Shown: in pieces, positions 1 through 64,000 of the stretch | Layout: every line of letters starts with the position of its first letter | How positions within the stretch are numbered: position 1 is the stretch's first letter | Source of the DNA: Bifidobacterium sp. ESL0682 | GTDB lineage: Bacteria; Actinomycetota; Actinomycetes; Actinomycetales; Bifidobacteriaceae | Direction: 5' to 3' | NCBI RefSeq assembly: GCF_029392815.1 | Contig: NZ_CP113942.1 | Span: 682,001-746,000 of the forward strand | DNA length: 64,000 nucleotides | Notes under the pieces: model-generated | What the model saw: the letters and a program-made list of their open reading frames with translations, nothing else | Databases searched by the model: none | What the model was told of the DNA's origin: nothing | Program-made: the position numbers and the translations under genes

Positions 1-1
1 C

Positions 2-3000
2 GCATTGGTCGAGGCGGTACAACGCCGCGAATTCGTCACCTACGGCAAAAAGCTCGCATTTGTGCATTCCCGTGATTCGTTCGATGAGCGCTCGCGTTCG
101 ATTCTGGCCATTCTCGGCCGTGCCATCGAGATTCGCAAAAGCGTTTCCGGTGATTATGAGTTCTACCAGAGCAAAGCGGAAGCGCAGGAAATGCGGCTCT
201 CGGACGACGAGACGGCCGAACTGCTGGATTTGTTCGTGGATGCCGACGTGACGTTGGACTATGTGCCGCTTCATGGCAATTTCGCCTCGGCCATTCCGGT
301 TCATGTGGTTGACGGCGATCCCGATCTGGGCCTTGAAGTCGTTCGATCCAATGATGAGAATGATGAAACAGATGGTGTGGCGTCTCTGGATCGTGAGCCT
401 GTAAGACGAGGCGAAGAGGGATCGCCGCAAAAGCAGGGCTATGTGATTCGTCATTCCCTCAATGTCGAAAAGTTCATCATCGGACGTGCCTCGTCGTTCG
501 TGGTCGTTGGCTCGCCGGACGCCAGTGTTTCCTTTGGTTTGGATACTCCTGAGATTCATCGTTGTTCGAGTGCGATGGTCTCGAACCGCAACCTGCTCGG
601 TGTGCTCTGTGCCGGAGACGAACGTAGCGATTTGTACTTGAGTGGCGATGACATCGAAGAGTTCTCGCGTACTGTGCTTCCCGCGCTTGATCCGATTGCC
701 TCGCAAGAAGCCGACGAATCCGGCGACGACAGTGAATCCGACACGCAATCTGCGGTGACCGACGACCTGACACCCGCTGCTTCGCGCGGCACTTCGCACC
801 ACGGTATCGCCGTCAAGCTGCCATCGGAACTAGTCAAAATGCGCCGTGTGCCCTGCCATATCGAAACGTACCTCGATCGCGACAAGAACGGCATCACCTG
901 CGACGTGCAGGCGCGTTACGGTGATGAACGTTTCCATGTGTTCTCCGGCATCGGGCCGGACGAGCCGGTCGCCAGGGACAAGGAAACCGAACGCTTGGCC
1001 GTGGAGGCCGTGCGGCAGTATTTCCCGATGCCGAACGGTCCGATAGCGCGAATCCGTGAGGATGACGACAAGGCGATTTACAAGCTGCTGAACGAGGGTC
1101 TTCCCGTCTTGCGTGGACTGGGAGAGGTGTTCTCCACCCCGAGTTTTGATGGGCTCACCTCCTCACCGCATCCTGTGTTCAAGATTGGCTTGGCCATGAA
1201 GTCCGGTTTGGTCGAAATTTCGCCGATTGCCGACGAAATCGACCCCTCGGAAGTGCCGGCACTTTTGAACAGCTATCGCAAGCGGCGCAAGTTCCACCGT
1301 CTGCGCAACGGTGCTTTTGTCAATATGGCCGACGTCGACACCGGCAAGCTTGATGAGGTCACCGGCGATTTGGGCTTGAAACCTGTCGATCTCGATTCAG
1401 GTGCCGTTTCCGTACCTGCCTACGAGGCCTATTACCTCGACAATGAGTCGGAAGATGAAGACAAGAGCGACGAATTCCGCAGTTACCTGAACGATCTGCG
1501 CGTCATCGATCCGAAGATTTATCAGGTGCCGAAATCGCTTGTACAGGTGCTGCGTCCCTATCAGGTCGAAGGCTTCCGGTGGCTCAACGCCGTGGCCGAC
1601 AAGGGTTTCGGCGGCATTCTTGCCGACGAGATGGGCCTGGGCAAAACCGTGCAGATGCTTTCGTATTTGGTTTCTCGGCACGACGAGCAGCGCAAGATCG
1701 GTCCGAACCTCATCGTTTGCCCGGCATCGCTGGTCTATAACTGGGCCGCGGAATGTGCCAAATTTGCGCCAGAACTCAACGTGCAGGTGCTCGCCGGGTC
1801 CAAGGCTGAACGTCGCGCGACGCTCAAAAACACCAAGTCCTGGTATGAGGGCAGGAAAAACTCGGGAATGGAAAATACCGATCCTCTGAACCACAATCAG
1901 ATGCTCGATGGCTCGGACGCGGAGCTGCTGACTTCTCATCCGTCGGTTGCGGGGGAGCAGGCTCAGGGGGCCTTGGTTTCAACTACTCATCTTGACGATT
2001 CAGCTACATCCGTTTCGGCCGATGACGGCTGGCAGGGCGCCGACAGTCCACAGCTGTTGGATATCGATGCCGAAGATGAATGGGTCGCGCCCGATGTGTT
2101 GATTACTTCGTACGACCTGCTGCGCCGTGATATCGACGATTACGACGGCCTCGAATGCTATTGCATGACGCTTGATGAGGCGCAGTATATCAAGAATCAC
2201 GCCACCAAGTCCGCCCATGCCGTGCGCTCGATCAGTGCCCGACATCGTTTCGCCCTGACCGGAACGCCGATTGAAAACCGGCTTTCCGAGCTGTGGAGCA
2301 TCTTCGATTTCCTCATGCCCGGAATGCTGGGGGCCTACAAACACTTCCGCGACCGTTTCGAGATGCCGATTCTTTCCGGCGATGAAAATGCGCAGGTCAA
2401 ACTGCAGGCGTTCGTCGGTCCGTTCATTTTGCGTCGTCTCAAGTCGCAGGTGCTCAAGGACCTGCCGGACAAGATCGAGAACGTCATTACCGTTCAGCTT
2501 GAGGGGGAGCAGCGCAAACTGTACGCCGCGCTCGAGCAGCAGTTGCGCGCCACGCTCAACAAGCAGCGCGACATCGAATATAAGACGGGCAAGATTCAGA
2601 TCCTGGCCCAACTCACCCGCATGCGTCAGGCCTGTTGCGACCCGCGCCTGCTCTTCAGCAATGTCGGCAGCAACGTGGTCAAAAAGGACGCGCATGTCTG
2701 GGGTGCGCCGAGCCGTGAGATCGAACGTGCTGACGATGCACCGATTGACGAGCTCAATGAGACCGCCGATGCCTCGGCCAATGCGATTGTCGGCAATAAC
2801 GATTTGTCGGGGACGGGTTCCGGAGCCCCTGGTGTTATCGGCAAACCTCGGAAGGTGACGTCGGCGAAGCTCGACGCCATCGAGGAGCTGGTCTCCAGCT
2901 GCCAGGATGCCGGCCGCAAGATGCTGATCTTCTCGCAGTTCACCAGTTTCCTCGACCTGATTGCCGAGCGTCTGCGCAAGAACGGTGTCGCCTACAACGT

Positions 3001-3382
3001 CATCACCGGTGCCACCCCGAAGCGCAAGCGCCTCGAGCTGGTCGACCAGTTCAACTCCGACGATACCCCGGTTTTCCTGATTTCCCTGAAGGCCGGCAAT
3101 ACGGGCCTGAACCTTACGGGTGCCTGCGTGGTGGTGCACGCCGACCCGTGGTGGAATGCCGCCGCGCAGGAGCAGGCCACCGACCGTGCCCACCGCATCG
3201 GCCAGACCCAGGACGTCAACGTTTACCAGATCGTCGCCAAGGACACCATCGAGGAACGTATCCTGAAGATGCAGCAGTCCAAGAGCGACCTCGCCCATCG
3301 CTTCGTCGACAACGCCGGCACCGGTACGTCCGCTGGCATTTCGAACCTGACCAAGGACGATTTGCTGCAGTTGCTGGGATGA
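2..3382 (+). CDS. SNF2-family DEAD/DEAH-box helicase (5' end outside window)
   Basis: C-terminal 1,126 residues of a large SNF2/Rad54-like double-stranded DNA translocase; the frame is open to the first base, so the true start lies upstream. Visible are the SNF2 N-lobe beginning near residue 512 (LRPYQVEGFRWL), Walker A DEMGLGKT near 541, a DEAQ box near 723, the TGTPIENR motif, and a helicase C-lobe ending in the SNF2 signature TDRAHRIGQ near 1064. Bacterial members remodel protein-DNA complexes, often with RNA polymerase; the substrate here is unknown. Two acidic, Ser/Gly/Asp-rich insertions (about residues 625-695 and 905-955) interrupt the catalytic lobes and look like disordered loops. 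The N-terminal zinc-finger region common in this family would be off the window. It is followed by about 320 bp without a gene, so it is probably not co-transcribed with the transporter. Confidence 0.93.
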   Translation, partial: ALVEAVQRREFVTYGKKLAFVHSRDSFDERSRSILAILGRAIEIRKSVSGDYEFYQSKAEAQEMRLSDDETAELLDLFVDADVTLDYVPLHGNFASAIPVHVVDGDPDLGLEVVRSNDENDETDGVASLDREPVRRGEEGSPQKQGYVIRHSLNVEKFIIGRASSFVVVGSPDASVSFGLDTPEIHRCSSAMVSNRNLLGVLCAGDERSDLYLSGDDIEEFSRTVLPALDPIASQEADESGDDSESDTQSAVTDDLTPAASRGTSHHGIAVKLPSELVKMRRVPCHIETYLDRDKNGITCDVQARYGDERFHVFSGIGPDEPVARDKETERLAVEAVRQYFPMPNGPIARIREDDDKAIYKLLNEGLPVLRGLGEVFSTPSFDGLTSSPHPVFKIGLAMKSGLVEISPIADEIDPSEVPALLNSYRKRRKFHRLRNGAFVNMADVDTGKLDEVTGDLGLKPVDLDSGAVSVPAYEAYYLDNESEDEDKSDEFRSYLNDLRVIDPKIYQVPKSLVQVLRPYQVEGFRWLNAVADKGFGGILADEMGLGKTVQMLSYLVSRHDEQRKIGPNLIVCPASLVYNWAAECAKFAPELNVQVLAGSKAERRATLKNTKSWYEGRKNSGMENTDPLNHNQMLDGSDAELLTSHPSVAGEQAQGALVSTTHLDDSATSVSADDGWQGADSPQLLDIDAEDEWVAPDVLITSYDLLRRDIDDYDGLECYCMTLDEAQYIKNHATKSAHAVRSISARHRFALTGTPIENRLSELWSIFDFLMPGMLGAYKHFRDRFEMPILSGDENAQVKLQAFVGPFILRRLKSQVLKDLPDKIENVITVQLEGEQRKLYAALEQQLRATLNKQRDIEYKTGKIQILAQLTRMRQACCDPRLLFSNVGSNVVKKDAHVWGAPSREIERADDAPIDELNETADASANAIVGNNDLSGTGSGAPGVIGKPRKVTSAKLDAIEELVSSCQDAGRKMLIFSQFTSFLDLIAERLRKNGVAYNVITGATPKRKRLELVDQFNSDDTPVFLISLKAGNTGLNLTGACVVVHADPWWNAAAQEQATDRAHRIGQTQDVNVYQIVAKDTIEERILKMQQSKSDLAHRFVDNAGTGTSAGISNLTKDDLLQLLG

Positions 3383-3702
3383 ATGTGATGATGTTGTTCA
3401 TGCAGTCAATGTCCGCAATGAAATTAACACCGCAAGTGTGATGAATGCCATAAATAAGTTGAACAGAGTAGATTTGCGAAACTTATAAATGGTTACAAGA
3501 TTTGCTTATAGGCGTGCAAGCCGGTCGGCGCGCCTCGACTCTTATAATAAAGGGCAGTCATCGAATCGTGTGGTTGATATCTTTCGAAGAATGGGAAACG
3601 TTCCGGTAGGTGCCGGTAGTACGCTGTTTCATCGAAATCTTTGCCGCGGCCGGGTATCCTCCGGCATTTTCGACGAATGGATAGGTAAGAGAAGGGTTCT
3701 TC
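3383..3702. other. Intergenic region ahead of the oligopeptide transporter cluster
   Basis: 320 bp without a convincing gene. A TATAAT hexamer lies at 3543-3548 and could be the -10 of a promoter for the first binding protein; I see no good -35 at the right distance. A Shine-Dalgarno-like aagagaagg precedes the start at 3703. Confidence 0.3.
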
Positions 3703-5328
3703 ATGAAATATAGAAAAGTTCTTGCGGCCTTCACGGCCGTCGCCGCGCTGGCTTCGCTTGCGGCATGCGGTGGGGTCAAGAAGGCTGCCGACACGTCGGA
3801 CTCGACCATCACCGTCGGCACCACCGACAAGGTCATCAACCTCGATCCGGCCGCGGCTTACGACAACGGGTCCTACAACATGCATATCCAGATGTACCCG
3901 TTCCTGTTCGCGCCGAAATACAACTCCAACGAGCTGTCCCCGGACATCGCCGCGGATGATGGCACCTGGAGTGCAGACGGCACGCAGTTCACCGTCAAGA
4001 TCAAGCCGGGCCTGAAATTCGCCAACGGCCATACCTTGGATTCCAAGGATGTGAAGTTCTCGATCGATCGCGTGAAGAACATCAATGACCCGAACGGCCC
4101 TTCCTCGATTCTGGTCAACATCAAGTCGGTCCAGGCTCCGAACCCCACCACCGTGGTCTTTACCTCCGCTGTGCCTCACGATGTCACGCTGAAGCAGTCG
4201 CTGTCCACGCCAGCCGGCCCCATCGTCGACGATCAGGTCTTCTCGGCCACCAAGGCCACGTCGGCCGACGACATCATCAAGGCCAACGCCTTCGCCGGCC
4301 CTTATCGGCTCACCCAATACAAGCCCGACGAAATGGCGGTTTTCGAAAAGAACCCGTCCTATAAAGGACTGACCCCTGCCAAGAACAAGACGGTGCAGGT
4401 CAAGTTTTTCTCCGACACCTCGAACCTCAAGATGGCAGTGGAAAAGGGCGATGTGAAGGTGGCTTCGCGCTCGCTGACCCCGACGGACATCCAGGACTTG
4501 AAGAAGAGCGGCAAAGTCAAGGTTCTCAAGGGCCCTGGCGGTGAGGAACGCTTCATCACCTTCAACTTCCTGATTCAGCCCTATGGTGAGAAGACCCCGA
4601 ATGCGAACTCGAAGGAGGCGCTTGCCGTGCGTCAGGCCGTGGCCGATCTGGTTGACCGCCAGGAAATCGCCTCGAAGGTCTACAAGGGCACCTACACGCC
4701 GATGTATTCCTATGTTCCCTCGGGCATGATGAGCCATACCGACACCCTGAAAGCCGCATACGGCGACGGCAAGGGCGGTCCCAGCCTCGAGAAAGCCAAG
4801 AAGACCTTGAACGAGGCCGGCGTGAAAACCCCAGTCAATCTGAAGCTGCAGTACAACGGCGACCACTACGGTTCGTCGTCAGCCGATGAGTATGCGGCCA
4901 TCAAATCCCAGCTGGAGGCGGGCGGCCTGTTCAAGGTCGACCTGCAGCAGACCGAATGGGGACAGTACAACAAGGACCGTGTGGTCACCAAGGATTCCGA
5001 CGGTTCCTATCCTGCCTACCAGATGGGCTGGTATCCCAGCTATTCCGATCCCGACAACTATCTCTCCCCGTTCTTCCGTGCCGGCAATTTCGTCAACAAC
5101 GGCTACAAGAACGACGCCATCAGTGGCTTGATTGCCAAACAGGCCGGCGAGCAGGACCAAGACAAGCGCGTGGATATGTTGAAGCAGATTCAGCAGATGG
5201 AAACGCAGGACCTTTCCACCCTGCCTCTCTTGCAGGGAAACCAGATGGCTGTGACCGCGCCCGGCATCAAAGGTGTGACCTTCGACACTGCATCGCGTTT
5301 CCGTTACGCTCCCATCACCAATTCCTGA
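3703..5328 (+). CDS. Oligopeptide ABC transporter substrate-binding lipoprotein (copy 1 of 3)
   Basis: Family 5 extracellular solute-binding protein (SBP_bac_5; DppA/OppA class), 541 residues, the usual family length. It starts with a lipoprotein signal peptide: basic MKYRK, hydrophobic stretch, lipobox SLAAC with the lipidated Cys at residue 22. It should sit anchored on the outer face of the membrane, capturing peptides for the permeases encoded at 9223-11527. The protein is strongly similar along its whole length to the next two genes (shared segments such as KPGLKFANGH, VKGPGGEERFI and YLSPFFR), so this is a tandem triplication. The start at 3703 has an upstream purine-rich ribosome-binding site. 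A hairpin terminator follows directly, which would let this copy be expressed separately from the others. The peptide specificity cannot be read from sequence. Confidence 0.93.
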   Translation: MKYRKVLAAFTAVAALASLAACGGVKKAADTSDSTITVGTTDKVINLDPAAAYDNGSYNMHIQMYPFLFAPKYNSNELSPDIAADDGTWSADGTQFTVKIKPGLKFANGHTLDSKDVKFSIDRVKNINDPNGPSSILVNIKSVQAPNPTTVVFTSAVPHDVTLKQSLSTPAGPIVDDQVFSATKATSADDIIKANAFAGPYRLTQYKPDEMAVFEKNPSYKGLTPAKNKTVQVKFFSDTSNLKMAVEKGDVKVASRSLTPTDIQDLKKSGKVKVLKGPGGEERFITFNFLIQPYGEKTPNANSKEALAVRQAVADLVDRQEIASKVYKGTYTPMYSYVPSGMMSHTDTLKAAYGDGKGGPSLEKAKKTLNEAGVKTPVNLKLQYNGDHYGSSSADEYAAIKSQLEAGGLFKVDLQQTEWGQYNKDRVVTKDSDGSYPAYQMGWYPSYSDPDNYLSPFFRAGNFVNNGYKNDAISGLIAKQAGEQDQDKRVDMLKQIQQMETQDLSTLPLLQGNQMAVTAPGIKGVTFDTASRFRYAPITNS

Positions 5329-5356
5329 TATTTTCTGATATATAGAGGAATGTTGT

Positions 5357-5390
5357 GCCGCGTCGCTGATGTCCGGTGGCGCGGCTTTTT
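5357..5390 (+). terminator. Rho-independent terminator after binding protein 1
   Basis: GCCGCG at 5357-5362 pairs with CGCGGC at 5380-5385, followed by a run of five T. It lies between the first two binding-protein genes. Confidence 0.7.
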
Positions 5391-5460
5391 CGCTCTACAA
5401 GTCTATGCTAAATGTGTTGTTATTTGAATCGTTGCCATACTGAACAGAAGAGGAAACGAA

Positions 5461-7086
5461 ATGAGATATAAGAAGATTCTGGCGATGGCTGTGGCGGCCG
5501 CCGCCGTGACGTCTTTGGCCGCTTGCGGCGGTGTGAAGAAGGATTCCGATGTTTCGGGTTCGGCCATTGCCGTCGGCACCACCGATAAGGTCGTCAGCGT
5601 CGATCCCGCTGGCTCGTATGATAACGGATCATATATGGTCCAGATTCAGATTTTCCCGTTCCTGTATTCGCAGAATTACAATACGGCCAAGCTGTCACCT
5701 GATATCGCTGCCGATGGTGGCCAGTGGAGTGCCGACGGTTCCGAATTTACCGTGAAGCTCAAGCCGGGCCTGAAGTTCGCCAACGGTCACTCCCTGGATT
5801 CCAAGGATGTGAAGTTTACGTTCGATCGCATCAAGAAGATCAACGACGAGAACGGCCCCGCCTCGCTTCTGGCCAACATCGAGTCGGTTTCCGCGCCGGA
5901 TCCCACCACCGTAGTGTTCAAGGATTCCGTGCCAAACGATGTCACTTTGAAGCAGGTGCTTTCCAGCCCTGCCGGCCCCATCGTCGATGACCAGGTCTTC
6001 TCCGCCGACAAGCTCACGCCTGCGGCCGATATCGTCAACGGCAACGCCTTCGCCGGCCCATACAAGCTGTCGCAATACAAGGACAACGAGCTCGCCGTGT
6101 TCGAAAAGAACTCCGCATACAAAGGCCTCACCCCCGCGAAGAACGGCAGCGTGCAGGTCAAGTACTTCGCCGATGCCTCGAACCTCAAGATGGCCGTGCA
6201 GCAGGGTTCGGTCGATGTCGCGTCGCGTACGCTTACTCCAACCGACATCCAGGACTTGAAGAAAGACGGCAAGGTCAAGATCGTCAAGGGGCCAGGTGGC
6301 GAGGAGCGTTTCATCGCCTTCAACTTCGAGATCATGCCTTACGGTGAGAAGACCCCGGAAGCCAATGCGACCAAGGCGCTCGCGGTGCGTCAGGCCGTAG
6401 CCGACCTCGTCAATCGCGACGAGCTTTCCAGCAAGGTTTACAAGGGCACCTACGCCCCGATGTACTCCTATATTCCTAGCGGCTTGGACGGCAAGCAGGA
6501 TACGCTGAAGGCCGCTTATGGTGACGGCAACGGTAAGCCGAGCCTTGAGAAAGCCAAGAAGACCCTTGAGGATGCTGGCGTGAAGACCCCGATTAACCTG
6601 AAGCTGCAGTACAACAGCGATCACTATGGCGCTTCTTCTGCAGACGAGTATGCCGCGGTGAAGTCCCAGCTTGAGTCGGGTGGCCTGTTCAAGGTCGACC
6701 TGCAGCAGACCGAGTGGACGCAGTACAACAAGCAGCGCAACGTCAGCAAGGATTCCGACGGTAGCTATCCTGCTTATCAGCTTTCCTGGTACCCGGATTA
6801 TTCCGATCCTGACAACTATCTCTCCCCGTTCTTCCGTGATGGCAACTTCGTCAACAACGGTTACTCCAACAAGGCGGTCAACGATATGATCGTCAAGCAG
6901 GCGGGCGAGCAGGATCACTCCAAGCGCATGACGATGCTCAAGCAGATTCAGGATATGGAAACCAAGGATCTCTCGACCATCCCACTGCTGCAGGGCGATC
7001 AGGTTGCGGTCATGGGCAAGGACGTCAAGGGCGTCGTGCTCGATCCGTCGTTCCGCTTCCGTTATGCTCCGATTACCAAGTCCTGA
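5461..7086 (+). CDS. Oligopeptide ABC transporter substrate-binding lipoprotein (copy 2 of 3)
   Basis: Second family 5 solute-binding lipoprotein, 541 residues like copy 1. Signal peptide MRYKKILAM..., lipobox SLAAC with Cys22, then the mature domain. It differs from copy 1 mainly in surface-like positions, while the core segments are nearly unchanged (KPGLKFANGHSLDSKDVKF, KVKIVKGPGGEERF). This suggests recent duplication followed by change in ligand preference (inference). The ribosome-binding site is agaggaaacga, just before the ATG at 5461. A long, perfect hairpin with a short T-run lies downstream at 7131-7188, so this gene may form its own transcription unit. It is likely to share the permeases and ATPase at 9223-13337. 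Confidence 0.93.
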   Translation: MRYKKILAMAVAAAAVTSLAACGGVKKDSDVSGSAIAVGTTDKVVSVDPAGSYDNGSYMVQIQIFPFLYSQNYNTAKLSPDIAADGGQWSADGSEFTVKLKPGLKFANGHSLDSKDVKFTFDRIKKINDENGPASLLANIESVSAPDPTTVVFKDSVPNDVTLKQVLSSPAGPIVDDQVFSADKLTPAADIVNGNAFAGPYKLSQYKDNELAVFEKNSAYKGLTPAKNGSVQVKYFADASNLKMAVQQGSVDVASRTLTPTDIQDLKKDGKVKIVKGPGGEERFIAFNFEIMPYGEKTPEANATKALAVRQAVADLVNRDELSSKVYKGTYAPMYSYIPSGLDGKQDTLKAAYGDGNGKPSLEKAKKTLEDAGVKTPINLKLQYNSDHYGASSADEYAAVKSQLESGGLFKVDLQQTEWTQYNKQRNVSKDSDGSYPAYQLSWYPDYSDPDNYLSPFFRDGNFVNNGYSNKAVNDMIVKQAGEQDHSKRMTMLKQIQDMETKDLSTIPLLQGDQVAVMGKDVKGVVLDPSFRFRYAPITKS

Positions 7087-7130
7087 TCTGAAGTAAAGCG
7101 TCGAATAAATCTCTTCGACGAAATAGATAT

Positions 7131-7188
7131 CGGCCCGTGTGCCTGATGCTTTTGGCAGTTCCAAAGCATCAGGCACACGGGCCGTTTT
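7131..7188 (+). terminator. Strong terminator after binding protein 2
   Basis: A perfect 22-bp inverted repeat (7131-7152 with 7163-7184) around a 10-nt loop, followed by TTTT. It is the longest uninterrupted stem in the transporter cluster. Confidence 0.8.
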
Positions 7189-7459
7189 GCGGTATATCCA
7201 ACTATCAATGACGATAAAATTATGCAATTTGTGATGAATATTCTATGAATATTGGTGTCCAATTCCCTAATTATCTGTTTCGCATAGTGAGATAAACTAC
7301 GTCTGCCTGAATCTCTGCTTCATAATGGCAGTAATTGGGGATGGCATAGACGTTCGGTTGGAGTTTTACGTAATGTTTGTGTTTTCGAAGTTGTGAATAT
7401 TCATTATTCTCGCATAATTCGTTATTTCCGATTGCTGAAACTAAGAGAGGTTACCTTCT

Positions 7460-9097
7460 ATGAAACATAAGAAGATATTGGCCGCCTTCACGGCGGTGGC
7501 GGCTTTGACGTCGCTCGCGGCCTGCGGTGGAGTGAAACAAGACGCGTCGTCGTCCGCAAAGGATTCTTCGACGATCACTATCGGCACCACCGATAAGGTC
7601 GTCAGCATCGATCCTGCTGGTTCTTTCGATAACGGTTCATATGCCGTCGAATTCCAGATCTATCCGTTCCTGTATGCGCAGAACTACAATTCTTCCGAAA
7701 TGAGCCCGGATATCGCGGCCGATGGCGGAAACTGGAGTGCGGATGGCACAAAGTTCACCGTCAAGATCAAGCCCGGCCTGAAGTTCGCCAACGGTCATGC
7801 GTTGACCGCTCAGGATGTGAAGTTCACCTTCGACCGTGTCAAGAAGATCAACGATGAGAACGGTCCGTCATCCCTGCTCGCCAACATTAAGTCCGTCGAT
7901 GCACCGGATGACACCACCGTGGTCTTTACTTCGTCTGTGCCGAACGACGTGACGCTGAAGCAGGTGCTTTCCAGCCCCGCGGGTCCGATCGTGGATCATC
8001 AAATCTATCCTGCCGACAAACTGGCCACCAGTGACGAGATCATGAAGGGTCAAGGCTTCGCCGGCCCGTACACGCTGAGCCAGTTCAAGCAGAACGAGAG
8101 CGCGCAGTTCTCCAAGAACCCGGCTTACAAGGGATTGACCCCTGCCAAGAACAAGACCGTGCAGGTCAAGTACTTTGCCGATCCTTCGAACCTCAAGATG
8201 GCCGTGCAGCAGAGTTCTGTCGATGTGGCGTCCAGAACGCTGAGCCCGACCGATATCCAGGATTTGCAGAAGAGTGGCAAGGTCAAGGTTGTCAAGGGCC
8301 CCGGTGGTGAGGAGCGTTTCATCGCCTTCAATTTCAAGATCATGCCCTATGGCGAGAAGACATCCAATCCTGACCCGAAGAAGGCCACTGCGGTTCGCCA
8401 TGCGTTCGCTGATCTGCTCGATCGCGAATCCATCGCCAAGCGCGTCTACAAGAACACCACATACAGCCCGATGTATTCCTACATTCCCAATGGGCTTACC
8501 GGCCATGAGGATACGCTGAAGGCCAAATATGGCGATGGTCACGGAAAGCCCAGCTTGGACAAGGCCAAGAAGACTTTGGACGAGGCCGGAGTGAAGACCC
8601 CTGTCGATTTGAAGTTGGAATACAACAGCGACCATTACGGCGCGGCTTCGGCTGATGAGTATGCCGCGGTGAAGTCCCAGCTGGAGTCGGGTGGCCTGTT
8701 CAAGGTCGATTTGCAGCAGACCGAATGGGACCAGTACAACAAGAACCGTGTGGTCACCGCGAAGTCTGACGGCGCTTACCCGGTTTATCAGGCCGGCTGG
8801 TTCCCGGACTATCCGGATCCCGACGACTATCTTTCCCCGTTCTTCCGTGATGGCAACTTCGTCAATAACGGTTACAAGAACACCACGATGAATGAGTTGA
8901 TTGCCAAGGAGGCGGGTGAACAAGACGAGACCAAGCGCGTCGAGATACTGAAACAAATTCAGGACATGGCCGCCGATGATCTTTCGGTCATTCCGCTGTT
9001 GCAAGGTTCACAGGTTGCAGTAACCGCGCCGAACATCAAGGGAGTGGTGTTGGACGGCTCGTTCCGCTTCCGCTACGCTTCTATCGTCAAGTCCTGA
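7460..9097 (+). CDS. Oligopeptide ABC transporter substrate-binding lipoprotein (copy 3 of 3)
   Basis: Third family 5 solute-binding lipoprotein, 545 residues. Signal peptide MKHKKILAA..., lipobox SLAAC with Cys22; the mature N-terminus carries a few extra Ser/Lys residues compared with the other two copies. The body aligns end to end with copies 1 and 2. The start at 7460 follows a clear aagagagg ribosome-binding site. About 370 bp of AT-rich DNA separates it from copy 2, enough for an independent promoter. It is the copy nearest the permease genes and the one most likely to be co-transcribed with them, because the hairpin after it lacks a strong T-run. Ligand unknown. Confidence 0.93.
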   Translation: MKHKKILAAFTAVAALTSLAACGGVKQDASSSAKDSSTITIGTTDKVVSIDPAGSFDNGSYAVEFQIYPFLYAQNYNSSEMSPDIAADGGNWSADGTKFTVKIKPGLKFANGHALTAQDVKFTFDRVKKINDENGPSSLLANIKSVDAPDDTTVVFTSSVPNDVTLKQVLSSPAGPIVDHQIYPADKLATSDEIMKGQGFAGPYTLSQFKQNESAQFSKNPAYKGLTPAKNKTVQVKYFADPSNLKMAVQQSSVDVASRTLSPTDIQDLQKSGKVKVVKGPGGEERFIAFNFKIMPYGEKTSNPDPKKATAVRHAFADLLDRESIAKRVYKNTTYSPMYSYIPNGLTGHEDTLKAKYGDGHGKPSLDKAKKTLDEAGVKTPVDLKLEYNSDHYGAASADEYAAVKSQLESGGLFKVDLQQTEWDQYNKNRVVTAKSDGAYPVYQAGWFPDYPDPDDYLSPFFRDGNFVNNGYKNTTMNELIAKEAGEQDETKRVEILKQIQDMAADDLSVIPLLQGSQVAVTAPNIKGVVLDGSFRFRYASIVKS

Positions 9098-9145
9098 TAA
9101 AATAAATAGATAATTCGTTTTTGTGCGGATTTGACATCTCAGCGT

Positions 9146-9183
9146 TGATACCGGTTACGGCTTTTCAGTACGGGCCGGTATCA
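9146..9183 (+). terminator. Stem-loop between binding protein 3 and the permeases
   Basis: TGATACCGG at 9146-9154 pairs with CCGGTATCA at 9175-9183. Only a weak T-rich tail follows. It may be an attenuating or mRNA-stabilising hairpin rather than a full stop, a common arrangement after binding-protein genes. Confidence 0.45.
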
Positions 9184-9222
9184 TGCTGTTTAAATGTTAT
9201 TAATTTGAGGAATTGGTAAGAT

Positions 9223-10320
9223 ATGTCTGAAAAGACTGCCGATCAGGTGGACGCAAAAGCGCCATCAGAGGCAAAGAAACCTAAGAAGAACAGGTTGTCA
9301 GGCGGGTTTTTCCGCTTCGTGCTGACAAGATTCCTGTTGATCATTCCCACAGTGTTCATTCTGGTTACCGTTGTGTTCTTTGTTATGCGTGCCACCGGCG
9401 ATCCGATTTCGGCCGCACAGGGCGGCAGGCTGAGCCCCGAGGAATTGCAGCGTCGTATTCACGCCGCTGGCTACGATCGCCCGCTTATCGTACAGTACGG
9501 CGACTATCTCTGGAAACTGTTGCACGGCGATCTCGGCACCACGTTGACCGACAATCAGCCGGTCAGCTCGATTCTGGTGCACTATGGTGCTGCGACCTTC
9601 GAGCTCGCCATCCTGGCGCTGATCGTCGCGCTAGTGGTCGGCATCGGCCTGGGCCGTGTGGCTGCTCGACATCGTGATCACGCCTCCGACGCCAGCATCA
9701 GGGTCTTCGCCATCCTCTGCTATGCCACCCCGGTCTTCTTCCTCGGCCTCGTACTGAAGCTCATCTTCTCCTCTTGGCTGGGTGTGCTTCCGAGTTCCGG
9801 ACGCTCCTCGATCGACAGTGAGATGCAGTTCGGCAGATTGGTTTCGCCGACAGGCTTCTATATCATCGATGCGCTGCAGCTGGGCGATATGAAGGTGCTC
9901 GGCGATGTGCTTCAGCACGCCATTCTGCCAGCCATCGCGCTCGGCTTGCTGACCGCGGGTGTGTTTATCCGCTTGGTCCGCACCAACGTCATTTCTACTT
10001 ATAATTCCGGTTACGTCGAGGCGGCACGTTCGCGCGGCGTTTCCGAGAAGCGTCTGCTTTCCAAGCACGCCTGGCGTCCCGCGCTCATTCCGATTATCAC
10101 GGTGATGGGCATGCAGATTGCAACGATGCTCGCCGGTGCGGTGCTGACCGAGACGACCTTCGAATGGAAGGGCCTTGGCTTCATGCTTTCGCAATATCTG
10201 AAAGCCCGCGATTTCGTAGCGGTGCAGGGCATCGTGATTCTGATTGCCGTCATCGTGGCCGTCGTCAATTTCATCGTCGACGTCATCAGCGCGTTGATTG
10301 ACCCGAGAGTGAGGTACTGA
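9223..10320 (+). CDS. oppB: Oligopeptide ABC transporter permease, OppB/DppB type
   Basis: Integral membrane permease, 365 residues. A 25-residue charged cytoplasmic N-terminus precedes the first membrane helix (about 27-48, LTRFLLIIPTVFILVTVVFF). The binding-protein-dependent transport domain follows, with several further helices and the cytoplasmic EAA loop near residue 265 (EAARSRGVSEKRLLSKHAWR) that docks onto the ATPase. It would form the translocation pore with the product of the next gene. The ribosome-binding site is gaggaattgg before the ATG at 9223. The stop codon is followed after one base by the TTG start of the next gene, so the two are translationally coupled. Confidence 0.93.
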   Translation: MSEKTADQVDAKAPSEAKKPKKNRLSGGFFRFVLTRFLLIIPTVFILVTVVFFVMRATGDPISAAQGGRLSPEELQRRIHAAGYDRPLIVQYGDYLWKLLHGDLGTTLTDNQPVSSILVHYGAATFELAILALIVALVVGIGLGRVAARHRDHASDASIRVFAILCYATPVFFLGLVLKLIFSSWLGVLPSSGRSSIDSEMQFGRLVSPTGFYIIDALQLGDMKVLGDVLQHAILPAIALGLLTAGVFIRLVRTNVISTYNSGYVEAARSRGVSEKRLLSKHAWRPALIPIITVMGMQIATMLAGAVLTETTFEWKGLGFMLSQYLKARDFVAVQGIVILIAVIVAVVNFIVDVISALIDPRVRY

Positions 10321-10321
10321 T

Positions 10322-11527
10322 TTGTCTAGAGGAACTTCTGCTTCCAGCGCCGTTTCGCTCTCCAATGACGAACGTCTGGAACATCTTAACGCCAAGAAAA
10401 AGCAGTCCTGGTTCTCCAAGCTGCCCCTGATCAGCGAACTGCGTATGTCGGTCGGCTGGCAGCGCGGCATGCTCATCACCGGCCTGGTTATCACTATCTT
10501 CTTCGTGCTCGTGGCTATTTTCGCGCCGGTTTTGGCACCTTACGGCTATGCGCAGATCAAGGACGCCAACGGTGAGGCATTCCCGACCCAGTCAGCGCCC
10601 AGCGCCGCTCATCCATGGGGCACCACGGTTGCTGGCTTCGACGTGCTGAGCCGTACCATCTGGGGTGCGCGTACCGCTGTCATCGCGATTATCGTCGCCG
10701 TCCTGCTTTCCATCTTTGTCGGTGTGCTGCTCGGCCTGGTCTCCGGCTACTTCGGCGGCTGGATTGACCGCGTGCTCGTTGTGATTGCCGATGCCATCTA
10801 TTCCTTCCCGTCGCTGCTGCTCGCCATCCTGATGGCCATCGTCATCTCGGGCGGCCAGTCCAGCCTGTGGGGCGGCATCTTTGCCTCCGGCATCTCAATT
10901 ACCGTGGTCTACATTCCGCAGTACTTCCGCACCATCCGCGCCGAAGTGATGCGTATCAAGGAATCCGCCTACATCGAGTCCGCACGCGTGGTCGGCGCCT
11001 CCACCTGGAGGATTATGACCAAGCACCTGCTCAAGAACTCGACGCGTACGCTGCCGGTCATCCTGACCCTGAACTCTTCGGAAGCGGTCTCCACACTCGC
11101 AGGCCTCGGCTTCCTTGGCTTCGGCATTGAGCCGACCGCGGCCGCCGAATGGGGCTACGATCTGAACCGTTCCGTCGCTGACGTCACCGCCGGCATCTGG
11201 TGGACCGCCATCTTCCCAGGCCTGGCCATTGTGCTCATCGTCTTGGGCATCACGCTGGTGGGCGAGTCCCTCAACGATCTTGCCGATCCGCGTCTGCGCG
11301 CCCGTAAGTCCGCAGCCGAGGTCATCGGTTCCATTGAAGATACGTCCGTCGATCCGAACAAGAGCGACGACGTAGCCTTGGAAATCGACGGCAAGACCAT
11401 CGATGCGAACGACACGAGTGATATCGCGACTGCGGTCGTGGACGATCCCGTTGTCCCTGGTCTTCCGAATTCCTCAGGAGCCGCAGGACAGTATTCGGAC
11501 GCTCAGCGTCAGGGAGATGAACGATAA
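10322..11527 (+). CDS. oppC: Oligopeptide ABC transporter permease, OppC/DppC type
   Basis: Second permease subunit, 401 residues, starting with TTG one base after the oppB stop. A cytoplasmic N-terminal region of about 50 residues precedes the first helix (MLITGLVITIFFVLVAIFAP). The OppC_N segment and the transport domain carry the EAA loop ESARVVGASTWRI near residue 218. After the last helix there is an unusual acidic tail of about 70 residues (from about 330), rich in Asp and Ser; most OppC proteins end near residue 300-330. The stop overlaps the ATPase start in the sequence TAATG. It forms a heterodimeric pore with OppB. Confidence 0.93.
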   Translation: MSRGTSASSAVSLSNDERLEHLNAKKKQSWFSKLPLISELRMSVGWQRGMLITGLVITIFFVLVAIFAPVLAPYGYAQIKDANGEAFPTQSAPSAAHPWGTTVAGFDVLSRTIWGARTAVIAIIVAVLLSIFVGVLLGLVSGYFGGWIDRVLVVIADAIYSFPSLLLAILMAIVISGGQSSLWGGIFASGISITVVYIPQYFRTIRAEVMRIKESAYIESARVVGASTWRIMTKHLLKNSTRTLPVILTLNSSEAVSTLAGLGFLGFGIEPTAAAEWGYDLNRSVADVTAGIWWTAIFPGLAIVLIVLGITLVGESLNDLADPRLRARKSAAEVIGSIEDTSVDPNKSDDVALEIDGKTIDANDTSDIATAVVDDPVVPGLPNSSGAAGQYSDAQRQGDER

Positions 11528-13337
11528 TGAGCGAAACGAACAATACACAAGCCGAAGCCGGCAAGGCTTCAAAGTCTGCTGACGCCGCCAAAGAGACTTC
11601 CTACGGCCAAGCCGCAGCGAACGCCGTGATGCCGCACCTTTCCAAGGACATGCTGGCCTCGGTCGATAAGCTGGGCGTCTCCTTTGTCACCGACGCAGGC
11701 CCCATTAAGGCCGTTGACGACATTACCTTCACCATTCCGCGCAAGAGTGTGGTCGGTGTGGTCGGCGAATCCGGTTCCGGCAAGTCCGTCACCGCACGCT
11801 CGATCATCAAGCTGCTGCCTGACACGGCATCGACTTCCGGCGCAATCTACATCTCCAACAAGGAAGGCACCGGCGAGCTTGACGCGTTGAAGCTTTCCGG
11901 AGAGCAGCTGCGGCAGCTCCGTGGTGGCGAAGCCGCCATGGTCTTCCAGGAGCCCAACTCCGTTCTGAATCCGGTCTTCAAGATCGGCTGGCAGATCGAA
12001 GAAGGCCTGCGTGCCCACGGCATGAAGGACAAGAAGGAACTTCGCGAGAAGTCCATCGAGATCCTGAAAAAGGTCGGTATTCCCGACGCTGAGACCCGTG
12101 TTGATTACTATCCGCACCAGTTCTCCGGCGGCCAGAAGCAGCGTATCGTCATCGCGATGGCGCTGGTCTTGAACCCCGGCCTGATTCTCGCGGACGAGCC
12201 CACCACGGCGCTCGATGTGACCGTGCAGATGGAGATTCTCGACCTGCTGCGCCTTGCGCGTGATGAGTTTGGCGCCTCGGTGCTCATCATCACCCATAAC
12301 ATGGGTGTGATTGCCGATATCGCCGACCAGGTGGTCGTGATGTATCAGGGCCACGTCGTCGAACAGGGTGATGTGGAGCAGATCTTCTATCATCCGAAGG
12401 ACCCGTACACTCAGCGTCTGCTGGCTTCTGTGCCGCGTATCGGTGAGAAACTAGTTGTTAAGAACAACGACGGCAGCGTCGTCAAGCGTTCTGTGGATTG
12501 GCGCAAGGAACCTGTGGTCGTCGAGGCCAAGGACATGAGCGTTACCTATCCCGGCCGCCTGATGCAGCCCGATTTTGTGGCCGTTAACAAGGTCAACTTT
12601 GAGATTCATCGTTCCGAAGTGCTCGGCCTGGTGGGGAGTCCGGTTCTGGCAAGTCCACTACGGGCCGTGCCATCGCCGGCTTGCAAAAGGTCAGCGACGG
12701 CTCCTTGAAGGTCTTCGGCGTCGAGATGAATGGCGTCAAGGAACGCGATTTCAAGTCCAAGCGCGCTGACATCGGCTTCGTCTTCCAGGATCCGGGCAGC
12801 TCGTTCGACCCACTCATGACCATTGCTGAAAACGTGGCCGAGCCGCTGATTGTGCACAAGAAGTATGCATCGGTTGCTGACGCGAGGAAATACGTCGCCG
12901 AACTGATGGAAATGGTGCAGCTTCCGCGCGTCTACATGGACCGCTTCCCGCACGAGCTTTCCGGCGGCCAGCGCCAGCGCGCCTCGCTCGCTAGGGCCCT
13001 CGCTCTGAAGCCGTCCCTGCTGATTGCCGACGAGCCGACGTCCGCACTGGATGTGTCCGTTCAGGCCAAGGTCTTGGAACTCTTCAAGCGCCTGCAGGTT
13101 GAGATCGGCTTCGCATGCCTCTTCATCACCCATGACCTCGCGGTAGTCGATATGCTCGCTGACCGCATCATGGTGATGCACAAGGGCCAAATTGTCGAAC
13201 ACGGCGACGCCAGCCAGATCATTGAGCACCCCCAGGACGCCTACACCCAAAAGCTCCTGGCCTCACTCCCGGTCCCCGACCCGCGCCAGCAGCGCGAGCG
13301 TCGCGCCCAGCTCCATCGCTTGCGCGAGCAAGAGTAA
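11527..13337 (+). CDS. Fused OppD-OppF peptide ABC transporter ATPase, frameshifted at 12633-12636
   Basis: Two nucleotide-binding domains in one chain, about 603 residues if the frame is restored. Domain 1: Walker A GESGSGKS near residue 79, signature FSGGQKQR near 198, Walker [13 protein letters not shown] near 220. Domain 2: signature LSGGQRQR and Walker [13 protein letters not shown], read in another frame from about 12640. The break lies in the G run 12633-12636, exactly in the second Walker A: one more G gives [19 protein letters not shown], the expected P-loop. As written, the first frame ends at 12708 and the second domain has no natural start. Because other genes in the window show the same kind of homopolymer change, an assembly error is likely. 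The protein powers peptide import through OppBC. Confidence 0.88.
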
Positions 13338-13364
13338 GAGCGACTAAATAGCTATAACTAAGGC

Positions 13365-13411
13365 GCCTAGCTTTGTGTAGAATTTATTTCCTCACAAAGG
13401 TAGGCGTTTTT
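13365..13411 (+). terminator. Terminator of the oligopeptide transporter operon
   Basis: GCCTAGCTTTGTG at 13365-13377 pairs with CACAAAGGTAGGC at 13393-13405 with one mismatch, followed by GTTTTT. It separates the core-like transporter operon from the AT-rich island. Confidence 0.75.
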
Positions 13412-13491
13412 CTTAATACGGATGCCGATTAACTTTGTTCCTGGTTATTGTTGTTCGTATTATTGGATTAAAAGTTTTGGAGACAAGGGAC

Positions 13492-13508
13492 GAATGACCT
13501 ATACAGAG
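13492..13508. repeat. 17-bp direct repeat, copy 1
   Basis: gaatgacctatacagag, repeated identically at 13579-13595, 87 bp downstream, both ahead of hsdR. Confidence 0.7.
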
Positions 13509-13578
13509 CTACTCATTTTGTACTTGGTGGTTTAAACAATGGTTGGGTCGAGTGACGTGATTATGAAGGTTGTTTGAT

Positions 13579-13595
13579 GAATGACCTATACAGAG
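13579..13595. repeat. 17-bp direct repeat, copy 2
   Basis: Second identical copy of the element at 13492-13508. Its core gacctatacag also occurs as a reverse complement at 18523-18533. Confidence 0.7.
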
Positions 13596-13702
13596 AATAG
13601 TAAACTTGTTGAATTTCTAGTCGGTGCCTTTGTAAATTGCATAAGATAGTGTAAACATGAAAACTATACTGGGATAGATGAGATATGCAAGGGAGAGATC
13701 TT

Positions 13703-16700
13703 GTGAATAGCGAACTCGATTTTGAAATGGAGCTGATTCACCATCTCGAGTCCATCGGTGGAACCAAGCAGTGGGAATACTTACCAGAAGTTAAAACATT
13801 AGATGCCTTGTGGATGAATTTTCGTTCTATTCTTGAGAGAAACAACAAAGAGAAATTACAAGGAACTTCACTTTCTGATACTGAGTTTGCTCAGGTCAAG
13901 AAAGTTATTTGTGGTCTTGGATCCCCGTATGAAGCCGGACGCTGGATTTATGGTATGAATGGTGTCACTCAGGTCGAGGTAGACCGTGATGATAAGTCAG
14001 ATGGCAGTAAAGGTGACCATATATTTCTGACGGTTTTTGACCAGTCCAATGTCGGGGCTGGGAATACTGTCTATCAAATTGTCAATCAGATCGAGCATCC
14101 AAGGGTTTTGGCAGGTCGAAAGCAACGTCGTTTTGACACCACATTGTTGATTAATGGTCTACCTGTTATTCATATCGAAGAGAAGTTCCACCATCATGAT
14201 GCGCATGAGGCATTGAATCAAATTCGCCAATATATCGACGAAGGCCAGTTTAGTGACATTTTTTCGACAGTTCAGATATTGGTTGGTATGACGCCTGATC
14301 AGGCGTTGTATATGGCTAATACTGACTCCGAATCATTTAATACGGATTTTGCTTTTCAATGGCAGCGTGAAGCTGATAGCAAGCCTGTTTGGGGTTGGCG
14401 AGAGTTTGCTGATCTCATGCTTTCCATCCCAATGGCCCATCAAATGGCTACCAATTACATGATTCTTGATGGGGATCCCAAGCATAAGAATCTTATTGTA
14501 ATGCGTCCGTATCAAGTATATGCCACCAAACGTGTGATTAACGCTTTGAAAAAATATACCTTCGGAGTCGACAAACACGAAGTCGGCTACATTTGGCATA
14601 CCACGGGCTCGGGCAAGACCATCAGTAGCTTTAAGACCGCTTGGTTGGCGTCTCGTCTACCTAACGTCGATAAAGTCGTATTTGTGGTTGACCGCGTTGC
14701 TCTTACTGATCAGACATTCGCTAAATACAACGCTTATGACCCTGATACGGATGATGAAAACAATAACGGTGTTGTTTCCGACACGGCTAATACGGGAGTT
14801 CTTGCACAAAAGTTGCGTAGCAAGCAGTCCAACAATACCATTGTGGTAACCTCCATTCAAAAGCTTGACCGTTTATGTAAGCGTGACTCATTTGTTGTTC
14901 CAGATAAGAATTTTGTTTTTATCGTAGATGAAGCTCACCGTTCCACTAACGGTGACATGCTCAAACGGATTAAAAAAGGCTTCCCACGATCTGCATGGGT
15001 CGGTTATACCGGAACGCCTGTATTCGATGGTGATTTGACCCGACAGGCTTTTGGTGATGTTCTTCATACCTATACCATCCGTGAAGCAATTGCCGACGGG
15101 AATGTACTTGGGTTCAAGGTTGATTTTGAACATACTCTTAAAGAGGCGGAAATCAAGGATGAACTTTTGCCTAAAATGTTGGAAGAAAAATACCCGAATT
15201 GGAATGAAAAGGCCATCAATAAAAAAATTGCCAATATGTCCCCTGACGAGGTTGATGGTTATATTGATTCTGATTTATACGATAATAACGCTAAACATGT
15301 TGAAGCTGTCGTAGACGATATTGTCCGACATTGGCGTAATCGTTCAAAAGAAGGCAAGTATAGTGCTATTTTAACTACTCATGTTGGTGGTCTACAAGCT
15401 TCTGCTCCGATGGCGTTGCAATATTTTGATGAGTTCCAAAAAAGAATGAGGAACTCATCGCTGAGCAAAAGAATCCTTTGAATGTAGCAGTGACTTTCTC
15501 ATATGCGACTGATAATTCCGAGCATCAGCTGGAGAAAAATAGGGGATTGCGGCGTGCAATGGATGCTTATAACGCTACATTTGGCACTTCTTATGATGAT
15601 GAGACCGTTGACGGTTATTTCAAAGATGTCATGAATCGTCTTCGTGGAGAAGATGACGGGCCTAAGCTCGATTTAGTTATAGTCATTGACCAATTACTGA
15701 CTGGCTACGATGCACCTAAAGTCAATACATTGTATGTTGACCGTACATTGGCTGGAGCCAATTTGATTCAGGCCTATTCGCGTACGAACCGAATTGACAA
15801 CCATAAAGATAAGCCGTGGGGCATCATTGTTAATTATCGTTGGCCTGAAACTTCCAAGAGATTGATGGATGCAGCGTTGAAGGTGTATGCCAATCGTGAA
15901 TCTGCATCTGTGCAAGGCGAACTTGACGATCCAGGACTTTCTGGTGTTGTTGCAGAAGATTTTGAGAAAACCCTGTCGGTTGCAAAGAAAGTTGTGAATG
16001 AGATTCGTGAGCTTTCGGATGGATTTACCGAGGTGCCTCCCAGCGAGAACGCCAAGCAAGAGCTGGCGAATCTCATTAGTAAGTACGGGACCAAGGTTTC
16101 CCAGCTGAAACAGTATACGGAATATGATTATGACCGTCCTGAGAAGTTGTGCCATGAGCTTGGGATTTCAGAAGATAATGACAACTGGATTAATAATTCA
16201 GCACGTAATGTTTTGAAGGATTGGGCCGCCAAGCATCCGAAGGATAACGTGCTTGACCTTTCTATGTTGGACTTTGATGTTGAGCATATTGCCGAAGTGA
16301 AAATTAATTATGACTACATTGCTGAACTTTTGGCTCAGGTTCTCAATGAAGTTCATGAAGGTAAGGATGCTCAGGAAACGTATGGCACATTCGTACGTGC
16401 AACTGACCAACTCGAAGATCGTCGTTTGGCCGGACAGATGAAAGACACTGCTGATGCTGCTATGAACGGTGAGGACTTGAATGTCAAATATCCCGTTCAC
16501 CCTAATTCTGTAGAAGAATTGGTCAGACAGAGAGCAAAAAATAACCGTCAAAACGCTGTCGCTGATTTCCGACATCATTGGGGACTGGTTGACGTCATGA
16601 CTGCCGATTTACTTATCGACAAGATGCTAGAGCGGCACACGCTTGATGCAGATGATTTACGTGATGGTGAAGAACTCTCACAATTGCTCGGAATGGCCAC

Positions 16701-16827
16701 CAAGGGACGTGTCTATAAACAGGCTGCGGAAGACTCGGCGGTTCGCGAACTGTCTCCGGTAAAATACCGGAATGAGTTCCGTGCCGCATTCCGTGAGTTT
16801 GCGGACTATGTTGTTGCCCATTACTGA
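13703..16827 (+). CDS. hsdR: Type I restriction endonuclease subunit R (HsdR), frameshifted at 15438-15443
   Basis: Motor and nuclease subunit of a type I restriction-modification complex, about 1,041 residues after frame repair, the usual HsdR size. The N-terminal nuclease has the E-x-K part of its PD-(D/E)xK site near residue 158 (GLPVIHIEEKF). The translocase has Walker A TTGSGKT near 301, a DEAH box near 409 and the GYTGTP motif; the C-lobe has TGYDAPKVNTLYVDR and QAYSRTNR. I prefer GTG 13703, which has the ribosome-binding site agggagag, over ATG 13685. One base is missing from the run of six A at 15438-15443; with seven A the frame reads KKNEELIAEQKNPLNVAVTF without interruption. This is either an assembly error or a slippage switch. 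The AT-rich base use marks it as acquired. Confidence 0.9.
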
Positions 16828-16844
16828 GGAAATGAGGAATACTG

Positions 16845-18515
16845 ATGAGTGATGTACAGAATGAAGCTAAAGAGCTTACTTCTCAGTTATGGGCAATGGC
16901 CAACGACCTTCGTGGCAAAATGTCGGCTGATGAGTTCCGAGATTATATTCTTGGATTTATTTTCTACCGTTATCTTTCTGATAAACAGGAGAACTATATC
17001 GCCAGTGAGAACTTGCTTGATGTAAAAGCTGGTGAGAGCATTAATGATGCGTACAGACGTCAAGCGCCTGTAGACGGTATCGAAGAGTGGCGAGAAGATA
17101 TAGCTCATGATTTAGGTTACGCTATCGATCCTGAGTACACTTGGACTTCCATGATGCAAGGCATTGCAGATCAGACGATTCATCCTGATTATTTTCAGAA
17201 TATGTTTGATAGTTTCAAACGCAATGCCGAATTGGCTGCCGAGAGGAATAATTCAAAGAGCGAGAAGGATTTCCGAGACGTGTTCTCGGACATTAATCTT
17301 TCCGATTCCAGCTTAGGGAATTCGACTGCTGCAAGAGCCAAAAGTCTTTCTAATATCGCCCAGAAGATTAATGCGGTCACTTTCATGGATGCACAAGGGC
17401 ATGATTTGCTGGGTGACGTTTATGAATACTTGATTTCTGAATTTGCCAGCGATTCCGGTAAGAAGGCAGGGGAGTTCTACACACCGCATGAAGTTTCCCG
17501 TGTTCTGGCTCGGTTGGTAACGTTCAAAGATGCTGAGGCGCTAAATAAAAATGAGAATCCTCTATGGAACTCAGCTCGCAATTTTTCTTTGTACGATCCG
17601 ACAATGGGTTCTGGTTCATTGTTGCTGACAGTACAGAAGGAATTACCTGCACGTACTGAGTTTGCCTCGACTGTATTCTATGGGCAGGAGCTTAATCGCA
17701 CCACTTATAATCTTGCACGTATGAATCTGATGATGCATGGTGTCGGTTTTGAAAGCATGAATCTGCGAAATGCTGATACGCTGGAATCAGACTGGCCTGA
17801 TGGAACAGATGCCAATGGCATCGACCATCCTCTATTCTTCGATGCTGTAGTGGCCAATCCTCCATATTCCCAGCATTGGGATAATGCCGAATCGAAAATG
17901 AAGGATCCGCGTTTTAAGGATTTCGGCAAACTTGCACCAAAATCAAAAGCTGATTTTGCATTCGTAGAGCATTGCATTTATCACCTAAAAGATTCTGGAC
18001 GAATGGCTATCGTGTTGCCTCACGGTGTCTTGTTCAGAGGTGCTGCGGAAGGAACAATTCGTAAGGCGATAATCGACAAGAACTATCTTGATGCTGTTAT
18101 CGGTATGCCTGCGAATCTGTTCTACAATACATCGATCCCTACAGTTGTTTTGGTTTTCTTGAAAAACCGTAGTCGTGACGATATCTTCTTCATCGATGCT
18201 TCCAAAGGGTTTGAAAAGGGTAAGAATCAGAACCATCTGCGTGATGAGGATATCGATATGATTATTGATACTTATGCAGCGCGTAAAGATGTTGATAAGT
18301 ATGCGCATGTTGCACAACTTGATGAAATCAAAGAAAACGAATACAACCTCAATATTCCACGTTATGTCGATACATTCGAGGAAGAAGAACCGATTGACAT
18401 TGATGAGGTCAATCGACAGTTGGCTGAAACCGACAAGGAAATTGCCGAGTTGCAAGCTAAGTTCGATGCCATGGTAAAGGAACTGGTGCCGACTGATAAA
18501 GCAGACGGTCGGTAA
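16845..18515 (+). CDS. hsdM: Type I DNA methyltransferase subunit M (HsdM)
   Basis: N6-adenine methyltransferase subunit, 556 residues. It has an N-terminal HsdM helical domain (about 1-150), the conserved GEFYTPHEVSRVLA near residue 208, an AdoMet-binding motif YDPTMGSGSLLLT near 250 and the catalytic NPPY near 337. The C-terminus is a coiled region rich in Glu and Lys that contacts HsdS. With two HsdM and one HsdS it makes the modification enzyme; with HsdR it restricts. It starts 17 bp after hsdR with a gaggaaatgagg ribosome-binding site, so the two genes form an operon. A gap of about 90 bp follows before hsdS, containing an inverted copy of the operon's upstream repeat core and a near-copy of the recombination core. 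Confidence 0.95.
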   Translation: MSDVQNEAKELTSQLWAMANDLRGKMSADEFRDYILGFIFYRYLSDKQENYIASENLLDVKAGESINDAYRRQAPVDGIEEWREDIAHDLGYAIDPEYTWTSMMQGIADQTIHPDYFQNMFDSFKRNAELAAERNNSKSEKDFRDVFSDINLSDSSLGNSTAARAKSLSNIAQKINAVTFMDAQGHDLLGDVYEYLISEFASDSGKKAGEFYTPHEVSRVLARLVTFKDAEALNKNENPLWNSARNFSLYDPTMGSGSLLLTVQKELPARTEFASTVFYGQELNRTTYNLARMNLMMHGVGFESMNLRNADTLESDWPDGTDANGIDHPLFFDAVVANPPYSQHWDNAESKMKDPRFKDFGKLAPKSKADFAFVEHCIYHLKDSGRMAIVLPHGVLFRGAAEGTIRKAIIDKNYLDAVIGMPANLFYNTSIPTVVLVFLKNRSRDDIFFIDASKGFEKGKNQNHLRDEDIDMIIDTYAARKDVDKYAHVAQLDEIKENEYNLNIPRYVDTFEEEEPIDIDEVNRQLAETDKEIAELQAKFDAMVKELVPTDKADGR

Positions 18516-18522
18516 TCTTTAA

Positions 18523-18533
18523 CTGTATAGGTC
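18523..18533. repeat. Inverted copy of the hsd upstream element core
   Basis: ctgtataggtc is the reverse complement of gacctatacag, the 11-bp core of the direct repeats at 13492 and 13579. It lies eight bases after the hsdM stop codon. Confidence 0.45.
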
Positions 18534-18608
18534 TGTAAGCATTTCAGTATTTTTATTTTTGTTTGATCAACTTACGCTGAAGAAGCAGAGTAAGTGAAGG
18601 AGCGTTCC

Positions 18609-19853
18609 ATGTCTGAACAGCCAAAAGGCCAAAAACTGGTACCGCAGCTGCGTTTTAAGGGGTTCAATGATCCTTGGGAGCAGCGTAAGTTATCAGAGCT
18701 ATTTAATACAACCATTTCTAATAACACAATTTCACGTAATTCCTTGACGCAAACCCCAAGCTCCGTTCAGGACATTCATTATGGCGATATCCTTATTAAA
18801 TATCCTATGTTGCTGAATGCACAACAAGAAAATATCCCCAGTATTTTAGATACCGTCAATGTTTCTACTGGAAAAAGGGCATTGCAAAATGGAGACATAG
18901 TAATTGCAGATACGGCTGAAGATAGTGCGGTTGGAAGAACTATTGAAATCAGGGGTATTTGGAAAGGCCAAAAAGTTGTAGCAGGTCTACATACTGTTCC
19001 ATTACGTCCTTTAAATAAGATGGGCATAGGTTATCTCGCCTACGCAATGAATTCTCCAGCGTATAGAAAGCAATTAATGGGACTCATGCAAGGTGTAAAG
19101 GTACTGTCTTTAACACGTTCAAGTTTATTTCAGACGCAGCTTAGATATCCCAATAATATTGCCGAGCAGTCTCAGATTGGCGAGTTCTTCAAAACTCTTG
19201 ATGATCTTATCGCTGCCTGCGAGCGTAAAACCGAGCTCCTCAAGAAGCGCAAACGCTACTACCTGCAACAGATCTTCAGCCAAAGACTCCGCTTCAAAGG
19301 CTTCACCCAACCCTGGCAAGAGCGTAAGTTAGGAGAACTGTTTGACGAAAGAGCAGAGAGATCAGCTGAGGGAGAGATGCTATCCGTAACTATTGGTAAA
19401 GGCATTGTTCGTTCAAATGAGTTGGAGAGAAAAGACAACTCGAGTGCTGATAAGTCAAACTATAAACAAGTAGAACCTAATGATCTCGCGTATAACACAA
19501 TGCGAATGTGGCAAGGAGCCTGCGGGGTTTCTAAATATTCGGGAATAGTTAGCCCTGCATACACAATTGCGAAGCCAAGAATGAGTACCAATCCTTATTT
19601 TTGTAATCAATTATTTAAAACTAACAGAGCCTTATATGTGTTCAGATGTTTTTCGCAAGGATTAACATCTGATACTTGGAATTTAAAATTTCCACAATTC
19701 TCCGATATTGGTTTTAAGATCCCATCAAAAAATGAACAAGATAAAATCAACATTTTTTTAACAATATTCGATTTGCATATTTCAGTTAATGATAAATACA
19801 TTCGTTTGCTGAATCTTAAAAAACAAAACTACCTACATTTCTTATTCATTTGA
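18609..19853 (+). CDS. hsdS: Type I R-M specificity subunit S (HsdS), expressed copy
   Basis: DNA-recognition subunit, 414 residues from ATG 18609 (ribosome-binding site gaaggag; a GTG at 18594 is less likely). Architecture: short N-terminus RFKGFNDPWEQRKLSEL, variable TRD1 (about residues 30-195), conserved central helix (KTLDDLIAACERKTELLKKRKRYYL), second entry motif RFKGFTQPWQERKLGEL, TRD2 (about 245-400), and a short C-terminal helix with LLNLKKQNYL. Each TRD reads one half of a bipartite target. The DNA at both TRD entry motifs is repeated in inverted orientation in the second copy at 20842-21993, so both TRDs can be exchanged by inversion. The recombinase gene follows directly. The sequence here shows only one of at least four possible alleles. 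Confidence 0.95.
   Translation: MSEQPKGQKLVPQLRFKGFNDPWEQRKLSELFNTTISNNTISRNSLTQTPSSVQDIHYGDILIKYPMLLNAQQENIPSILDTVNVSTGKRALQNGDIVIADTAEDSAVGRTIEIRGIWKGQKVVAGLHTVPLRPLNKMGIGYLAYAMNSPAYRKQLMGLMQGVKVLSLTRSSLFQTQLRYPNNIAEQSQIGEFFKTLDDLIAACERKTELLKKRKRYYLQQIFSQRLRFKGFTQPWQERKLGELFDERAERSAEGEMLSVTIGKGIVRSNELERKDNSSADKSNYKQVEPNDLAYNTMRMWQGACGVSKYSGIVSPAYTIAKPRMSTNPYFCNQLFKTNRALYVFRCFSQGLTSDTWNLKFPQFSDIGFKIPSKNEQDKINIFLTIFDLHISVNDKYIRLLNLKKQNYLHFLFI
18673..18692 (+). repeat. Outer inverted repeat (IR1), left copy
   Basis: 20-bp sequence encoding the WEQRKL entry motif of TRD1; its perfect reverse complement is at 21961-21980. Confidence 0.9.
19197..19335 (+). repeat. Inner inverted repeat (IR2), left copy
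   Basis: 139 bp encoding the central conserved helix of HsdS and the TRD2 entry motif. It is inverted at 21357-21495 with only two mismatches. Confidence 0.92.
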
Positions 19854-19865
19854 GTAATTTATGCT

Positions 19866-19908
19866 ATTCTCCGTTCGCTTGTTATTAACAAACAAGTGAA
19901 CGGAGAAT
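19866..19908 (+). promoter_or_regulatory. Hairpin covering the recombinase ribosome-binding site
   Basis: An 18-bp stem (19866-19883 with 19891-19908, one G-U type mismatch) and a 7-nt loop end four bases before the ATG of the recombinase. The only Shine-Dalgarno-like sequence, cggagaat, lies in the 3' arm of the stem, so read-through mRNA from hsdS would hide it. It could also act as the hsdS terminator, but no T-run follows. Confidence 0.55.
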
Positions 19909-19912
19909 AAGA

Positions 19913-20830
19913 ATGAATAAAAATCAAACATTGCCTATTTACTTCAAACAGTGGATGGAGATGTATAAACTGGGTGCCGTTACCGATGTGACCTATCACA
20001 AATACGTTGTCACTCAGAAAAAATTGAAAGAGTTAGTTCCAAATCTACGATTAGGCAGTATAACTCGAATAAAGTACCAGGAACTTCTTAATGAATATGC
20101 TTGTACGCACGAACGACAAACCGTTTTAGACTTTCACCATCAAGTAAAAAGTGCCTTACTGGATGCGGTTGAAGAAGGTGTTATTCAGAAAGATCCAACT
20201 AGAAGAATCGTTATCAAAGGAACTAAGACTCAAAACCATAAGCCAAAGTTTCTAAACGAAAAAGAATTAGAAGCGCTACTTCAGGAACTTGATCTAAACA
20301 GTTCCGTCAACTGGGATTATATGATTTTATTAATCGCTAAAACGGGGTTGCGGTTTGCCGAAGCTTTAGGTCTGACGCCTAATGATTTTAGTTTCCGAAA
20401 GCAAGAGATTTCTATATCTAAAACTTGGGATTATAAGTCTCCAATAGGAAAGTTTGCTCCGACTAAAAACTCTTCTTCAGTGCGCAAAGTTCGTATCGAC
20501 TGGCAGCTTGCGATGCAATTTAATCAACTGCTACAGGGGCTACCAAAAAGTGAGCCCTTCTTTGTTCAGCGGAAGCGTGTCTATAATGCAACAGTCAATG
20601 ATCGATTGGCAAAGCTGTGCGCGGATGCCAATATCCCTGTTATCTCTGTGCATGGCCTCCGCCACACCCACGCATCGTTATTGCTTTATGCCGGAGTTTC
20701 TGTAGCTTCTGTAGCCAAACGATTAGGACACTCAAATATGACTACAACTCAGACCACATATTTGCATGTGATTCGCGAACTCGAGAATAAAGACAATGAT
20801 AAGGTAATGCAATTTTTGAGTACTCTGTAG
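19913..20830 (+). CDS. Tyrosine recombinase (integrase family), probable HsdS inverting enzyme
   Basis: 305-residue site-specific recombinase. The N-terminal SAM-like core-binding domain (about 1-105) precedes the catalytic domain with the conserved residues Arg147 (TGLRFAEALGL), His247 and Arg250 (HGLRH), His273 (LGHSN) and the nucleophile Tyr283 (TTYLH). It is intact and has no accompanying phage or transposon genes. Its position between the two oppositely oriented hsdS copies, inside their inverted repeats, matches known recombinases that shuffle type I specificity genes; that role is inferred from context. Its start follows a hairpin that masks the ribosome-binding site. It converges with the second hsdS copy, with 11 bp between the stops. 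Confidence 0.9.
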   Translation: MNKNQTLPIYFKQWMEMYKLGAVTDVTYHKYVVTQKKLKELVPNLRLGSITRIKYQELLNEYACTHERQTVLDFHHQVKSALLDAVEEGVIQKDPTRRIVIKGTKTQNHKPKFLNEKELEALLQELDLNSSVNWDYMILLIAKTGLRFAEALGLTPNDFSFRKQEISISKTWDYKSPIGKFAPTKNSSSVRKVRIDWQLAMQFNQLLQGLPKSEPFFVQRKRVYNATVNDRLAKLCADANIPVISVHGLRHTHASLLLYAGVSVASVAKRLGHSNMTTTQTTYLHVIRELENKDNDKVMQFLSTL

Positions 20831-20841
20831 ACGTTTGCTAA

Positions 20842-21993
20842 TTAAATAAATAAGAGTTGCAAGTAAGCTTGCTTCATTGTCTGGAATAGAAGAATCTGAT
20901 TCCTTTGTTTATGAAGCAAACCGTCGGAGATATATAGCAAATCACCGATTAGCTTCTGTTCAGCGCTGTTGTCTGGGTAAAAGATGCTTGCTTCTCTTAT
21001 ATGTTTCCAGTCAGCTCTGGGCATTTTAGTGCCAGAAGATTGCTCCGCAACAGTTAAAAAAGCTCGGCTCTGAATAATTCCATATAAGAAATATGGAATT
21101 AATTCATTAGAAGTAAAAGCCCATATTTCTCCCGATTTGACACCATTTTCTGTTGCAAGCCACCATTTATGGAGATAAGGCCGTAAACGACCAAAAAGAA
21201 CATCGTTTTTCCTGAACACACTAGTTGAAGAAGTACGTATTGTCGTATCTCCGGTTACAACTCCACTATCTTCAGATAAGTTCTCAAGTTCAATATCGAT
21301 TTTTACAGTATCCGAATTATTTGTATTCAAAGATTCTTGACGTATTCTGACGCATGCTCCTAACTTACGCTCTTGCCAGGGTTGGGTGAAGCCTTTGAAG
21401 CGGAGTCTTTGGCTGAAGATCTGTTGCAGGTAGTAGCGTTTGCGCTTCTTGAGGAGTTCGCTTTTACGCTCGCAGGCAGCGATAAGATCATCAAGCGTCT
21501 TAAAAAACAAATCAATTCGGTATTGTTCAGAAATGGAAGGCAAAATTACTGTCCCCTTAAGAACTTCCGAATTCTTTACCTTCATATCATTTTTTGCACC
21601 TTTATTCACAAGCGGGCGCAGGAAATTATTCAAACGAGAAGAAGATTCAAAATAACGTTGAATTATCGGTGGGTATATATTCTTAAGTGGCGAGTAAACT
21701 GCATAAAGTGTTGAGACAATGCCTGCCTGTCCTAGATTTGTCTTTATTATTCCGAAAGGTGCTTCTTTTAGTGGGCTTTTCGTGTAAACAATATCGAAAT
21801 GCTTTACAATTCTGTAATCGCGTACAGATTTACCCGCGAACGAACGACCTTGAAAATCAATTTGATTTACTACGCCTTCTCTGCCTGAAACCGATAAAAC
21901 ATCTTTCTTTGAGAAAGTTCCTTCACGGTTTTTTAAATCAGACGTGGACAAATACCCACTTAACTTACGCTGCTCCCAAGAATGCACTTGCAA
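20842..21993 (-). CDS. hsdS: Second, promoterless HsdS copy (donor of TRD cassettes)
   Basis: 383 residues on the minus strand, colinear with the expressed HsdS from the WEQRKLS motif onward: a different TRD1, the same central helix (KTLDDLIAACERKSELLKKRKRYYL), RFKGFTQPWQERKLG, a different TRD2, and the C-terminal helix QTMKQAYLQLLFI. It lacks the first 22 or so residues of the expressed copy (MSEQPKGQKLVPQLRF) and has no ribosome-binding site before its nominal ATG at 21993. It is therefore most likely a silent store of alternative specificity domains that becomes expressed after inversion. It is bounded by the same inverted repeats as the active gene. Confidence 0.9.
   Translation of the reverse strand: MQVHSWEQRKLSGYLSTSDLKNREGTFSKKDVLSVSGREGVVNQIDFQGRSFAGKSVRDYRIVKHFDIVYTKSPLKEAPFGIIKTNLGQAGIVSTLYAVYSPLKNIYPPIIQRYFESSSRLNNFLRPLVNKGAKNDMKVKNSEVLKGTVILPSISEQYRIDLFFKTLDDLIAACERKSELLKKRKRYYLQQIFSQRLRFKGFTQPWQERKLGACVRIRQESLNTNNSDTVKIDIELENLSEDSGVVTGDTTIRTSSTSVFRKNDVLFGRLRPYLHKWWLATENGVKSGEIWAFTSNELIPYFLYGIIQSRAFLTVAEQSSGTKMPRADWKHIREASIFYPDNSAEQKLIGDLLYISDGLLHKQRNQILLFQTMKQAYLQLLFI
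21357..21495 (-). repeat. Inner inverted repeat (IR2), right copy
   Basis: Reverse complement of 19197-19335 with two mismatches over 139 bp; this near-identity suggests ongoing exchange. Confidence 0.92.
21961..21980 (-). repeat. Outer inverted repeat (IR1), right copy
   Basis: Perfect 20-bp reverse complement of 18673-18692. DNA beyond 21980 is not shared, so this marks the right edge of the invertible segment. Confidence 0.9.
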
Positions 21994-22016
21994 AGATACG
22001 TTTTTATCGGTTTGTA

Positions 22017-22230
22017 TAAGATGAAACAGATTGGCATCTGTATGCAGATGGCGAAGGTTTTGTAGATTATATTGATCGTTATTATGATGTCAGGGTTCTC
22101 AAAGGTTGGAATAGTTTGAAACCGTTTGGAGGTGCTCAATATGAGATAAAGCTGATTGGTCTGTTTCGAAGGACGATGTTGTGGAAAGTACAGTCAGTGT
22201 TTCGAATTTATGGCGTTTATGGAGAATAGG
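22017..22230 (+). pseudogene. Short coding-like remnant, unidentified
   Basis: In the 365-bp gap after the hsdS copy there is an uninterrupted frame of about 70 codons with no start codon. It reads like real protein (motifs DWHLYADGEGFVDYIDRYYD and LKGWNSLKPFGG). It begins right after a stop at 22014-22016 and ends at a TAG. I do not recognise it; it may be the 3' end of a gene lost when the island formed. The rest of the gap holds only the start region of the next gene. Confidence 0.25.
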
Positions 22231-22358
22231 CAACTTGGCCACCGTTTATAAACTAACTGGATTGCTTTGGTGTTCCACGTCTTTCGTGCCGGTATTATTT
22301 ATATGAAAACGATTAATGTAACGAAACATATTATTCTTATTTTGGCTGAGAGGGCATT

Positions 22359-23248
22359 GTGGAAGAGATTCTAGGAAAATTTATAAACATTTTGCCACCA
22401 AAGTTTCAGTGGAGCGCAACTGTAGCTGTGATTGTGTTTCTGCTCTCATTGTTTATTATAAAAGAATTCGGAATAAATCCTTCTTTTTTAATACTGATAA
22501 ACGTCTTAGGAAGAAAATATTATTCATAGATTCTTTGAAATCAGTTTTGGATATGCCGAAAGATGAAAAGTTTTTAGAAAAGCGAAAGTCTTATTTTCAA
22601 AAGAAACTTGAAACCCGTCAGCTACAGAAGCAATTTCAAGAATATGGAAGAGAACGATTAGGAGAGAACAATCCGGAAGTTGAGAAAATATTTAAGCCTC
22701 GCAAATTCTTTGCTTTTACTTTTTACTCAGTTCTCTTTTTTATTTGCACTTTGCTTTTAGCAGTGGTCATGTCACTTTTTGTACACGAGGATAACTTGTC
22801 TTATCCGATATTTACAAAAAATAAGATGTTAAATCTTTTTGTATGTGTAATTTTTTTCGTTGGAGGAATTTTCCTTTGTGTAGGATTGCAACAACTTTGG
22901 CAGCGAATACAAATTAGCTTTGTTTTTCGGACGTTTCTTTTGCCACGTATTCATGTGGAAGGCGGATATGCAATTAATTCTGAGGAATCCGCCTTTGCCA
23001 AAATGATTGAGATAAGAAAGATAAACAATCCTAGGTTCGGTTTTATTGCGCCTCTTTCTGGAGCTTTATTTGGCTGTAGTATACCTTTTTATATTTTATG
23101 TGCTAATCTTCTTAGAATTTTTCCAAACAATTTGATTCTATCTATTTTAGGTTTTGTCTTGATGCTTTTCTGGTTTTATGGTTTATTTTATTCGATTATT
23201 AGTTTTGCGATTTTCCTTTCTTGCGAAACCAATAATAAAGCCTATTGA
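22359..23248 (+). CDS. Multi-pass membrane protein of unknown function, frameshifted at 22484-22489
   Basis: About 296 residues if one T is added to the T run 22484-22489. The N-terminal part, from GTG 22359 (ribosome-binding site gagaggg), reads MEEILGKFINILPP followed by a hydrophobic helix (VAVIVFLLSLFII). After the repaired junction (INPSFFNTDKR) comes a charged cytoplasmic region of about 70 residues rich in Lys and Glu. Two closely spaced helix pairs follow, near residues 113-172 and 225-285. Without the repair the second frame would have to start at 22409 with an implausible Cys-rich leader. I do not recognise a family. It lies in the same AT-rich island as the R-M genes but points away from them. 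A defence or transport role would be guesswork. Confidence 0.6.
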
Positions 23249-23417
23249 GAAGAACATGTCATTTTCTCTTTGAATATGTGAGATTTGAATGAGTAAATAG
23301 TCTTATTCTTCTGGGTTTCTATTAAAGGGTAAGGCCTACTTTTCATAAATTCTAAGTTTGTATTTGTTCAGATCAAAGAAAAATTTGAAAATCGGAATGA
23401 GTTCGTACAATGGTGAC

Positions 23418-24017
23418 ATGAGCAAATTCTTAGCATTTACGGCGAATCCGGATCCGGAGTCGCTGACGCAATATATTGGCAAGGCGTTTCTTGAGGGCGC
23501 TGCTAGCAAGGGCTCGGACACTGAGTTCGTTGACTTGCATGCGATTGGGTTCGATCCGACCTATCGCATGGCTGACCGCAAACAGTATCTGAATGAAGGG
23601 CCGATGCCAGATGACGCGGCCGAGCTGCAGAAGAAGATTCTCGATGCTGATGTCATCGCGCTGGTCTGCCCGATTTACTGGTGTTCGATGCCCGCGATGA
23701 TGAAGGGCTTCACGGAGCGCGTGCTGTGCCGCCACTTCGGCTACAATCCGGACCACAGTAAGTCCGTGATTGCCGACAAGAAGTTCCGTTTCATCATGCT
23801 TACCGGCAGCTCCGAACAGTGGTACCACGAGTCTGGCATCCATGATGCCATCTACAACCAGGTCATCTACTACATGTTCCACCATTACTGCGGTGTTGAC
23901 GACGCCGAGTTGGTCTATGTCGACAACCTCGAGATGGCTGATCCGTCACCGGAGGCCCATGCAGCCGCGGCCAAGCACATCGAGCGTATCAAGGAGCTTG
24001 GCGCCTCGATGGCGTGA
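23418..24017 (+). CDS. NAD(P)H-dependent oxidoreductase, flavodoxin-like fold (quinone reductase type)
   Basis: About 199 residues from ATG 23418; an ATG at 23397 is also possible and neither has a strong ribosome-binding site. The sequence matches the NAD(P)H dehydrogenase (quinone)/KefF-like flavodoxin fold: a phosphate-binding loop near the N-terminus (FTANPDPESLTQYIG), PIYWCSMPAMMKGFTERV where the FMN ring would bind, and LTGSSEQWYHESG. It probably reduces quinones or similar acceptors with FMN in the cytoplasm. Base use returns to the GC-rich core style, so the AT-rich island ends just upstream. It is one of three flavodoxin-fold reductases within 4 kb and converges with the ATP-grasp-like gene. 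Confidence 0.8.
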   Translation: MSKFLAFTANPDPESLTQYIGKAFLEGAASKGSDTEFVDLHAIGFDPTYRMADRKQYLNEGPMPDDAAELQKKILDADVIALVCPIYWCSMPAMMKGFTERVLCRHFGYNPDHSKSVIADKKFRFIMLTGSSEQWYHESGIHDAIYNQVIYYMFHHYCGVDDAELVYVDNLEMADPSPEAHAAAAKHIERIKELGASMA

Positions 24018-24246
24018 GTGTGGCAATGGCTGCGCGATTGCTCAGGCTCGTACAAGAGGCCTGAGCGCTAGCAACGTCAAACGAGTTTGCGGCATGAAAC
24101 TGTGAATGTATATTTGGCATGGTTTATGCCGCAGCTCATGAGTGGTGACCACTTCTTTTGTAAATGTTGGAATTTCAATGATTCCACTCAGTGTATTGTC
24201 TCATTGGCGAGGCATAGGGCTCTGATTTCGTAGAGATTAGGCTGAT

Positions 24247-25692
24247 TTAGTAGGCATCATATCGATGCGCGTTATGACGAACCATCCACGGGTCGGGGGA
24301 ATAGACGTTCTCTGCTTGGACGGTTTGAGAATGCCGACTTTGGGTTTGGGATGTGCCAGCTGGTTGGTGCTGTATTCGTGAGTCAGCAATGGCTTGAAGA
24401 AAAGCGTGCGTTTCTTCGGCCGTATGGAATGGATATGGTGTGGTGCACCATATGGGATCTGCTTCGATGACGAATGCGGCAGGGGATTGTGCAGATGTGC
24501 TGGGTAGTGAAGTGTCCGGAACCGCGTCTGTTTCTGATGCAAGCGAGCGAATGGAACTGTGGTGGAGCGTAGTGAGATGAGTGTCTGGAAGCGATGTGTT
24601 TACTTCTGACTTGTTTTGGTTCGCCCATGCCTTGTCTGTTGGCATTACATCTAAATCCCGAAATCCTACGATGATGCTGGCATTGTTCAGCTGGCTGATT
24701 TGAGCTGCTGCAGTTGCTTGAGATTCAGCCAATGCTCGATATTCTTCGTGGAATTGCGCGCCGTCAAATACCGTCAGAATATCGTGGCTTTCCGGGGCAT
24801 CGGAGGTATGGATGCAGTAACCGCTTGACGCCACGGCAATTCCGTTGTGAATGATGATGCACCATTCCTCGGTGATTGAGGGAATATGGGTGTTGATTGA
24901 GATCGAAGAATCGTCCGGAGCGTTCTGCAAGTCGTGTTGCAGAACGGGGAGAGTCCTGCGTGCGGCCCGGAATTCCGGCACTCGTCCGTTGCCGAGCTGC
25001 GACCATGGGCGCTCGCCAAACCTTTTCGGGAATGCGGTCCAGTTTTGAATGTCTGAAACCGTAGTAGTAACGGCTTTTCGTCCAGTCAGCTCGACCGGCA
25101 ATGAACTCAGCCAATCTGCTGTTGGTGCCTCGAATAGTAGCGACGGCATATTATGGCGGCGCCGCCAAGCGTTGAGGGCAATCAGCAGATCGGGAGCAAT
25201 CCATACCGCATCTTCGTCCGCGATATTTTGCTCGGGCTGAAATCCGTAATCGCACGCGAGATTCCATGCTGAAGAGCCAGTGCCGCCATATTCGGTGTCA
25301 CCGATGTATTCAGCCTCAACAGTACGAAAATTCGCCGTTCGATGTGAGCTATTTGTCATGTGAGCTTTGTCGAAATACTCCGCGAAGGCGTTTTGAGCCC
25401 AGGAGACTGGGCTGATGACGTGAAAAGTGGGGTTCAACGCTGCTCGATTCAGAATAATGCCTATTGATTCTTCAAGTGTAGGGTTGGGCATTGAACAGTC
25501 TAAAAGCCTTGTAAATGCGGCATTTCTGAAGTCGCCCAGAGTATTCCGCTCCGACAAATAATTAGACACTTTTGCGTACGTCAATTTATTCCCGCTCACC
25601 TCGCGGCGGAATATGACACTACTGCCAGTCTTGCTTAATATGGCTTCTAACAAGCATTCGTATTGCACCGCGATACGGCAAGGCCACCGCAA
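24247..25692 (-). CDS. Uncharacterised protein with ATP-grasp-like (R2K-type) C-terminal half
   Basis: 481 residues on the minus strand, alone between two plus-strand reductases. I read residues 200-430 as a divergent ATP-grasp ligase of the RimK/R2K style. EEWCIIIHNGIAVASSGY (about 275-292) resembles the beta-strand pair that carries the grasp Arg, and FVIEADPIWCTTPYPF (407-422) resembles the E-x-N-x-x-W metal-binding segment, with Asp in place of Asn. Between them lies a Ser/Thr/His-rich insert of about 55 residues (351-405) not expected in the fold. The first 100 residues are unassigned, and the start could be further in (Met68 or Met111). Function is inferred from motif shape only; amide-bond formation on an unknown substrate would be the prediction. 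Confidence 0.55.
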   Translation of the reverse strand: MRWPCRIAVQYECLLEAILSKTGSSVIFRREVSGNKLTYAKVSNYLSERNTLGDFRNAAFTRLLDCSMPNPTLEESIGIILNRAALNPTFHVISPVSWAQNAFAEYFDKAHMTNSSHRTANFRTVEAEYIGDTEYGGTGSSAWNLACDYGFQPEQNIADEDAVWIAPDLLIALNAWRRRHNMPSLLFEAPTADWLSSLPVELTGRKAVTTTVSDIQNWTAFPKRFGERPWSQLGNGRVPEFRAARRTLPVLQHDLQNAPDDSSISINTHIPSITEEWCIIIHNGIAVASSGYCIHTSDAPESHDILTVFDGAQFHEEYRALAESQATAAAQISQLNNASIIVGFRDLDVMPTDKAWANQNKSEVNTSLPDTHLTTLHHSSIRSLASETDAVPDTSLPSTSAQSPAAFVIEADPIWCTTPYPFHTAEETHAFLQAIADSRIQHQPAGTSQTQSRHSQTVQAENVYSPDPWMVRHNAHRYDAY

Positions 25693-25789
25693 GTGGCTGT
25701 AGCTTGAGACAACTGAAACGAGACGCTTTCGCTGCCAAGGTGCAAGCGGCTCAAGGAAACGAAACTACAAGAAAACCAAGGAGCATATC

Positions 25790-26326
25790 ATGACCACCAT
25801 CGCTGTTTTCGTTGGATCGCTGCGCAAGGATTCCTTCAACAAGAGCCTCGCAGAAAACATCGAGCGCCTCTCTCCCGAAGGCGTCAAGTTCGATTACGTC
25901 GACATGGACCTGCCGCTCTACAACCAGGACCTCGACGGCGACTTGCCCGCCAAGGTCACCGAGATGAAGCAGAAGGTCGAAGCCGCCGACGGCGTGCTCT
26001 TCGTCACCCCGGAATATAACCGCAGCTTCTCCGGCGTCATCAAGAATGCCATCGACTGGGCTTCCCGTCCGTGGGGCCAGAGCTCCTTCGCCGGCAAGCC
26101 GGCCGCCATCATCGGAGCTTCCATGGGCGCGCTCGGCGCGACCCAGGCGCAGCAGGCCCTGCGCAACGTCGTCCTCTTCCTCGATATGAAGCTCATGGGC
26201 CAGCCTGAGGTCTACTTCAACGCTGCTTCCGGTCTGGATGAGAACGGCAACGTCGTTGAGAGCTCCGAAGACTTCCTGCGCGGCTTCGCTGAGGCGTTCG
26301 CCAAGCACGTTGAGGCCAACAAGTAG
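25790..26326 (+). CDS. NADPH-dependent FMN reductase (ChrR/YieF-like)
   Basis: 178 residues, full length for the family. Diagnostic segments: GSLRKDSFNKSLA (phosphate loop, residues 9-21), TPEYNRSFSGVIKNAIDW (FMN and dimer contact, about 74-91) and GASMGALGATQAQQ near 110. Members reduce quinones, azo dyes or chromate with two electrons using bound FMN. The ATG at 25790 has a strong aaggagcat ribosome-binding site. It is divergent from the ATP-grasp-like gene with about 100 bp between starts, so the two promoters may overlap. A perfect-looking stem-loop at 26376-26405 probably ends the transcript. Confidence 0.88.
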   Translation: MTTIAVFVGSLRKDSFNKSLAENIERLSPEGVKFDYVDMDLPLYNQDLDGDLPAKVTEMKQKVEAADGVLFVTPEYNRSFSGVIKNAIDWASRPWGQSSFAGKPAAIIGASMGALGATQAQQALRNVVLFLDMKLMGQPEVYFNAASGLDENGNVVESSEDFLRGFAEAFAKHVEANK

Positions 26327-26375
26327 GAACGAATCGAATTTCGTCTTATTGCCGAGGCAAACCTATGTCGAACGA

Positions 26376-26405
26376 GTCCGGGCGGAAATGATTTTCCGTC
26401 CGGAC
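26376..26405 (+). terminator. Stem-loop after the FMN reductase gene
   Basis: GTCCGGGCGGAAA at 26376-26388 pairs with TTTTCCGTCCGGAC ending at 26405 (one mismatch), followed a few bases later by a run of five T. Confidence 0.55.
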
Positions 26406-26445
26406 AATAATGCTTTTTGGATAAAGATTCTATAGAAGATGTTAG

Positions 26446-26457
26446 TCAAACGTTTGA
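26446..26457. promoter_or_regulatory. Perfect palindrome TCAAACGTTTGA, candidate operator
   Basis: A 12-bp palindrome with a central CG, the shape of a LacI-family operator, in the 350-bp gap between two FMN reductase genes. The rest of the gap shows no gene. The regulator is unknown. Confidence 0.35.
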
Positions 26458-26680
26458 TGCGGATTAATGCAATACATAGTATGGTTTACTGCGGTGTGAA
26501 CACAATCACGGTTTCTCCTAGTGCCGCCTGAAGTTTTCGCCTCGCGCTGGACGAGTGAAAGTGGTAAGTTAGGCTAAAGGTTAAGACACACTCGAATGAT
26601 GGGAGAATGCTTTAGCGGCATTCTTCCAAACCTTTGAAAAGCTTAAGAAAACGAAGTTGTGATTTGCAGGGAGGTACACT

Positions 26681-27318
26681 GTGGGTCTTGAAGAGACGAC
26701 AGATATCGTAACGCTGGCCGCCAAGGCGGAAACCGAAGTGACACAGTATCATCTGACCGTGGTCAATGGCGGCATTTCGGAGCCTTCCAGCACGCGTCGG
26801 CTGGCCAAAGAAATCACTGAGAAGTCCGAAGCCTACCTTGAGGCCCGTGGCAAAAGGTAGTAGTTGAAGTGATTACTCTGAGGGACTTGGCCACCGATAT
26901 TGCCGAGGCTTCGGTGACCTTTGAATCCAGTAACCGCCTGACTGCCGCTATTTCCTCGGTGGCTGGCGCGGATGGCCTCATCGTCGCTTCGCCGATTTAC
27001 AAGGCTTCTTATTCCGGCTTGTTCAAAGAGTTCTGGGATCTCGTTCCCCGCGATGCGATCACCAATATGCCAATGATTCTGGCGGCGACCGGTGGTTCGA
27101 ATCGTCATGCTCTGGTGCCGGATGTCGTTATGCGTGGCCTGTTCGCGTTCTTCCGCGCCGTGCCGACGGCGACCAGCCTGATGGCCACCAAGGAAGATTT
27201 CGACACCCCCGAACTGGAAAACCGTGAACGTCGCGCCGCTAGCGAACTTGGTGCGTTGATCCTTTCCGGTGTGCGTCATCAGCCGGTCGATGAGCAGATC
27301 GATCACGTCAACTGGTGA
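26681..27318 (+). CDS. CE1759-type NADPH-dependent FMN reductase, frameshifted at 26852-26855
   Basis: About 212 residues after frame repair. GTG 26681 with ribosome-binding site gggaggt opens a frame with a flavodoxin-like first strand and loop (LTVVNGGISEPSSTRRLA). It stops at 26858 because the A run 26852-26855 lacks one base. With five A the reading continues GKKVVVEVITLRDLATDIAE and on through SPIYKASYSGLFKEFWDLV, ILAATGGSNRHALVPD and FRAVPTATSLMATKEDF, typical of the CE1759 family of FMN reductases. The sequence as written encodes only a 59-residue stub; I think a base-calling error is more likely. A long hairpin lies downstream. Confidence 0.8.
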
Positions 27319-27369
27319 CAAACAGTAGGGGATAGGCGACGTTTTCGTCGCTTTGAAGATTGTTCTTTT

Positions 27370-27404
27370 TGTCGGGCCGTCGTCTTCGTGACGACGGCCC
27401 GACA
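27370..27404. terminator. Perfect hairpin after the CE1759-type reductase
   Basis: A 15-bp perfect stem (27370-27384 with 27390-27404) and a 5-nt loop. No T-run follows on the plus strand, so it may be a processing or stability element rather than a classical terminator. Confidence 0.45.
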
Positions 27405-27552
27405 ATGCGTTGTGGGTGATGGACTCGGCTCGTGGCGATTTTTCACGTCGAATTCATGTCTGATTCATCACATTTGTATTTCTTTTAAACAAGCATTTTT
27501 TATCATCGAAAATACCGAGTATGATGAGTTATATCTACAAGGAGGTAGCTAA

Positions 27553-27816
27553 ACCGTCAATCCTTATACCAATGAATTGGTCAAAGAATATCCGTTCACC
27601 ACCGACGCCGAGCTAAAAAGCGCAATTGACCTGGCAGACAAGACCTATCGCGAGATACAAAGCCAACCGATTGCCGAACGTGCCGGAATTCTGCATAACG
27701 TCGCCGCGAAGTTCCGTGAGCATGCCGACGAGCTCGCCAAAATCTGCACGATCGACATGGGCAAGCTGATTGGCGAGTCCAAGGGTGAGGTCGAAAGGAC
27801 GCAGTGGTTGGCATGA
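27553..27816 (+). pseudogene. Aldehyde dehydrogenase remnant (succinate-semialdehyde dehydrogenase type, N-terminal ~85 residues)
   Basis: The frame encodes the start of an NAD(P)-dependent aldehyde dehydrogenase: TVNPYTNELVKEYPF, then FREHADELAKICTIDMGKL, where the family normally continues to about 460 residues. Here it diverges after GEVE and stops at 27816; nothing further of the enzyme is present. There is no start codon directly before it, although a strong aaggaggt ribosome-binding site at 27540-27547 remains. Adding one A to the AAA at 27551-27553 would join it to an ATG at about 27533. With the catalytic Cys and Glu missing it cannot be an active dehydrogenase. Confidence 0.7.
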
Positions 27817-27960
27817 GCCATAAGCAATGCCGATAGCGTAGGAGTGTGCCGTTGATTGGCGGCCTGCTAAAGTGGCGATTGGCGTCTCCGCCCGAACTGC
27901 GCAGGTCAAGGGGCGTCAGCATCCAAAACGCTGTGCGCAGTTTGTATACGAGGAACGACC

Positions 27961-28695
27961 GTGGCCAATCATGCCCCAAAATCAGAAACTTCATCAACCA
28001 ATCAATCTTTTTCTGACAATCAGAACAATCCAAGTGGGTCAACAGAGCAAAACCGCGGTTTGGATTCGTCCGTAAACACGCCGGTTACCAAGGTCGCCAA
28101 GACATCCCGTCTGCGTTGGCGCGCTGCGGATATCGCGCTCGGTGCGGCACTCGGCGTGGCCTGCGGCATCGTCTTTTGGGGCTTCAATTTCGCCTATGCC
28201 TGGATTGCCCCGTTGCTACGCGCTGTGCTGCCTGGCATCACCAGCCTGTTTCATGCGTTCTGGTATTTCTCTGGACCGCTGGCTCTGATTATCATCCGCA
28301 AACCCGGCGCTGCCATCTATGTCGACATCCTCGGCAGTCTCACCGAAACGCTGTTCGGTAACCAGTATTCCTTTACTTTCGTCTTCCTTTCCGCTTTGTT
28401 GCAGGGGTTGTTCGCCGAAGTGCCGTTCGCGATTTTCCGGTATCGTAAGTTCAACCTCGGCCTGACCGTCGCTTCCGGCGCGCTGACCGCTTTGGAATAC
28501 GGTTTTTATGTGCTGTTTACTCGTCTGCAAGGTGTCGCGCTGGTCAGTCCCCGCGGCTTGACCCACATGGTCTGCGAGATTATCGGTGGCATCCTCATCG
28601 CCGGCGTGATGAGCTGGTTCCTCTACCTTGCCATCGCCAAAACCGGCGCGTTGGACCGTTTTGCTTCCGGCCGTGCCGTGAGTAGCAGGAAATAA
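27961..28695 (+). CDS. ECF transporter substrate-specific component, YkoE family
   Basis: 244 residues from GTG 27961 (ribosome-binding site gaggaacg). A hydrophilic Asn/Ser-rich N-terminus of about 50 residues precedes the YkoE domain: RWRAADIALGAALGVACGIVFW, IIRKPGAAIYVDILGS, LLQGLFAEVPFAIFRYRKF. It has five or six membrane helices. YkoE proteins are the S component of energy-coupling-factor importers for thiamine precursors (hydroxymethylpyrimidine). The usual partners YkoD (ATPase) and YkoC (T component) are not next to it; a tRNA and rpmE follow. I found no TPP riboswitch in the 140 bp upstream. It may share ECF modules encoded elsewhere. Confidence 0.8.
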   Translation: MANHAPKSETSSTNQSFSDNQNNPSGSTEQNRGLDSSVNTPVTKVAKTSRLRWRAADIALGAALGVACGIVFWGFNFAYAWIAPLLRAVLPGITSLFHAFWYFSGPLALIIIRKPGAAIYVDILGSLTETLFGNQYSFTFVFLSALLQGLFAEVPFAIFRYRKFNLGLTVASGALTALEYGFYVLFTRLQGVALVSPRGLTHMVCEIIGGILIAGVMSWFLYLAIAKTGALDRFASGRAVSSRK

Positions 28696-28770
28696 AAAAG
28701 ACCGACATTTCCATGTGGCGTTGATGGTCAGAGCGTTTGATAAAGTAAACGAGTTGGCTTTTGCCAACGT

Positions 28771-28844
28771 GGGGCTGTAGCTCAGTCGGTTAGAGCATCG
28801 GACTCATAATCCGTCGGTCCAGGGTTCAAGCCCCTGCGGCCCCA
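28771..28844 (+). tRNA. tRNA-Met (CAT anticodon, elongator type)
   Basis: A 74-nt cloverleaf: acceptor GGGGCTG pairs with CGGCCCC, D-arm GCTCAGTCGGTTAGAGC, anticodon arm CGGACTCATAATCCG with anticodon CAT, T-arm containing GGTTCAAGCC, discriminator A. CCA is not encoded. Loop CTCATAA fits elongator tRNA-Met; a tRNA-Ile2 with lysidine-modified CAT cannot be excluded without identity analysis. Confidence 0.92.
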
Positions 28845-29175
28845 CTCATCCTTTCAATTCGTTGGAATCCCAAGGTTTTGTCGATTTCGTATTTGTTTCT
28901 TTGCTGTTGAAGAATATTGAATGTTTCTATGAAAATAGCCAGTTGAATTCCGGAAATCAGCTTACGGAAGAAGCCGGTATGAACTGGATCTACAGACTGT
29001 TGTGCTATTGGTGAGTGTTTGCCTAAACCTGTAAATCGACAAGCTGGAATGTATTGGTTTTCGGCTCCGATATATAGGTCAAGTCAACGCTCGCTGATAG
29101 AATTTCAACGTTCCGGTTCACGTCTGGCCATTGGGGTTAGGCGACCCGGGTCACCTGAATTCCTTAGGAGACATT
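28845..29175. other. Intergenic region between tRNA-Met and rpmE
   Basis: 331 bp without a supported gene. A TAGAAT hexamer at 29098-29103 could be the -10 of an rpmE promoter; I see no other structure. Confidence 0.3.
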
Positions 29176-29388
29176 ATGAAGCAGGGTATTCATCCCGATT
29201 ATCACACAGTGCAGGTTACCTGCTCCTGTGGCAATACTTTCGTCACGCGCAGCACCGCCAAGGGCGATCACATGACGGTTGATGTGTGCGCGAACTGCCA
29301 CCCGTTCTACACGGGCAAGCAGAAGATTCTCGACACCGGCGGCCGCGTCGCTCGCTTCGAGAAGCGCTACGGCAAGAAGACCAAGTAG
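29176..29388 (+). CDS. rpmE: 50S ribosomal protein bL31
   Basis: 70 residues ([10 protein letters not shown]...), the standard size for bL31. It is the zinc-binding form: Cys16 and Cys18 in CSC and a second pair in CANC near residues 37-40. The protein bridges the two ribosomal subunits. The ATG at 29176 follows ttaggag. A strong terminator lies just downstream, so rpmE is probably a single-gene unit although it sits before prfA, as in many actinobacteria. Confidence 0.96.
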
Positions 29389-29399
29389 CATTCTTCATT

Positions 29400-29451
29400 C
29401 GCCAGCCACGCTGGTTCGGGTTTTCGGACCCGAATCCGGGCTGGCGTTTTT
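29400..29451 (+). terminator. rpmE terminator
   Basis: CGCCAGCC at 29400-29407 pairs with GGCTGGCG at 29439-29446, with an inner stem (TTCGGGT with ACCCGAA), followed by five T. Confidence 0.8.
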
Positions 29452-29513
29452 CATACCCAATTTCTGGGTTTATATCGTTGATAATTTTGAATATTGTATA
29501 AAAGGACTTTTGC

Positions 29514-30602
29514 ATGGCAGACCAGCAATTCCCGGCGGCGCAAAGCGCGTTGGAGGAGTATCAGGACATCGAGCGGCAGATGAGCCAGCCCGAGGTCGCC
29601 TCCGATCCCAAAGCGATTCGCAAGCTGGGGCGTCGCCATGCCCAACTCGGCAGTATTGTCGAAGCGTATCGTGGCTGGCAGCAGGCTAAGGAAGATGCCG
29701 ATGCCGCCAAGGAAATGGCCGGCGAAGACACCGACTTTGCCGATGAAGCCAAGCGGCTCGAAGCGCTGGTAGCGCCAGCTGAGGAGAAGCTGCGCAGCGC
29801 TCTGATTCCGCGTGACCCCGACGATGTGCGCGATACGATCATGGAGATCAAGGCCGGCACCGGTGGGGAAGAGGCGGCGCTCTTCGCCGGTGATTTGCTG
29901 CGTATGTACACACGTTATGCCGAAAAGCGTGGCTGGACCACCACCATCCAAAGCGAAAACAGCACCGAGCTTGGTGGTGTCAAGGACGTGCAGGTCGCCA
30001 TTCGCGCCAAGGGCAATCCGGCACCTGAAGACGGGGTGTGGGCAAGCCTCAAATACGAGGGTGGCGTGCATCGCGTGCAGCGTATTCCCGTCACCGAATC
30101 ACAGGGGCGTATCCAGACTTCTGCAGCAGGTGTCATCGTCTTCCCCGAAGCCGATGAGGACGACGATGAGATCGAAATCGATTCGAAAGACCTCAAAATC
30201 GATATCTTCATGAGCTCCGGTCCAGGTGGACAGTCCGTCAACACCACGTATTCCGCGGTACGTATGACCCATATTCCCACAGGCGTTGTGGTGAGCATGC
30301 AGGATGAGAAGTCGCAGATTCAGAATCGTGCGGCCGCACTGCGCGTCCTGAAATCCCGTCTGCTGGCCATGAAACACGAAAAGGAAGCTGAGGAAGCGGC
30401 CGATATGCGTCATTCGCAGGTGCGCTCGCTCGATCGTTCCGAACGCATCCGTACCTATAACTTCCCTGAAAACCGCATCGTCGATCATCGCACGAACTAC
30501 AAGGCCTACAACCTCGACCAGGTGCTTGATGGTGATCTGCAGGCCGTCATCGACAGCGATATCCAGGCCGACGAGGCTGCGCGTCTCGCCAAAACCGACT
30601 GA
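29514..30602 (+). CDS. prfA: Peptide chain release factor 1 (RF1)
   Basis: 362 residues, full length. Domain 2 carries the tripeptide PVT ([10 protein letters not shown]), the RF1 type of stop-codon reader that recognises UAA and UAG, and domain 3 carries the universal GGQ in [14 protein letters not shown], which triggers peptidyl-tRNA hydrolysis and is methylated on its Gln by PrmC. The gene for PrmC follows 15 bp later. The ATG at 29514 lies downstream of the rpmE terminator, so a promoter must lie within about 60 bp. It can be told apart from the RF2 gene at 48858, which has SPF instead of PVT. Confidence 0.97.
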
Positions 30603-30617
30603 GTAAGGGCATAGGCA

Positions 30618-31691
30618 ATGGCGGAAAACGTTGTGCGTTCGACATCTGAGATTTTGCAGCAGGCAACGGAATGGCTGAAAGCCGCAGGCATTGAAACACC
30701 GCGGAACGACGCGAAACTGTTGCTTGCAGAAGCGTTCGGAGTGGAGCCTAGCGATATCGAAAAGTCTGTATTGCTCGATACGCCGTTGCATAGCACATTA
30801 AAAGATGATTCCAGCGATGGAGTCGATGTCCATCGCATCGATGATGGCGACGATTCCGAACATACTTCACAGCGAATTTCGAAAACGGGAAAATCAGGCG
30901 ATACCTCTGGAAATCCCGATATTTCTGAGGAAGATAACACCGATGTGCTCAGTGACGCTGATGATGCCGCAATCCGGCGTTTTGCCGTAATGGTAGCTAG
31001 GCGCAAACAGCGTGAACCGTTGCAATATATCGTCGGGCATGCTCCGTTCCGCTATTTGGATTTGGAAGTCGGGCCGGGCGTTTTTATCCCGCGTCCCGAA
31101 ACCGAAACCGTGGTTCAAGCGGCAATAGACTGGCTCACACAGGAAAATGTCAAACCCAGCCGGCTTGTCGATTTATGTGCCGGAAGCGGAGCAATCGGCT
31201 TGTCGCTCGTCACCGAAGTGGCGGGCAGCGAAGTCTGGGCTGTGGAGCAGGATACACAAGCCCTCGAATGGACGAAACGCAATGAGGAGAAGGTGTTCAA
31301 AGACCATTCGCTGGCCGGTTACAACTACCATCTTTCCCATGCCGACGCGACGAATGCCATGACGCTTTCGCAATTGAACGGCACGATTGACGCGGTGGTC
31401 ACCAACCCGCCCTACGTGCCGCTTGCGCAGATTCCCGAACAGCCCGAAGTGCGCGATTATGATCCGAAAACGGCTCTTTATGGCGGTTCCTCCGACGGCA
31501 CTTATACCCCGGAACGGATTATTGTGCGTGCACAGAAGCTCTTGCGCAGCGGCGGGGCACTGGTAATGGAACATGACATTTCACAGGCTCAATTGCTCGC
31601 CGATTTCGCCAAAACCCACGGTTTCCGCTCGGCCCATACCGGTGATGACCTCACTGGTCGTCCGCGTTATCTGTTTGCCATCAAACAATAG
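30618..31691 (+). CDS. prmC: Release factor glutamine methyltransferase PrmC, with acidic insert
   Basis: 357 residues, about 60 longer than usual. The N-terminal helical domain (residues 1-58) is split from the rest by a hydrophilic Asp/Ser/Glu-rich insert of about 50 residues (60-112). The catalytic part resumes at RRKQREPLQYIVGHAPF and carries an AdoMet-binding loop LVDLCAGSGAIGLSL near 183 and the NPPY motif near 263 that positions the target glutamine. It methylates the GGQ glutamine of RF1 and RF2. It follows prfA by 15 bp with weak ribosome-binding signals, as part of the same operon. The insert looks like a disordered loop and does not break any motif. Confidence 0.95.
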   Translation: MAENVVRSTSEILQQATEWLKAAGIETPRNDAKLLLAEAFGVEPSDIEKSVLLDTPLHSTLKDDSSDGVDVHRIDDGDDSEHTSQRISKTGKSGDTSGNPDISEEDNTDVLSDADDAAIRRFAVMVARRKQREPLQYIVGHAPFRYLDLEVGPGVFIPRPETETVVQAAIDWLTQENVKPSRLVDLCAGSGAIGLSLVTEVAGSEVWAVEQDTQALEWTKRNEEKVFKDHSLAGYNYHLSHADATNAMTLSQLNGTIDAVVTNPPYVPLAQIPEQPEVRDYDPKTALYGGSSDGTYTPERIIVRAQKLLRSGGALVMEHDISQAQLLADFAKTHGFRSAHTGDDLTGRPRYLFAIKQ

Positions 31692-31973
31692 TTGCTTTGT
31701 TGAACTGGTTGATTGTGCCAACCTATGGTTTCTTGCAGGTCAAACCAGCAACGATTCCACCGACTGATCCGGTATTTATTCACCGTGAAAGGCATAGCTT
31801 TTCAGGTCGGGTTAATGCGTGTATTTCCATTGGAAAGCCATTCGGGACACCAGCAATCAATGTGGCTAAGATGTTTGCACGAACGTATGCGGATTGGTGA
31901 CGCTTCTATAATCGTTGTAGGTGAAGTCGGGGTGCAATGGTGCAATTAAGGCATACTTTGTGTTGGAGGAAAT

Positions 31974-32632
31974 ATGAGTGATGTGCGTACGATTGATGAT
32001 GAATCTCTGGCGATGGCTGCCAAGATTGTCAAAGATGGCGGGCTTGTCGTATTGCCGACCGACACGGTCTATGGTGTTGCCGCAAGTCCATTCAGCGCCG
32101 AGGCGGTAAGCCGTATTTATGAGGCGAAACGTCGACCGCGCAGCAAGGCGTTGCAGGTGTTGCTTTCGTCAGTTGACGATCTCGACGGGCTCGACCTTTA
32201 TCTTCCGGTGCCACTCGATAGACTTGCCAAGGCTTTTCTTCCTGGTCCGTTCTCGCCGATAGCCGTGGCGCAGGCCGATTCAAAGCTGGTCACGTTGCGT
32301 GAGGAAATGAACGGCAGCAAAACGCAAGCCGTGCGTGTGCCAGATTCCGAAGCCTGCTTGAAAACACTGCGTGCCACTGGTCCTCTGGCCTGTTCCAGCG
32401 CGAACCGCAGCGGCGGCGAAAGCCCGCAAACAGTTGAGGAAGCTGTGGCGGCGCTCGGTGACGATGTCGATTTGTATCTTGACGGTGGTCCGACGGTAAG
32501 TCACGTTGCCAGCACGGTGGTCGCCGCCGACGACAACGATCGTGACGGCATCTCAATCGTTCGTGCTGGTGTCATCAGCGAGGCGCAGGTGCGTGCAGCA
32601 CTGATGGATGTTGAAGGCAGGAGTTTGAACGC

Positions 32633-32636
<4 letters not shown>
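31974..32636 (+). CDS. tsaC: L-threonylcarbamoyladenylate synthase (TsaC/Sua5)
   Basis: 220 residues, a single YrdC-like domain. The anion-binding pocket is visible in GLVVLPTDTVYGVAASP (about 20-37), YEAKRRPRSKALQV, and SSANRSGGESPQT. The enzyme makes threonylcarbamoyl-AMP from threonine, bicarbonate and ATP, the first step of the t6A37 modification of ANN-decoding tRNAs. It lacks the extra Sua5 C-terminal domain. The ATG at 31974 has a strong ggaggaaat ribosome-binding site. Its TGA stop overlaps the GTG start of the next gene by four bases, so the two are translationally coupled. Confidence 0.95.
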
Positions 32637-35380
<2,744 letters not shown>

Positions 35381-35395
35381 TATTTATTTAATTGC

Positions 35396-35450
35396 ATAAA
35401 GGTAATGGAAGGACTTTTTATGTTGTCTCTCCATTACCTTTATTGTTTTG
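35396..35450 (+). terminator. guaB terminator
   Basis: A 14-bp perfect stem (35396-35409 with 35430-35443) and a T-rich tail (tgttttg). Confidence 0.7.
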
Positions 35451-35533
35451 ATGCAGCAAATGATAGTGGCTTTCGGTCAGACGCGTGAGATAGTGTGTAG
35501 AGTTCTGTTGATGGCAGTGAAAGGGTAATTATT

Positions 35534-36184
35534 ATGGTGAATGCTCAGGATGACGAGACATATTCGGCGGAGGATTCCCGCCTGATTTGGATTGACTGCG
35601 AGATGACCGGCCTCGATATCTTCGGCGGCGACGAACTCGTGGAAGTCTCCGTGGTGCCGACCGATTTCAATCTGAAGGTACTCGATGAGGGCGTGGATTA
35701 CGTCATCAAGCCCTCTCAGAAGGCCGTCGACCACATGGGCGACTTCGTGCGCGCGATGCACACTCGTTCCGGCCTGATCAATGAGTGGGAGACCGGCCTG
35801 AGCTTAGCTGATGCCGAAAAGAAGGTCACTGAGTACGTTGCCCGTTTCACTCCCGATGGCGTCAAGCCGCTGCTCGCTGGCAACACGATTGGCAGCGATA
35901 AGAAGTTCCTTGACCATTACATGCCTGACTTCATGAGTCACCTGCACTATCGCAGCATCGATGTCAGCACCATCAAGGAATTGGCACGTCGCTGGTATCC
36001 GGATGTCTATATGAATCGTCCTCCCAAGAACGGTGGCCATCGTGCGCTCGCTGACATCATCGAGTCGTTGGACGAGCTGCGCTACTATCGCGAGGCCTTC
36101 ATGGCTCCGTCGCCCGGTCCGGACGATGCACAGTCCAAAGCTATCTGCAAGCGAATCGTGGAGACCAGCCTGAACGCTGAGTGA
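35534..36184 (+). CDS. orn: Oligoribonuclease
   Basis: 216 residues, DEDDh 3'-5' exonuclease. Exo [11 protein letters not shown] with Asp and Glu near residues 21-23; Exo [20 protein letters not shown]; Exo III: HRALADI with the catalytic His and Asp. It degrades the last 2-5 nucleotide RNA fragments and pGpG to monomers. The N-terminus is about 15 residues longer than in E. coli. The ATG at 35534 follows aaaggg. Two hairpins follow before the next gene. Confidence 0.95.
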
Positions 36185-36199
36185 GTGTGATGGGCTGCG

Positions 36200-36239
36200 A
36201 TGAAAATCAGTGGTGGGATTGGTCTCCTCTGATTTTCAT
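36200..36239. terminator. Hairpin downstream of orn
   Basis: ATGAAAATCAG at 36200-36210 pairs perfectly with CTGATTTTCAT at 36229-36239. There is no clear T-run. Confidence 0.4.
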
Positions 36240-36255
36240 TGAATCTTAAATGAGG

Positions 36256-36305
36256 ATGCGACAGAAATAGGGATGTACGCGTGGATTTCCTGATTTCTGT
36301 CGCAT
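36256..36305. repeat. 13-bp inverted repeat upstream of the PIF1-like helicase
   Basis: ATGCGACAGAAAT at 36256-36268 and its perfect reverse complement at 36293-36305, 40 bp before the helicase start. It may be a second terminator or a regulatory stem in the leader. Confidence 0.4.
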
Positions 36306-36345
36306 GTTCGGCCTACGAAGGCACAGATAAGGGGAGAGAAACGGC

Positions 36346-37758
36346 ATGAAGCAGGCGGAAGCGCTGACAATTCTTGACGCGGGAGCGAACGCGTTCATCA
36401 CCGGTGCTCCCGGTGCCGGCAAGACCTACGTATTGAATGAGTTCATCCGTTCCGCCCGTGCCCACGGTGCTTCCGTCGCCGTCACCGCGTCCACTGGTAT
36501 CGCGGCCACCCATATCAACGGTCAGACCATCCATTCCTGGAGCGGGGTTGGCGTTTCGCAAGTCATGACCCAGGCACTGTTGAAACGTATTCGTGCGCGT
36601 CGTAAGCGCAAGATCGAGGCCGCCGATATTCTTGTCATCGACGAGGTCTCGATGTTGCCCGCATGGCTGTTCGATATGGTCGACGATGTCTGTCGCGCAT
36701 TGCGGCACAGTACCGAGCCGTTCGGCGGCTTGCAGGTTGTGCTGTCCGGCGACTTCTTCCAATTGCCGCCGGTCAAGAAATCTTTCCGCCGCGACGATGT
36801 GCCGCCGAGTCCGGAATTCCTGATGTCGCGTCAACGCTATGCCGATGTCGGCAAGGATGCCGACGGCTTCGTCACCGAATCCTTGGTCTGGGACGAACTC
36901 AATCCCGTGGTCTGTTATCTGACCGAGCAGCACCGTCAAGATGACGGTCAACTGCTCACCGTCCTCACCGATATTCGCGAAGGCGATGTCACCCAGGAAG
37001 ACCACGACGTACTTGCCGATCGCATGGGCAAGTCCCCAACAGATGGGGAAGTGGCCGTCCACCTGTTCCCGGTCAACAAGCAGGCCGACACCTTGAACGA
37101 TCTGCGACTTTCGCAGATTCACGACGAAACCCACGATTATGTTGCTGAATCGGCTGGCCCTGCCGACTTGGTCAAGCGTCTTAAGAAGAACATGCTCGCT
37201 CCGGAAAAACTGGAGCTCAAAACCGGGGCAGCCGTTATGGCGTTGCGCAACGACGCCGATCACCAGTATGTCAACGGTTCCATCGGCAAGGTGGAGGGTT
37301 TCGTTTCTGAAGCCAAGGGCGGCTGGCCGATTGTCGCTTTCGAGAACGGCAACACGGTAACTATGAAGCAGGCTTCATGGGACATGATGGACGGCGAGAC
37401 CATCTTGGCCAGCGTCAAACAGGTACCGCTGCGCTGCGCATGGGCCATCACCATTCACAAATCACAAGGCATGACGCTCGATCGGGCCGTGATGAATCTG
37501 CGCCGTACCTTCGCTCCCGGCATGGGCTACGTTGCGTTGTCTCGTGTCGAAAACCTCGATGGCCTTTATCTCGACGACATCAGCGAGCGTGCGTTCATGG
37601 TCTCACCTGACGCCGTACTGCTCGACGGACAGCTGCGTGAGAACTCCAAGTCGGCTTGCGCACGTCTCGAAAGTGAAGGCAGTGACGCTTTTACCAAGCA
37701 AGCCTCCGGTCAGCTGGTCGGTGATGCTGACGAATTCGCTCAGGATGAGTTGTTCTGA
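36346..37758 (+). CDS. PIF1-like superfamily 1 DNA helicase
   Basis: 470 residues. Walker A GAPGAGKTYV (about 20-29), motif Ia VTASTGIAATHINGQTIHSW, Walker B VIDEVSML near 103, motif III LSGDFFQLPPV near 137, and a C-terminal UvrD_C_2-like segment WAITIHKSQGMTLDRAV with YVALSRVENLDGL near 398. These mark the PIF1/RecD branch of 5'-3' helicases. Stand-alone PIF1 helicases unwind forked or structured DNA, including G-quadruplexes; the role in this organism is unknown. The ATG at 36346 follows ggggagaga. It lies alone between orn and proS, with hairpins on its 5' side. Confidence 0.92.
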   Translation: MKQAEALTILDAGANAFITGAPGAGKTYVLNEFIRSARAHGASVAVTASTGIAATHINGQTIHSWSGVGVSQVMTQALLKRIRARRKRKIEAADILVIDEVSMLPAWLFDMVDDVCRALRHSTEPFGGLQVVLSGDFFQLPPVKKSFRRDDVPPSPEFLMSRQRYADVGKDADGFVTESLVWDELNPVVCYLTEQHRQDDGQLLTVLTDIREGDVTQEDHDVLADRMGKSPTDGEVAVHLFPVNKQADTLNDLRLSQIHDETHDYVAESAGPADLVKRLKKNMLAPEKLELKTGAAVMALRNDADHQYVNGSIGKVEGFVSEAKGGWPIVAFENGNTVTMKQASWDMMDGETILASVKQVPLRCAWAITIHKSQGMTLDRAVMNLRRTFAPGMGYVALSRVENLDGLYLDDISERAFMVSPDAVLLDGQLRENSKSACARLESEGSDAFTKQASGQLVGDADEFAQDELF

Positions 37759-37967
37759 GCGGTTTCGCTTGTCGGAATAATGAGATTCGTTGCTGTCTGT
37801 TTTCGTTCTGAAAACACGGATTCGTATCAGGCGTGATGTGCCGTTTCTGATGAGATATATTGACATGTTGCGGTTTGTAACAGTGGCATCAAGACATGAT
37901 TGACGCATGATTAACGCCGAGACGGTGACGACAATTGCTACGAGCTGCAGGCAATTGAGAATTTGCA

Positions 37968-37973
37968 TATAAT
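37968..37973 (+). promoter_or_regulatory. Putative -10 element of proS
   Basis: TATAAT 52 bp before the proS start at 38026; no recognisable -35. Confidence 0.35.
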
Positions 37974-38025
37974 ATCAACTATTGTTACGCCGTCAATGTC
38001 GGCTCGCGCGAATAATTTAGGAACC

Positions 38026-39858
38026 ATGACAAAAGCACTTCGTATGTCCAACCTGTTCCTGCGCACGCTGCGTGAGGACCCCGCCGACGCCGACGTTGAC
38101 TCGGCACGTCTGCTCCAGCGAGCCGGCTATATCCGCAAGGCTGCGCCCGGCATCTGGACCTGGCTTCCGCTCGGCCTCAACGTTCTAAACAAGATTGAGG
38201 CAGTGGTTCGCGAGGAGATGAACGGTATCGGCGGCCAGGAAGTCCATTTCCCAGCGCTCTTGCCGAAGGAGCCCTATGAAGCGACGCATCGCTGGGAAGA
38301 GTACGGCGAGAACATTTTCCGTCTGAAGGACCGCCACGAGGCTGATTACCTGCTTGCGCCGACCCACGAGGAAATGTTCACCCTGTTGGTCAAGGATATG
38401 TATTCCTCATACAAGGACCTGCCTGTTACGCTGTATCAGATTCAGACCAAGTACCGTGACGAGTTCCGTCCGCGTGCCGGCCTGGTGCGCGGCCGTGAGT
38501 TCATCATGGAGGATGGTTATTCCTTCACTATCGACGAGGACGGGCTCAAGAAGGCCTATGTCGAAGAGCGCGACGCCTACGAGCGTATCTTCAAGCGCCT
38601 CGATCTGGGCTACATCATGGTCCACGCGGTCTCCGGCCCGATGGGCGGTTTCGAATCGCAGGAGTTCCTTTCGCCTATGGCCATCGGCGAGGATACCTTC
38701 GCCAAGGCGCCCAGCGGCAAGGCCTGGAACGTCGAGGCACTTACCACACCTGAGGTTCCGGCCATCGATTGCTCCAAGACTCCGGCGATGACCTTGCGTG
38801 ATTTGCCGGACGCCAAGACCATCGACGAGATGGTCAGCCAGTGCAACGCGCTGTATCCGCGTGAGGACGGGCGTGCTTGGGCCGATACCGATATGCTCAA
38901 GAACGTCGTCATCGCCGTGAAGCATCCCGGTGAGCCCGATGACGAGAACGAGGATCATCGCAAGCCGTGGCGCGAGGTTATCGTTGTGGCATTGCCCGGC
39001 GATCGTCAGATTGACATGAAGCGTCTCGAGGCGCAGTTTGCACCTGCTGAAATCGAAGAGGCCAACGAGGCTGATTTGAAGGCTCATCCCGAACTGGTCA
39101 AGGGCTATATCGGGCCGTCCGTGCTGGGGCCGCAGGCTCGCGTTGAGGGTTCCGCCATCAAGGACCCAGTGCGTTATTTGGTTGATGCCCACGTCGCTGA
39201 AGGCTCTGCATGGGTCACCGGCGGCGACAAGGACAGCGTGGATGCCTTTGATATGGTCTATGGACGCGATTTCAAAGCTGACGGCACCGTGGAGGCGACT
39301 GAGGTTCGCGACGGCGACATGAGCCCGGATGGATCCGGCCCGCTGAGCTTCGAACGTGGCGTGGAGATTGGCCAGGTCTTCCAGCTTGGCCTCAAGTATT
39401 CCGAAGCGCTCGGGCTGAAAGTCCTCAACCAGAACGGCAAGGCCGTGCCGGTGTGGATGGGCAGCTATGGCATTGGCGTCTCACGCGTCATGGCCTGCAT
39501 CGCCGAAACTCATCACGATGAGAAGGGCTTGGCTTGGCCGGTCAACATTGCGCCTGCTGCGGTGCATGTGGTTGCCACGGGCAAGAAGGACGAAGCATTC
39601 GACGGTGCTGAGAAGCTGGTCGCTGAACTTGAGGCCAAGGGCCTTGAGGTCATTTATGACGATCGTAAGAAGGTCTCGCCGGGTGTCAAGTTCAAGGATG
39701 CCGAGTTGCTCGGTGTGCCGCTGGTCGCCGTGGTCGGCCGTGATTACCTGAATGACGGCACGATTGAAGTGCGTGATCGCAACGGTGAGAACGCAGTGAA
39801 GGTTGCTGCGGATGAGGCCGCTGATACGCTGGCGCAGCGTTATGCCGCACTGCTCTAA
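38026..39858 (+). CDS. proS: Prolyl-tRNA synthetase (bacterial type)
   Basis: 610 residues from ATG 38026 ([18 protein letters not shown]; ribosome-binding site taggaa). The open frame extends upstream but that part is not family-like. Class II synthetase: motif 1 region [20 protein letters not shown], motif 2 [27 protein letters not shown] near 140-165 (split here), an inserted editing domain (about 220-400) that clears Ala-tRNA(Pro), motif 3 [12 protein letters not shown] near 495, and the anticodon-binding domain at the C-terminus. It charges tRNA-Pro. A terminator-like hairpin follows at 39904-39943. Confidence 0.97.
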
Positions 39859-39903
39859 AGCAGTGACGCTTGGAGGTTGCAGCGCCACACATAGCTGCAG
39901 ATG

Positions 39904-39943
39904 AATGTGGCTGTCTCCTGTCGATGGAGGCGGCCACATTTTT
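39904..39943 (+). terminator. proS terminator
   Basis: AATGTGGC at 39904-39911 pairs with GCCACATT at 39933-39940, with an inner GTCTCC/GGAGGC stem, followed by a short T-run. Confidence 0.65.
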
Positions 39944-40065
39944 GTTGATGATGGAGATGCTGGGAACCATCAACAAAAGATTCCCCATTTTTAGACATCG
40001 GTGTCTTGATTTTTGGATTATTGCTATCGTTACATTATTTTTGCTGGTCCAGTGATTTCTTCTGG

Positions 40066-40124
40066 TTGTCCACATTGACCGTTTTCCAGTGGATGGAGTC
40101 TGATTCATCCACATTCTATCCACG
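40066..40124. promoter_or_regulatory. Cluster of DnaA-box-like sequences upstream of ssb
   Basis: In the 470-bp gap between proS and ssb, three 9-mers fit DnaA boxes: TTGTCCACA at 40066-40074, TCATCCACA at 40105-40113 and CTATCCACG at 40116-40124. The first two fit the relaxed actinobacterial form YYRTCCACA. No gene is visible in the gap. Confidence 0.4.
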
Positions 40125-40332
40125 AAACGCCGGTACCTCGAGCGTTCGACCACAGCACCCGGTTTGGTTTGAGTGAAGCACGCTATGTGGCACATACTGG
40201 AGTAACCGCAGGATTCATGTTCTGGCCGCCCTATTCAGCGCAGTAATCCATTCGCGCATGCGCTTGGATTTCATGGCCGGTCGAACAGATTCTGCAGTCC
40301 ACGTAGAAAGTTGACCGGCAAGGGAGCAGCAT

Positions 40333-40974
40333 ATGGCGCAACAAGGTACAGTGACGATTTCAGGATTTGTGGGTGCAGATCCGCAGAGCTTCGGCAAGGA
40401 AGGAGGCCCTGCGGCGTGTTCGTTCAATATCGCATGTACGCCAAGGTATTTCAATGCGACTGCCAATGAGTGGCGTGACCGTCCGACGACATGGATTACC
40501 GTAAAAGCGTTCCGTACATTGGCAAAGAACGTTCTTTCGAGTCTGCACAAAGGCGATCCGGTGGTGGCCACCGGTACCTTGGTCACCGAGGAATGGACGC
40601 GGGAAGGAACTAAGCACACCAAGATGGTGATGGAAGCAACCAGTGTGGGTCATGATCTGAGCTTTGGCATCTCGGTGTTTCAACGTGTCAAATCAGGGGT
40701 AAAAGGACAAGGCGGCACTGCTGACGCCTCTGCGGTTGATGGATTCCAAGTCGAGACAAGCAGTGGCGGGAGAACAAGTTCTATCGACGTCGGTGAGAAC
40801 GATGTCTTGGATGTGCGCGGGAATGACGAACGAAACGAAAAGCCAGCGGCCGGTCTTGTTTCCAGCGATGGGAACGGAAGTGATGCTGATGTTCCTGGCG
40901 ATGATCCATGGGATGCGAGCGAAGTGTTTGAAGAAACCGGCACTACTGAACGGCTGGTGGCATCGGTGGGCTGA
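40333..40974 (+). CDS. ssb: Single-stranded DNA-binding protein
   Basis: 213 residues. The N-terminal OB-fold (about 1-110) shows the SSB pattern: VTISGFVGADPQSF, CSFNIACTPRYFN, TTWITVKAFRTLAKNVLSSLHKGDPVVATGTLVTEEW. The C-terminal half is hydrophilic and Gly/Asp-rich. The usual acidic DDIPF tip is not evident at the end (which reads ERLVASVG), but DVPGDDPWD occurs about 30 residues earlier. This suggests either an accessory SSB paralogue or an extended tail. The ATG at 40333 follows aagggagcag. Not placed with rpsF/rpsR, which favours a paralogue role such as competence or repair (inference). Confidence 0.85.
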   Translation: MAQQGTVTISGFVGADPQSFGKEGGPAACSFNIACTPRYFNATANEWRDRPTTWITVKAFRTLAKNVLSSLHKGDPVVATGTLVTEEWTREGTKHTKMVMEATSVGHDLSFGISVFQRVKSGVKGQGGTADASAVDGFQVETSSGGRTSSIDVGENDVLDVRGNDERNEKPAAGLVSSDGNGSDADVPGDDPWDASEVFEETGTTERLVASVG

Positions 40975-41014
40975 CCATGGCTTTTCGGCTGTATGTGTTT
41001 TCAAGTACCGATGA

Positions 41015-41055
41015 ATTGGCGGCCGGAATGTTTTCATCGCATTCCGGCCGCCAAT
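41015..41055. terminator. Bidirectional hairpin between ssb and pepO
   Basis: A 16-bp perfect stem (41015-41030 with 41040-41055) and a 9-nt loop lie between two convergent genes. T-runs are weak on both sides. Confidence 0.55.
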
Positions 41056-41127
41056 ATCAGAGAATCATGGTGTACCGACTATCTTACGATCATTGCGTAT
41101 GTGCAATAACCGTCTGGGAATTGCCGT

Positions 41128-43208
41128 CTACCAGATATGCACGCGCTGCTCCGGAGCGAGCCATAGCTTGTTTTCCGGCTTGACGTCAAAAGCCTGATAA
41201 TACAAGTCAACGTTGCGCACGATGCCGTTTGTGCGGAATTCAGCAGGGGAGTGCGGGTCGATCTGCAGATATTGCTCGGTAAGCTCTTCGCGCTGAGCGG
41301 TGCGCCAGATGGAGGCATAGCTCAGGAAGAAGCGCTGCAGGCCGGTATAGCCATCGATTTCGGGAGCGCTCGCCAGCGAATCGGCTACCGCTTCCGGTGA
41401 ACCATCGATTGTACGCCCTGCGGTCTTGTCAAGTGCGAACGCATAAGCCTTCAGGCTGATGTTGACTCCGCTCAGGTCGCCGATATTCTCGCCGATGGTC
41501 AAAGCTCCGTTGACATGTGGCGCCTGGCTCAGGTCGTCCGCATATTTCTCTTGAAGCTGGGAGGGGATGAATCCGTTGTATTGGTTGATCAAAGCTTCGG
41601 TAAGCTTCTGGAAGTTCGCCTTGTCTTCGGCGCTCCACCAGTCGTTGAGCTTGCCGTCGCCGTCGTACTGGCTGCCTTGGTCGTCAAAACCATGTCCGAT
41701 TTCGTGTCCGATGACTGCGCCGATACCGCCATAGTTGGCAGCATCGTCGGCATCCGGGTTGAAGAACGGAGGCTGGAGGATGGCAGCGGGGAAGACGATG
41801 ACGTTCATGGACGGCTCGTAGTAGGCGTTGACTGTCTGCGGATTCATCAGCCATTCCTCGCGGTCGACAACCTGGCCGATCTTGGAGAACTGGAATCCGG
41901 TTTCGTAGGCGGCGGCCGCGTTGAGATCTTCGATCAGGCTCATCTCAGGCCTGATATCGAGAGCGGTATAGTCGCGCCAGTGATTGGTGTATCCGATCAT
42001 CGGGGTGAATTTAGAGAGCTTTTCAAGAGCCTTCGCCTTGGTCTCTTCTCCCAGCCAATCACTGCCGGAAATGGAGACTCGATAGGCTTCGATGATGTTG
42101 GAGACCAGCTGTTCCATGCGCTCTTTCGAGCTTTCTGGGAAGTGGAGCTTGACATATTCGCGGCCGACTTCCTCGCCGCTGATGCCATTGACCAGAGAGA
42201 CACCACGCTTCCAGCGGTCACGCTGTTGCTTGGCGCCAGAAAGTACTTTGCCATAGAAATCGAACTGGGTTTTGTCGAAATCGCTGCTCAATGTGCTTGC
42301 AGAGCCGCTGATCATTGTCACACGTGCCCAAAGTTTGAGATCGTCGAGGTCGCTCTCATCCCAGAATCGGTCGAAGCCGGAAAGGAAGCTCGGTTCGTGC
42401 ACGATGGTGCGGGTGAAGGCGGCTGCGAGGTTAAGCGGCTGCGCTTTCGCGGCGGGCAACGCATTGTATGCGGACTGCCACGCCTCAAGCCATGAAGCAA
42501 TGTCGAAATGGGAGAGCGTCGAACGCAGGTCATCAAAATTGGTAGGGTTATAGGTCTTTTGTGAATCCCTGGTGGCCACATTGTCCCAATGGTTGGAAGC
42601 TATCCTGGTCTCGATTTCAAGGAAGTGTTTGGCTTCTTCCTCGGCCTTTGTGCTGTCGCCATAGCCAGCCAACATCAAAAAAGCTTGGTGACCATGTGTA
42701 CGTATTGTTCGCGAATTGGCGCGTAATGATCGTCACGATAGTAAGCCTCGTCGGGCAGGCCGATGCCACCTTGCTCGATATGGAGAATGTTGTGCTTCGG
42801 GTCACCAGGGTCGCCATAGACCCCACAGTCGAAGAAATCGGGTCCGCCGAGTGTACTCAGCTCGCCAAGAACCTTCGTCAGCTCAGCCTTGTCTGTGGCA
42901 TTGTCGATGCGGCTGAGCGCATCCTTGATAGGGCTGATGCCTGCTCTTTCGATGGCGTCGGTGTCGAGGAATGCGCGATAGAGGCTTTGCGATTTGTGTG
43001 CCGGGCAGTTCTCGTCTTCGAGAATGTCTCGAATCTGGCTTTCCGAGTCTTCGGCGAGCTTGTCGAAAGCGCCATAACGGGAGCGGTCATCAGGCAGCTC
43101 GTAGGTGTCGATCCACGGTCCGTTGGCGAATCGGAAGAGGTCGTCGCCGGGGCTGATGATGCTGGAGAAAGAGGTCGTATCAAGGCCTGAAATTAAAGGT
43201 GTAGACAT
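41128..43208 (-). CDS. pepO: M13-family zinc metalloendopeptidase (PepO-like), frameshifted at 42677-42682
   Basis: About 693 residues from ATG 43208 (MSTPLISGLD) after adding one base to the A run 42677-42682 (T run in the gene). As written the frame ends right after HMVTKLF and resumes as LMLAGYGDSTK. The zinc site is intact: HEIGHGFDDQGSQYD near residue 497 and ENIGDLSG near 570, with YYEPSMNVIVFPAAILQPPFF upstream and the terminal Trp of the family nearby. No signal peptide is visible, so it is probably cytoplasmic, cleaving peptides imported by systems such as the Opp cluster in this window. The repaired length is normal for PepO. Confidence 0.9.
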
Positions 43209-43428
43209 GGCTCCACTGTATCGGCGTTCGCTGACAAGAAGTCGTATTAAATAGGAAGAAAAACGAGGGCAAACAAATCGATTTGATCTAATTTCTGCAG
43301 CCGGTTTACTCATCGTTCGGTGAGCGTTCAGGAATAGCTTCCGCCCTATAACTGTTGAAGATGATGATAGGTCAAATAAGCCATCATCATAGAGTTGTGT
43401 GATGATTGGAAATCGGCAAGGAGTCGAT

Positions 43429-44511
43429 ATGTCAGATGCCAATGTGAACGGTAATGATCCGAATGCCACTGAGGGCAACGGGAACAATCAGGGACAGGTG
43501 AATGGAGAATCGTCTGGGCAGCCGGAGTATGGCGCATATGCTCCCAATGGCATGAACGGCAATCAAAGCCAGACCGGCGACGCTTATACGCAAAGTGGAA
43601 GCCAGAACAGCCAGGATTATGGCCAATATGCTGGCAATCAAGGTGGTTCAAATGCCAATCCTTACCAGTACAACGGTCAGAGCCAACAGAATCAGAACCA
43701 GTCTCCGTACAACGGTTATGGGCCCAACGGGTATGGCCCTTATGCCACCGATCCAAATCAATATCAGCAACAGCAATATCAATACCAGAACGGCAATCCC
43801 TACGGAAATGGCAACGCATACAATAATGCCAATGCGAATGGCCAATACCAATACGCTCAAGGCGGTCAGCAACCCAACTATGGTGGCTCCAACAATGGTT
43901 GGAAACAGCAGTCTGCGCAACCCGGCAGCAACGAGTGGTGGAGGATGAACCCGTTCAAGCTCGTTGAGGAATGGTTGCCGAGTCAGGCGAAGAAGGCCAT
44001 CCGCATCGGCTATGGCGTGGTCGGAATCGTCGCTCTTTTGCTTGGTCTTGCCCTGTTGATTTGGCCTGGAAAGACGCTGGTGGTCGTCGCTGTCATCCTG
44101 GGCATCTACTTCGTGGTTTCCGGCGTCATTCGTATCATCGGTGCCATCAGCGAAAACGGATTGCCCGGAGGCTGGCGTGTGCTTGACATCTTCGTGGGCA
44201 TCATCTTGGTGATTGGCGGTGTGAGCATGCTTAAGAACACAGCGATTTCCACCGCGCTGCTCACGATTCTGGTCACGCTCACCGTCGGTATCGGCTGGAT
44301 TATGGAAGGTATCATGGCACTCGTCGAGACCTGGCGTCTGCCGAAGTCCGGTTGGGCCATCTTCTACGCGATTATTTCCATCCTCGCGGGCATCGTTGTG
44401 CTCTTCTCCCCATTTACTTCAGTGATTTTGCTGGTCATTTTCGCGGGCATCGCCATGGTGGTTATGGGCATTCTCGCCATTGTTCGTGCTTTCTGTTTCG
44501 GCAAGAACTGA
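43429..44511 (+). CDS. HdeD/DUF308-type membrane protein with long Asn/Gln/Tyr-rich N-terminus
   Basis: 360 residues from ATG 43429, which has a perfect aaggagtcgat ribosome-binding site. The first 165 residues are low-complexity, dominated by Asn, Gln, Gly, Tyr and Pro (repeats such as NGYGPNGYGPY and QYQQQQYQYQNGNPYGNG), ending at NEWWRMNPFKLVEEWLP. The rest has six membrane helices arranged in repeated pairs, including GVVGIVALLLGLALLIWPG and the WRVLDIFVGIILVIGGVSML segment, typical of DUF308/HdeD. Related proteins are linked to acid stress, but function is not proven. The cytoplasmic tail has the composition of a prion-like or phase-separating domain. A strong terminator follows. Confidence 0.8.
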   Translation: MSDANVNGNDPNATEGNGNNQGQVNGESSGQPEYGAYAPNGMNGNQSQTGDAYTQSGSQNSQDYGQYAGNQGGSNANPYQYNGQSQQNQNQSPYNGYGPNGYGPYATDPNQYQQQQYQYQNGNPYGNGNAYNNANANGQYQYAQGGQQPNYGGSNNGWKQQSAQPGSNEWWRMNPFKLVEEWLPSQAKKAIRIGYGVVGIVALLLGLALLIWPGKTLVVVAVILGIYFVVSGVIRIIGAISENGLPGGWRVLDIFVGIILVIGGVSMLKNTAISTALLTILVTLTVGIGWIMEGIMALVETWRLPKSGWAIFYAIISILAGIVVLFSPFTSVILLVIFAGIAMVVMGILAIVRAFCFGKN

Positions 44512-44594
44512 TGATCAAAGCCGAGGTTTGACGTTTTTCGGAACGGTTATCGCCGTCGATAACGTAAGAGCGGCAAAACCGTGATTCGCAATTT

Positions 44595-44638
44595 GCTCCG
44601 ACCGGTCTGAATCGATTCAGGCCGGTCGGAGCGTTTTT
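44595..44638 (+). terminator. Terminator after the HdeD-like gene
   Basis: A long perfect stem (about 17 bp each side of a CG loop; CTCCGACCGG with CCGGTCGGAG) followed by CGTTTTT. Confidence 0.85.
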
Positions 44639-44732
44639 ATTCGCGTGAAGGCACGATTATTCAATAAGAGATCACTTTGTATCAGTTAAAGGCCAGCGAA
44701 AGATTGTTGGCCGAACGAAGTAGGGTGAAGGC

Positions 44733-45509
44733 ATGATTGAATTGAAAACGCCAAAGGAAATCGCCTCGATGAAGGTGGCTGGCCGCTTCGTCGGCAGCAT
44801 CCTGAAGGAACTGCAGGAGACCACCAAAGTCGGTACCAATTTGCTGGAGATCGATGACCTTGTGCGCCGTCGCATCGAAAGCCGAAAGGGTGCTGAATCC
44901 TGCTATGTTGACTACGCCCCTGATTTTGGCACGGGCCCGTTCAAACATTACATCTGCACCTCGGTCAATGACGCGGTGCTGCACGGGGTTCCTTATGACT
45001 ACGCCCTCAAGGACGGCGACCTGCTGAGCCTCGATCTGGCCATCAGCGTCGACGGATGGTGCGGCGATTCCGCAGTGAGTTTCGTAGTTGGCAATGACCC
45101 GAATCCTGAGGACGTTGCACTGATTAAATGCACGGAAGAGGCGCTCGCGGCTGGCATCGCGGCAGCACAATCCGGCAATCGGCTCGGCGACGTTTCTGCA
45201 GCTGTCGGCGATGTGGCTCACGAGCACGGCTACACCGTCAACATGGAGTTCGGCGGTCACGGTATCGGCCATGTGATGCACGGCGATCCGTTCGTGCCCA
45301 ACGACGGCAAGGCACACCATGGCTTCAAGCTGCGTCCGGGCCTCACCATTGCCATCGAGCCGTGGTTCATGAAGAGCACCGACGAGATCTATCAGGATGC
45401 GAAGGACGGTTGGACGTTGCGCAGCTCCGATGGCTCCAATGGCGCTCATAGCGAGCACACCATCGCAATTACCGACAACGGCCCGGAGATTCTTACGGTT
45501 CGCGAGTAG
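44733..45509 (+). CDS. map: Methionine aminopeptidase, type I
   Basis: 258 residues. The metal ligands and catalytic His are in the usual places: LHGVP (His near 84), LDLAISVDGWCGDSAVSF with two Asp, HGIGHVMHG near 175, AIEPWF, and EHTIAIT. It removes the initiator Met from nascent proteins. It lacks an N-terminal zinc-finger extension. The TAGGGT hexamer at 44721-44726 lies six bases before the ATG and could be a leaderless -10, but ggtgaagg could also serve as a ribosome-binding site. A perfect 11-bp hairpin follows the gene. Confidence 0.96.
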   Translation: MIELKTPKEIASMKVAGRFVGSILKELQETTKVGTNLLEIDDLVRRRIESRKGAESCYVDYAPDFGTGPFKHYICTSVNDAVLHGVPYDYALKDGDLLSLDLAISVDGWCGDSAVSFVVGNDPNPEDVALIKCTEEALAAGIAAAQSGNRLGDVSAAVGDVAHEHGYTVNMEFGGHGIGHVMHGDPFVPNDGKAHHGFKLRPGLTIAIEPWFMKSTDEIYQDAKDGWTLRSSDGSNGAHSEHTIAITDNGPEILTVRE

Positions 45510-45538
45510 TAATTCGTAAGTGATCTTAGACTTCGATT

Positions 45539-45569
45539 GTGGCATCTGCTTTATTAAGGCAGATGCCAC
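45539..45569 (+). terminator. Hairpin after map
   Basis: GTGGCATCTGC at 45539-45549 and its perfect reverse complement at 45559-45569, with a weak T-rich tail (ttgtcg). Confidence 0.5.
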
Positions 45570-45688
45570 TTGTCGTATGTGAGGCGGCTATCTTACGGAA
45601 TCGCATGGTGTCTTGTTATCCGTTGCTGGAAGTAAATTCTGAATTTCGCGGTAACGGGTTCGTGCTGATGCGGAATTGTCGCCCATGA

Positions 45689-45717
45689 TTGCCGTATATT
45701 CTCGCGTTGCCGTATAT
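45689..45717. repeat. Tandem 11-bp repeats upstream of gltA
   Basis: ttgccgtatat at 45689-45699 and again at 45707-45717, an 18-bp period, in the 400-bp gap between map and gltA. Apart from the map hairpin the gap contains no gene. The spacing would suit two helical turns, so these may be regulator sites. Confidence 0.35.
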
Positions 45718-45910
45718 AAGGGAGCAGATGATCAAATATATTGCAAACCCGCAAAGTGTGCGGGATGTGGACAGCGATTGCTTCAGTTTACATTCATGCA
45801 ATAAGGTGTGTTCAATCCTCAATTGATTGTGGTCATACTTGTAATTCTGCCTGTTTATGCAGGGCAATGAGGAAGAGTCACAATCGGAGCCGTGAAGAAA
45901 GGCGGAAGCC

Positions 45911-47206
45911 ATGGTGAAGGCAAAACTCAATGTGGACGCGAACAAATTCGATCTGCCCGTTGTCAAGGCCACGGAAGGAGCCGACGGCATCGTGGTTTCC
46001 AGCCTCAGGAACGATGGTTTTGTCACTCTTGATCCTGGTTTTCTGACCACTGCACAGTGCGAATCTAAAATCACCTTCATCGACGGACAGAACTCGATTC
46101 TGCGCTATCGTGGCTATCCGATCGAGCAATTGTGCGAGCAATCCGATTTCCTTGAGGTGGCATGGCTTTTGCAGCACGGTGAACTGCCAACAAAAGCGGA
46201 GTATGAGCAATTTTGCATGGATCTGAACCATCGCACAATGGTGGGCGAGGACTTCCGCAGTTTCATGGCCTCGTTCCCGCGCACCGCCCAGCCCATGAGC
46301 GTGCTGGCTTCTGCGATTAATGCGCTTGCCGCCTTCTATCCCGATACCACCGATATCAGCGATCCCGACCAACTGGACGAATCGGCGCGCATCATCATGG
46401 CCAAGGCCCGCACCATTGTCAGCTACATCTATCGCCGCCGTCGCGATGAGCCGATGCTCTACCCGGATATCGCCCGCGGCTACGTCGATGATTTCCTCCG
46501 CATGTGCTTTGCTGTGCCTTATGAGCCTTACGAATCTGATGATCTTTCTGTTCATGCACTGGGACGATTGCTGATTATCCACGCCGATCACGAGCAAAAC
46601 TGCTCAACCTCGGTGGTACGTATTGCTGGCAGCGCCCACGCCAATCTGTATTCTGCAGTGGCTGCAGGCGTCAACGCGCTTTCCGGACCACTGCATGGCG
46701 GTGCCAACGAAGCGGTGATGAAGCAGCTTGAGATTATCCGTGATTCGGGTGAAAGTGTCAGCCAGTTTGTCGAGAACTCGAAGAAGAACGGCACCCGTAT
46801 TTCTGGTTTGGGCCATCGTGTTTACAAGTGCTATGACCCGCGGGCCGTTGTCGCCAAACATTATCTCGAGCAGCTCATGGCGCGAGGAGATGTCGACAGT
46901 CACCTTCCTGCTGATGAACGTGCGCTTTTTGACATCGCCACGGAACTTGAGGATATCGCCACGCACGACGATTATTTCGTCTCACGTCATCTCTATCCGA
47001 ACGTCGATTTCTATACGGGTTTGCTGTATCGGATCATCGGTTTCGATGCCTCGATGTTTACGCTGCTTTTTGCCCTTGGACGCATTCCCGGCTGGATTGC
47101 GCAGTACCGCGAGATGCTCGCCGACCCAGAAACCAAAATCGGTCGTCCACGTCAAATCTACATTGGCGAGACTGAGCGTGACTATGTGCCGATGGATCAG
47201 CGCTAG
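45911..47206 (+). CDS. gltA: Citrate synthase
   Basis: 431 residues, long-form bacterial GltA. Catalytic residues lie in HADHEQNCST (His), SGPLHGGANEAV (His) and HLYPNVDFYTG (Asp), with the CoA-binding loop GLGHRVYKCYDPR. It condenses oxaloacetate and acetyl-CoA. Bifidobacteria lack a complete Krebs cycle, so citrate here probably feeds 2-oxoglutarate and glutamate synthesis. The ATG at 45911 follows gaaaggcgg. It converges with dapD, with a shared hairpin between them. Confidence 0.96.
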   Translation: MVKAKLNVDANKFDLPVVKATEGADGIVVSSLRNDGFVTLDPGFLTTAQCESKITFIDGQNSILRYRGYPIEQLCEQSDFLEVAWLLQHGELPTKAEYEQFCMDLNHRTMVGEDFRSFMASFPRTAQPMSVLASAINALAAFYPDTTDISDPDQLDESARIIMAKARTIVSYIYRRRRDEPMLYPDIARGYVDDFLRMCFAVPYEPYESDDLSVHALGRLLIIHADHEQNCSTSVVRIAGSAHANLYSAVAAGVNALSGPLHGGANEAVMKQLEIIRDSGESVSQFVENSKKNGTRISGLGHRVYKCYDPRAVVAKHYLEQLMARGDVDSHLPADERALFDIATELEDIATHDDYFVSRHLYPNVDFYTGLLYRIIGFDASMFTLLFALGRIPGWIAQYREMLADPETKIGRPRQIYIGETERDYVPMDQR

Positions 47207-47220
47207 GTTCCAAAACACAA

Positions 47221-47278
47221 GTCGGGAATAGGTTTTGAGATTGGCCATTTCTGGCGTTGATGAAAACCTATTCCCGAC
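47221..47278. terminator. Convergent terminator between gltA and dapD
   Basis: A 16-bp perfect inverted repeat (47221-47236 with 47263-47278). Its arms contain A4/T4 runs, so it could work in both directions. Confidence 0.6.
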
Positions 47279-47293
47279 CTGTATAGAACGATG

Positions 47294-48298
47294 TCAGTTC
47301 TTGTGCAGCTTCTCGTTCAGCGCGATGCCAACCTTGCGGTAGCGTGCTTCGATGGCGCCGGTTACGGAATTGCGAATGAAGAGGATGTTGTCCTTGCCCG
47401 AAAGATCGGAACCCTTGACGACTTCCAGCGGTTCACCGGCGGTGATCTTGGCCTTGTCGTGGATGGTGATCTTCGTGCCGGCGGTGACGTAAAGGCCCGC
47501 TTCCACCACGCAGTTGTCACCCAGCGAAATGCCGATGCCGGCGTTGGCGCCGAGCAGGCTGTGCTCGCCGATGGAGTTGCGCAGCTTGCCGCCGCCCGAA
47601 AGTGTGCCCATAATCGACGAGCCGCCGCCGACGTCCGAGCCGTTGCCGACCACAACGCCCTGGGAAACCCGGCCCTCGATCATGCAGGTGCCGAGCGTGC
47701 CGGCGTTGAAGTTGACGAAACCGGCGTGCATCACTGTCGTGCCAGCGGCCAGATGGGCTCCGAGACGGACGCGGTCTGCGTCGCCGATGCGGACGCCTTC
47801 GGGAACGACATAGTCGATCATGCGCGGGAACTTGTCGACTCCGAGTACGTTGACATCGACGTGAGGGGCGGGCATGCCGTTTGCGGCGACGCCGGACTGC
47901 GCCACCGCGTTCATCACATCCATCTTGCGCAACGTAAAGTTCTCGGCGGCGAACGGTCCGTAGTTGGTCCAGACCACATTGGCCAACTTGGCAAAGATGC
48001 CGTCGAGATTGATGGTATTCGGCTCGACCATGCACATGCTCAGCAAATGAAGACGCAAGTAAGCGTCGGCGGCATCGGTGATGGGGAAGTCGAGAGCGGA
48101 GACGGTGAACACCGGAACGCGACGTACGCCGCGTGCGTCAGCTTCGTTATGCGCCAAAGCGCCGAACCCATGCTGTGGCCGCGATGCTTCGTCGGGAGCT
48201 GTTCCCATTTCCAGCTTTGGATACCATACATCCAGTGTGTTGCCTGCCTCGTCAATCGAGGCCAGACCCCAGCCCCAAGCTGTCCGTTCGTCGCTCAT
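47294..48298 (-). CDS. dapD: 2,3,4,5-tetrahydropyridine-2,6-dicarboxylate N-succinyltransferase
   Basis: 334 residues from ATG 48298 ([14 protein letters not shown]), which has a strong aaggagcaggg ribosome-binding site; the frame is open further upstream without family similarity. The C-terminal half is a left-handed beta-helix of hexapeptide repeats ([54 protein letters not shown]). It succinylates tetrahydrodipicolinate in the lysine and meso-diaminopimelate pathway. Actinobacterial type, longer than E. coli DapD. It is convergent with gltA. Confidence 0.94.
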
Positions 48299-48513
48299 CC
48301 CTGCTCCTTTTCGTCTTACCAATTGGAATGAATATGCCTCTAATCTAGCGCATGTCGGCACATTTGTCTCGATAAGACCCATGATTTGACGGCTGGATGG
48401 ATGAATCGGGTTGGGCTGTGGCAATGAGGCATGCTATGGCCATTCGTAAAGGCTCGCCATGATTCCCATGGCAGCAGGTGCAAGAATACGAATGCTAAAT
48501 CCTGCAGGCTCGA

Positions 48514-48519
48514 TACAAT
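48514..48519 (+). promoter_or_regulatory. Putative -10 of the small membrane protein gene
   Basis: TACAAT eight bases before the GTG at 48528, with no Shine-Dalgarno sequence; possible leaderless start. Confidence 0.3.
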
Positions 48520-48527
48520 GAAATTTT

Positions 48528-48659
48528 GTGAGTGATTACAGGAACGAACGTGAACGCCGTGAGGGCCGTCGCCGCAATATTGTGCGGGCGATTTGCATCG
48601 TCGTGGCTGCAGCCATGCTGCTCGCGCTGGTGATTCCTGCAATCTATGCGGGTCTTTGA
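48528..48659 (+). CDS. Small single-pass membrane protein, 43 residues
   Basis: A short gene in the 560-bp gap between dapD and prfB. It starts at GTG 48528 with a strongly basic, acidic-basic N-terminus (SDYRNERERREGRRRN), then one hydrophobic helix (IVRAICIVVAAAMLLALVIP), and ends AIYAGL. The charge pattern suggests N-terminus inside. A TACAAT hexamer lies eight bases upstream. I do not recognise a family. The remaining parts of the gap (48299-48513 and 48660-48857) hold the dapD promoter region and nothing else I can identify. Confidence 0.45.
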   Translation: MSDYRNERERREGRRRNIVRAICIVVAAAMLLALVIPAIYAGL

Positions 48660-48857
48660 CGACCTTGCATTGAACATAATGGCAAAATCAGGTATGAAAC
48701 GACTGGTGTAGGGCGCCGAATCGTCGAAAATAATGACGTGTGCGTCAACTAACGGTTAAATCGTGGCAATAGTGAGCTTAGAGCCTGATTACCGATGATT
48801 GAGCCGTCATGTAAATGATCAGAGAATTTCCAGCGAGCGATTATAAGGTAGGCAGCA

Positions 48858-50009
48858 ATGGCAGAATTTGATTTTTCCCAAGCGCTGGGTGAAGCGCGTA
48901 CCAAATACGAGACGATCGAAAAAGCATTGGACGTCGAGCGTCTGAAGTCGGAGATCGACGAATTGGAGAAAGAGGCATCGGCGCCGAATCTCTGGGATGA
49001 CGTCGAGAACGCGCAGAAGGTGACTAGCCGGCTTTCCAACAAGCAGGGTCTGGTCAAAAAACTCGATTCGCTTTCAACCCGTCTCGATGACATCGAAACG
49101 CTCTACGAACTGGGCCAGGAAGAGAACGACGTCGACTCGATGAAAGAGGCACAGAACGAGGTTGACGCCCTGCAGAAAGACCTCGACGAAATGGAGATTC
49201 AGACGCTGCTCGACGGCGAATACGACGAGCGCAGCGCCGTGGTAACCATTCGAAGCGGCGCCGGTGGCGTGGATGCCGCCGATTTCGCCCAAATGCTCTT
49301 GCGTATGTACATGCGTTGGGCTGAGCGCAATGGCTACAAGGCCAAGGTGATGGACACTTCCTATGCCGAAGAGGCTGGCATCAAGTCGGCCACATTCCAG
49401 GTCGATGCGCCCTACGCATATGGCCGTCTTTCCGTCGAAGGCGGCACTCACCGTTTAGTCCGCATTTCACCGTTTGACAATCAAGGCCGCCGCCAGACCA
49501 GCTTCGCCGCGGTCGAGGTGGTGCCGTTGGTCGAGGAGACCGATCACATCGACATTCCCGATTCCGATATCCGCGTGGATACCTACTGCTCGTCCGGCCC
49601 CGGCGGACAGGGCGTCAACACCACGTATTCCGCGGTGCGCATCACCCATTTGCCGACCAATATCGTGGTGACCATGCAGGACGAACGCAGCCAGATACAG
49701 AATCGTGCCGCTGCCATGGCCGTCCTCCAGTCCCGCCTTCTGGTGCTTCGTCACGAAGAGGAAGCCAAGAAGAAAAAGGAACTGGCAGGCGATATCAAGG
49801 CCAGCTGGGGTGACCAGATGCGTTCGTACGTGTTGCATCCCTATCAGATGGTCAAGGATTTGCGCACCGGCTACGAGACCAGCCAGACACAGGCCGTTTT
49901 CGATGGTGACATCAACGGGTTCATTGACGCGGGCATCCGCTGGCGTCACGAACAGCGTCGTCAGGCGGCTCTGGAAGCCGAACAGGACGAAAACGGTAAT
50001 AAAAAGTAA
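48858..50009 (+). CDS. prfB: Peptide chain release factor 2 (RF2)
   Basis: 383 residues in a single uninterrupted frame. The stop-codon reading tripeptide is SPF ([12 protein letters not shown]), the RF2 type for UAA and UGA, and the GGQ motif lies in [14 protein letters not shown]. The programmed +1 frameshift found near codon 25 of prfB in many bacteria is absent: there is no in-frame stop. The ATG at 48858 follows aggtaggcag. It opens the conserved prfB-ftsE-ftsX-hydrolase-smpB order. Confidence 0.97.
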
Positions 50010-50101
50010 AGACTTTTAGCGACTTCGGCAAAATCGGGGCGTTCTGCGATGCTGATGTCTCTAGACTTGGACGCAGTGGCAAACAGTAAGGAAACGGCAT
50101 C

Positions 50102-51448
50102 ATGGCGTTGATCACATTGGACAAGGTCTCCAAGATCTATCCGAAGGGCACACGGCCGGCCCTCGACCATATCAACCTTGACATCGAGCGCGGTGATTTC
50201 GTGTTCCTCGTAGGTGCGTCCGGTTCCGGCAAAACCACGTTGCTGAGCCTGCTGTTGCGTGAGGAAGAGGCGACGGACGGCGAGATTCGCGTGGCCGGCA
50301 ACGACCTGCGCCGTCTCACCTCCCGCCAGATTCCGCAGTATCGTCGCTCCATCGGTTTTATCTTCCAGGATTACAAACTGCTGAACAACAAAACCGTTTG
50401 GCAGAACGTCGCCTTTGCGCTCGAAGTCATCGGCACCCGCCGTTCGACCATAAAGTCGCTGGTGCCGAAAGTCCTTGAGACAGTAGGGCTCACCGGCAAG
50501 GAAAAGAACTACCCGCACGAGCTTTCCGGCGGCGAGGCCCAGCGTGTGGCCATTGCCCGCGCTTACGTCAACCATCCGCAGATTCTCCTGGCTGATGAGC
50601 CCACCGGCAACCTTGACCCAACCACTTCACTGGGCATCATGGAAGTCTTGGACGCCATCAACCGCACCGGCACCACCATCGTCATGGCGACCCACAACGA
50701 GGAAATCGTCAATTCCATGCGCAAGCGCGTCGTCGAACTACATGCCGGCAAGATCGTGCGTGACGAGGCCAAGGGCAGCTACGATTCGGCTCGTTACTTC
50801 CCGGACGCTGAAGTTGAATCGAAGGCGAAGCGGGTTATTGACCCGACTGCCAGCAAATTCAAGAAGCCACAGCATGCCACCAAGTCAATCGATAGCACGT
50901 CTGCAAACGTATCCGGCGATGGCCCTGTCAGCGACCGTTCCATTGTCGCCACGCAGGCCATGGATGCCGTCGCCGACGCTGTAGCCAATGGTACCGGTGA
51001 GAACGAGGGCATCGCGCGTCTGGCCAATGCCATGCATTCCGGGCGTACGGGAAGATACGGCGAAGCGTTCCAACCGGCGGAGACCACGATGACGTGGGGC
51101 AAAGGTCTGACACGCGAAGAGGTCACCAGTGCTCACGATTTGACACCCGGCTTGAAGTCAACATCGAAATCAAAATCTAAGCAGCAGCAAGACACGAAGC
51201 AGCAGGGCGTGAAATCGCAGGATGGCAAGACATCTTCAGCTGCGGTTTCAAAGCCGAAGGCGGATTCGAAGACCTCGGCGCCCGCTATTCCTGCGCCGCC
51301 GATACCACCTGCAAAATCATCATCGAAATCAACAAACGGCAAGGCGGTCCGAAATAATAAGGACGACCAAGCCCAGGCTAAAGACAAGCGTAGTACACAA
51401 GATGTGCACGACCTTAAGGGCGGCAGCGCCATGGGGGAGCAGAAATGA
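50102..51448 (+). CDS. ftsE: Cell division ATP-binding protein FtsE with long C-terminal tail
   Basis: 448 residues, about twice the normal 220-230. Residues 1-225 are a complete ABC ATPase: Walker A GASGSGKTTLLS, Q-loop FIFQDYKLLN, signature [14 protein letters not shown], Walker B ILLADEPTGNLD, switch His in MATHNEE. The remaining 220 residues are low-complexity, rich in Lys, Ser, Ala, Gln and Thr, with no recognisable domain. FtsE with FtsX transmits ATP binding across the membrane to activate a peptidoglycan hydrolase, here probably the CHAP protein two genes down. Its stop overlaps the ftsX start by four bases (ATGA). Confidence 0.94.
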   Translation: MALITLDKVSKIYPKGTRPALDHINLDIERGDFVFLVGASGSGKTTLLSLLLREEEATDGEIRVAGNDLRRLTSRQIPQYRRSIGFIFQDYKLLNNKTVWQNVAFALEVIGTRRSTIKSLVPKVLETVGLTGKEKNYPHELSGGEAQRVAIARAYVNHPQILLADEPTGNLDPTTSLGIMEVLDAINRTGTTIVMATHNEEIVNSMRKRVVELHAGKIVRDEAKGSYDSARYFPDAEVESKAKRVIDPTASKFKKPQHATKSIDSTSANVSGDGPVSDRSIVATQAMDAVADAVANGTGENEGIARLANAMHSGRTGRYGEAFQPAETTMTWGKGLTREEVTSAHDLTPGLKSTSKSKSKQQQDTKQQGVKSQDGKTSSAAVSKPKADSKTSAPAIPAPPIPPAKSSSKSTNGKAVRNNKDDQAQAKDKRSTQDVHDLKGGSAMGEQK

Positions 51449-52368
51449 GAGCACGGTTTATCCTTTCTGAAACATGGACGAGTCTGAGGCAGAATGTTTC
51501 GATGATTCTTTCCGTGTTGTTGGTCACGTTCATCTCCTTCCTCTTCATCGGTACTTCCGGACTGATGCAAGCGCAGATTACCAAGGCCAAGGGAGACTGG
51601 TACAAGGAAGTCGAAGTCGTGGTCTGGCTTTGCCCCGACGGCACCAGCCAGGTCGCCAATTGCTCGGCCGGCAAGGCTCCCACCCAGCAGGAGATTATCC
51701 AGCTGCAGGACAAGATTCACGACGAGCTCGGCAACGTGGTCTCGAAGATCACCTACGAAAGCCGTGAGGACTTCTACAAGAACACCTTCCTCAAGCAATA
51801 CCCCAATGGCATCTATCAGGGACGAACCCTGACCGCTGCCGATATGCAGGATTCGCTGAGGCTCAAGCTCAAAGACCCCACCAAATATCAGGAGGTCTCC
51901 GAAACCCTTTCGGGAAGACAAGGGGTTGAGGAAGTGCTTGACCAACGCCAGATTTTCGATCCCGTCTTTGCCGTGCTCAACAAAGGCACCGTGGTCACCT
52001 TGGTTCTGGCGGCAGTGATGGTCGTGGTGGCTGTTCTGCTGACGGCAATCACCATACGTATGAGTGCAGCAAGCAGAAAAAACGAGACCGAAATCATGCG
52101 TTTGGTCGGCGCCTCGAATTGGACGATTCGATTACCCTTCGTGCTTGAAGGGGTTTTGGCCTCGCTTCTCGGGTCTTTGTTGTCCTGCGTGGCCTTGAGT
52201 GCAATTGTCAAATTGTTCATCACCGATTGGCTCGCAAAGACGGTGGCGTGGATGCCGTTCATCAATCAGGCGACAGTGTGGCTGATGGCTCCGGCGTTGA
52301 TTGTCGGTGCGATGCTGCTTTCGGCGATTGTCTCGACGATATCCCTACGGCGATATCTGCAGATCTAA
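51445..52368 (+). CDS. ftsX: Cell division permease-like protein FtsX
   Basis: 307 residues, the usual size. The first membrane helix (SMILSVLLVTFISFLFIGTS, about 18-40) precedes the large extracellular domain (about 45-175) that contacts the hydrolase. Three further helices follow: about 185-210 (VTLVLAAVMVVVAVLLTAIT), 230-255 and 280-303. The cytoplasmic loop NETEIMRLVGASNWTIRLPF is the FtsX contact for FtsE. It overlaps ftsE by four bases. It acts at the septum with FtsE. Confidence 0.95.
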   Translation: MRARFILSETWTSLRQNVSMILSVLLVTFISFLFIGTSGLMQAQITKAKGDWYKEVEVVVWLCPDGTSQVANCSAGKAPTQQEIIQLQDKIHDELGNVVSKITYESREDFYKNTFLKQYPNGIYQGRTLTAADMQDSLRLKLKDPTKYQEVSETLSGRQGVEEVLDQRQIFDPVFAVLNKGTVVTLVLAAVMVVVAVLLTAITIRMSAASRKNETEIMRLVGASNWTIRLPFVLEGVLASLLGSLLSCVALSAIVKLFITDWLAKTVAWMPFINQATVWLMAPALIVGAMLLSAIVSTISLRRYLQI

Positions 52369-52470
52369 GAGTCGTTTCGCTACTATCATGATGTAACGGA
52401 CTCGCTATCTGTTCTGATGGCAAGAGTTTGTTACAATGACAATATTGTATTACCTGAGAAAGGTGTTGTT

Positions 52471-53843
52471 GTGCAGAAAGTCACTCAACGTTTGCGTGTA
52501 TTTGTGGGGATGGTGTTAGCCATTGCAACGCTTCTGACTTGCGCCGTTGCGGTGTTCACCGTCAATCCGGAACAGGCTGAGGCTGCCACGTGGGGGATTA
52601 TCAGCAGAAGCAGCAGGAGACCAACGATCTGCGCAGCCAGCTTGCCGGGGTCAATTCCGATTTGGCGAATAAGATCATTGAGCTCAATGATTTGACTGAC
52701 AATCAGATTCCTGCGGCACAACAGGCCGCCGATGATGCGCAGGGCAACGCCACACAGGCTCAGACCGCGGCGCAGTCCGCCACGGATCGTCTCAACGCCG
52801 CCATCAAAGATAAAGACGACCTCGAAGCCAAAATCAAGCAGACCGGCATCGATTACGATGACGCGAAGGCCGGCGTCGCCCAGGTGGCGCGTGACAGCTT
52901 CCACGCAACCCAGGCCACGCAGGTTATGGATGTGGTCACCAAGTCTTCCACCACACAGGATTTCGTTGATAAGATGCAGTCCCAAGCGGCTGTCAAGCGC
53001 AGCGAGGCCAATGCGGCGGATGAGGATGCTAATACCCTGAACTCCTCCATGAACCGCAAACAGCGTCTTGACGCCATCGAGGATCAGATTTCCAAACTCA
53101 AGGTTCAGGCCGACAACGATGCGGCCACAGCCCAGCAGGCGGCTCAGACTGCGCAGACCAAGCAAAGCAACCTGCAGGCACTGCTCAGCCAAGGCATGAG
53201 CCAGCGCGATTATCTGCAAAGCCAGTCGAGCCAGCTGACCACGGATTCCGCAAGGGCGGCGGCGCAGATGGTCTCGTTGAAGGCGCAGATTGATGCGCAA
53301 TCCCAATCGGCGCTGAATTCCTATAACAATAACTACAACGCTCATTCCAGTGGTCAGACTTGGAGCAAGCCTTCGGGCGGTTCCTCAAGTTCTTCTGGCA
53401 GCAACAGCGGCGGCTCTCGCCCCTCATATACGCCGGTCCCTGCTCCATCACGGCCTTCCAGTGGTGGTGGCTGGAGTGGCGGCAATGCTCCGTATCCGCC
53501 GCGTCAGTGCACGCTTTGGGCATGGATTCGACGCAACCAGTTCGGTAAGCCGGTAACCGGCAGTATGGGCAACGGTGGGCAGTGGGCCGCGACTGCCCGC
53601 AGCATGGGCTGGGCCGTTGACAATTCACCGCGTGTGGGTGACGCCATGGTCTTCACTCCTGGGTCGATTATCACCGGTTCCATGGGGTATCGTCCTGTCA
53701 GCGCGGCTTACGGCCACGTCGCCATCGTGGAACGTGTGAACGGCGACGGATCCGTGTTCATCTCAGAAGGTGGCACCGGCTTCGCGACGTTCCCTGCATA
53801 CGAGACGGTATATGGTGCGAGCAAATACCAGTTCGTCCACTGA
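52471..53843 (+). CDS. Secreted CHAP-domain peptidoglycan hydrolase with coiled coil, frameshifted at 52592-52596
   Basis: About 457 residues from GTG 52471 when one G is added to the run 52592-52596. The first frame carries a signal peptide (VFVGMVLAIATLLTC ... AEAATW), and after the repair it continues GDYQQKQQETNDLRSQLAG. Domains: signal peptide 1-40, long alternating coiled coil about 45-270, Ser/Gly/Pro linker about 290-335, CHAP domain to the end with the catalytic Cys in RQCTLWAW and His in YGHVAIVE. The layout matches PcsB-type hydrolases activated by FtsEX, and the gene follows ftsX. As written, the mature protein is detached from its signal peptide. Confidence 0.88.
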
Positions 53844-53900
53844 TCGACGGTGAACCGATGGATGGTAGCAAATAATTCGCCATTTATTTACCAGCACGAC

Positions 53901-53932
53901 CAAGCGCGCTGCCCTTTCGGGTGGCGCGCTTG
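53901..53932 (+). terminator. Hairpin after the CHAP hydrolase gene
   Basis: CAAGCGCGC pairs with GCGCGCTTG, extended inward by GCCC/GGGT. No T-run; it may slow rather than stop read-through to smpB. Confidence 0.45.
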
Positions 53933-53987
53933 TGCTATGGTCGGGGCAGGTTAAATGTCGGAGAAATGAAGGTAAAGGAGGAGGCGT

Positions 53988-54467
53988 ATGGTGAAAGAAC
54001 AGGGTACACAGCTTATTGCACAGAACCGTAAGGCGCGGCATAACTACACCATCGAAGACCACTACGAGGCGGGTTTGGTGCTTACTGGAACAGAAGTCAA
54101 GTCCTTACGCGAAGGCCGCGCTTCGCTGGCTGAATCGTTCGTCTCCATCGACCGCAATGGTGAGATGTGGTTGGAAGGTGCGAACATTCCTGAATATCTC
54201 AACGGTACATGGAACAACCATGCCCCCAAGCGCAAGCGCAAGCTGCTGCTGCACGCCTCGCAGATTGCCAAGCTCAGCCGACAGACCGAAGCCAAGGGCT
54301 ATACGATTGTTCCTCTCAGCCTTTATTTCAAGGACGGACGGGTGAAAGCGGAGATTGCCTTGGCTCGAGGCAAGAAGGAATACGACAAGCGTCAGTCCCT
54401 GCGTGAGGCCGAGGATAAGCGTGAGGCTCTGCGCGCGATGCGTTATAAGAACAAGTTGGTGCGCTGA
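53988..54467 (+). CDS. smpB: SsrA-binding protein SmpB
   Basis: 159 residues. Conserved SmpB parts: [22 protein letters not shown] split as NRKARHNY and [17 protein letters not shown], then [22 protein letters not shown], and the basic C-terminal tail [18 protein letters not shown]. It binds tmRNA and brings it to stalled ribosomes. The ATG at 53988 follows aaaggaggagg. The tmRNA gene is not in the 380 bp downstream, which I searched for the usual GGGGCTGA start. Confidence 0.96.
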
Positions 54468-54846
54468 AGCTATCTCGGGCTGTATGCTTGTCATTCGTTG
54501 GGGAACAGGGCTATAGCCGTCTAAAGGTGTTTGGCTTGCATGATAACAGGTTAGAAACCCCTCTTCGTGAATCCGAATGTTTGAATGCGTTATTTTCAGC
54601 AGTCCCCGCGCATTTATGGTGGTAAAGACCTATTTGGCTGGGATATTTGCGTTGTTTCCAGCACGAAAACTGTGGGGATTACTGGAAACGACCTATATTG
54701 TTGGTTTCCTGTGCCGTAGGGATACTGCAGATTTGTATTGTGTCCACTTAGTGAGATGGTATTTTTGCATAAATACATAGGTAAGTATATTATGCAGTTA
54801 TACAAAGAAGGCGGAACGTCCGAATCCGCCCCGGAGAGGATGCAAG
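54468..54846. other. Intergenic region between smpB and the amino-acid transporter
   Basis: 380 bp of AT-rich DNA without a supported gene. It contains an 8-bp inverted repeat (GTTTCCAG at 54654-54661, CTGGAAAC at 54682-54689) and no tmRNA. The ribosome-binding site for 54847 is ggagagg. Confidence 0.3.
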
Positions 54847-55782
54847 ATGTCGTTCAAAGTTTCTAAAGCAGTTAAAAGTCTGTTGGTAGGCGTGTGTGCC
54901 GCAGCGATGGTGGCCAGCGTGGCCGCTTGCGGTACCACCGACGAAAGCGACGATAGCACGTCGTCCAAGAGCAGTGCCCCTGTTACCAACTCCGTGAAGA
55001 AGGACGACAAGATCGCTGCGATGCTGCCGGATTCCATCACGAAGGACGGAAAGTTCACCGTTGGTGTCTCGGCGGATTATGCACCTGCTGAATTCCTTGA
55101 CAAGGATGGCAAGACTCCGATTGGCTATGATATGGATATCGCCAAGTCAATGGCTGCCATTTTCGGTTTGAAGTTCGCCCCGACTTCCGCCGAATTCGAT
55201 TCCATCATGCCGGGCATTGGCTCGAAATACGACGTCGGCGTTTCTGGTTTCACCATGGATCCCAACCGTAAGGATGCCGGAGAATTTGTTTCCTTCCTCA
55301 ACGTCGGTGCCTCCTTTGTCGTGCAGAAGGGCAACCCCAAGAAGCTTTCCGTTGATAATCTGTGTGGGCACAGCGTGGCCGTGCAGACCGGCACCGTCCA
55401 TGAGACCACGGTGAAGAACCTCAGCCAGCAGTGCACCGCCGCCGGCAAGAAGGCCATCGACATCCAGTCGATGAAGGAGCAGACCGTCGTGGCGACCAAC
55501 GTAGCTACCGGCAAGGCCGATGCGTTCTGTGCTGACTCGCCTGTTTCCGGCTATGCTGTCAAGCAGGATGGTGACAAGCTTGAGCTGCTGGGCAAGGCCT
55601 TCAATATGACTCCTGAAGCCGTGGTGGTCCAGAAGAACGACATGCAGACCGCAAAGGCCGTGCAGGCCGCGCTGCAAAAGCTCATGGATGATGGCACGTA
55701 TATGAAGATTCTCAAGTTCTGGGGTGACGAGTCTGGCGCCATCAAACAAGCCAAGATCAACGACTATAGCGACGTTAAGTAA
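54847..55782 (+). CDS. Polar amino-acid ABC transporter substrate-binding lipoprotein
   Basis: 311 residues, family 3 solute-binding protein (SBP_bac_3). Signal peptide with lipobox SVAAC, lipidated Cys28, then a Ser/Thr/Asp-rich linker. Ligand-binding lobes: FTVGVSADYAPAEFLDKDG, PIGYDMDIAKSMAAIFGLK, VSGFTMDPNRKDAGEFVSF and AVQTGTVHE. A transporter for a polar or basic amino acid is likely; the exact ligand cannot be read. It has its own terminator (55814-55850) before the permease gene, consistent with higher expression of the binding protein. Confidence 0.93.
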   Translation: MSFKVSKAVKSLLVGVCAAAMVASVAACGTTDESDDSTSSKSSAPVTNSVKKDDKIAAMLPDSITKDGKFTVGVSADYAPAEFLDKDGKTPIGYDMDIAKSMAAIFGLKFAPTSAEFDSIMPGIGSKYDVGVSGFTMDPNRKDAGEFVSFLNVGASFVVQKGNPKKLSVDNLCGHSVAVQTGTVHETTVKNLSQQCTAAGKKAIDIQSMKEQTVVATNVATGKADAFCADSPVSGYAVKQDGDKLELLGKAFNMTPEAVVVQKNDMQTAKAVQAALQKLMDDGTYMKILKFWGDESGAIKQAKINDYSDVK

Positions 55783-55813
55783 TCAAGTAAATCGTTGATG
55801 TTGTGAGTGGGAG

Positions 55814-55850
55814 GCCCGGTCGATGCCTGCAGGTGTTGGCCGGGCTTTCT
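55814..55850 (+). terminator. Terminator after the amino-acid binding protein
   Basis: GCCCGG at 55814-55819 pairs with CCGGGC at 55840-55845, followed by TTTCT. Confidence 0.6.
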
Positions 55851-56029
55851 CGATATCGAGACGAGTGTCGGTATCGCGGGAATTATTGCTATCGTGGTGT
55901 TGCAAGCTCTGTCGTTGTTGCAAACACCGTGTAGGGTGGCTGCGCGCTAGCGAAGTGTTCGGGCGAGGGGTATTGATTTGTCCCGATGTTCTTGAATATG
56001 AGATAACAGCACAATTATGCGCAGCTTCG

Positions 56030-56035
56030 TATAAT
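56030..56035 (+). promoter_or_regulatory. Putative -10 element before the amino-acid permease
   Basis: TATAAT 80 bp before the permease start, in the 330-bp gap downstream of a terminator. A -35 is not obvious. It would give the permease and ATPase genes a separate promoter. Confidence 0.4.
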
Positions 56036-56114
56036 ATACAAGTAGGTTTATGGGTGTTTTGTTTTGTCGAAGCACCAGATGGATTGTAAGCGTCAGTAAG
56101 AGGAAAGGTGCATC

Positions 56115-57102
56115 ATGGCACACAAAAGTCAATCGGATGGGCTTGATATTCCCAATAGGATTCATGCAAGGCCGGTGCATCGCCCCGGTTCGTTGGTTGC
56201 CGGCGTCATCGTAGCGTTTCTTGTGGTGATGCTTGCCTGCGGCATGGTGACCAACAAGCAATTCGATTGGCCTACTGTTTGGAAGTACCTGTTCAATGAG
56301 CATGTGCTCGACGGCATCGGTTGGACGCTCATCCTCACAGTGACCTCCATGCTCATCGCCATTGTTCTGGCCGTGCTGCTGGCGGTGATGCGCAAGTCCG
56401 TCAATCCGGTGCTTCGTGGCGTCAGCTGGTTCTGGATCTGGTTCTTCCGTGGTACGCCTGTGTATACGCAGCTCGTGTTCTGGGGCCTGTTCACCGTGCT
56501 GATTCCCACGTTCTCGTTGGGCATTCCGTTCACCAAGATTAATTTCTGGCAAATGGACACTGCTGGGCTTAACCAACTGATTCAGCCTGGTTTCCTTGCT
56601 GCGATGATTGGCCTTGCGTTGAACGAATCAGCCTATTTGGCCGAGATTGTCCGTGCCGGACTCGAAGCTGTGGATCCGGGGGCAAAGCGAGGCTGCCGAG
56701 GCTCTGGGCATGCCACGTACGATGATCATGCGCCGTGTGATTCTGCCGCAGGCCATGCGCATCATCGTGCCGCCTACGGGCAACGAGGTCATCAGTATGC
56801 TCAAGACCACTTCACTGGTCTCTGCGGTGCCGTTCAGCCTCGAGATTCAGTTTGCCACGAATGCCATCGCCAACCGCATCTACAAGCCGATTCCGCTGCT
56901 CATGGTGGCCTGCTTCTGGTATCTGGTGATTACCTCTATCCTTATGGTCGGGCAGGCTTGGCTTGAGCGTTACTTCGGCAAGGGATTCAACGAAGGCTCC
57001 AATGGCCCGTCTGCTGACAAGGACGACGGGAAAAACGAAAAGCCAGCTGCGAAAGCGGCTGCTGCCGGTGACGAGATGGCCTTTCTTGGATTGAACGCGT
57101 GA
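56115..57102 (+). CDS. Polar amino-acid ABC transporter permease, frameshifted at 56678-56682
   Basis: About 328 residues if one G is removed from the run of five at 56678-56682. This is the only break in the window caused by an extra base. The first frame holds the N-terminal helix ([18 protein letters not shown]) and the HEQ/His-Gln-Met permease domain ([43 protein letters not shown]). After the repair [21 protein letters not shown] is the EAA loop that docks with the ATPase, followed by [19 protein letters not shown] Lys/Ala-rich cytoplasmic tail ends the protein. ATG 56115 follows gaggaaagg. The stop overlaps the region just ahead of the ATPase start. Confidence 0.87.
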
Positions 57103-57116
57103 GGGGAGCGGAACAC

Positions 57117-57971
57117 ATGAATAACGACGATATGACAATGAATGAATCGGCAAACGCACAAGCTGCCGCCAGCGACATGCAAACCGCTCTGGAACGTGGT
57201 ACGGTGCCTGCCGTCAAGGCGACGCAGGTGCATAAGGCCTTCGGCAGCCTGCACGTGCTCAAGGGCATCGATATGACCGTAATGCCGGGGACGGTGACGG
57301 TAATTCTGGGTCCTTCTGGATCCGGCAAATCCACGTTCCTGCGCCTGATTAATCAGCTTGAGACCCTGACCGGCGGCAGCATCGAGGTCGACGGCGAACT
57401 CATCGGCTATAAGCATGTCAACCACGACGGCAAGGACGAACTGCAGACCTTGAATGACAAGGAAATCGCCCTGCAACGAGAGAAACTGGGGATGGTGTTC
57501 CAGCGCTTCAACCTCTTCCCTCACCGTACCGTGCTCGAAAACGTGATGGAGGCGCCGGTACATGTCGCCAAGGTGCCAAAGAAAAAGGCTCGTGAAGAGG
57601 CCATGCACGAGCTTGAGCGTGTCGGCATGGCCGACCGTGCCGATTACTATCCGATGCAGCTTTCTGGCGGGCAGCAGCAGCGCGTCGCCATCGCTCGAGC
57701 CCTGGCCATGAAGCCTAAGATCATGCTATTCGACGAGCCGACCTCTGCGCTCGACCCGGAACTCGTGGGTGAGGTGCTTAGTGTAATGCGTTCGTTGGCC
57801 GACGCAGGTATGACGATGATTGTGGTGACCCATGAAATCGGTTTTGCTCGAGAAGTGGCCGACCAGATTGTCTTCATGGACGGCGGGGTAGTGGTAGAGA
57901 GCGGCGGTCCCGAAATCATTGACGACCCTCAAGAGCCTCGTTTCAAAGACTTCCTCAGCCACGTGCTTTAG
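57117..57971 (+). CDS. Polar amino-acid ABC transporter ATP-binding protein
   Basis: 284 residues from ATG 57117 with ribosome-binding site ggggagcgg; a GTG at 57099 overlapping the permease stop is a weaker choice. A 35-residue N-terminal extension precedes a complete ABC ATPase: Walker [14 protein letters not shown]-loop [11 protein letters not shown], signature [14 protein letters not shown], Walker [15 protein letters not shown] and switch His in VVTHEIGF. GlnQ/HisP type. It drives uptake through the permease encoded just upstream. Confidence 0.95.
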
Positions 57972-58104
57972 GGCATGAGCCCGTCAGCTTTTGCTGGCTG
58001 ACATCTTCGTTTGACCATTCCATGATTACCCTGATTCAGTTTTAGGCATATCGGCAGATAGTGAAACTTTCGCGGTGGTGGTGTTGCGTTTCAGCGTCAT
58101 CACG

Positions 58105-58110
58105 TAGACT
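58105..58110 (+). promoter_or_regulatory. Putative -10 of glmS (leaderless)
   Basis: TAGACT eight bases before the glmS ATG at 58119; no Shine-Dalgarno sequence in between. Confidence 0.35.
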
Positions 58111-58118
58111 GAATTGCT

Positions 58119-60008
58119 ATGTGTGGAATTGTTGGATTTGCAGGAAACAAGACAGCTTGCGGGAAACCACTTGAAGTGTGCATGCAAGGGCTTGAACGTC
58201 TCGAATACCGCGGCTATGATTCGGCCGGTGTGGCACTGGCCGCTCCGGGAATGGAGCGTGCCGCGGTACGCAAGAAATCCGGCCGTCTAGCCAATCTTGA
58301 CGCCGATATCAAGCGCAGTCCCATGCCCGAGGCGACCGTAGGCATCGGTCACACCCGATGGGCCACCAATGGCGAGCCGAGTGATGTCAATGCTCACCCG
58401 CACACCAGCCAGGACGGCAAGATCGCCATCATCCATAACGGCATCATCGAAAACGCCGAGAAACTGCGGGTTGATCTGCAGAGCGAAGGCTATACCTTCG
58501 TTTCGGCCACCGATACCGAAGTGGCAGCGAAGTTGCTGGGCAAGATTGCCAACACTATCATCGAGAAAACCGGTAAGCCTGACCTATTCGAAGCGTTGCG
58601 GCGTATGGCACGCATACTTTCCGGAGCCTTCACCATACTTGCAGTCGACGTCCGCCAGCCCGATATTGTCGTCGGTGCACGTCACGACTCCCCGCTCGTC
58701 GTAGGTCTCGGGGACGGCGAGAATTTCCTGGGTTCCGATGTGGCCGCATTTGTGGCTTATACGAAAGAAGCCATGGAACTGGACCAGGACCAGGCGGTCT
58801 GCATTTCCGGCGATACGGTGGCGGTCACCGATTTCGACGGCAATCCCGTCACCGACTCCAAACGATTCACCGTCGATTGGGACGCCAGCGCCTCGGAAAA
58901 GGGCGGCTGGGACTCGTTCATGGACAAGGAGATCCACGAGGATCCAGCGGCGGTGCGTAACACGTTGCTTGGCCGTTTCAATGAGGCTGGAGAAATCAAG
59001 CTCGACGAGCTCCATATCGATCCCGAAGCGTTCAAGCAGATTGACAAGATCATTGTCGTGGCTTGTGGAACGGCCAGTTATGCCGGCATGGTCGCCAAAT
59101 ACGCCATCGAGCATTGGGTGCGCATCCCCGTCGAAGTCGAGTTGGCGCATGAATTCCGCTACCGCGACCCGATTCTGACACCGCGGACGTTGGTGGTCGC
59201 CATCTCGCAGTCCGGTGAGACCATGGATACGCTGATGGCCTTGCGTCACGCCCGTGAACAAGGTTCCCGTGTGCTCGCCATCTGCAACACGCAAGGCTCC
59301 ACGATTCCGCGCGAATCCGATGCCGTGCTCTATACGCATGCCGGCCCTGAAATTGCTGTGGCCTCCACCAAGGCATTCGTTGCCCAGATTGTCGCCGCTT
59401 ATCTGCTCGGCCTCTATTTCGCGCAGGTCAAGAACACGCTCTACCGTGACGAGATTCATCAGATTCTGGACCAGCTCAAGGCCATGCCCGAAAAGATCCA
59501 ATGGGTGCTCGACCACGAGGCCGGAGACGTCAACGACGCGGCGAAGCAACTGCTCAATGCCAAATCGTTCCTTTTTCTTGGCCGTCATGTCGGCTATCCG
59601 GTGGCGATGGAAGGCGCACTGAAACTCAAGGAGATCGCCTACACCTTCACCGAAGGGTTTGCCGCCGGCGAGCTTAAGCACGGACCCATTGCGCTGGTCG
59701 AGCCGGGGGAACCCGTTGTGGTCATCGTCCCGTCCTCACGCGGTAGAAACGTCCTGCACAACAAGGTCATCTCCGCCATTGAAGAGGTCAAGGCGCGTGG
59801 CGCGTTCACCATCGCCGTGGCCGAAGTAGGTGATCCGGATGCCGAAAAGTACGCGGACATCGTCTTCTGGCGGCCCGAGTGCCCGACGCTCCTGAGCCCG
59901 CTGGTCGATGTGGTACCGCTGCAGCTTTTCGCGCTGGATGTCGCCAAGCTCAAGGGCTACGACGTCGACAAGCCACGCAATCTCGCCAAGTCCGTGACGG
60001 TTGAGTAA
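58119..60008 (+). CDS. glmS: Glutamine-fructose-6-phosphate aminotransferase (isomerizing)
   Basis: 629 residues. The N-terminal nucleophile Cys2 is in MCGIVGF; the glutaminase domain (1-240) contains GHTRWATNG and HNGIIEN. Two SIS domains follow (about 310-440 with VVACGTASYAGM and SQSGETMDTLMAL; about 480-620 with LGRHVGYPVAMEGALKLKEIAY). The last residues KSVTVE carry the conserved C-terminal tail. It makes glucosamine-6-phosphate for peptidoglycan. No glmS ribozyme is apparent in the 147 bp upstream. The start may be leaderless. The next gene begins six bases after its stop. Confidence 0.97.
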   Translation: MCGIVGFAGNKTACGKPLEVCMQGLERLEYRGYDSAGVALAAPGMERAAVRKKSGRLANLDADIKRSPMPEATVGIGHTRWATNGEPSDVNAHPHTSQDGKIAIIHNGIIENAEKLRVDLQSEGYTFVSATDTEVAAKLLGKIANTIIEKTGKPDLFEALRRMARILSGAFTILAVDVRQPDIVVGARHDSPLVVGLGDGENFLGSDVAAFVAYTKEAMELDQDQAVCISGDTVAVTDFDGNPVTDSKRFTVDWDASASEKGGWDSFMDKEIHEDPAAVRNTLLGRFNEAGEIKLDELHIDPEAFKQIDKIIVVACGTASYAGMVAKYAIEHWVRIPVEVELAHEFRYRDPILTPRTLVVAISQSGETMDTLMALRHAREQGSRVLAICNTQGSTIPRESDAVLYTHAGPEIAVASTKAFVAQIVAAYLLGLYFAQVKNTLYRDEIHQILDQLKAMPEKIQWVLDHEAGDVNDAAKQLLNAKSFLFLGRHVGYPVAMEGALKLKEIAYTFTEGFAAGELKHGPIALVEPGEPVVVIVPSSRGRNVLHNKVISAIEEVKARGAFTIAVAEVGDPDAEKYADIVFWRPECPTLLSPLVDVVPLQLFALDVAKLKGYDVDKPRNLAKSVTVE

Positions 60009-60014
60009 CCCATT

Positions 60015-60854
60015 TTGCAATCAAGGCATCGCTTCGTTCTCGATGAGCCGGAAGTGCCGTTTGAGCTGACGATTCTCTACAAGGATGAAAACATCATCGT
60101 CGTGGACAAGCCGCATTTTCTGGCGACCACACCTCGAGGGATGTGGTATCGGCAAACGGCGCTGATTAGGTTGCGAGAACGATTTGAAGAGTCGCAGATC
60201 ACTCCTGCTCACAGGCTTGATCGTCTTACCGCCGGGGTGGTGCTCTTTGTGCGCAATCCCGCGTTACGTCGTGACTATCAGATGCTGTTTCAAGAGCATC
60301 GGGTTATGAAGACTTACGAATGTCTCGCACCGTCGAAGCCAGTTATCAGGCCGAAAACCGGTACTGTCGAACGACTGGACCCTCCGGCGGTGTTCCCGTT
60401 GAAGCGACGTTCGCATATTGTCAAGGATCGCGGTCGACTGCAAGCTTATGAGATTCCGGGCGTGGTCAACGCCGAGACCGTCATCGAGCTTGCAGATACC
60501 ATTGGGAATGATGGTGCAGACGCCTTATCTAGCAGTGGCGGCAATGATGTTTGCAACGATTCTAGGCACCAACATTTGTCTAAGCGCGGAACGGTGAGTC
60601 ATAGCGGTGTCGGTTTGGTGGGTCCTTACCGCCGGTATGTTCTGCATCCGCGTACTGGCAAAACGCATCAGTTACGGGTCCACATGAATTCATTGGGCTT
60701 GCCGATCAAAGGCGATGACCTCTATCCGAACGTCATCGAGCCTAATTATTCGGATTTTTCGCATCCTCTTCAGCTGGTGGCTCGTTCACTGAGCTTCATC
60801 GATCCGGTCAGTCAAGAGCCGTGTATGTTCGTCTCGCGGGTGCCGCTCGTCTGA
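60015..60854 (+). CDS. RluA-family 23S/tRNA pseudouridine synthase
   Basis: 279 residues from TTG 60015, six bases after glmS. The catalytic Asp is in HRLDRLTAGVVLF near residue 68; other RluA parts are NIIVVDKPHFLATTP and RTGKTHQLRVHMNSLGLPI. A hydrophilic insert of about 40 residues (155-197, rich in Asn, Asp, Ser and His) splits the core before VGPYRRYVLHP. Similar genes sometimes have no clear target assignment; it could modify 23S rRNA or tRNA. It is probably co-transcribed with glmS. Confidence 0.88.
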   Translation: MQSRHRFVLDEPEVPFELTILYKDENIIVVDKPHFLATTPRGMWYRQTALIRLRERFEESQITPAHRLDRLTAGVVLFVRNPALRRDYQMLFQEHRVMKTYECLAPSKPVIRPKTGTVERLDPPAVFPLKRRSHIVKDRGRLQAYEIPGVVNAETVIELADTIGNDGADALSSSGGNDVCNDSRHQHLSKRGTVSHSGVGLVGPYRRYVLHPRTGKTHQLRVHMNSLGLPIKGDDLYPNVIEPNYSDFSHPLQLVARSLSFIDPVSQEPCMFVSRVPLV

Positions 60855-61006
60855 AGTTATCTGCAGACGAGAATTTGGAATGATGGGCATGGACGAAGGA
60901 AGATGAACGATAAAGGACCTTCGCTGGACAATGAGTTGTTTCCGGCGGTTTCGGCCATGGCGTAGTCTCGTTGTTGAACACGATAGAACGACGGGGAGTG
61001 ACGGAT

Positions 61007-62413
61007 ATGAAAGCACGTTGGCGCCTGAAGCTGCTTGCGGCGTTGACTTCCATATTCATGCTATTTGCCACCACCGCCTGCGGAGCACAGGACAATCGCA
61101 CCGTCATCACTGTCTGGTCGTGGGAACCGAGCATGAAAGCCGAGGCTCAGGACTTTGAAAAGGCCAATCCCGATATCCGTGTCGAGATCAAGTCCACCAG
61201 CGGCTACGACAACCTCAATTCCGCCATCCAGGATGGCTACAACATGCCCGATGTGGTGCAGCTCGAGTATTATGCGTTGCCGCAGTATGCGGTGAGCGGC
61301 CAATTGCGCGACATTACCGACGAGACGCAAGGCTATGGCGATAATTACACGCCCGGCACATGGTCAAGCGTGCATATGAACGGACGTGCGTATGGTGTGC
61401 CCATGGATTCCGGTCCGATGGCATTTTTCTATAACGACGATGTCTTTCAGCAGGCTGGCGTCGATGCCTCGCAAATTCATACTTGGAACGATTACTATGA
61501 GGCCGCCAAAAAGCTCAAGGCGATAGGCGTCTACATCGCCGCAGATGCCGGAGACGCAAGTTTCTACAACGCGATGATTTGGCTCAACGGCGGGCGGCCT
61601 TTCCGCACTTCAGGCGACGGCAAAACCGTGACGGTCAACCTTGCCAATGATGCAGGAACTCGAGGATTTACGGCATTCTGGCAGAAGATGATCGATGAGG
61701 ATTTGATCAATACCCAGCTGAGCACCTGGTCTGATGGATGGAAAGATGCCTTGGCATCGGGCAGCGTCGCTTCGGTGTTCACAGGAGCATGGATGCCCTC
61801 CCTGCTGCTTGCTGATGTGCCGGGAAGTGCTGGACTGTGGCGGGTTGCCCCCATGCCCACGTCGGACGGCTCATCGACGAATTCCGAAAACGGAGGGTCG
61901 GCGCTCGCGGTGCTGAACCTGAGCCGCAAGCCCGAGGCGGCGATGCGTTTCATCCGCTACGTCTGCCTCGACCAATCCGGTATTGCCAAACGCGTTGACG
62001 GTGGTGCGTTCCCGGCCGACAAGGCCACACTGAACAGCAACCAGTTCCTCAGCAAGACCACAGTGCGTGACTCCCGAAACATCGATGTGCCTTATTTCGG
62101 TGGACAGCAGTTCAACCGTGTGCTTTCACACGCCGCTGAAAATGTGTCGGTTGGCTACCAGTATCTGCCGTTCGAGGTATACGCGAGAGGCGATTTTCGT
62201 GCTACGGTCGGCCAGTCATACAAGTGGTCGAGCGCTGAACGGGCATGGCTCAAAGCGGAGGAACGGATTCAGGCCGGGCAAACGGATGCGGATGGCAAAC
62301 CGTTGACTCCGCCGCAGCAGCCGGGTGCCAAGATCGGTCTGGCCGACGGCATGACCGCCTGGCAGAAAGACATCAAGGAATACGGCACCAATCAGGGCTT
62401 CACCATGCAATAA
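61007..62413 (+). CDS. Sugar ABC transporter substrate-binding lipoprotein (family 1), orphan
   Basis: 468 residues from ATG 61007 with ribosome-binding site ggggag. Signal peptide MKARWRLKLLAALTSIFMLF and lipobox ATTAC. SBP_bac_1 features: VITVWSWEPSMKAEAQDFEKANPDI, VVQLEYYALPQYAVSGQL, GVPMDSGPMAFFYNDDVF, and GSALAVLNLSRKPEAAMRF. It should bind a carbohydrate. No permease or ATPase genes follow: the next gene is pantothenate kinase on the other strand. So it is either an orphan binding protein using another system or the last gene of a cluster lost here. Confidence 0.9.
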   Translation: MKARWRLKLLAALTSIFMLFATTACGAQDNRTVITVWSWEPSMKAEAQDFEKANPDIRVEIKSTSGYDNLNSAIQDGYNMPDVVQLEYYALPQYAVSGQLRDITDETQGYGDNYTPGTWSSVHMNGRAYGVPMDSGPMAFFYNDDVFQQAGVDASQIHTWNDYYEAAKKLKAIGVYIAADAGDASFYNAMIWLNGGRPFRTSGDGKTVTVNLANDAGTRGFTAFWQKMIDEDLINTQLSTWSDGWKDALASGSVASVFTGAWMPSLLLADVPGSAGLWRVAPMPTSDGSSTNSENGGSALAVLNLSRKPEAAMRFIRYVCLDQSGIAKRVDGGAFPADKATLNSNQFLSKTTVRDSRNIDVPYFGGQQFNRVLSHAAENVSVGYQYLPFEVYARGDFRATVGQSYKWSSAERAWLKAEERIQAGQTDADGKPLTPPQQPGAKIGLADGMTAWQKDIKEYGTNQGFTMQ

Positions 62414-62505
62414 CGCTGAGCAAGGTCCTTGTGGCCATTTCTGGCTTTTTGCAGTGGTACATTAAACCGATTACTTGCCGTACGAGTTCGTGGACCATTG
62501 CTGTA

Positions 62506-63279
62506 TCACGAATTGAGATGGTAAATGAGGGACATGCCCTTGAAGATGAGATCGGGGTCGTAGATGTCAATAGCATCCGTGTCGTCTTTGAACATAGAGC
62601 CAAGTCCGCCGGTGGCGACGACTTTGAAATGCTCATCGATTTCACGATGGAATTGCTCGATGGTGCGCTCGATGCCACCGAGGAAATTGTAGTAAAGGCC
62701 TGCCTGCATGGCTGTTTTCGTACCTTTGGCGAGGATGGAATCAGGCTGAGTGATTTCCACTTCGGGCAGCTGCGCGGTGCCGGAGACCAGAGAACTGATG
62801 GAGGTCTGCAACCCGGGGCTGATGAGGCCTGCGGTGATGGCCTTGTTGCCGTCGACGTAATTGAACGTGGTCGCCGTGCCGAAATCGGCCACCAACACCG
62901 GACCGCCATAGACGCCGTAGGCGCCCACACAGTCTGCCAGGCAGTCCGCGCCCAATGATTTCGGGTCGTCCATGCGAATGGACAAACCGGACTTGATGCC
63001 CGGTCCCACGATCATCGGGTCGATATCAAGGAACTTGACGATGCTGGAACGAAAGGAATGCATGATCTGAGGGACCACGGAGGCGACGATGACGTCTTCC
63101 ACGTCCGCGGGGCTGTATCCGCCCGATTCGAGGAACTGGAGCAGCAGCAGGCCGTATTCGTCGCTGGTGCGGAAGGTCTTGGTCGTGATTCGCCAGGTAT
63201 CAGTGATGTTAGCGTCAGGAAAACCATCCACTACGCCGATTTCGATGTTCGTGTTGCCGATATCGATGGCCAGGAGCAT
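62506..63279 (-). CDS. coaX: Type III pantothenate kinase
   Basis: 257 residues from ATG 63279 (MLLAIDIGNTNIEIG), which fits the conserved N-terminus; the frame is open further upstream. Acetate/sugar kinase-like fold: phosphate loop DIGNTN, GADCLADCVGAYG, VADFGTATTFNYVD with the catalytic Asp, and GGIERTI near the end. It phosphorylates pantothenate, the first step of CoA synthesis, and, unlike type I/II enzymes, is not feedback-inhibited by CoA. It is convergent with the sugar-binding protein gene. Confidence 0.95.
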   Translation of the reverse strand: MLLAIDIGNTNIEIGVVDGFPDANITDTWRITTKTFRTSDEYGLLLLQFLESGGYSPADVEDVIVASVVPQIMHSFRSSIVKFLDIDPMIVGPGIKSGLSIRMDDPKSLGADCLADCVGAYGVYGGPVLVADFGTATTFNYVDGNKAITAGLISPGLQTSISSLVSGTAQLPEVEITQPDSILAKGTKTAMQAGLYYNFLGGIERTIEQFHREIDEHFKVVATGGLGSMFKDDTDAIDIYDPDLIFKGMSLIYHLNS

Positions 63280-63399
63280 TTTGCCCGCCTTTCCTTGAAC
63301 TTCCTCGAGACGCAGGGCGACGTCATTATCTAACAATCGAGGTAATGAGCATGTGCGTGCTTTTATGATAGCGCGATTGGTGAAAGTGGGGCCTCAACG

Positions 63400-63405
63400 T
63401 AAACT
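63400..63405 (+). promoter_or_regulatory. Putative -10 of the last gene (leaderless)
   Basis: TAAACT six bases before the ATG at 63412; ggaag could also act as a weak ribosome-binding site. Confidence 0.3.
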
Positions 63406-63411
63406 GGAAGT

Positions 63412-63897
63412 ATGAAATCTCGCATCTGGTTAAGGGCTGCTATTCTGTTCACGCAAATCGCTCTGCTTTGTCTTATCGCTTGGGGAGCATTTTTGGTGTA
63501 CGTAGCCATTCCCGGAGTGCTGGTCAATTGGCCGTTGTTGGCGGGAATGAAGCCGTTGGCGGATGTGTCGGTGGTGGTCGGCGCTGTGTTGCTCGGCATT
63601 GTCGTCGTGTCCGTATTGAACCTCTTGTATGATGCGTTGGCGGCTGAGGACGATGCTCGCCAGCTGTGGCAGTTGAGGTTCCTGCGTTCGGTCATCGGAT
63701 TTGCTGAAATCTATATGCTGGTGACGTTCTTTCTGTTCTGGACATTTGCGCGATTGATGTCTTTTGGAATCTATGTTGTCGTGTTCCTCGTTGCGGTCGC
63801 GGAAATCGCCGCTATCTGGATGCTTACGGAATTCATCCATATCATCAGCAACCGTGTGGGCAATGACGGTATCTGGAAGCTGGATATGAAAGGGTAG
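63412..63897 (+). CDS. Small four-helix membrane protein (DUF2975-like)
   Basis: 161 residues with four hydrophobic segments: about 8-30, 48-70, 95-118 and 122-145. The N-terminus is basic (MKSRIWLR). The loop after helix 2 reads YDALAAEDDARQLWQLRFLRSVIG. The overall layout resembles DUF2975 membrane proteins, which are often followed by a small XRE-type regulator; the 100 bp remaining after it do not reach far enough to see one. Assignment is by topology only. Confidence 0.5.
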   Translation: MKSRIWLRAAILFTQIALLCLIAWGAFLVYVAIPGVLVNWPLLAGMKPLADVSVVVGAVLLGIVVVSVLNLLYDALAAEDDARQLWQLRFLRSVIGFAEIYMLVTFFLFWTFARLMSFGIYVVVFLVAVAEIAAIWMLTEFIHIISNRVGNDGIWKLDMKG

Positions 63898-64000
63898 GGG
63901 AGACGGATGCTGATGGCATAAATCTATCGGTATTCATATAATTATGGATTGCAGACGACCCATATGGGCGGCTAGCGGATTCAATAATTACATCGATCAA

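What the first reader, a model, noticed from the sequence alone, without database searches (positions are those of the whole stretch)
18673..21980. Phase-variable hsdS locus with two nested inverted-repeat pairs and four TRDs
Two hsdS copies face each other around a tyrosine recombinase. The outer pair (20 bp, 18673-18692/21961-21980, perfect) lies at the TRD1 entry, and the inner pair (139 bp, 19197-19335/21357-21495, two mismatches) at the central helix and TRD2 entry. The opposite copy lacks the N-terminus and a ribosome-binding site, so it is a silent cassette. Inversions can produce four TRD1-TRD2 combinations, hence four methylation patterns and perhaps altered gene expression (a phasevarion). 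Such loci are known in streptococci and some bifidobacteria, so the type is not new, but this instance is complete.
Basis: partly seen in the sequence, partly recalled or inferred. Interest (0 to 1): 0.75.

Follow-up and report, generated by a model that had tools for sequence, protein, structure and literature searches.

The report
Invertible four-way DNA-methylation specificity gene
A bifidobacterium carries a DNA-methylation (restriction) gene whose target-reading parts look able to be swapped by flipping stretches of DNA, giving four possible versions; it is a well-formed example of a switch already known from Listeria and streptococci.

Summary
Two opposed hsdS copies flank a tyrosine recombinase; the outer inverted repeat is 20 bp perfect, the inner 139 bp with 2 mismatches. 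In-silico inversion gives four intact HsdS proteins (414/413/400/401 aa). The 11-bp core AGCGTAAGTTA occurs four times in the 2.09-Mb genome, exactly at the four repeat ends. In a sister species (85% DNA identity over hsdR-M-S) homology stops at the last base of the outer repeat and the recombinase lies the other way round, as inversion predicts. Flipping within this strain was not seen: one genome per species is held. The same architecture, with 3.3- and 2.3-kb inversions and four observed variants, is published for Listeria monocytogenes ST8 (PMC4783014); here the segments are 3308 and 2299 bp. So: new member of a known kind. Corrections: hsdR is frameshifted in this assembly, so the instance is not complete; phasevarion effects are untested. 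Possible new detail: a hairpin masks the recombinase's ribosome-binding site, with unrelated sequence, in four of five Bifidobacterium loci of this layout and in Listeria innocua.

The parts
13685..16827 (+). hsdR, split into ORFs 13685-15481 and 15478-16827 by a 1-bp indel in an A-run
16845..18515 (+). hsdM, type I N6-adenine methyltransferase
   Evidence: PF02384 E 2.1e-112 and PF12161 E 8.4e-19
18569..18578 (-). fifth, reversed 10-bp copy of the recombination core just upstream of the hsdS start; role unknown
   Evidence: same 10-mer upstream of hsdS in G088 (sequence printed)
18609..19853 (+). active hsdS (414 aa)
18673..18692 (+). outer inverted repeat, left arm (WEQRKL codons); core 18682-18692
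18693..19196 (+). TRD1a
   Evidence: Pfam Methylase_S match, residues 21-210; 82 of 159 identical to TRD2 of the G088 opposed copy
19197..19335 (+). inner inverted repeat, left arm (central helix, WQERKL); core 19321-19331
19336..19853 (+). TRD2a and C-terminal tail
19865..19909 (+). hairpin that pairs the recombinase Shine-Dalgarno (GGAG 19902-19905) with CTCC 19869-19872
19913..20830 (+). tyrosine recombinase, 305 aa
20842..21993 (-). opposed, N-terminally short hsdS (store of TRD1b and TRD2b)
20842..21356 (-). TRD2b and C-terminal tail
   Evidence: Pfam Methylase_S match, residues 246-366
21357..21495 (-). inner inverted repeat, right arm; core 21361-21371
21496..21960 (-). TRD1b
21961..21980 (-). 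outer inverted repeat, right arm; core 21961-21971

Best explanation
This is an invertible type I restriction-modification locus of a Bifidobacterium. The tyrosine recombinase acts at four copies of a short site (core AGCGTAAGTTA, within the codons for WEQRKL or WQERKL). Recombination at the outer pair (3308 bp) swaps TRD1 and TRD2 together; at the inner pair (2299 bp) it swaps TRD2 alone; both together give the fourth allele. HsdM with each HsdS form would methylate a different two-part motif. The recombinase lies inside both segments, so its direction is tied to which TRD2 is in use. Shown: anatomy, in-frame products, the core found only at the four repeat ends, opposite recombinase direction in the sister species. 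Inferred: catalysis by this recombinase, flipping within this strain, four motifs, any effect on phages or gene expression.
For: Repeats confirmed. Four intact products of 414, 413, 400 and 401 aa. Core found 4 times in the genome, all here. Sister genome G088: homology 13628-18692 ends at the last base of the outer repeat, both repeat pairs are present (144 bp with mismatches allowed, and 20 bp) and the recombinase is reversed relative to hsdM. 25 of 112 genus genomes, the own one included, have this recombinase; the 24 others all have an hsdS-like match over 45 bits in the fetched stretch and 23 have an hsdM match. Residues R147, H247, R250, H273 and Y283, read as the catalytic set from recalled knowledge of tyrosine recombinases, are kept in at least 98% of 104 aligned sequences. 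Same layout with four observed variants in L. monocytogenes ST8 (PMC4783014 passages).
Against: No read, strain or methylome evidence of flipping in this organism. G088 is another species and its TRDs are mostly unrelated, so inversion is inferred from the recombinase and the flanks only. Of the 24 genus relatives, 12 have an inverted pair of at least 18 bp around the recombinase, 4 only 13-16 bp (near chance) and 8 none, so the layout is not general in the genus. hsdR is frameshifted in this assembly. Codon conservation at the site is not recombinase-specific: 10 plasmid hsdS regions with no relative of this recombinase in the stretch keep CGTAAG in 32 of 36 motif instances.
Confidence: 0.9

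Rival explanations
1. The locus is a fossil or locked: it inverted in the past but the recombinase is now silent, so this strain has one fixed specificity.
For: A strong hairpin masks the recombinase Shine-Dalgarno (z -8.7); the hsdR frame is broken; no flipping data.
Against: The recombinase frame is intact with its motifs kept, the 20-bp pair is still perfect and the 139-bp pair has only 2 mismatches.
Confidence: 0.08
2. TRD exchange is mainly by general homologous recombination at the 139-bp inner repeat; the recombinase matters little.
For: 139 bp at 98.6% identity (2 mismatches) is long enough for homologous recombination in principle. In pneumococcus IR2 and IR3 inversions still occur without PsrA (intact in PMC4948785, much reduced in the later work cited in PMC7096588; passages).
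Against: The homology block ends just after the core, the core lies only at the four repeat ends, and a 20-bp outer pair is short for homologous recombination.
Confidence: 0.05
3. The opposed copy is also expressed, so two HsdS proteins coexist and two motifs are methylated at once in every cell.
For: Its TTG-started frame (383 aa) lacks only about 20 residues. B. longum CCUG 30698, with one HsdM, showed two type I motifs in one culture (PMC4618763 passages), which fits this or a mixed population.
Against: No Shine-Dalgarno-like run before its TTG start; the promoter scan of 18400-22500 found as many promoter-like sites as in shuffles (10 against a mean of 10.1).
Confidence: 0.06

Closest known systems
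Listeria monocytogenes ST8 hsd locus LMR479A_0528-0532 (PMC4783014, passages read)
   Same: hsdR, hsdM, two opposed hsdS around an integrase; two inverted-repeat pairs, at the hsdS 5' end and centre; 3.3- and 2.3-kb inversions; four variants. A similar locus of L. innocua, fetched here, has a recombinase 60% identical to the query and repeats of 19 and 120 bp (the latter with mismatches allowed) containing CAGCGTAAG.
   Different: There, four variants were observed among close strains; here none. Other genus; the inner core lies in LHQRKL codons there and in WQERKL codons here. TRDs were not compared.
SpnIII / cod locus of Streptococcus pneumoniae with PsrA (PMC4948785, PMC7096588, passages read)
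   Same: Inversion between an expressed and silent hsdS with a recombinase at the locus; a short repeat plus longer repeats that contain a short-repeat-like sequence.
   Different: Three hsdS genes and three repeat pairs there, two and two here. Recombinase sequences were not compared.
Streptococcus suis four-way inverting type I system (PMC7394358, passages read)
   Same: Two hsdS, repeats before the 5' TRD and between TRDs, four alleles.
   Different: Sequence relation not tested here.
Bifidobacterium longum NCIMB 8809 and CCUG 30698 type I loci (PMC4618763, passages read)
   Same: Same genus; HsdS genes listed next to a recombinase beside MTase and RTase genes.
   Different: Gene order differs (three HsdS in NCIMB 8809); the passages read mention hsdS recombination only as known from other organisms.
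SpnIV / tvr locus of S. pneumoniae (PMC6265443, passages read)
   Same: Recombinase shuffles TRDs; a hairpin before the recombinase gene holds it down (more than 40-fold more tvrR RNA without it).
   Different: Excision and reintegration rather than inversion; that hairpin is described as a transcription attenuator, the one here would mask the ribosome-binding site.

Membership tests
Inverting type I R-M system (Listeria ST8 / S. suis type) | hsdR, hsdM and hsdS in one run | tested here: met
   hsdR present but frameshifted
Inverting type I R-M system (Listeria ST8 / S. suis type) | second, opposed hsdS without own start region | tested here: met
Inverting type I R-M system (Listeria ST8 / S. 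suis type) | tyrosine recombinase at the locus | tested here: met
Inverting type I R-M system (Listeria ST8 / S. suis type) | inverted repeats before TRD1 and between TRD1 and TRD2 | tested here: met
Inverting type I R-M system (Listeria ST8 / S. suis type) | inversion products in frame | tested here: met
   414, 413, 400, 401 aa
Inverting type I R-M system (Listeria ST8 / S. suis type) | inversion observed between close strains or within a culture | tested here: inconclusive
   only one genome per species held; recombinase is reversed in the sister species G088
Inverting type I R-M system (Listeria ST8 / S. suis type) | several methylated two-part motifs | not testable with these tools
   needs methylome data
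Phasevarion | gene expression changes with the hsdS allele | not testable with these tools
   needs locked mutants and RNA-seq

The most novel reading that the evidence does not exclude
The recombinase gene sits inside the segments that it flips and so swings between reading with and against the hsd operon. A hairpin that pairs its Shine-Dalgarno with an upstream anti-Shine-Dalgarno would block translation from operon read-through RNA, making recombinase output independent of orientation. The hairpin recurs with unrelated sequence in 4 of the 5 Bifidobacterium loci of this layout and in L. innocua, so the structure rather than the sequence would be selected. In addition, cross-recombination between outer and inner cores, which also stays in frame (200-aa half-HsdS or 613-aa three-TRD HsdS), would add specificities beyond four and would explain why a TRD1 here is a TRD2 in the sister species.
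Probability: 0.3. Interest if true: 0.45.

Novelty: new member of a known kind. Interest (0 to 1): 0.3.

Why it matters
If it flips, a clonal Bifidobacterium population holds up to four methylation patterns, which bears on phage resistance, on DNA uptake (a barrier to engineering these strains) and perhaps on gene expression. The recombinase's fixed link to TRD2 and its hairpin give simple tests of how a flipping gene controls its own dose.

Tried and rejected
Codon-lock idea: in recombinase loci the QRK codons of W[EQR]QRK and LHQRK motifs read CAGCGTAAG in 219 of 244 instances (74 of 104 loci had at least one) against 12.4 expected from codon use in the same frames. I first took this as selection by the recombinase. 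As a control I fetched 10 plasmid hsdS regions (of 50 listed and 554 matching records). None has a relative of this recombinase in the stretch, yet CGTAAG is kept in 32 of 36 motif instances (that count also takes WEERK motifs, which one search did not). The idea is thus weakened to at most the Q codon (CAG in 235 of 244 in recombinase loci, in 8 of 19 Q codons of the controls). Five control regions (L173, L174, L175, L178, L181) have some other annotated integrase or recombinase in the stretch.

A genus control could not test codons: the 17 Methylase_S loci from genomes without the recombinase (of 30 loci fetched) held no W.QRK or LHQRK motif. In the genus pattern search, genomes without the recombinase that matched were G032, G036, G040, G049, G095, G107 and G108. 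G036, G107 and G108 have no such motif in the long frames of the fetched stretch; G032 and G049 matches in the fetched stretches lie on contigs that end soon after, and no recombinase relative was found in what is held; G040, G095 and a second G049 contig were not followed. G050 and G102, with a 57% recombinase, read CAGCGGAAG at some sites.

Promoter scan: no more promoter-like sites than shuffles, so I name no recombinase promoter. Hairpin survey, results against: sister G088 (L109) is weak (z -1.2); L120, which has a full hsdS on one side and a one-TRD opposed piece on the other, has none (z -0.1); of 16 of 103 loci with z below -3, five (L030-L034) look terminator-like by eye rather than Shine-Dalgarno-masking. 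The start codons were picked by a script that favours a Shine-Dalgarno. The stem before hsdS is not significant (z -1.25). In one search the TRD1 of the G088 opposed copy was cut wrongly (395 aa), so its rows were dropped. Viral contigs gave 5 relatives at 54-61% identity, not analysed further. The B. breve methylome paper I looked for is not held.
Full report
What is there. hsdR (13685-16827), hsdM (16845-18515) and hsdS (ATG 18609-19853) run one way; a 305-aa tyrosine recombinase follows (19913-20830); a second hsdS runs back (20842-21993). The outer repeat is 20 bp and perfect, the inner 139 bp with 2 mismatches. The genome is a single 2,093,512-bp contig, 94.27% complete. The genus is Bifidobacterium: the same-genus genome G023 has a contig of the same length (1,323,637) and the recombinase at the same place as B. 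choloepi NZ_VYSG01000001.1. The species of the window was not identified.

More than chance. The core AGCGTAAGTTA, shared by the outer and inner arms, occurs 4 times in the genome, all at the four repeat ends; the backwards control occurs 0 times. The 10-mer AGCGTAAGTT occurs 6 times: these four, one reversed copy at 18569-18578 just before the hsdS start, and one elsewhere; its backwards control occurs 4 times.

Products. In-silico inversion of the inner, the outer and both segments leaves an intact hsdS each time: 413, 400 and 401 aa against 414. The recombinase direction flips with each single inversion, so it is tied to TRD2. Recombination between an outer and an inner core also stays in frame (200 or 613 aa). 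The four TRDs are distinct; only TRD2a and TRD1b passed the similarity cut (33 of 124 identical, z 8.5 on 30 shuffles).

Comparative evidence. In G088 (recombinase 93% identical) DNA homology of hsdR-M-S is 84.9% over 5,069 columns and ends at 18692, the last base of the outer repeat. G088 has a 144-bp pair (mismatches allowed) and a 20-bp pair in the same places, and its recombinase is reversed relative to hsdM. TRD1a of the window matches TRD2 of the G088 opposed copy (82 of 159 identical), a change of position. Five Bifidobacterium loci have full-length opposed hsdS copies on both sides of the recombinase: it points with hsdM in two (window, L114) and against it in three (L109, L112, L113). 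Other relatives differ: in L110 and L111 the recombinase lies outside the hsdS pair, and only 12 of 24 have an inverted pair of 18 bp or more around it.

Spread. 25 of 112 genus genomes (the own one included) have the recombinase at E 1e-30 or better. The genome collection gave 115 confirmed relatives, of which the best 80 were kept; by record titles they are mostly Bacillota, with some Actinomycetota, Pseudomonadota and Desulfovibrionaceae. A plasmid of Ligilactobacillus salivarius has a 56% relative beside GbpC/Spa-domain surface-protein genes, with no hsdS annotated in the 8.9-kb stretch, so the recombinase family may not be limited to hsdS.

Hairpin. The leader 19850-19925, with the stem arms 19865-19883 and 19891-19909, folds at -31 kcal/mol (z -8.7, 0 of 200 shuffles as good) with the Shine-Dalgarno GGAG paired. 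In the genus, 4 of 25 recombinase starts have z below -2 with the Shine-Dalgarno fully paired; the four (window, L112, L113, L114) all belong to the five loci of this layout; of 157 other gene starts in the same stretches none does. L. innocua shows the same with AGGAGG fully paired (z -5.9). Against: the sister species is weak (z -1.2). The function is inferred. A precedent is the hairpin before tvrR (PMC6265443 passages). In one search (30 papers with at least 4 of 6 terms, 12 listed) titles and abstract openings showed no such hairpin in an inverting hsdS locus; that is a thin search and no claim of absence from print.

Known kind. L. monocytogenes ST8 has the same gene order, the same two repeat places, 3.3- and 2.3-kb inversions and four variants discordant with strain phylogeny (PMC4783014 passages). 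PMC7394358 (passages) draws the same four-allele scheme and reports 3.9% of type I systems with duplicated hsdS and such repeats. PMC7096588 (passages) states that PsrA inversion at IR2 and IR3 relies on IR1-like sequences within them, which the shared core here resembles. PMC4618763 (passages) lists HsdS and recombinase genes side by side in two B. longum strains and two type I motifs in one of them with a single HsdM.

Caveats. hsdR has a 1-bp indel in an A-run relative to the open G088 frame; the oppD-like gene 11527-13337 also looks split and completeness is 94% where many relatives have 99%, so sequencing error is likely but not shown. If real, the locus would methylate without cutting.

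Noticed in passing
window 15430-15480: hsdR frameshift: a 1-bp indel in an A-run relative to the intact G088 gene; assembly error or a restriction-dead system.
   Followed up: partly
window 11527-13337: An oppD/oppF-like ABC transporter gene appears split into overlapping frames (393 aa and 218 aa), which hints at frameshift errors in this assembly.
   Followed up: no
window 18569-18578: A reversed 10-bp copy of the recombination core lies just upstream of the hsdS start, with the same 10-mer in the sister genome; possibly a regulatory or accessory recombinase site.
   Followed up: partly
L109 (G088), between its opposed hsdS copy and the shared right flank: About 3.9 kb between the opposed hsdS and the shared flank, with frames of 216, 296 and 302 codons; one starts like a TIR-type protein by eye.
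   Followed up: no
L192 (Ligilactobacillus salivarius pLMP1046) 1394-4891: A 56% relative of the recombinase sits beside two divergent GbpC/Spa-domain surface-protein genes, perhaps an invertible surface-protein switch.
   Followed up: no
window 22409-23248: 279-aa frame beside the opposed hsdS with no Pfam match at 0.001; hydrophobic stretches by eye.
   Followed up: no
L079, L066, L070, L058: In these Lachnospiraceae loci the leader of the recombinase contains CAGCGTAAG or a close copy within a predicted stem that also pairs the Shine-Dalgarno, so a recombination site and a translation lock may overlap.
   Followed up: partly
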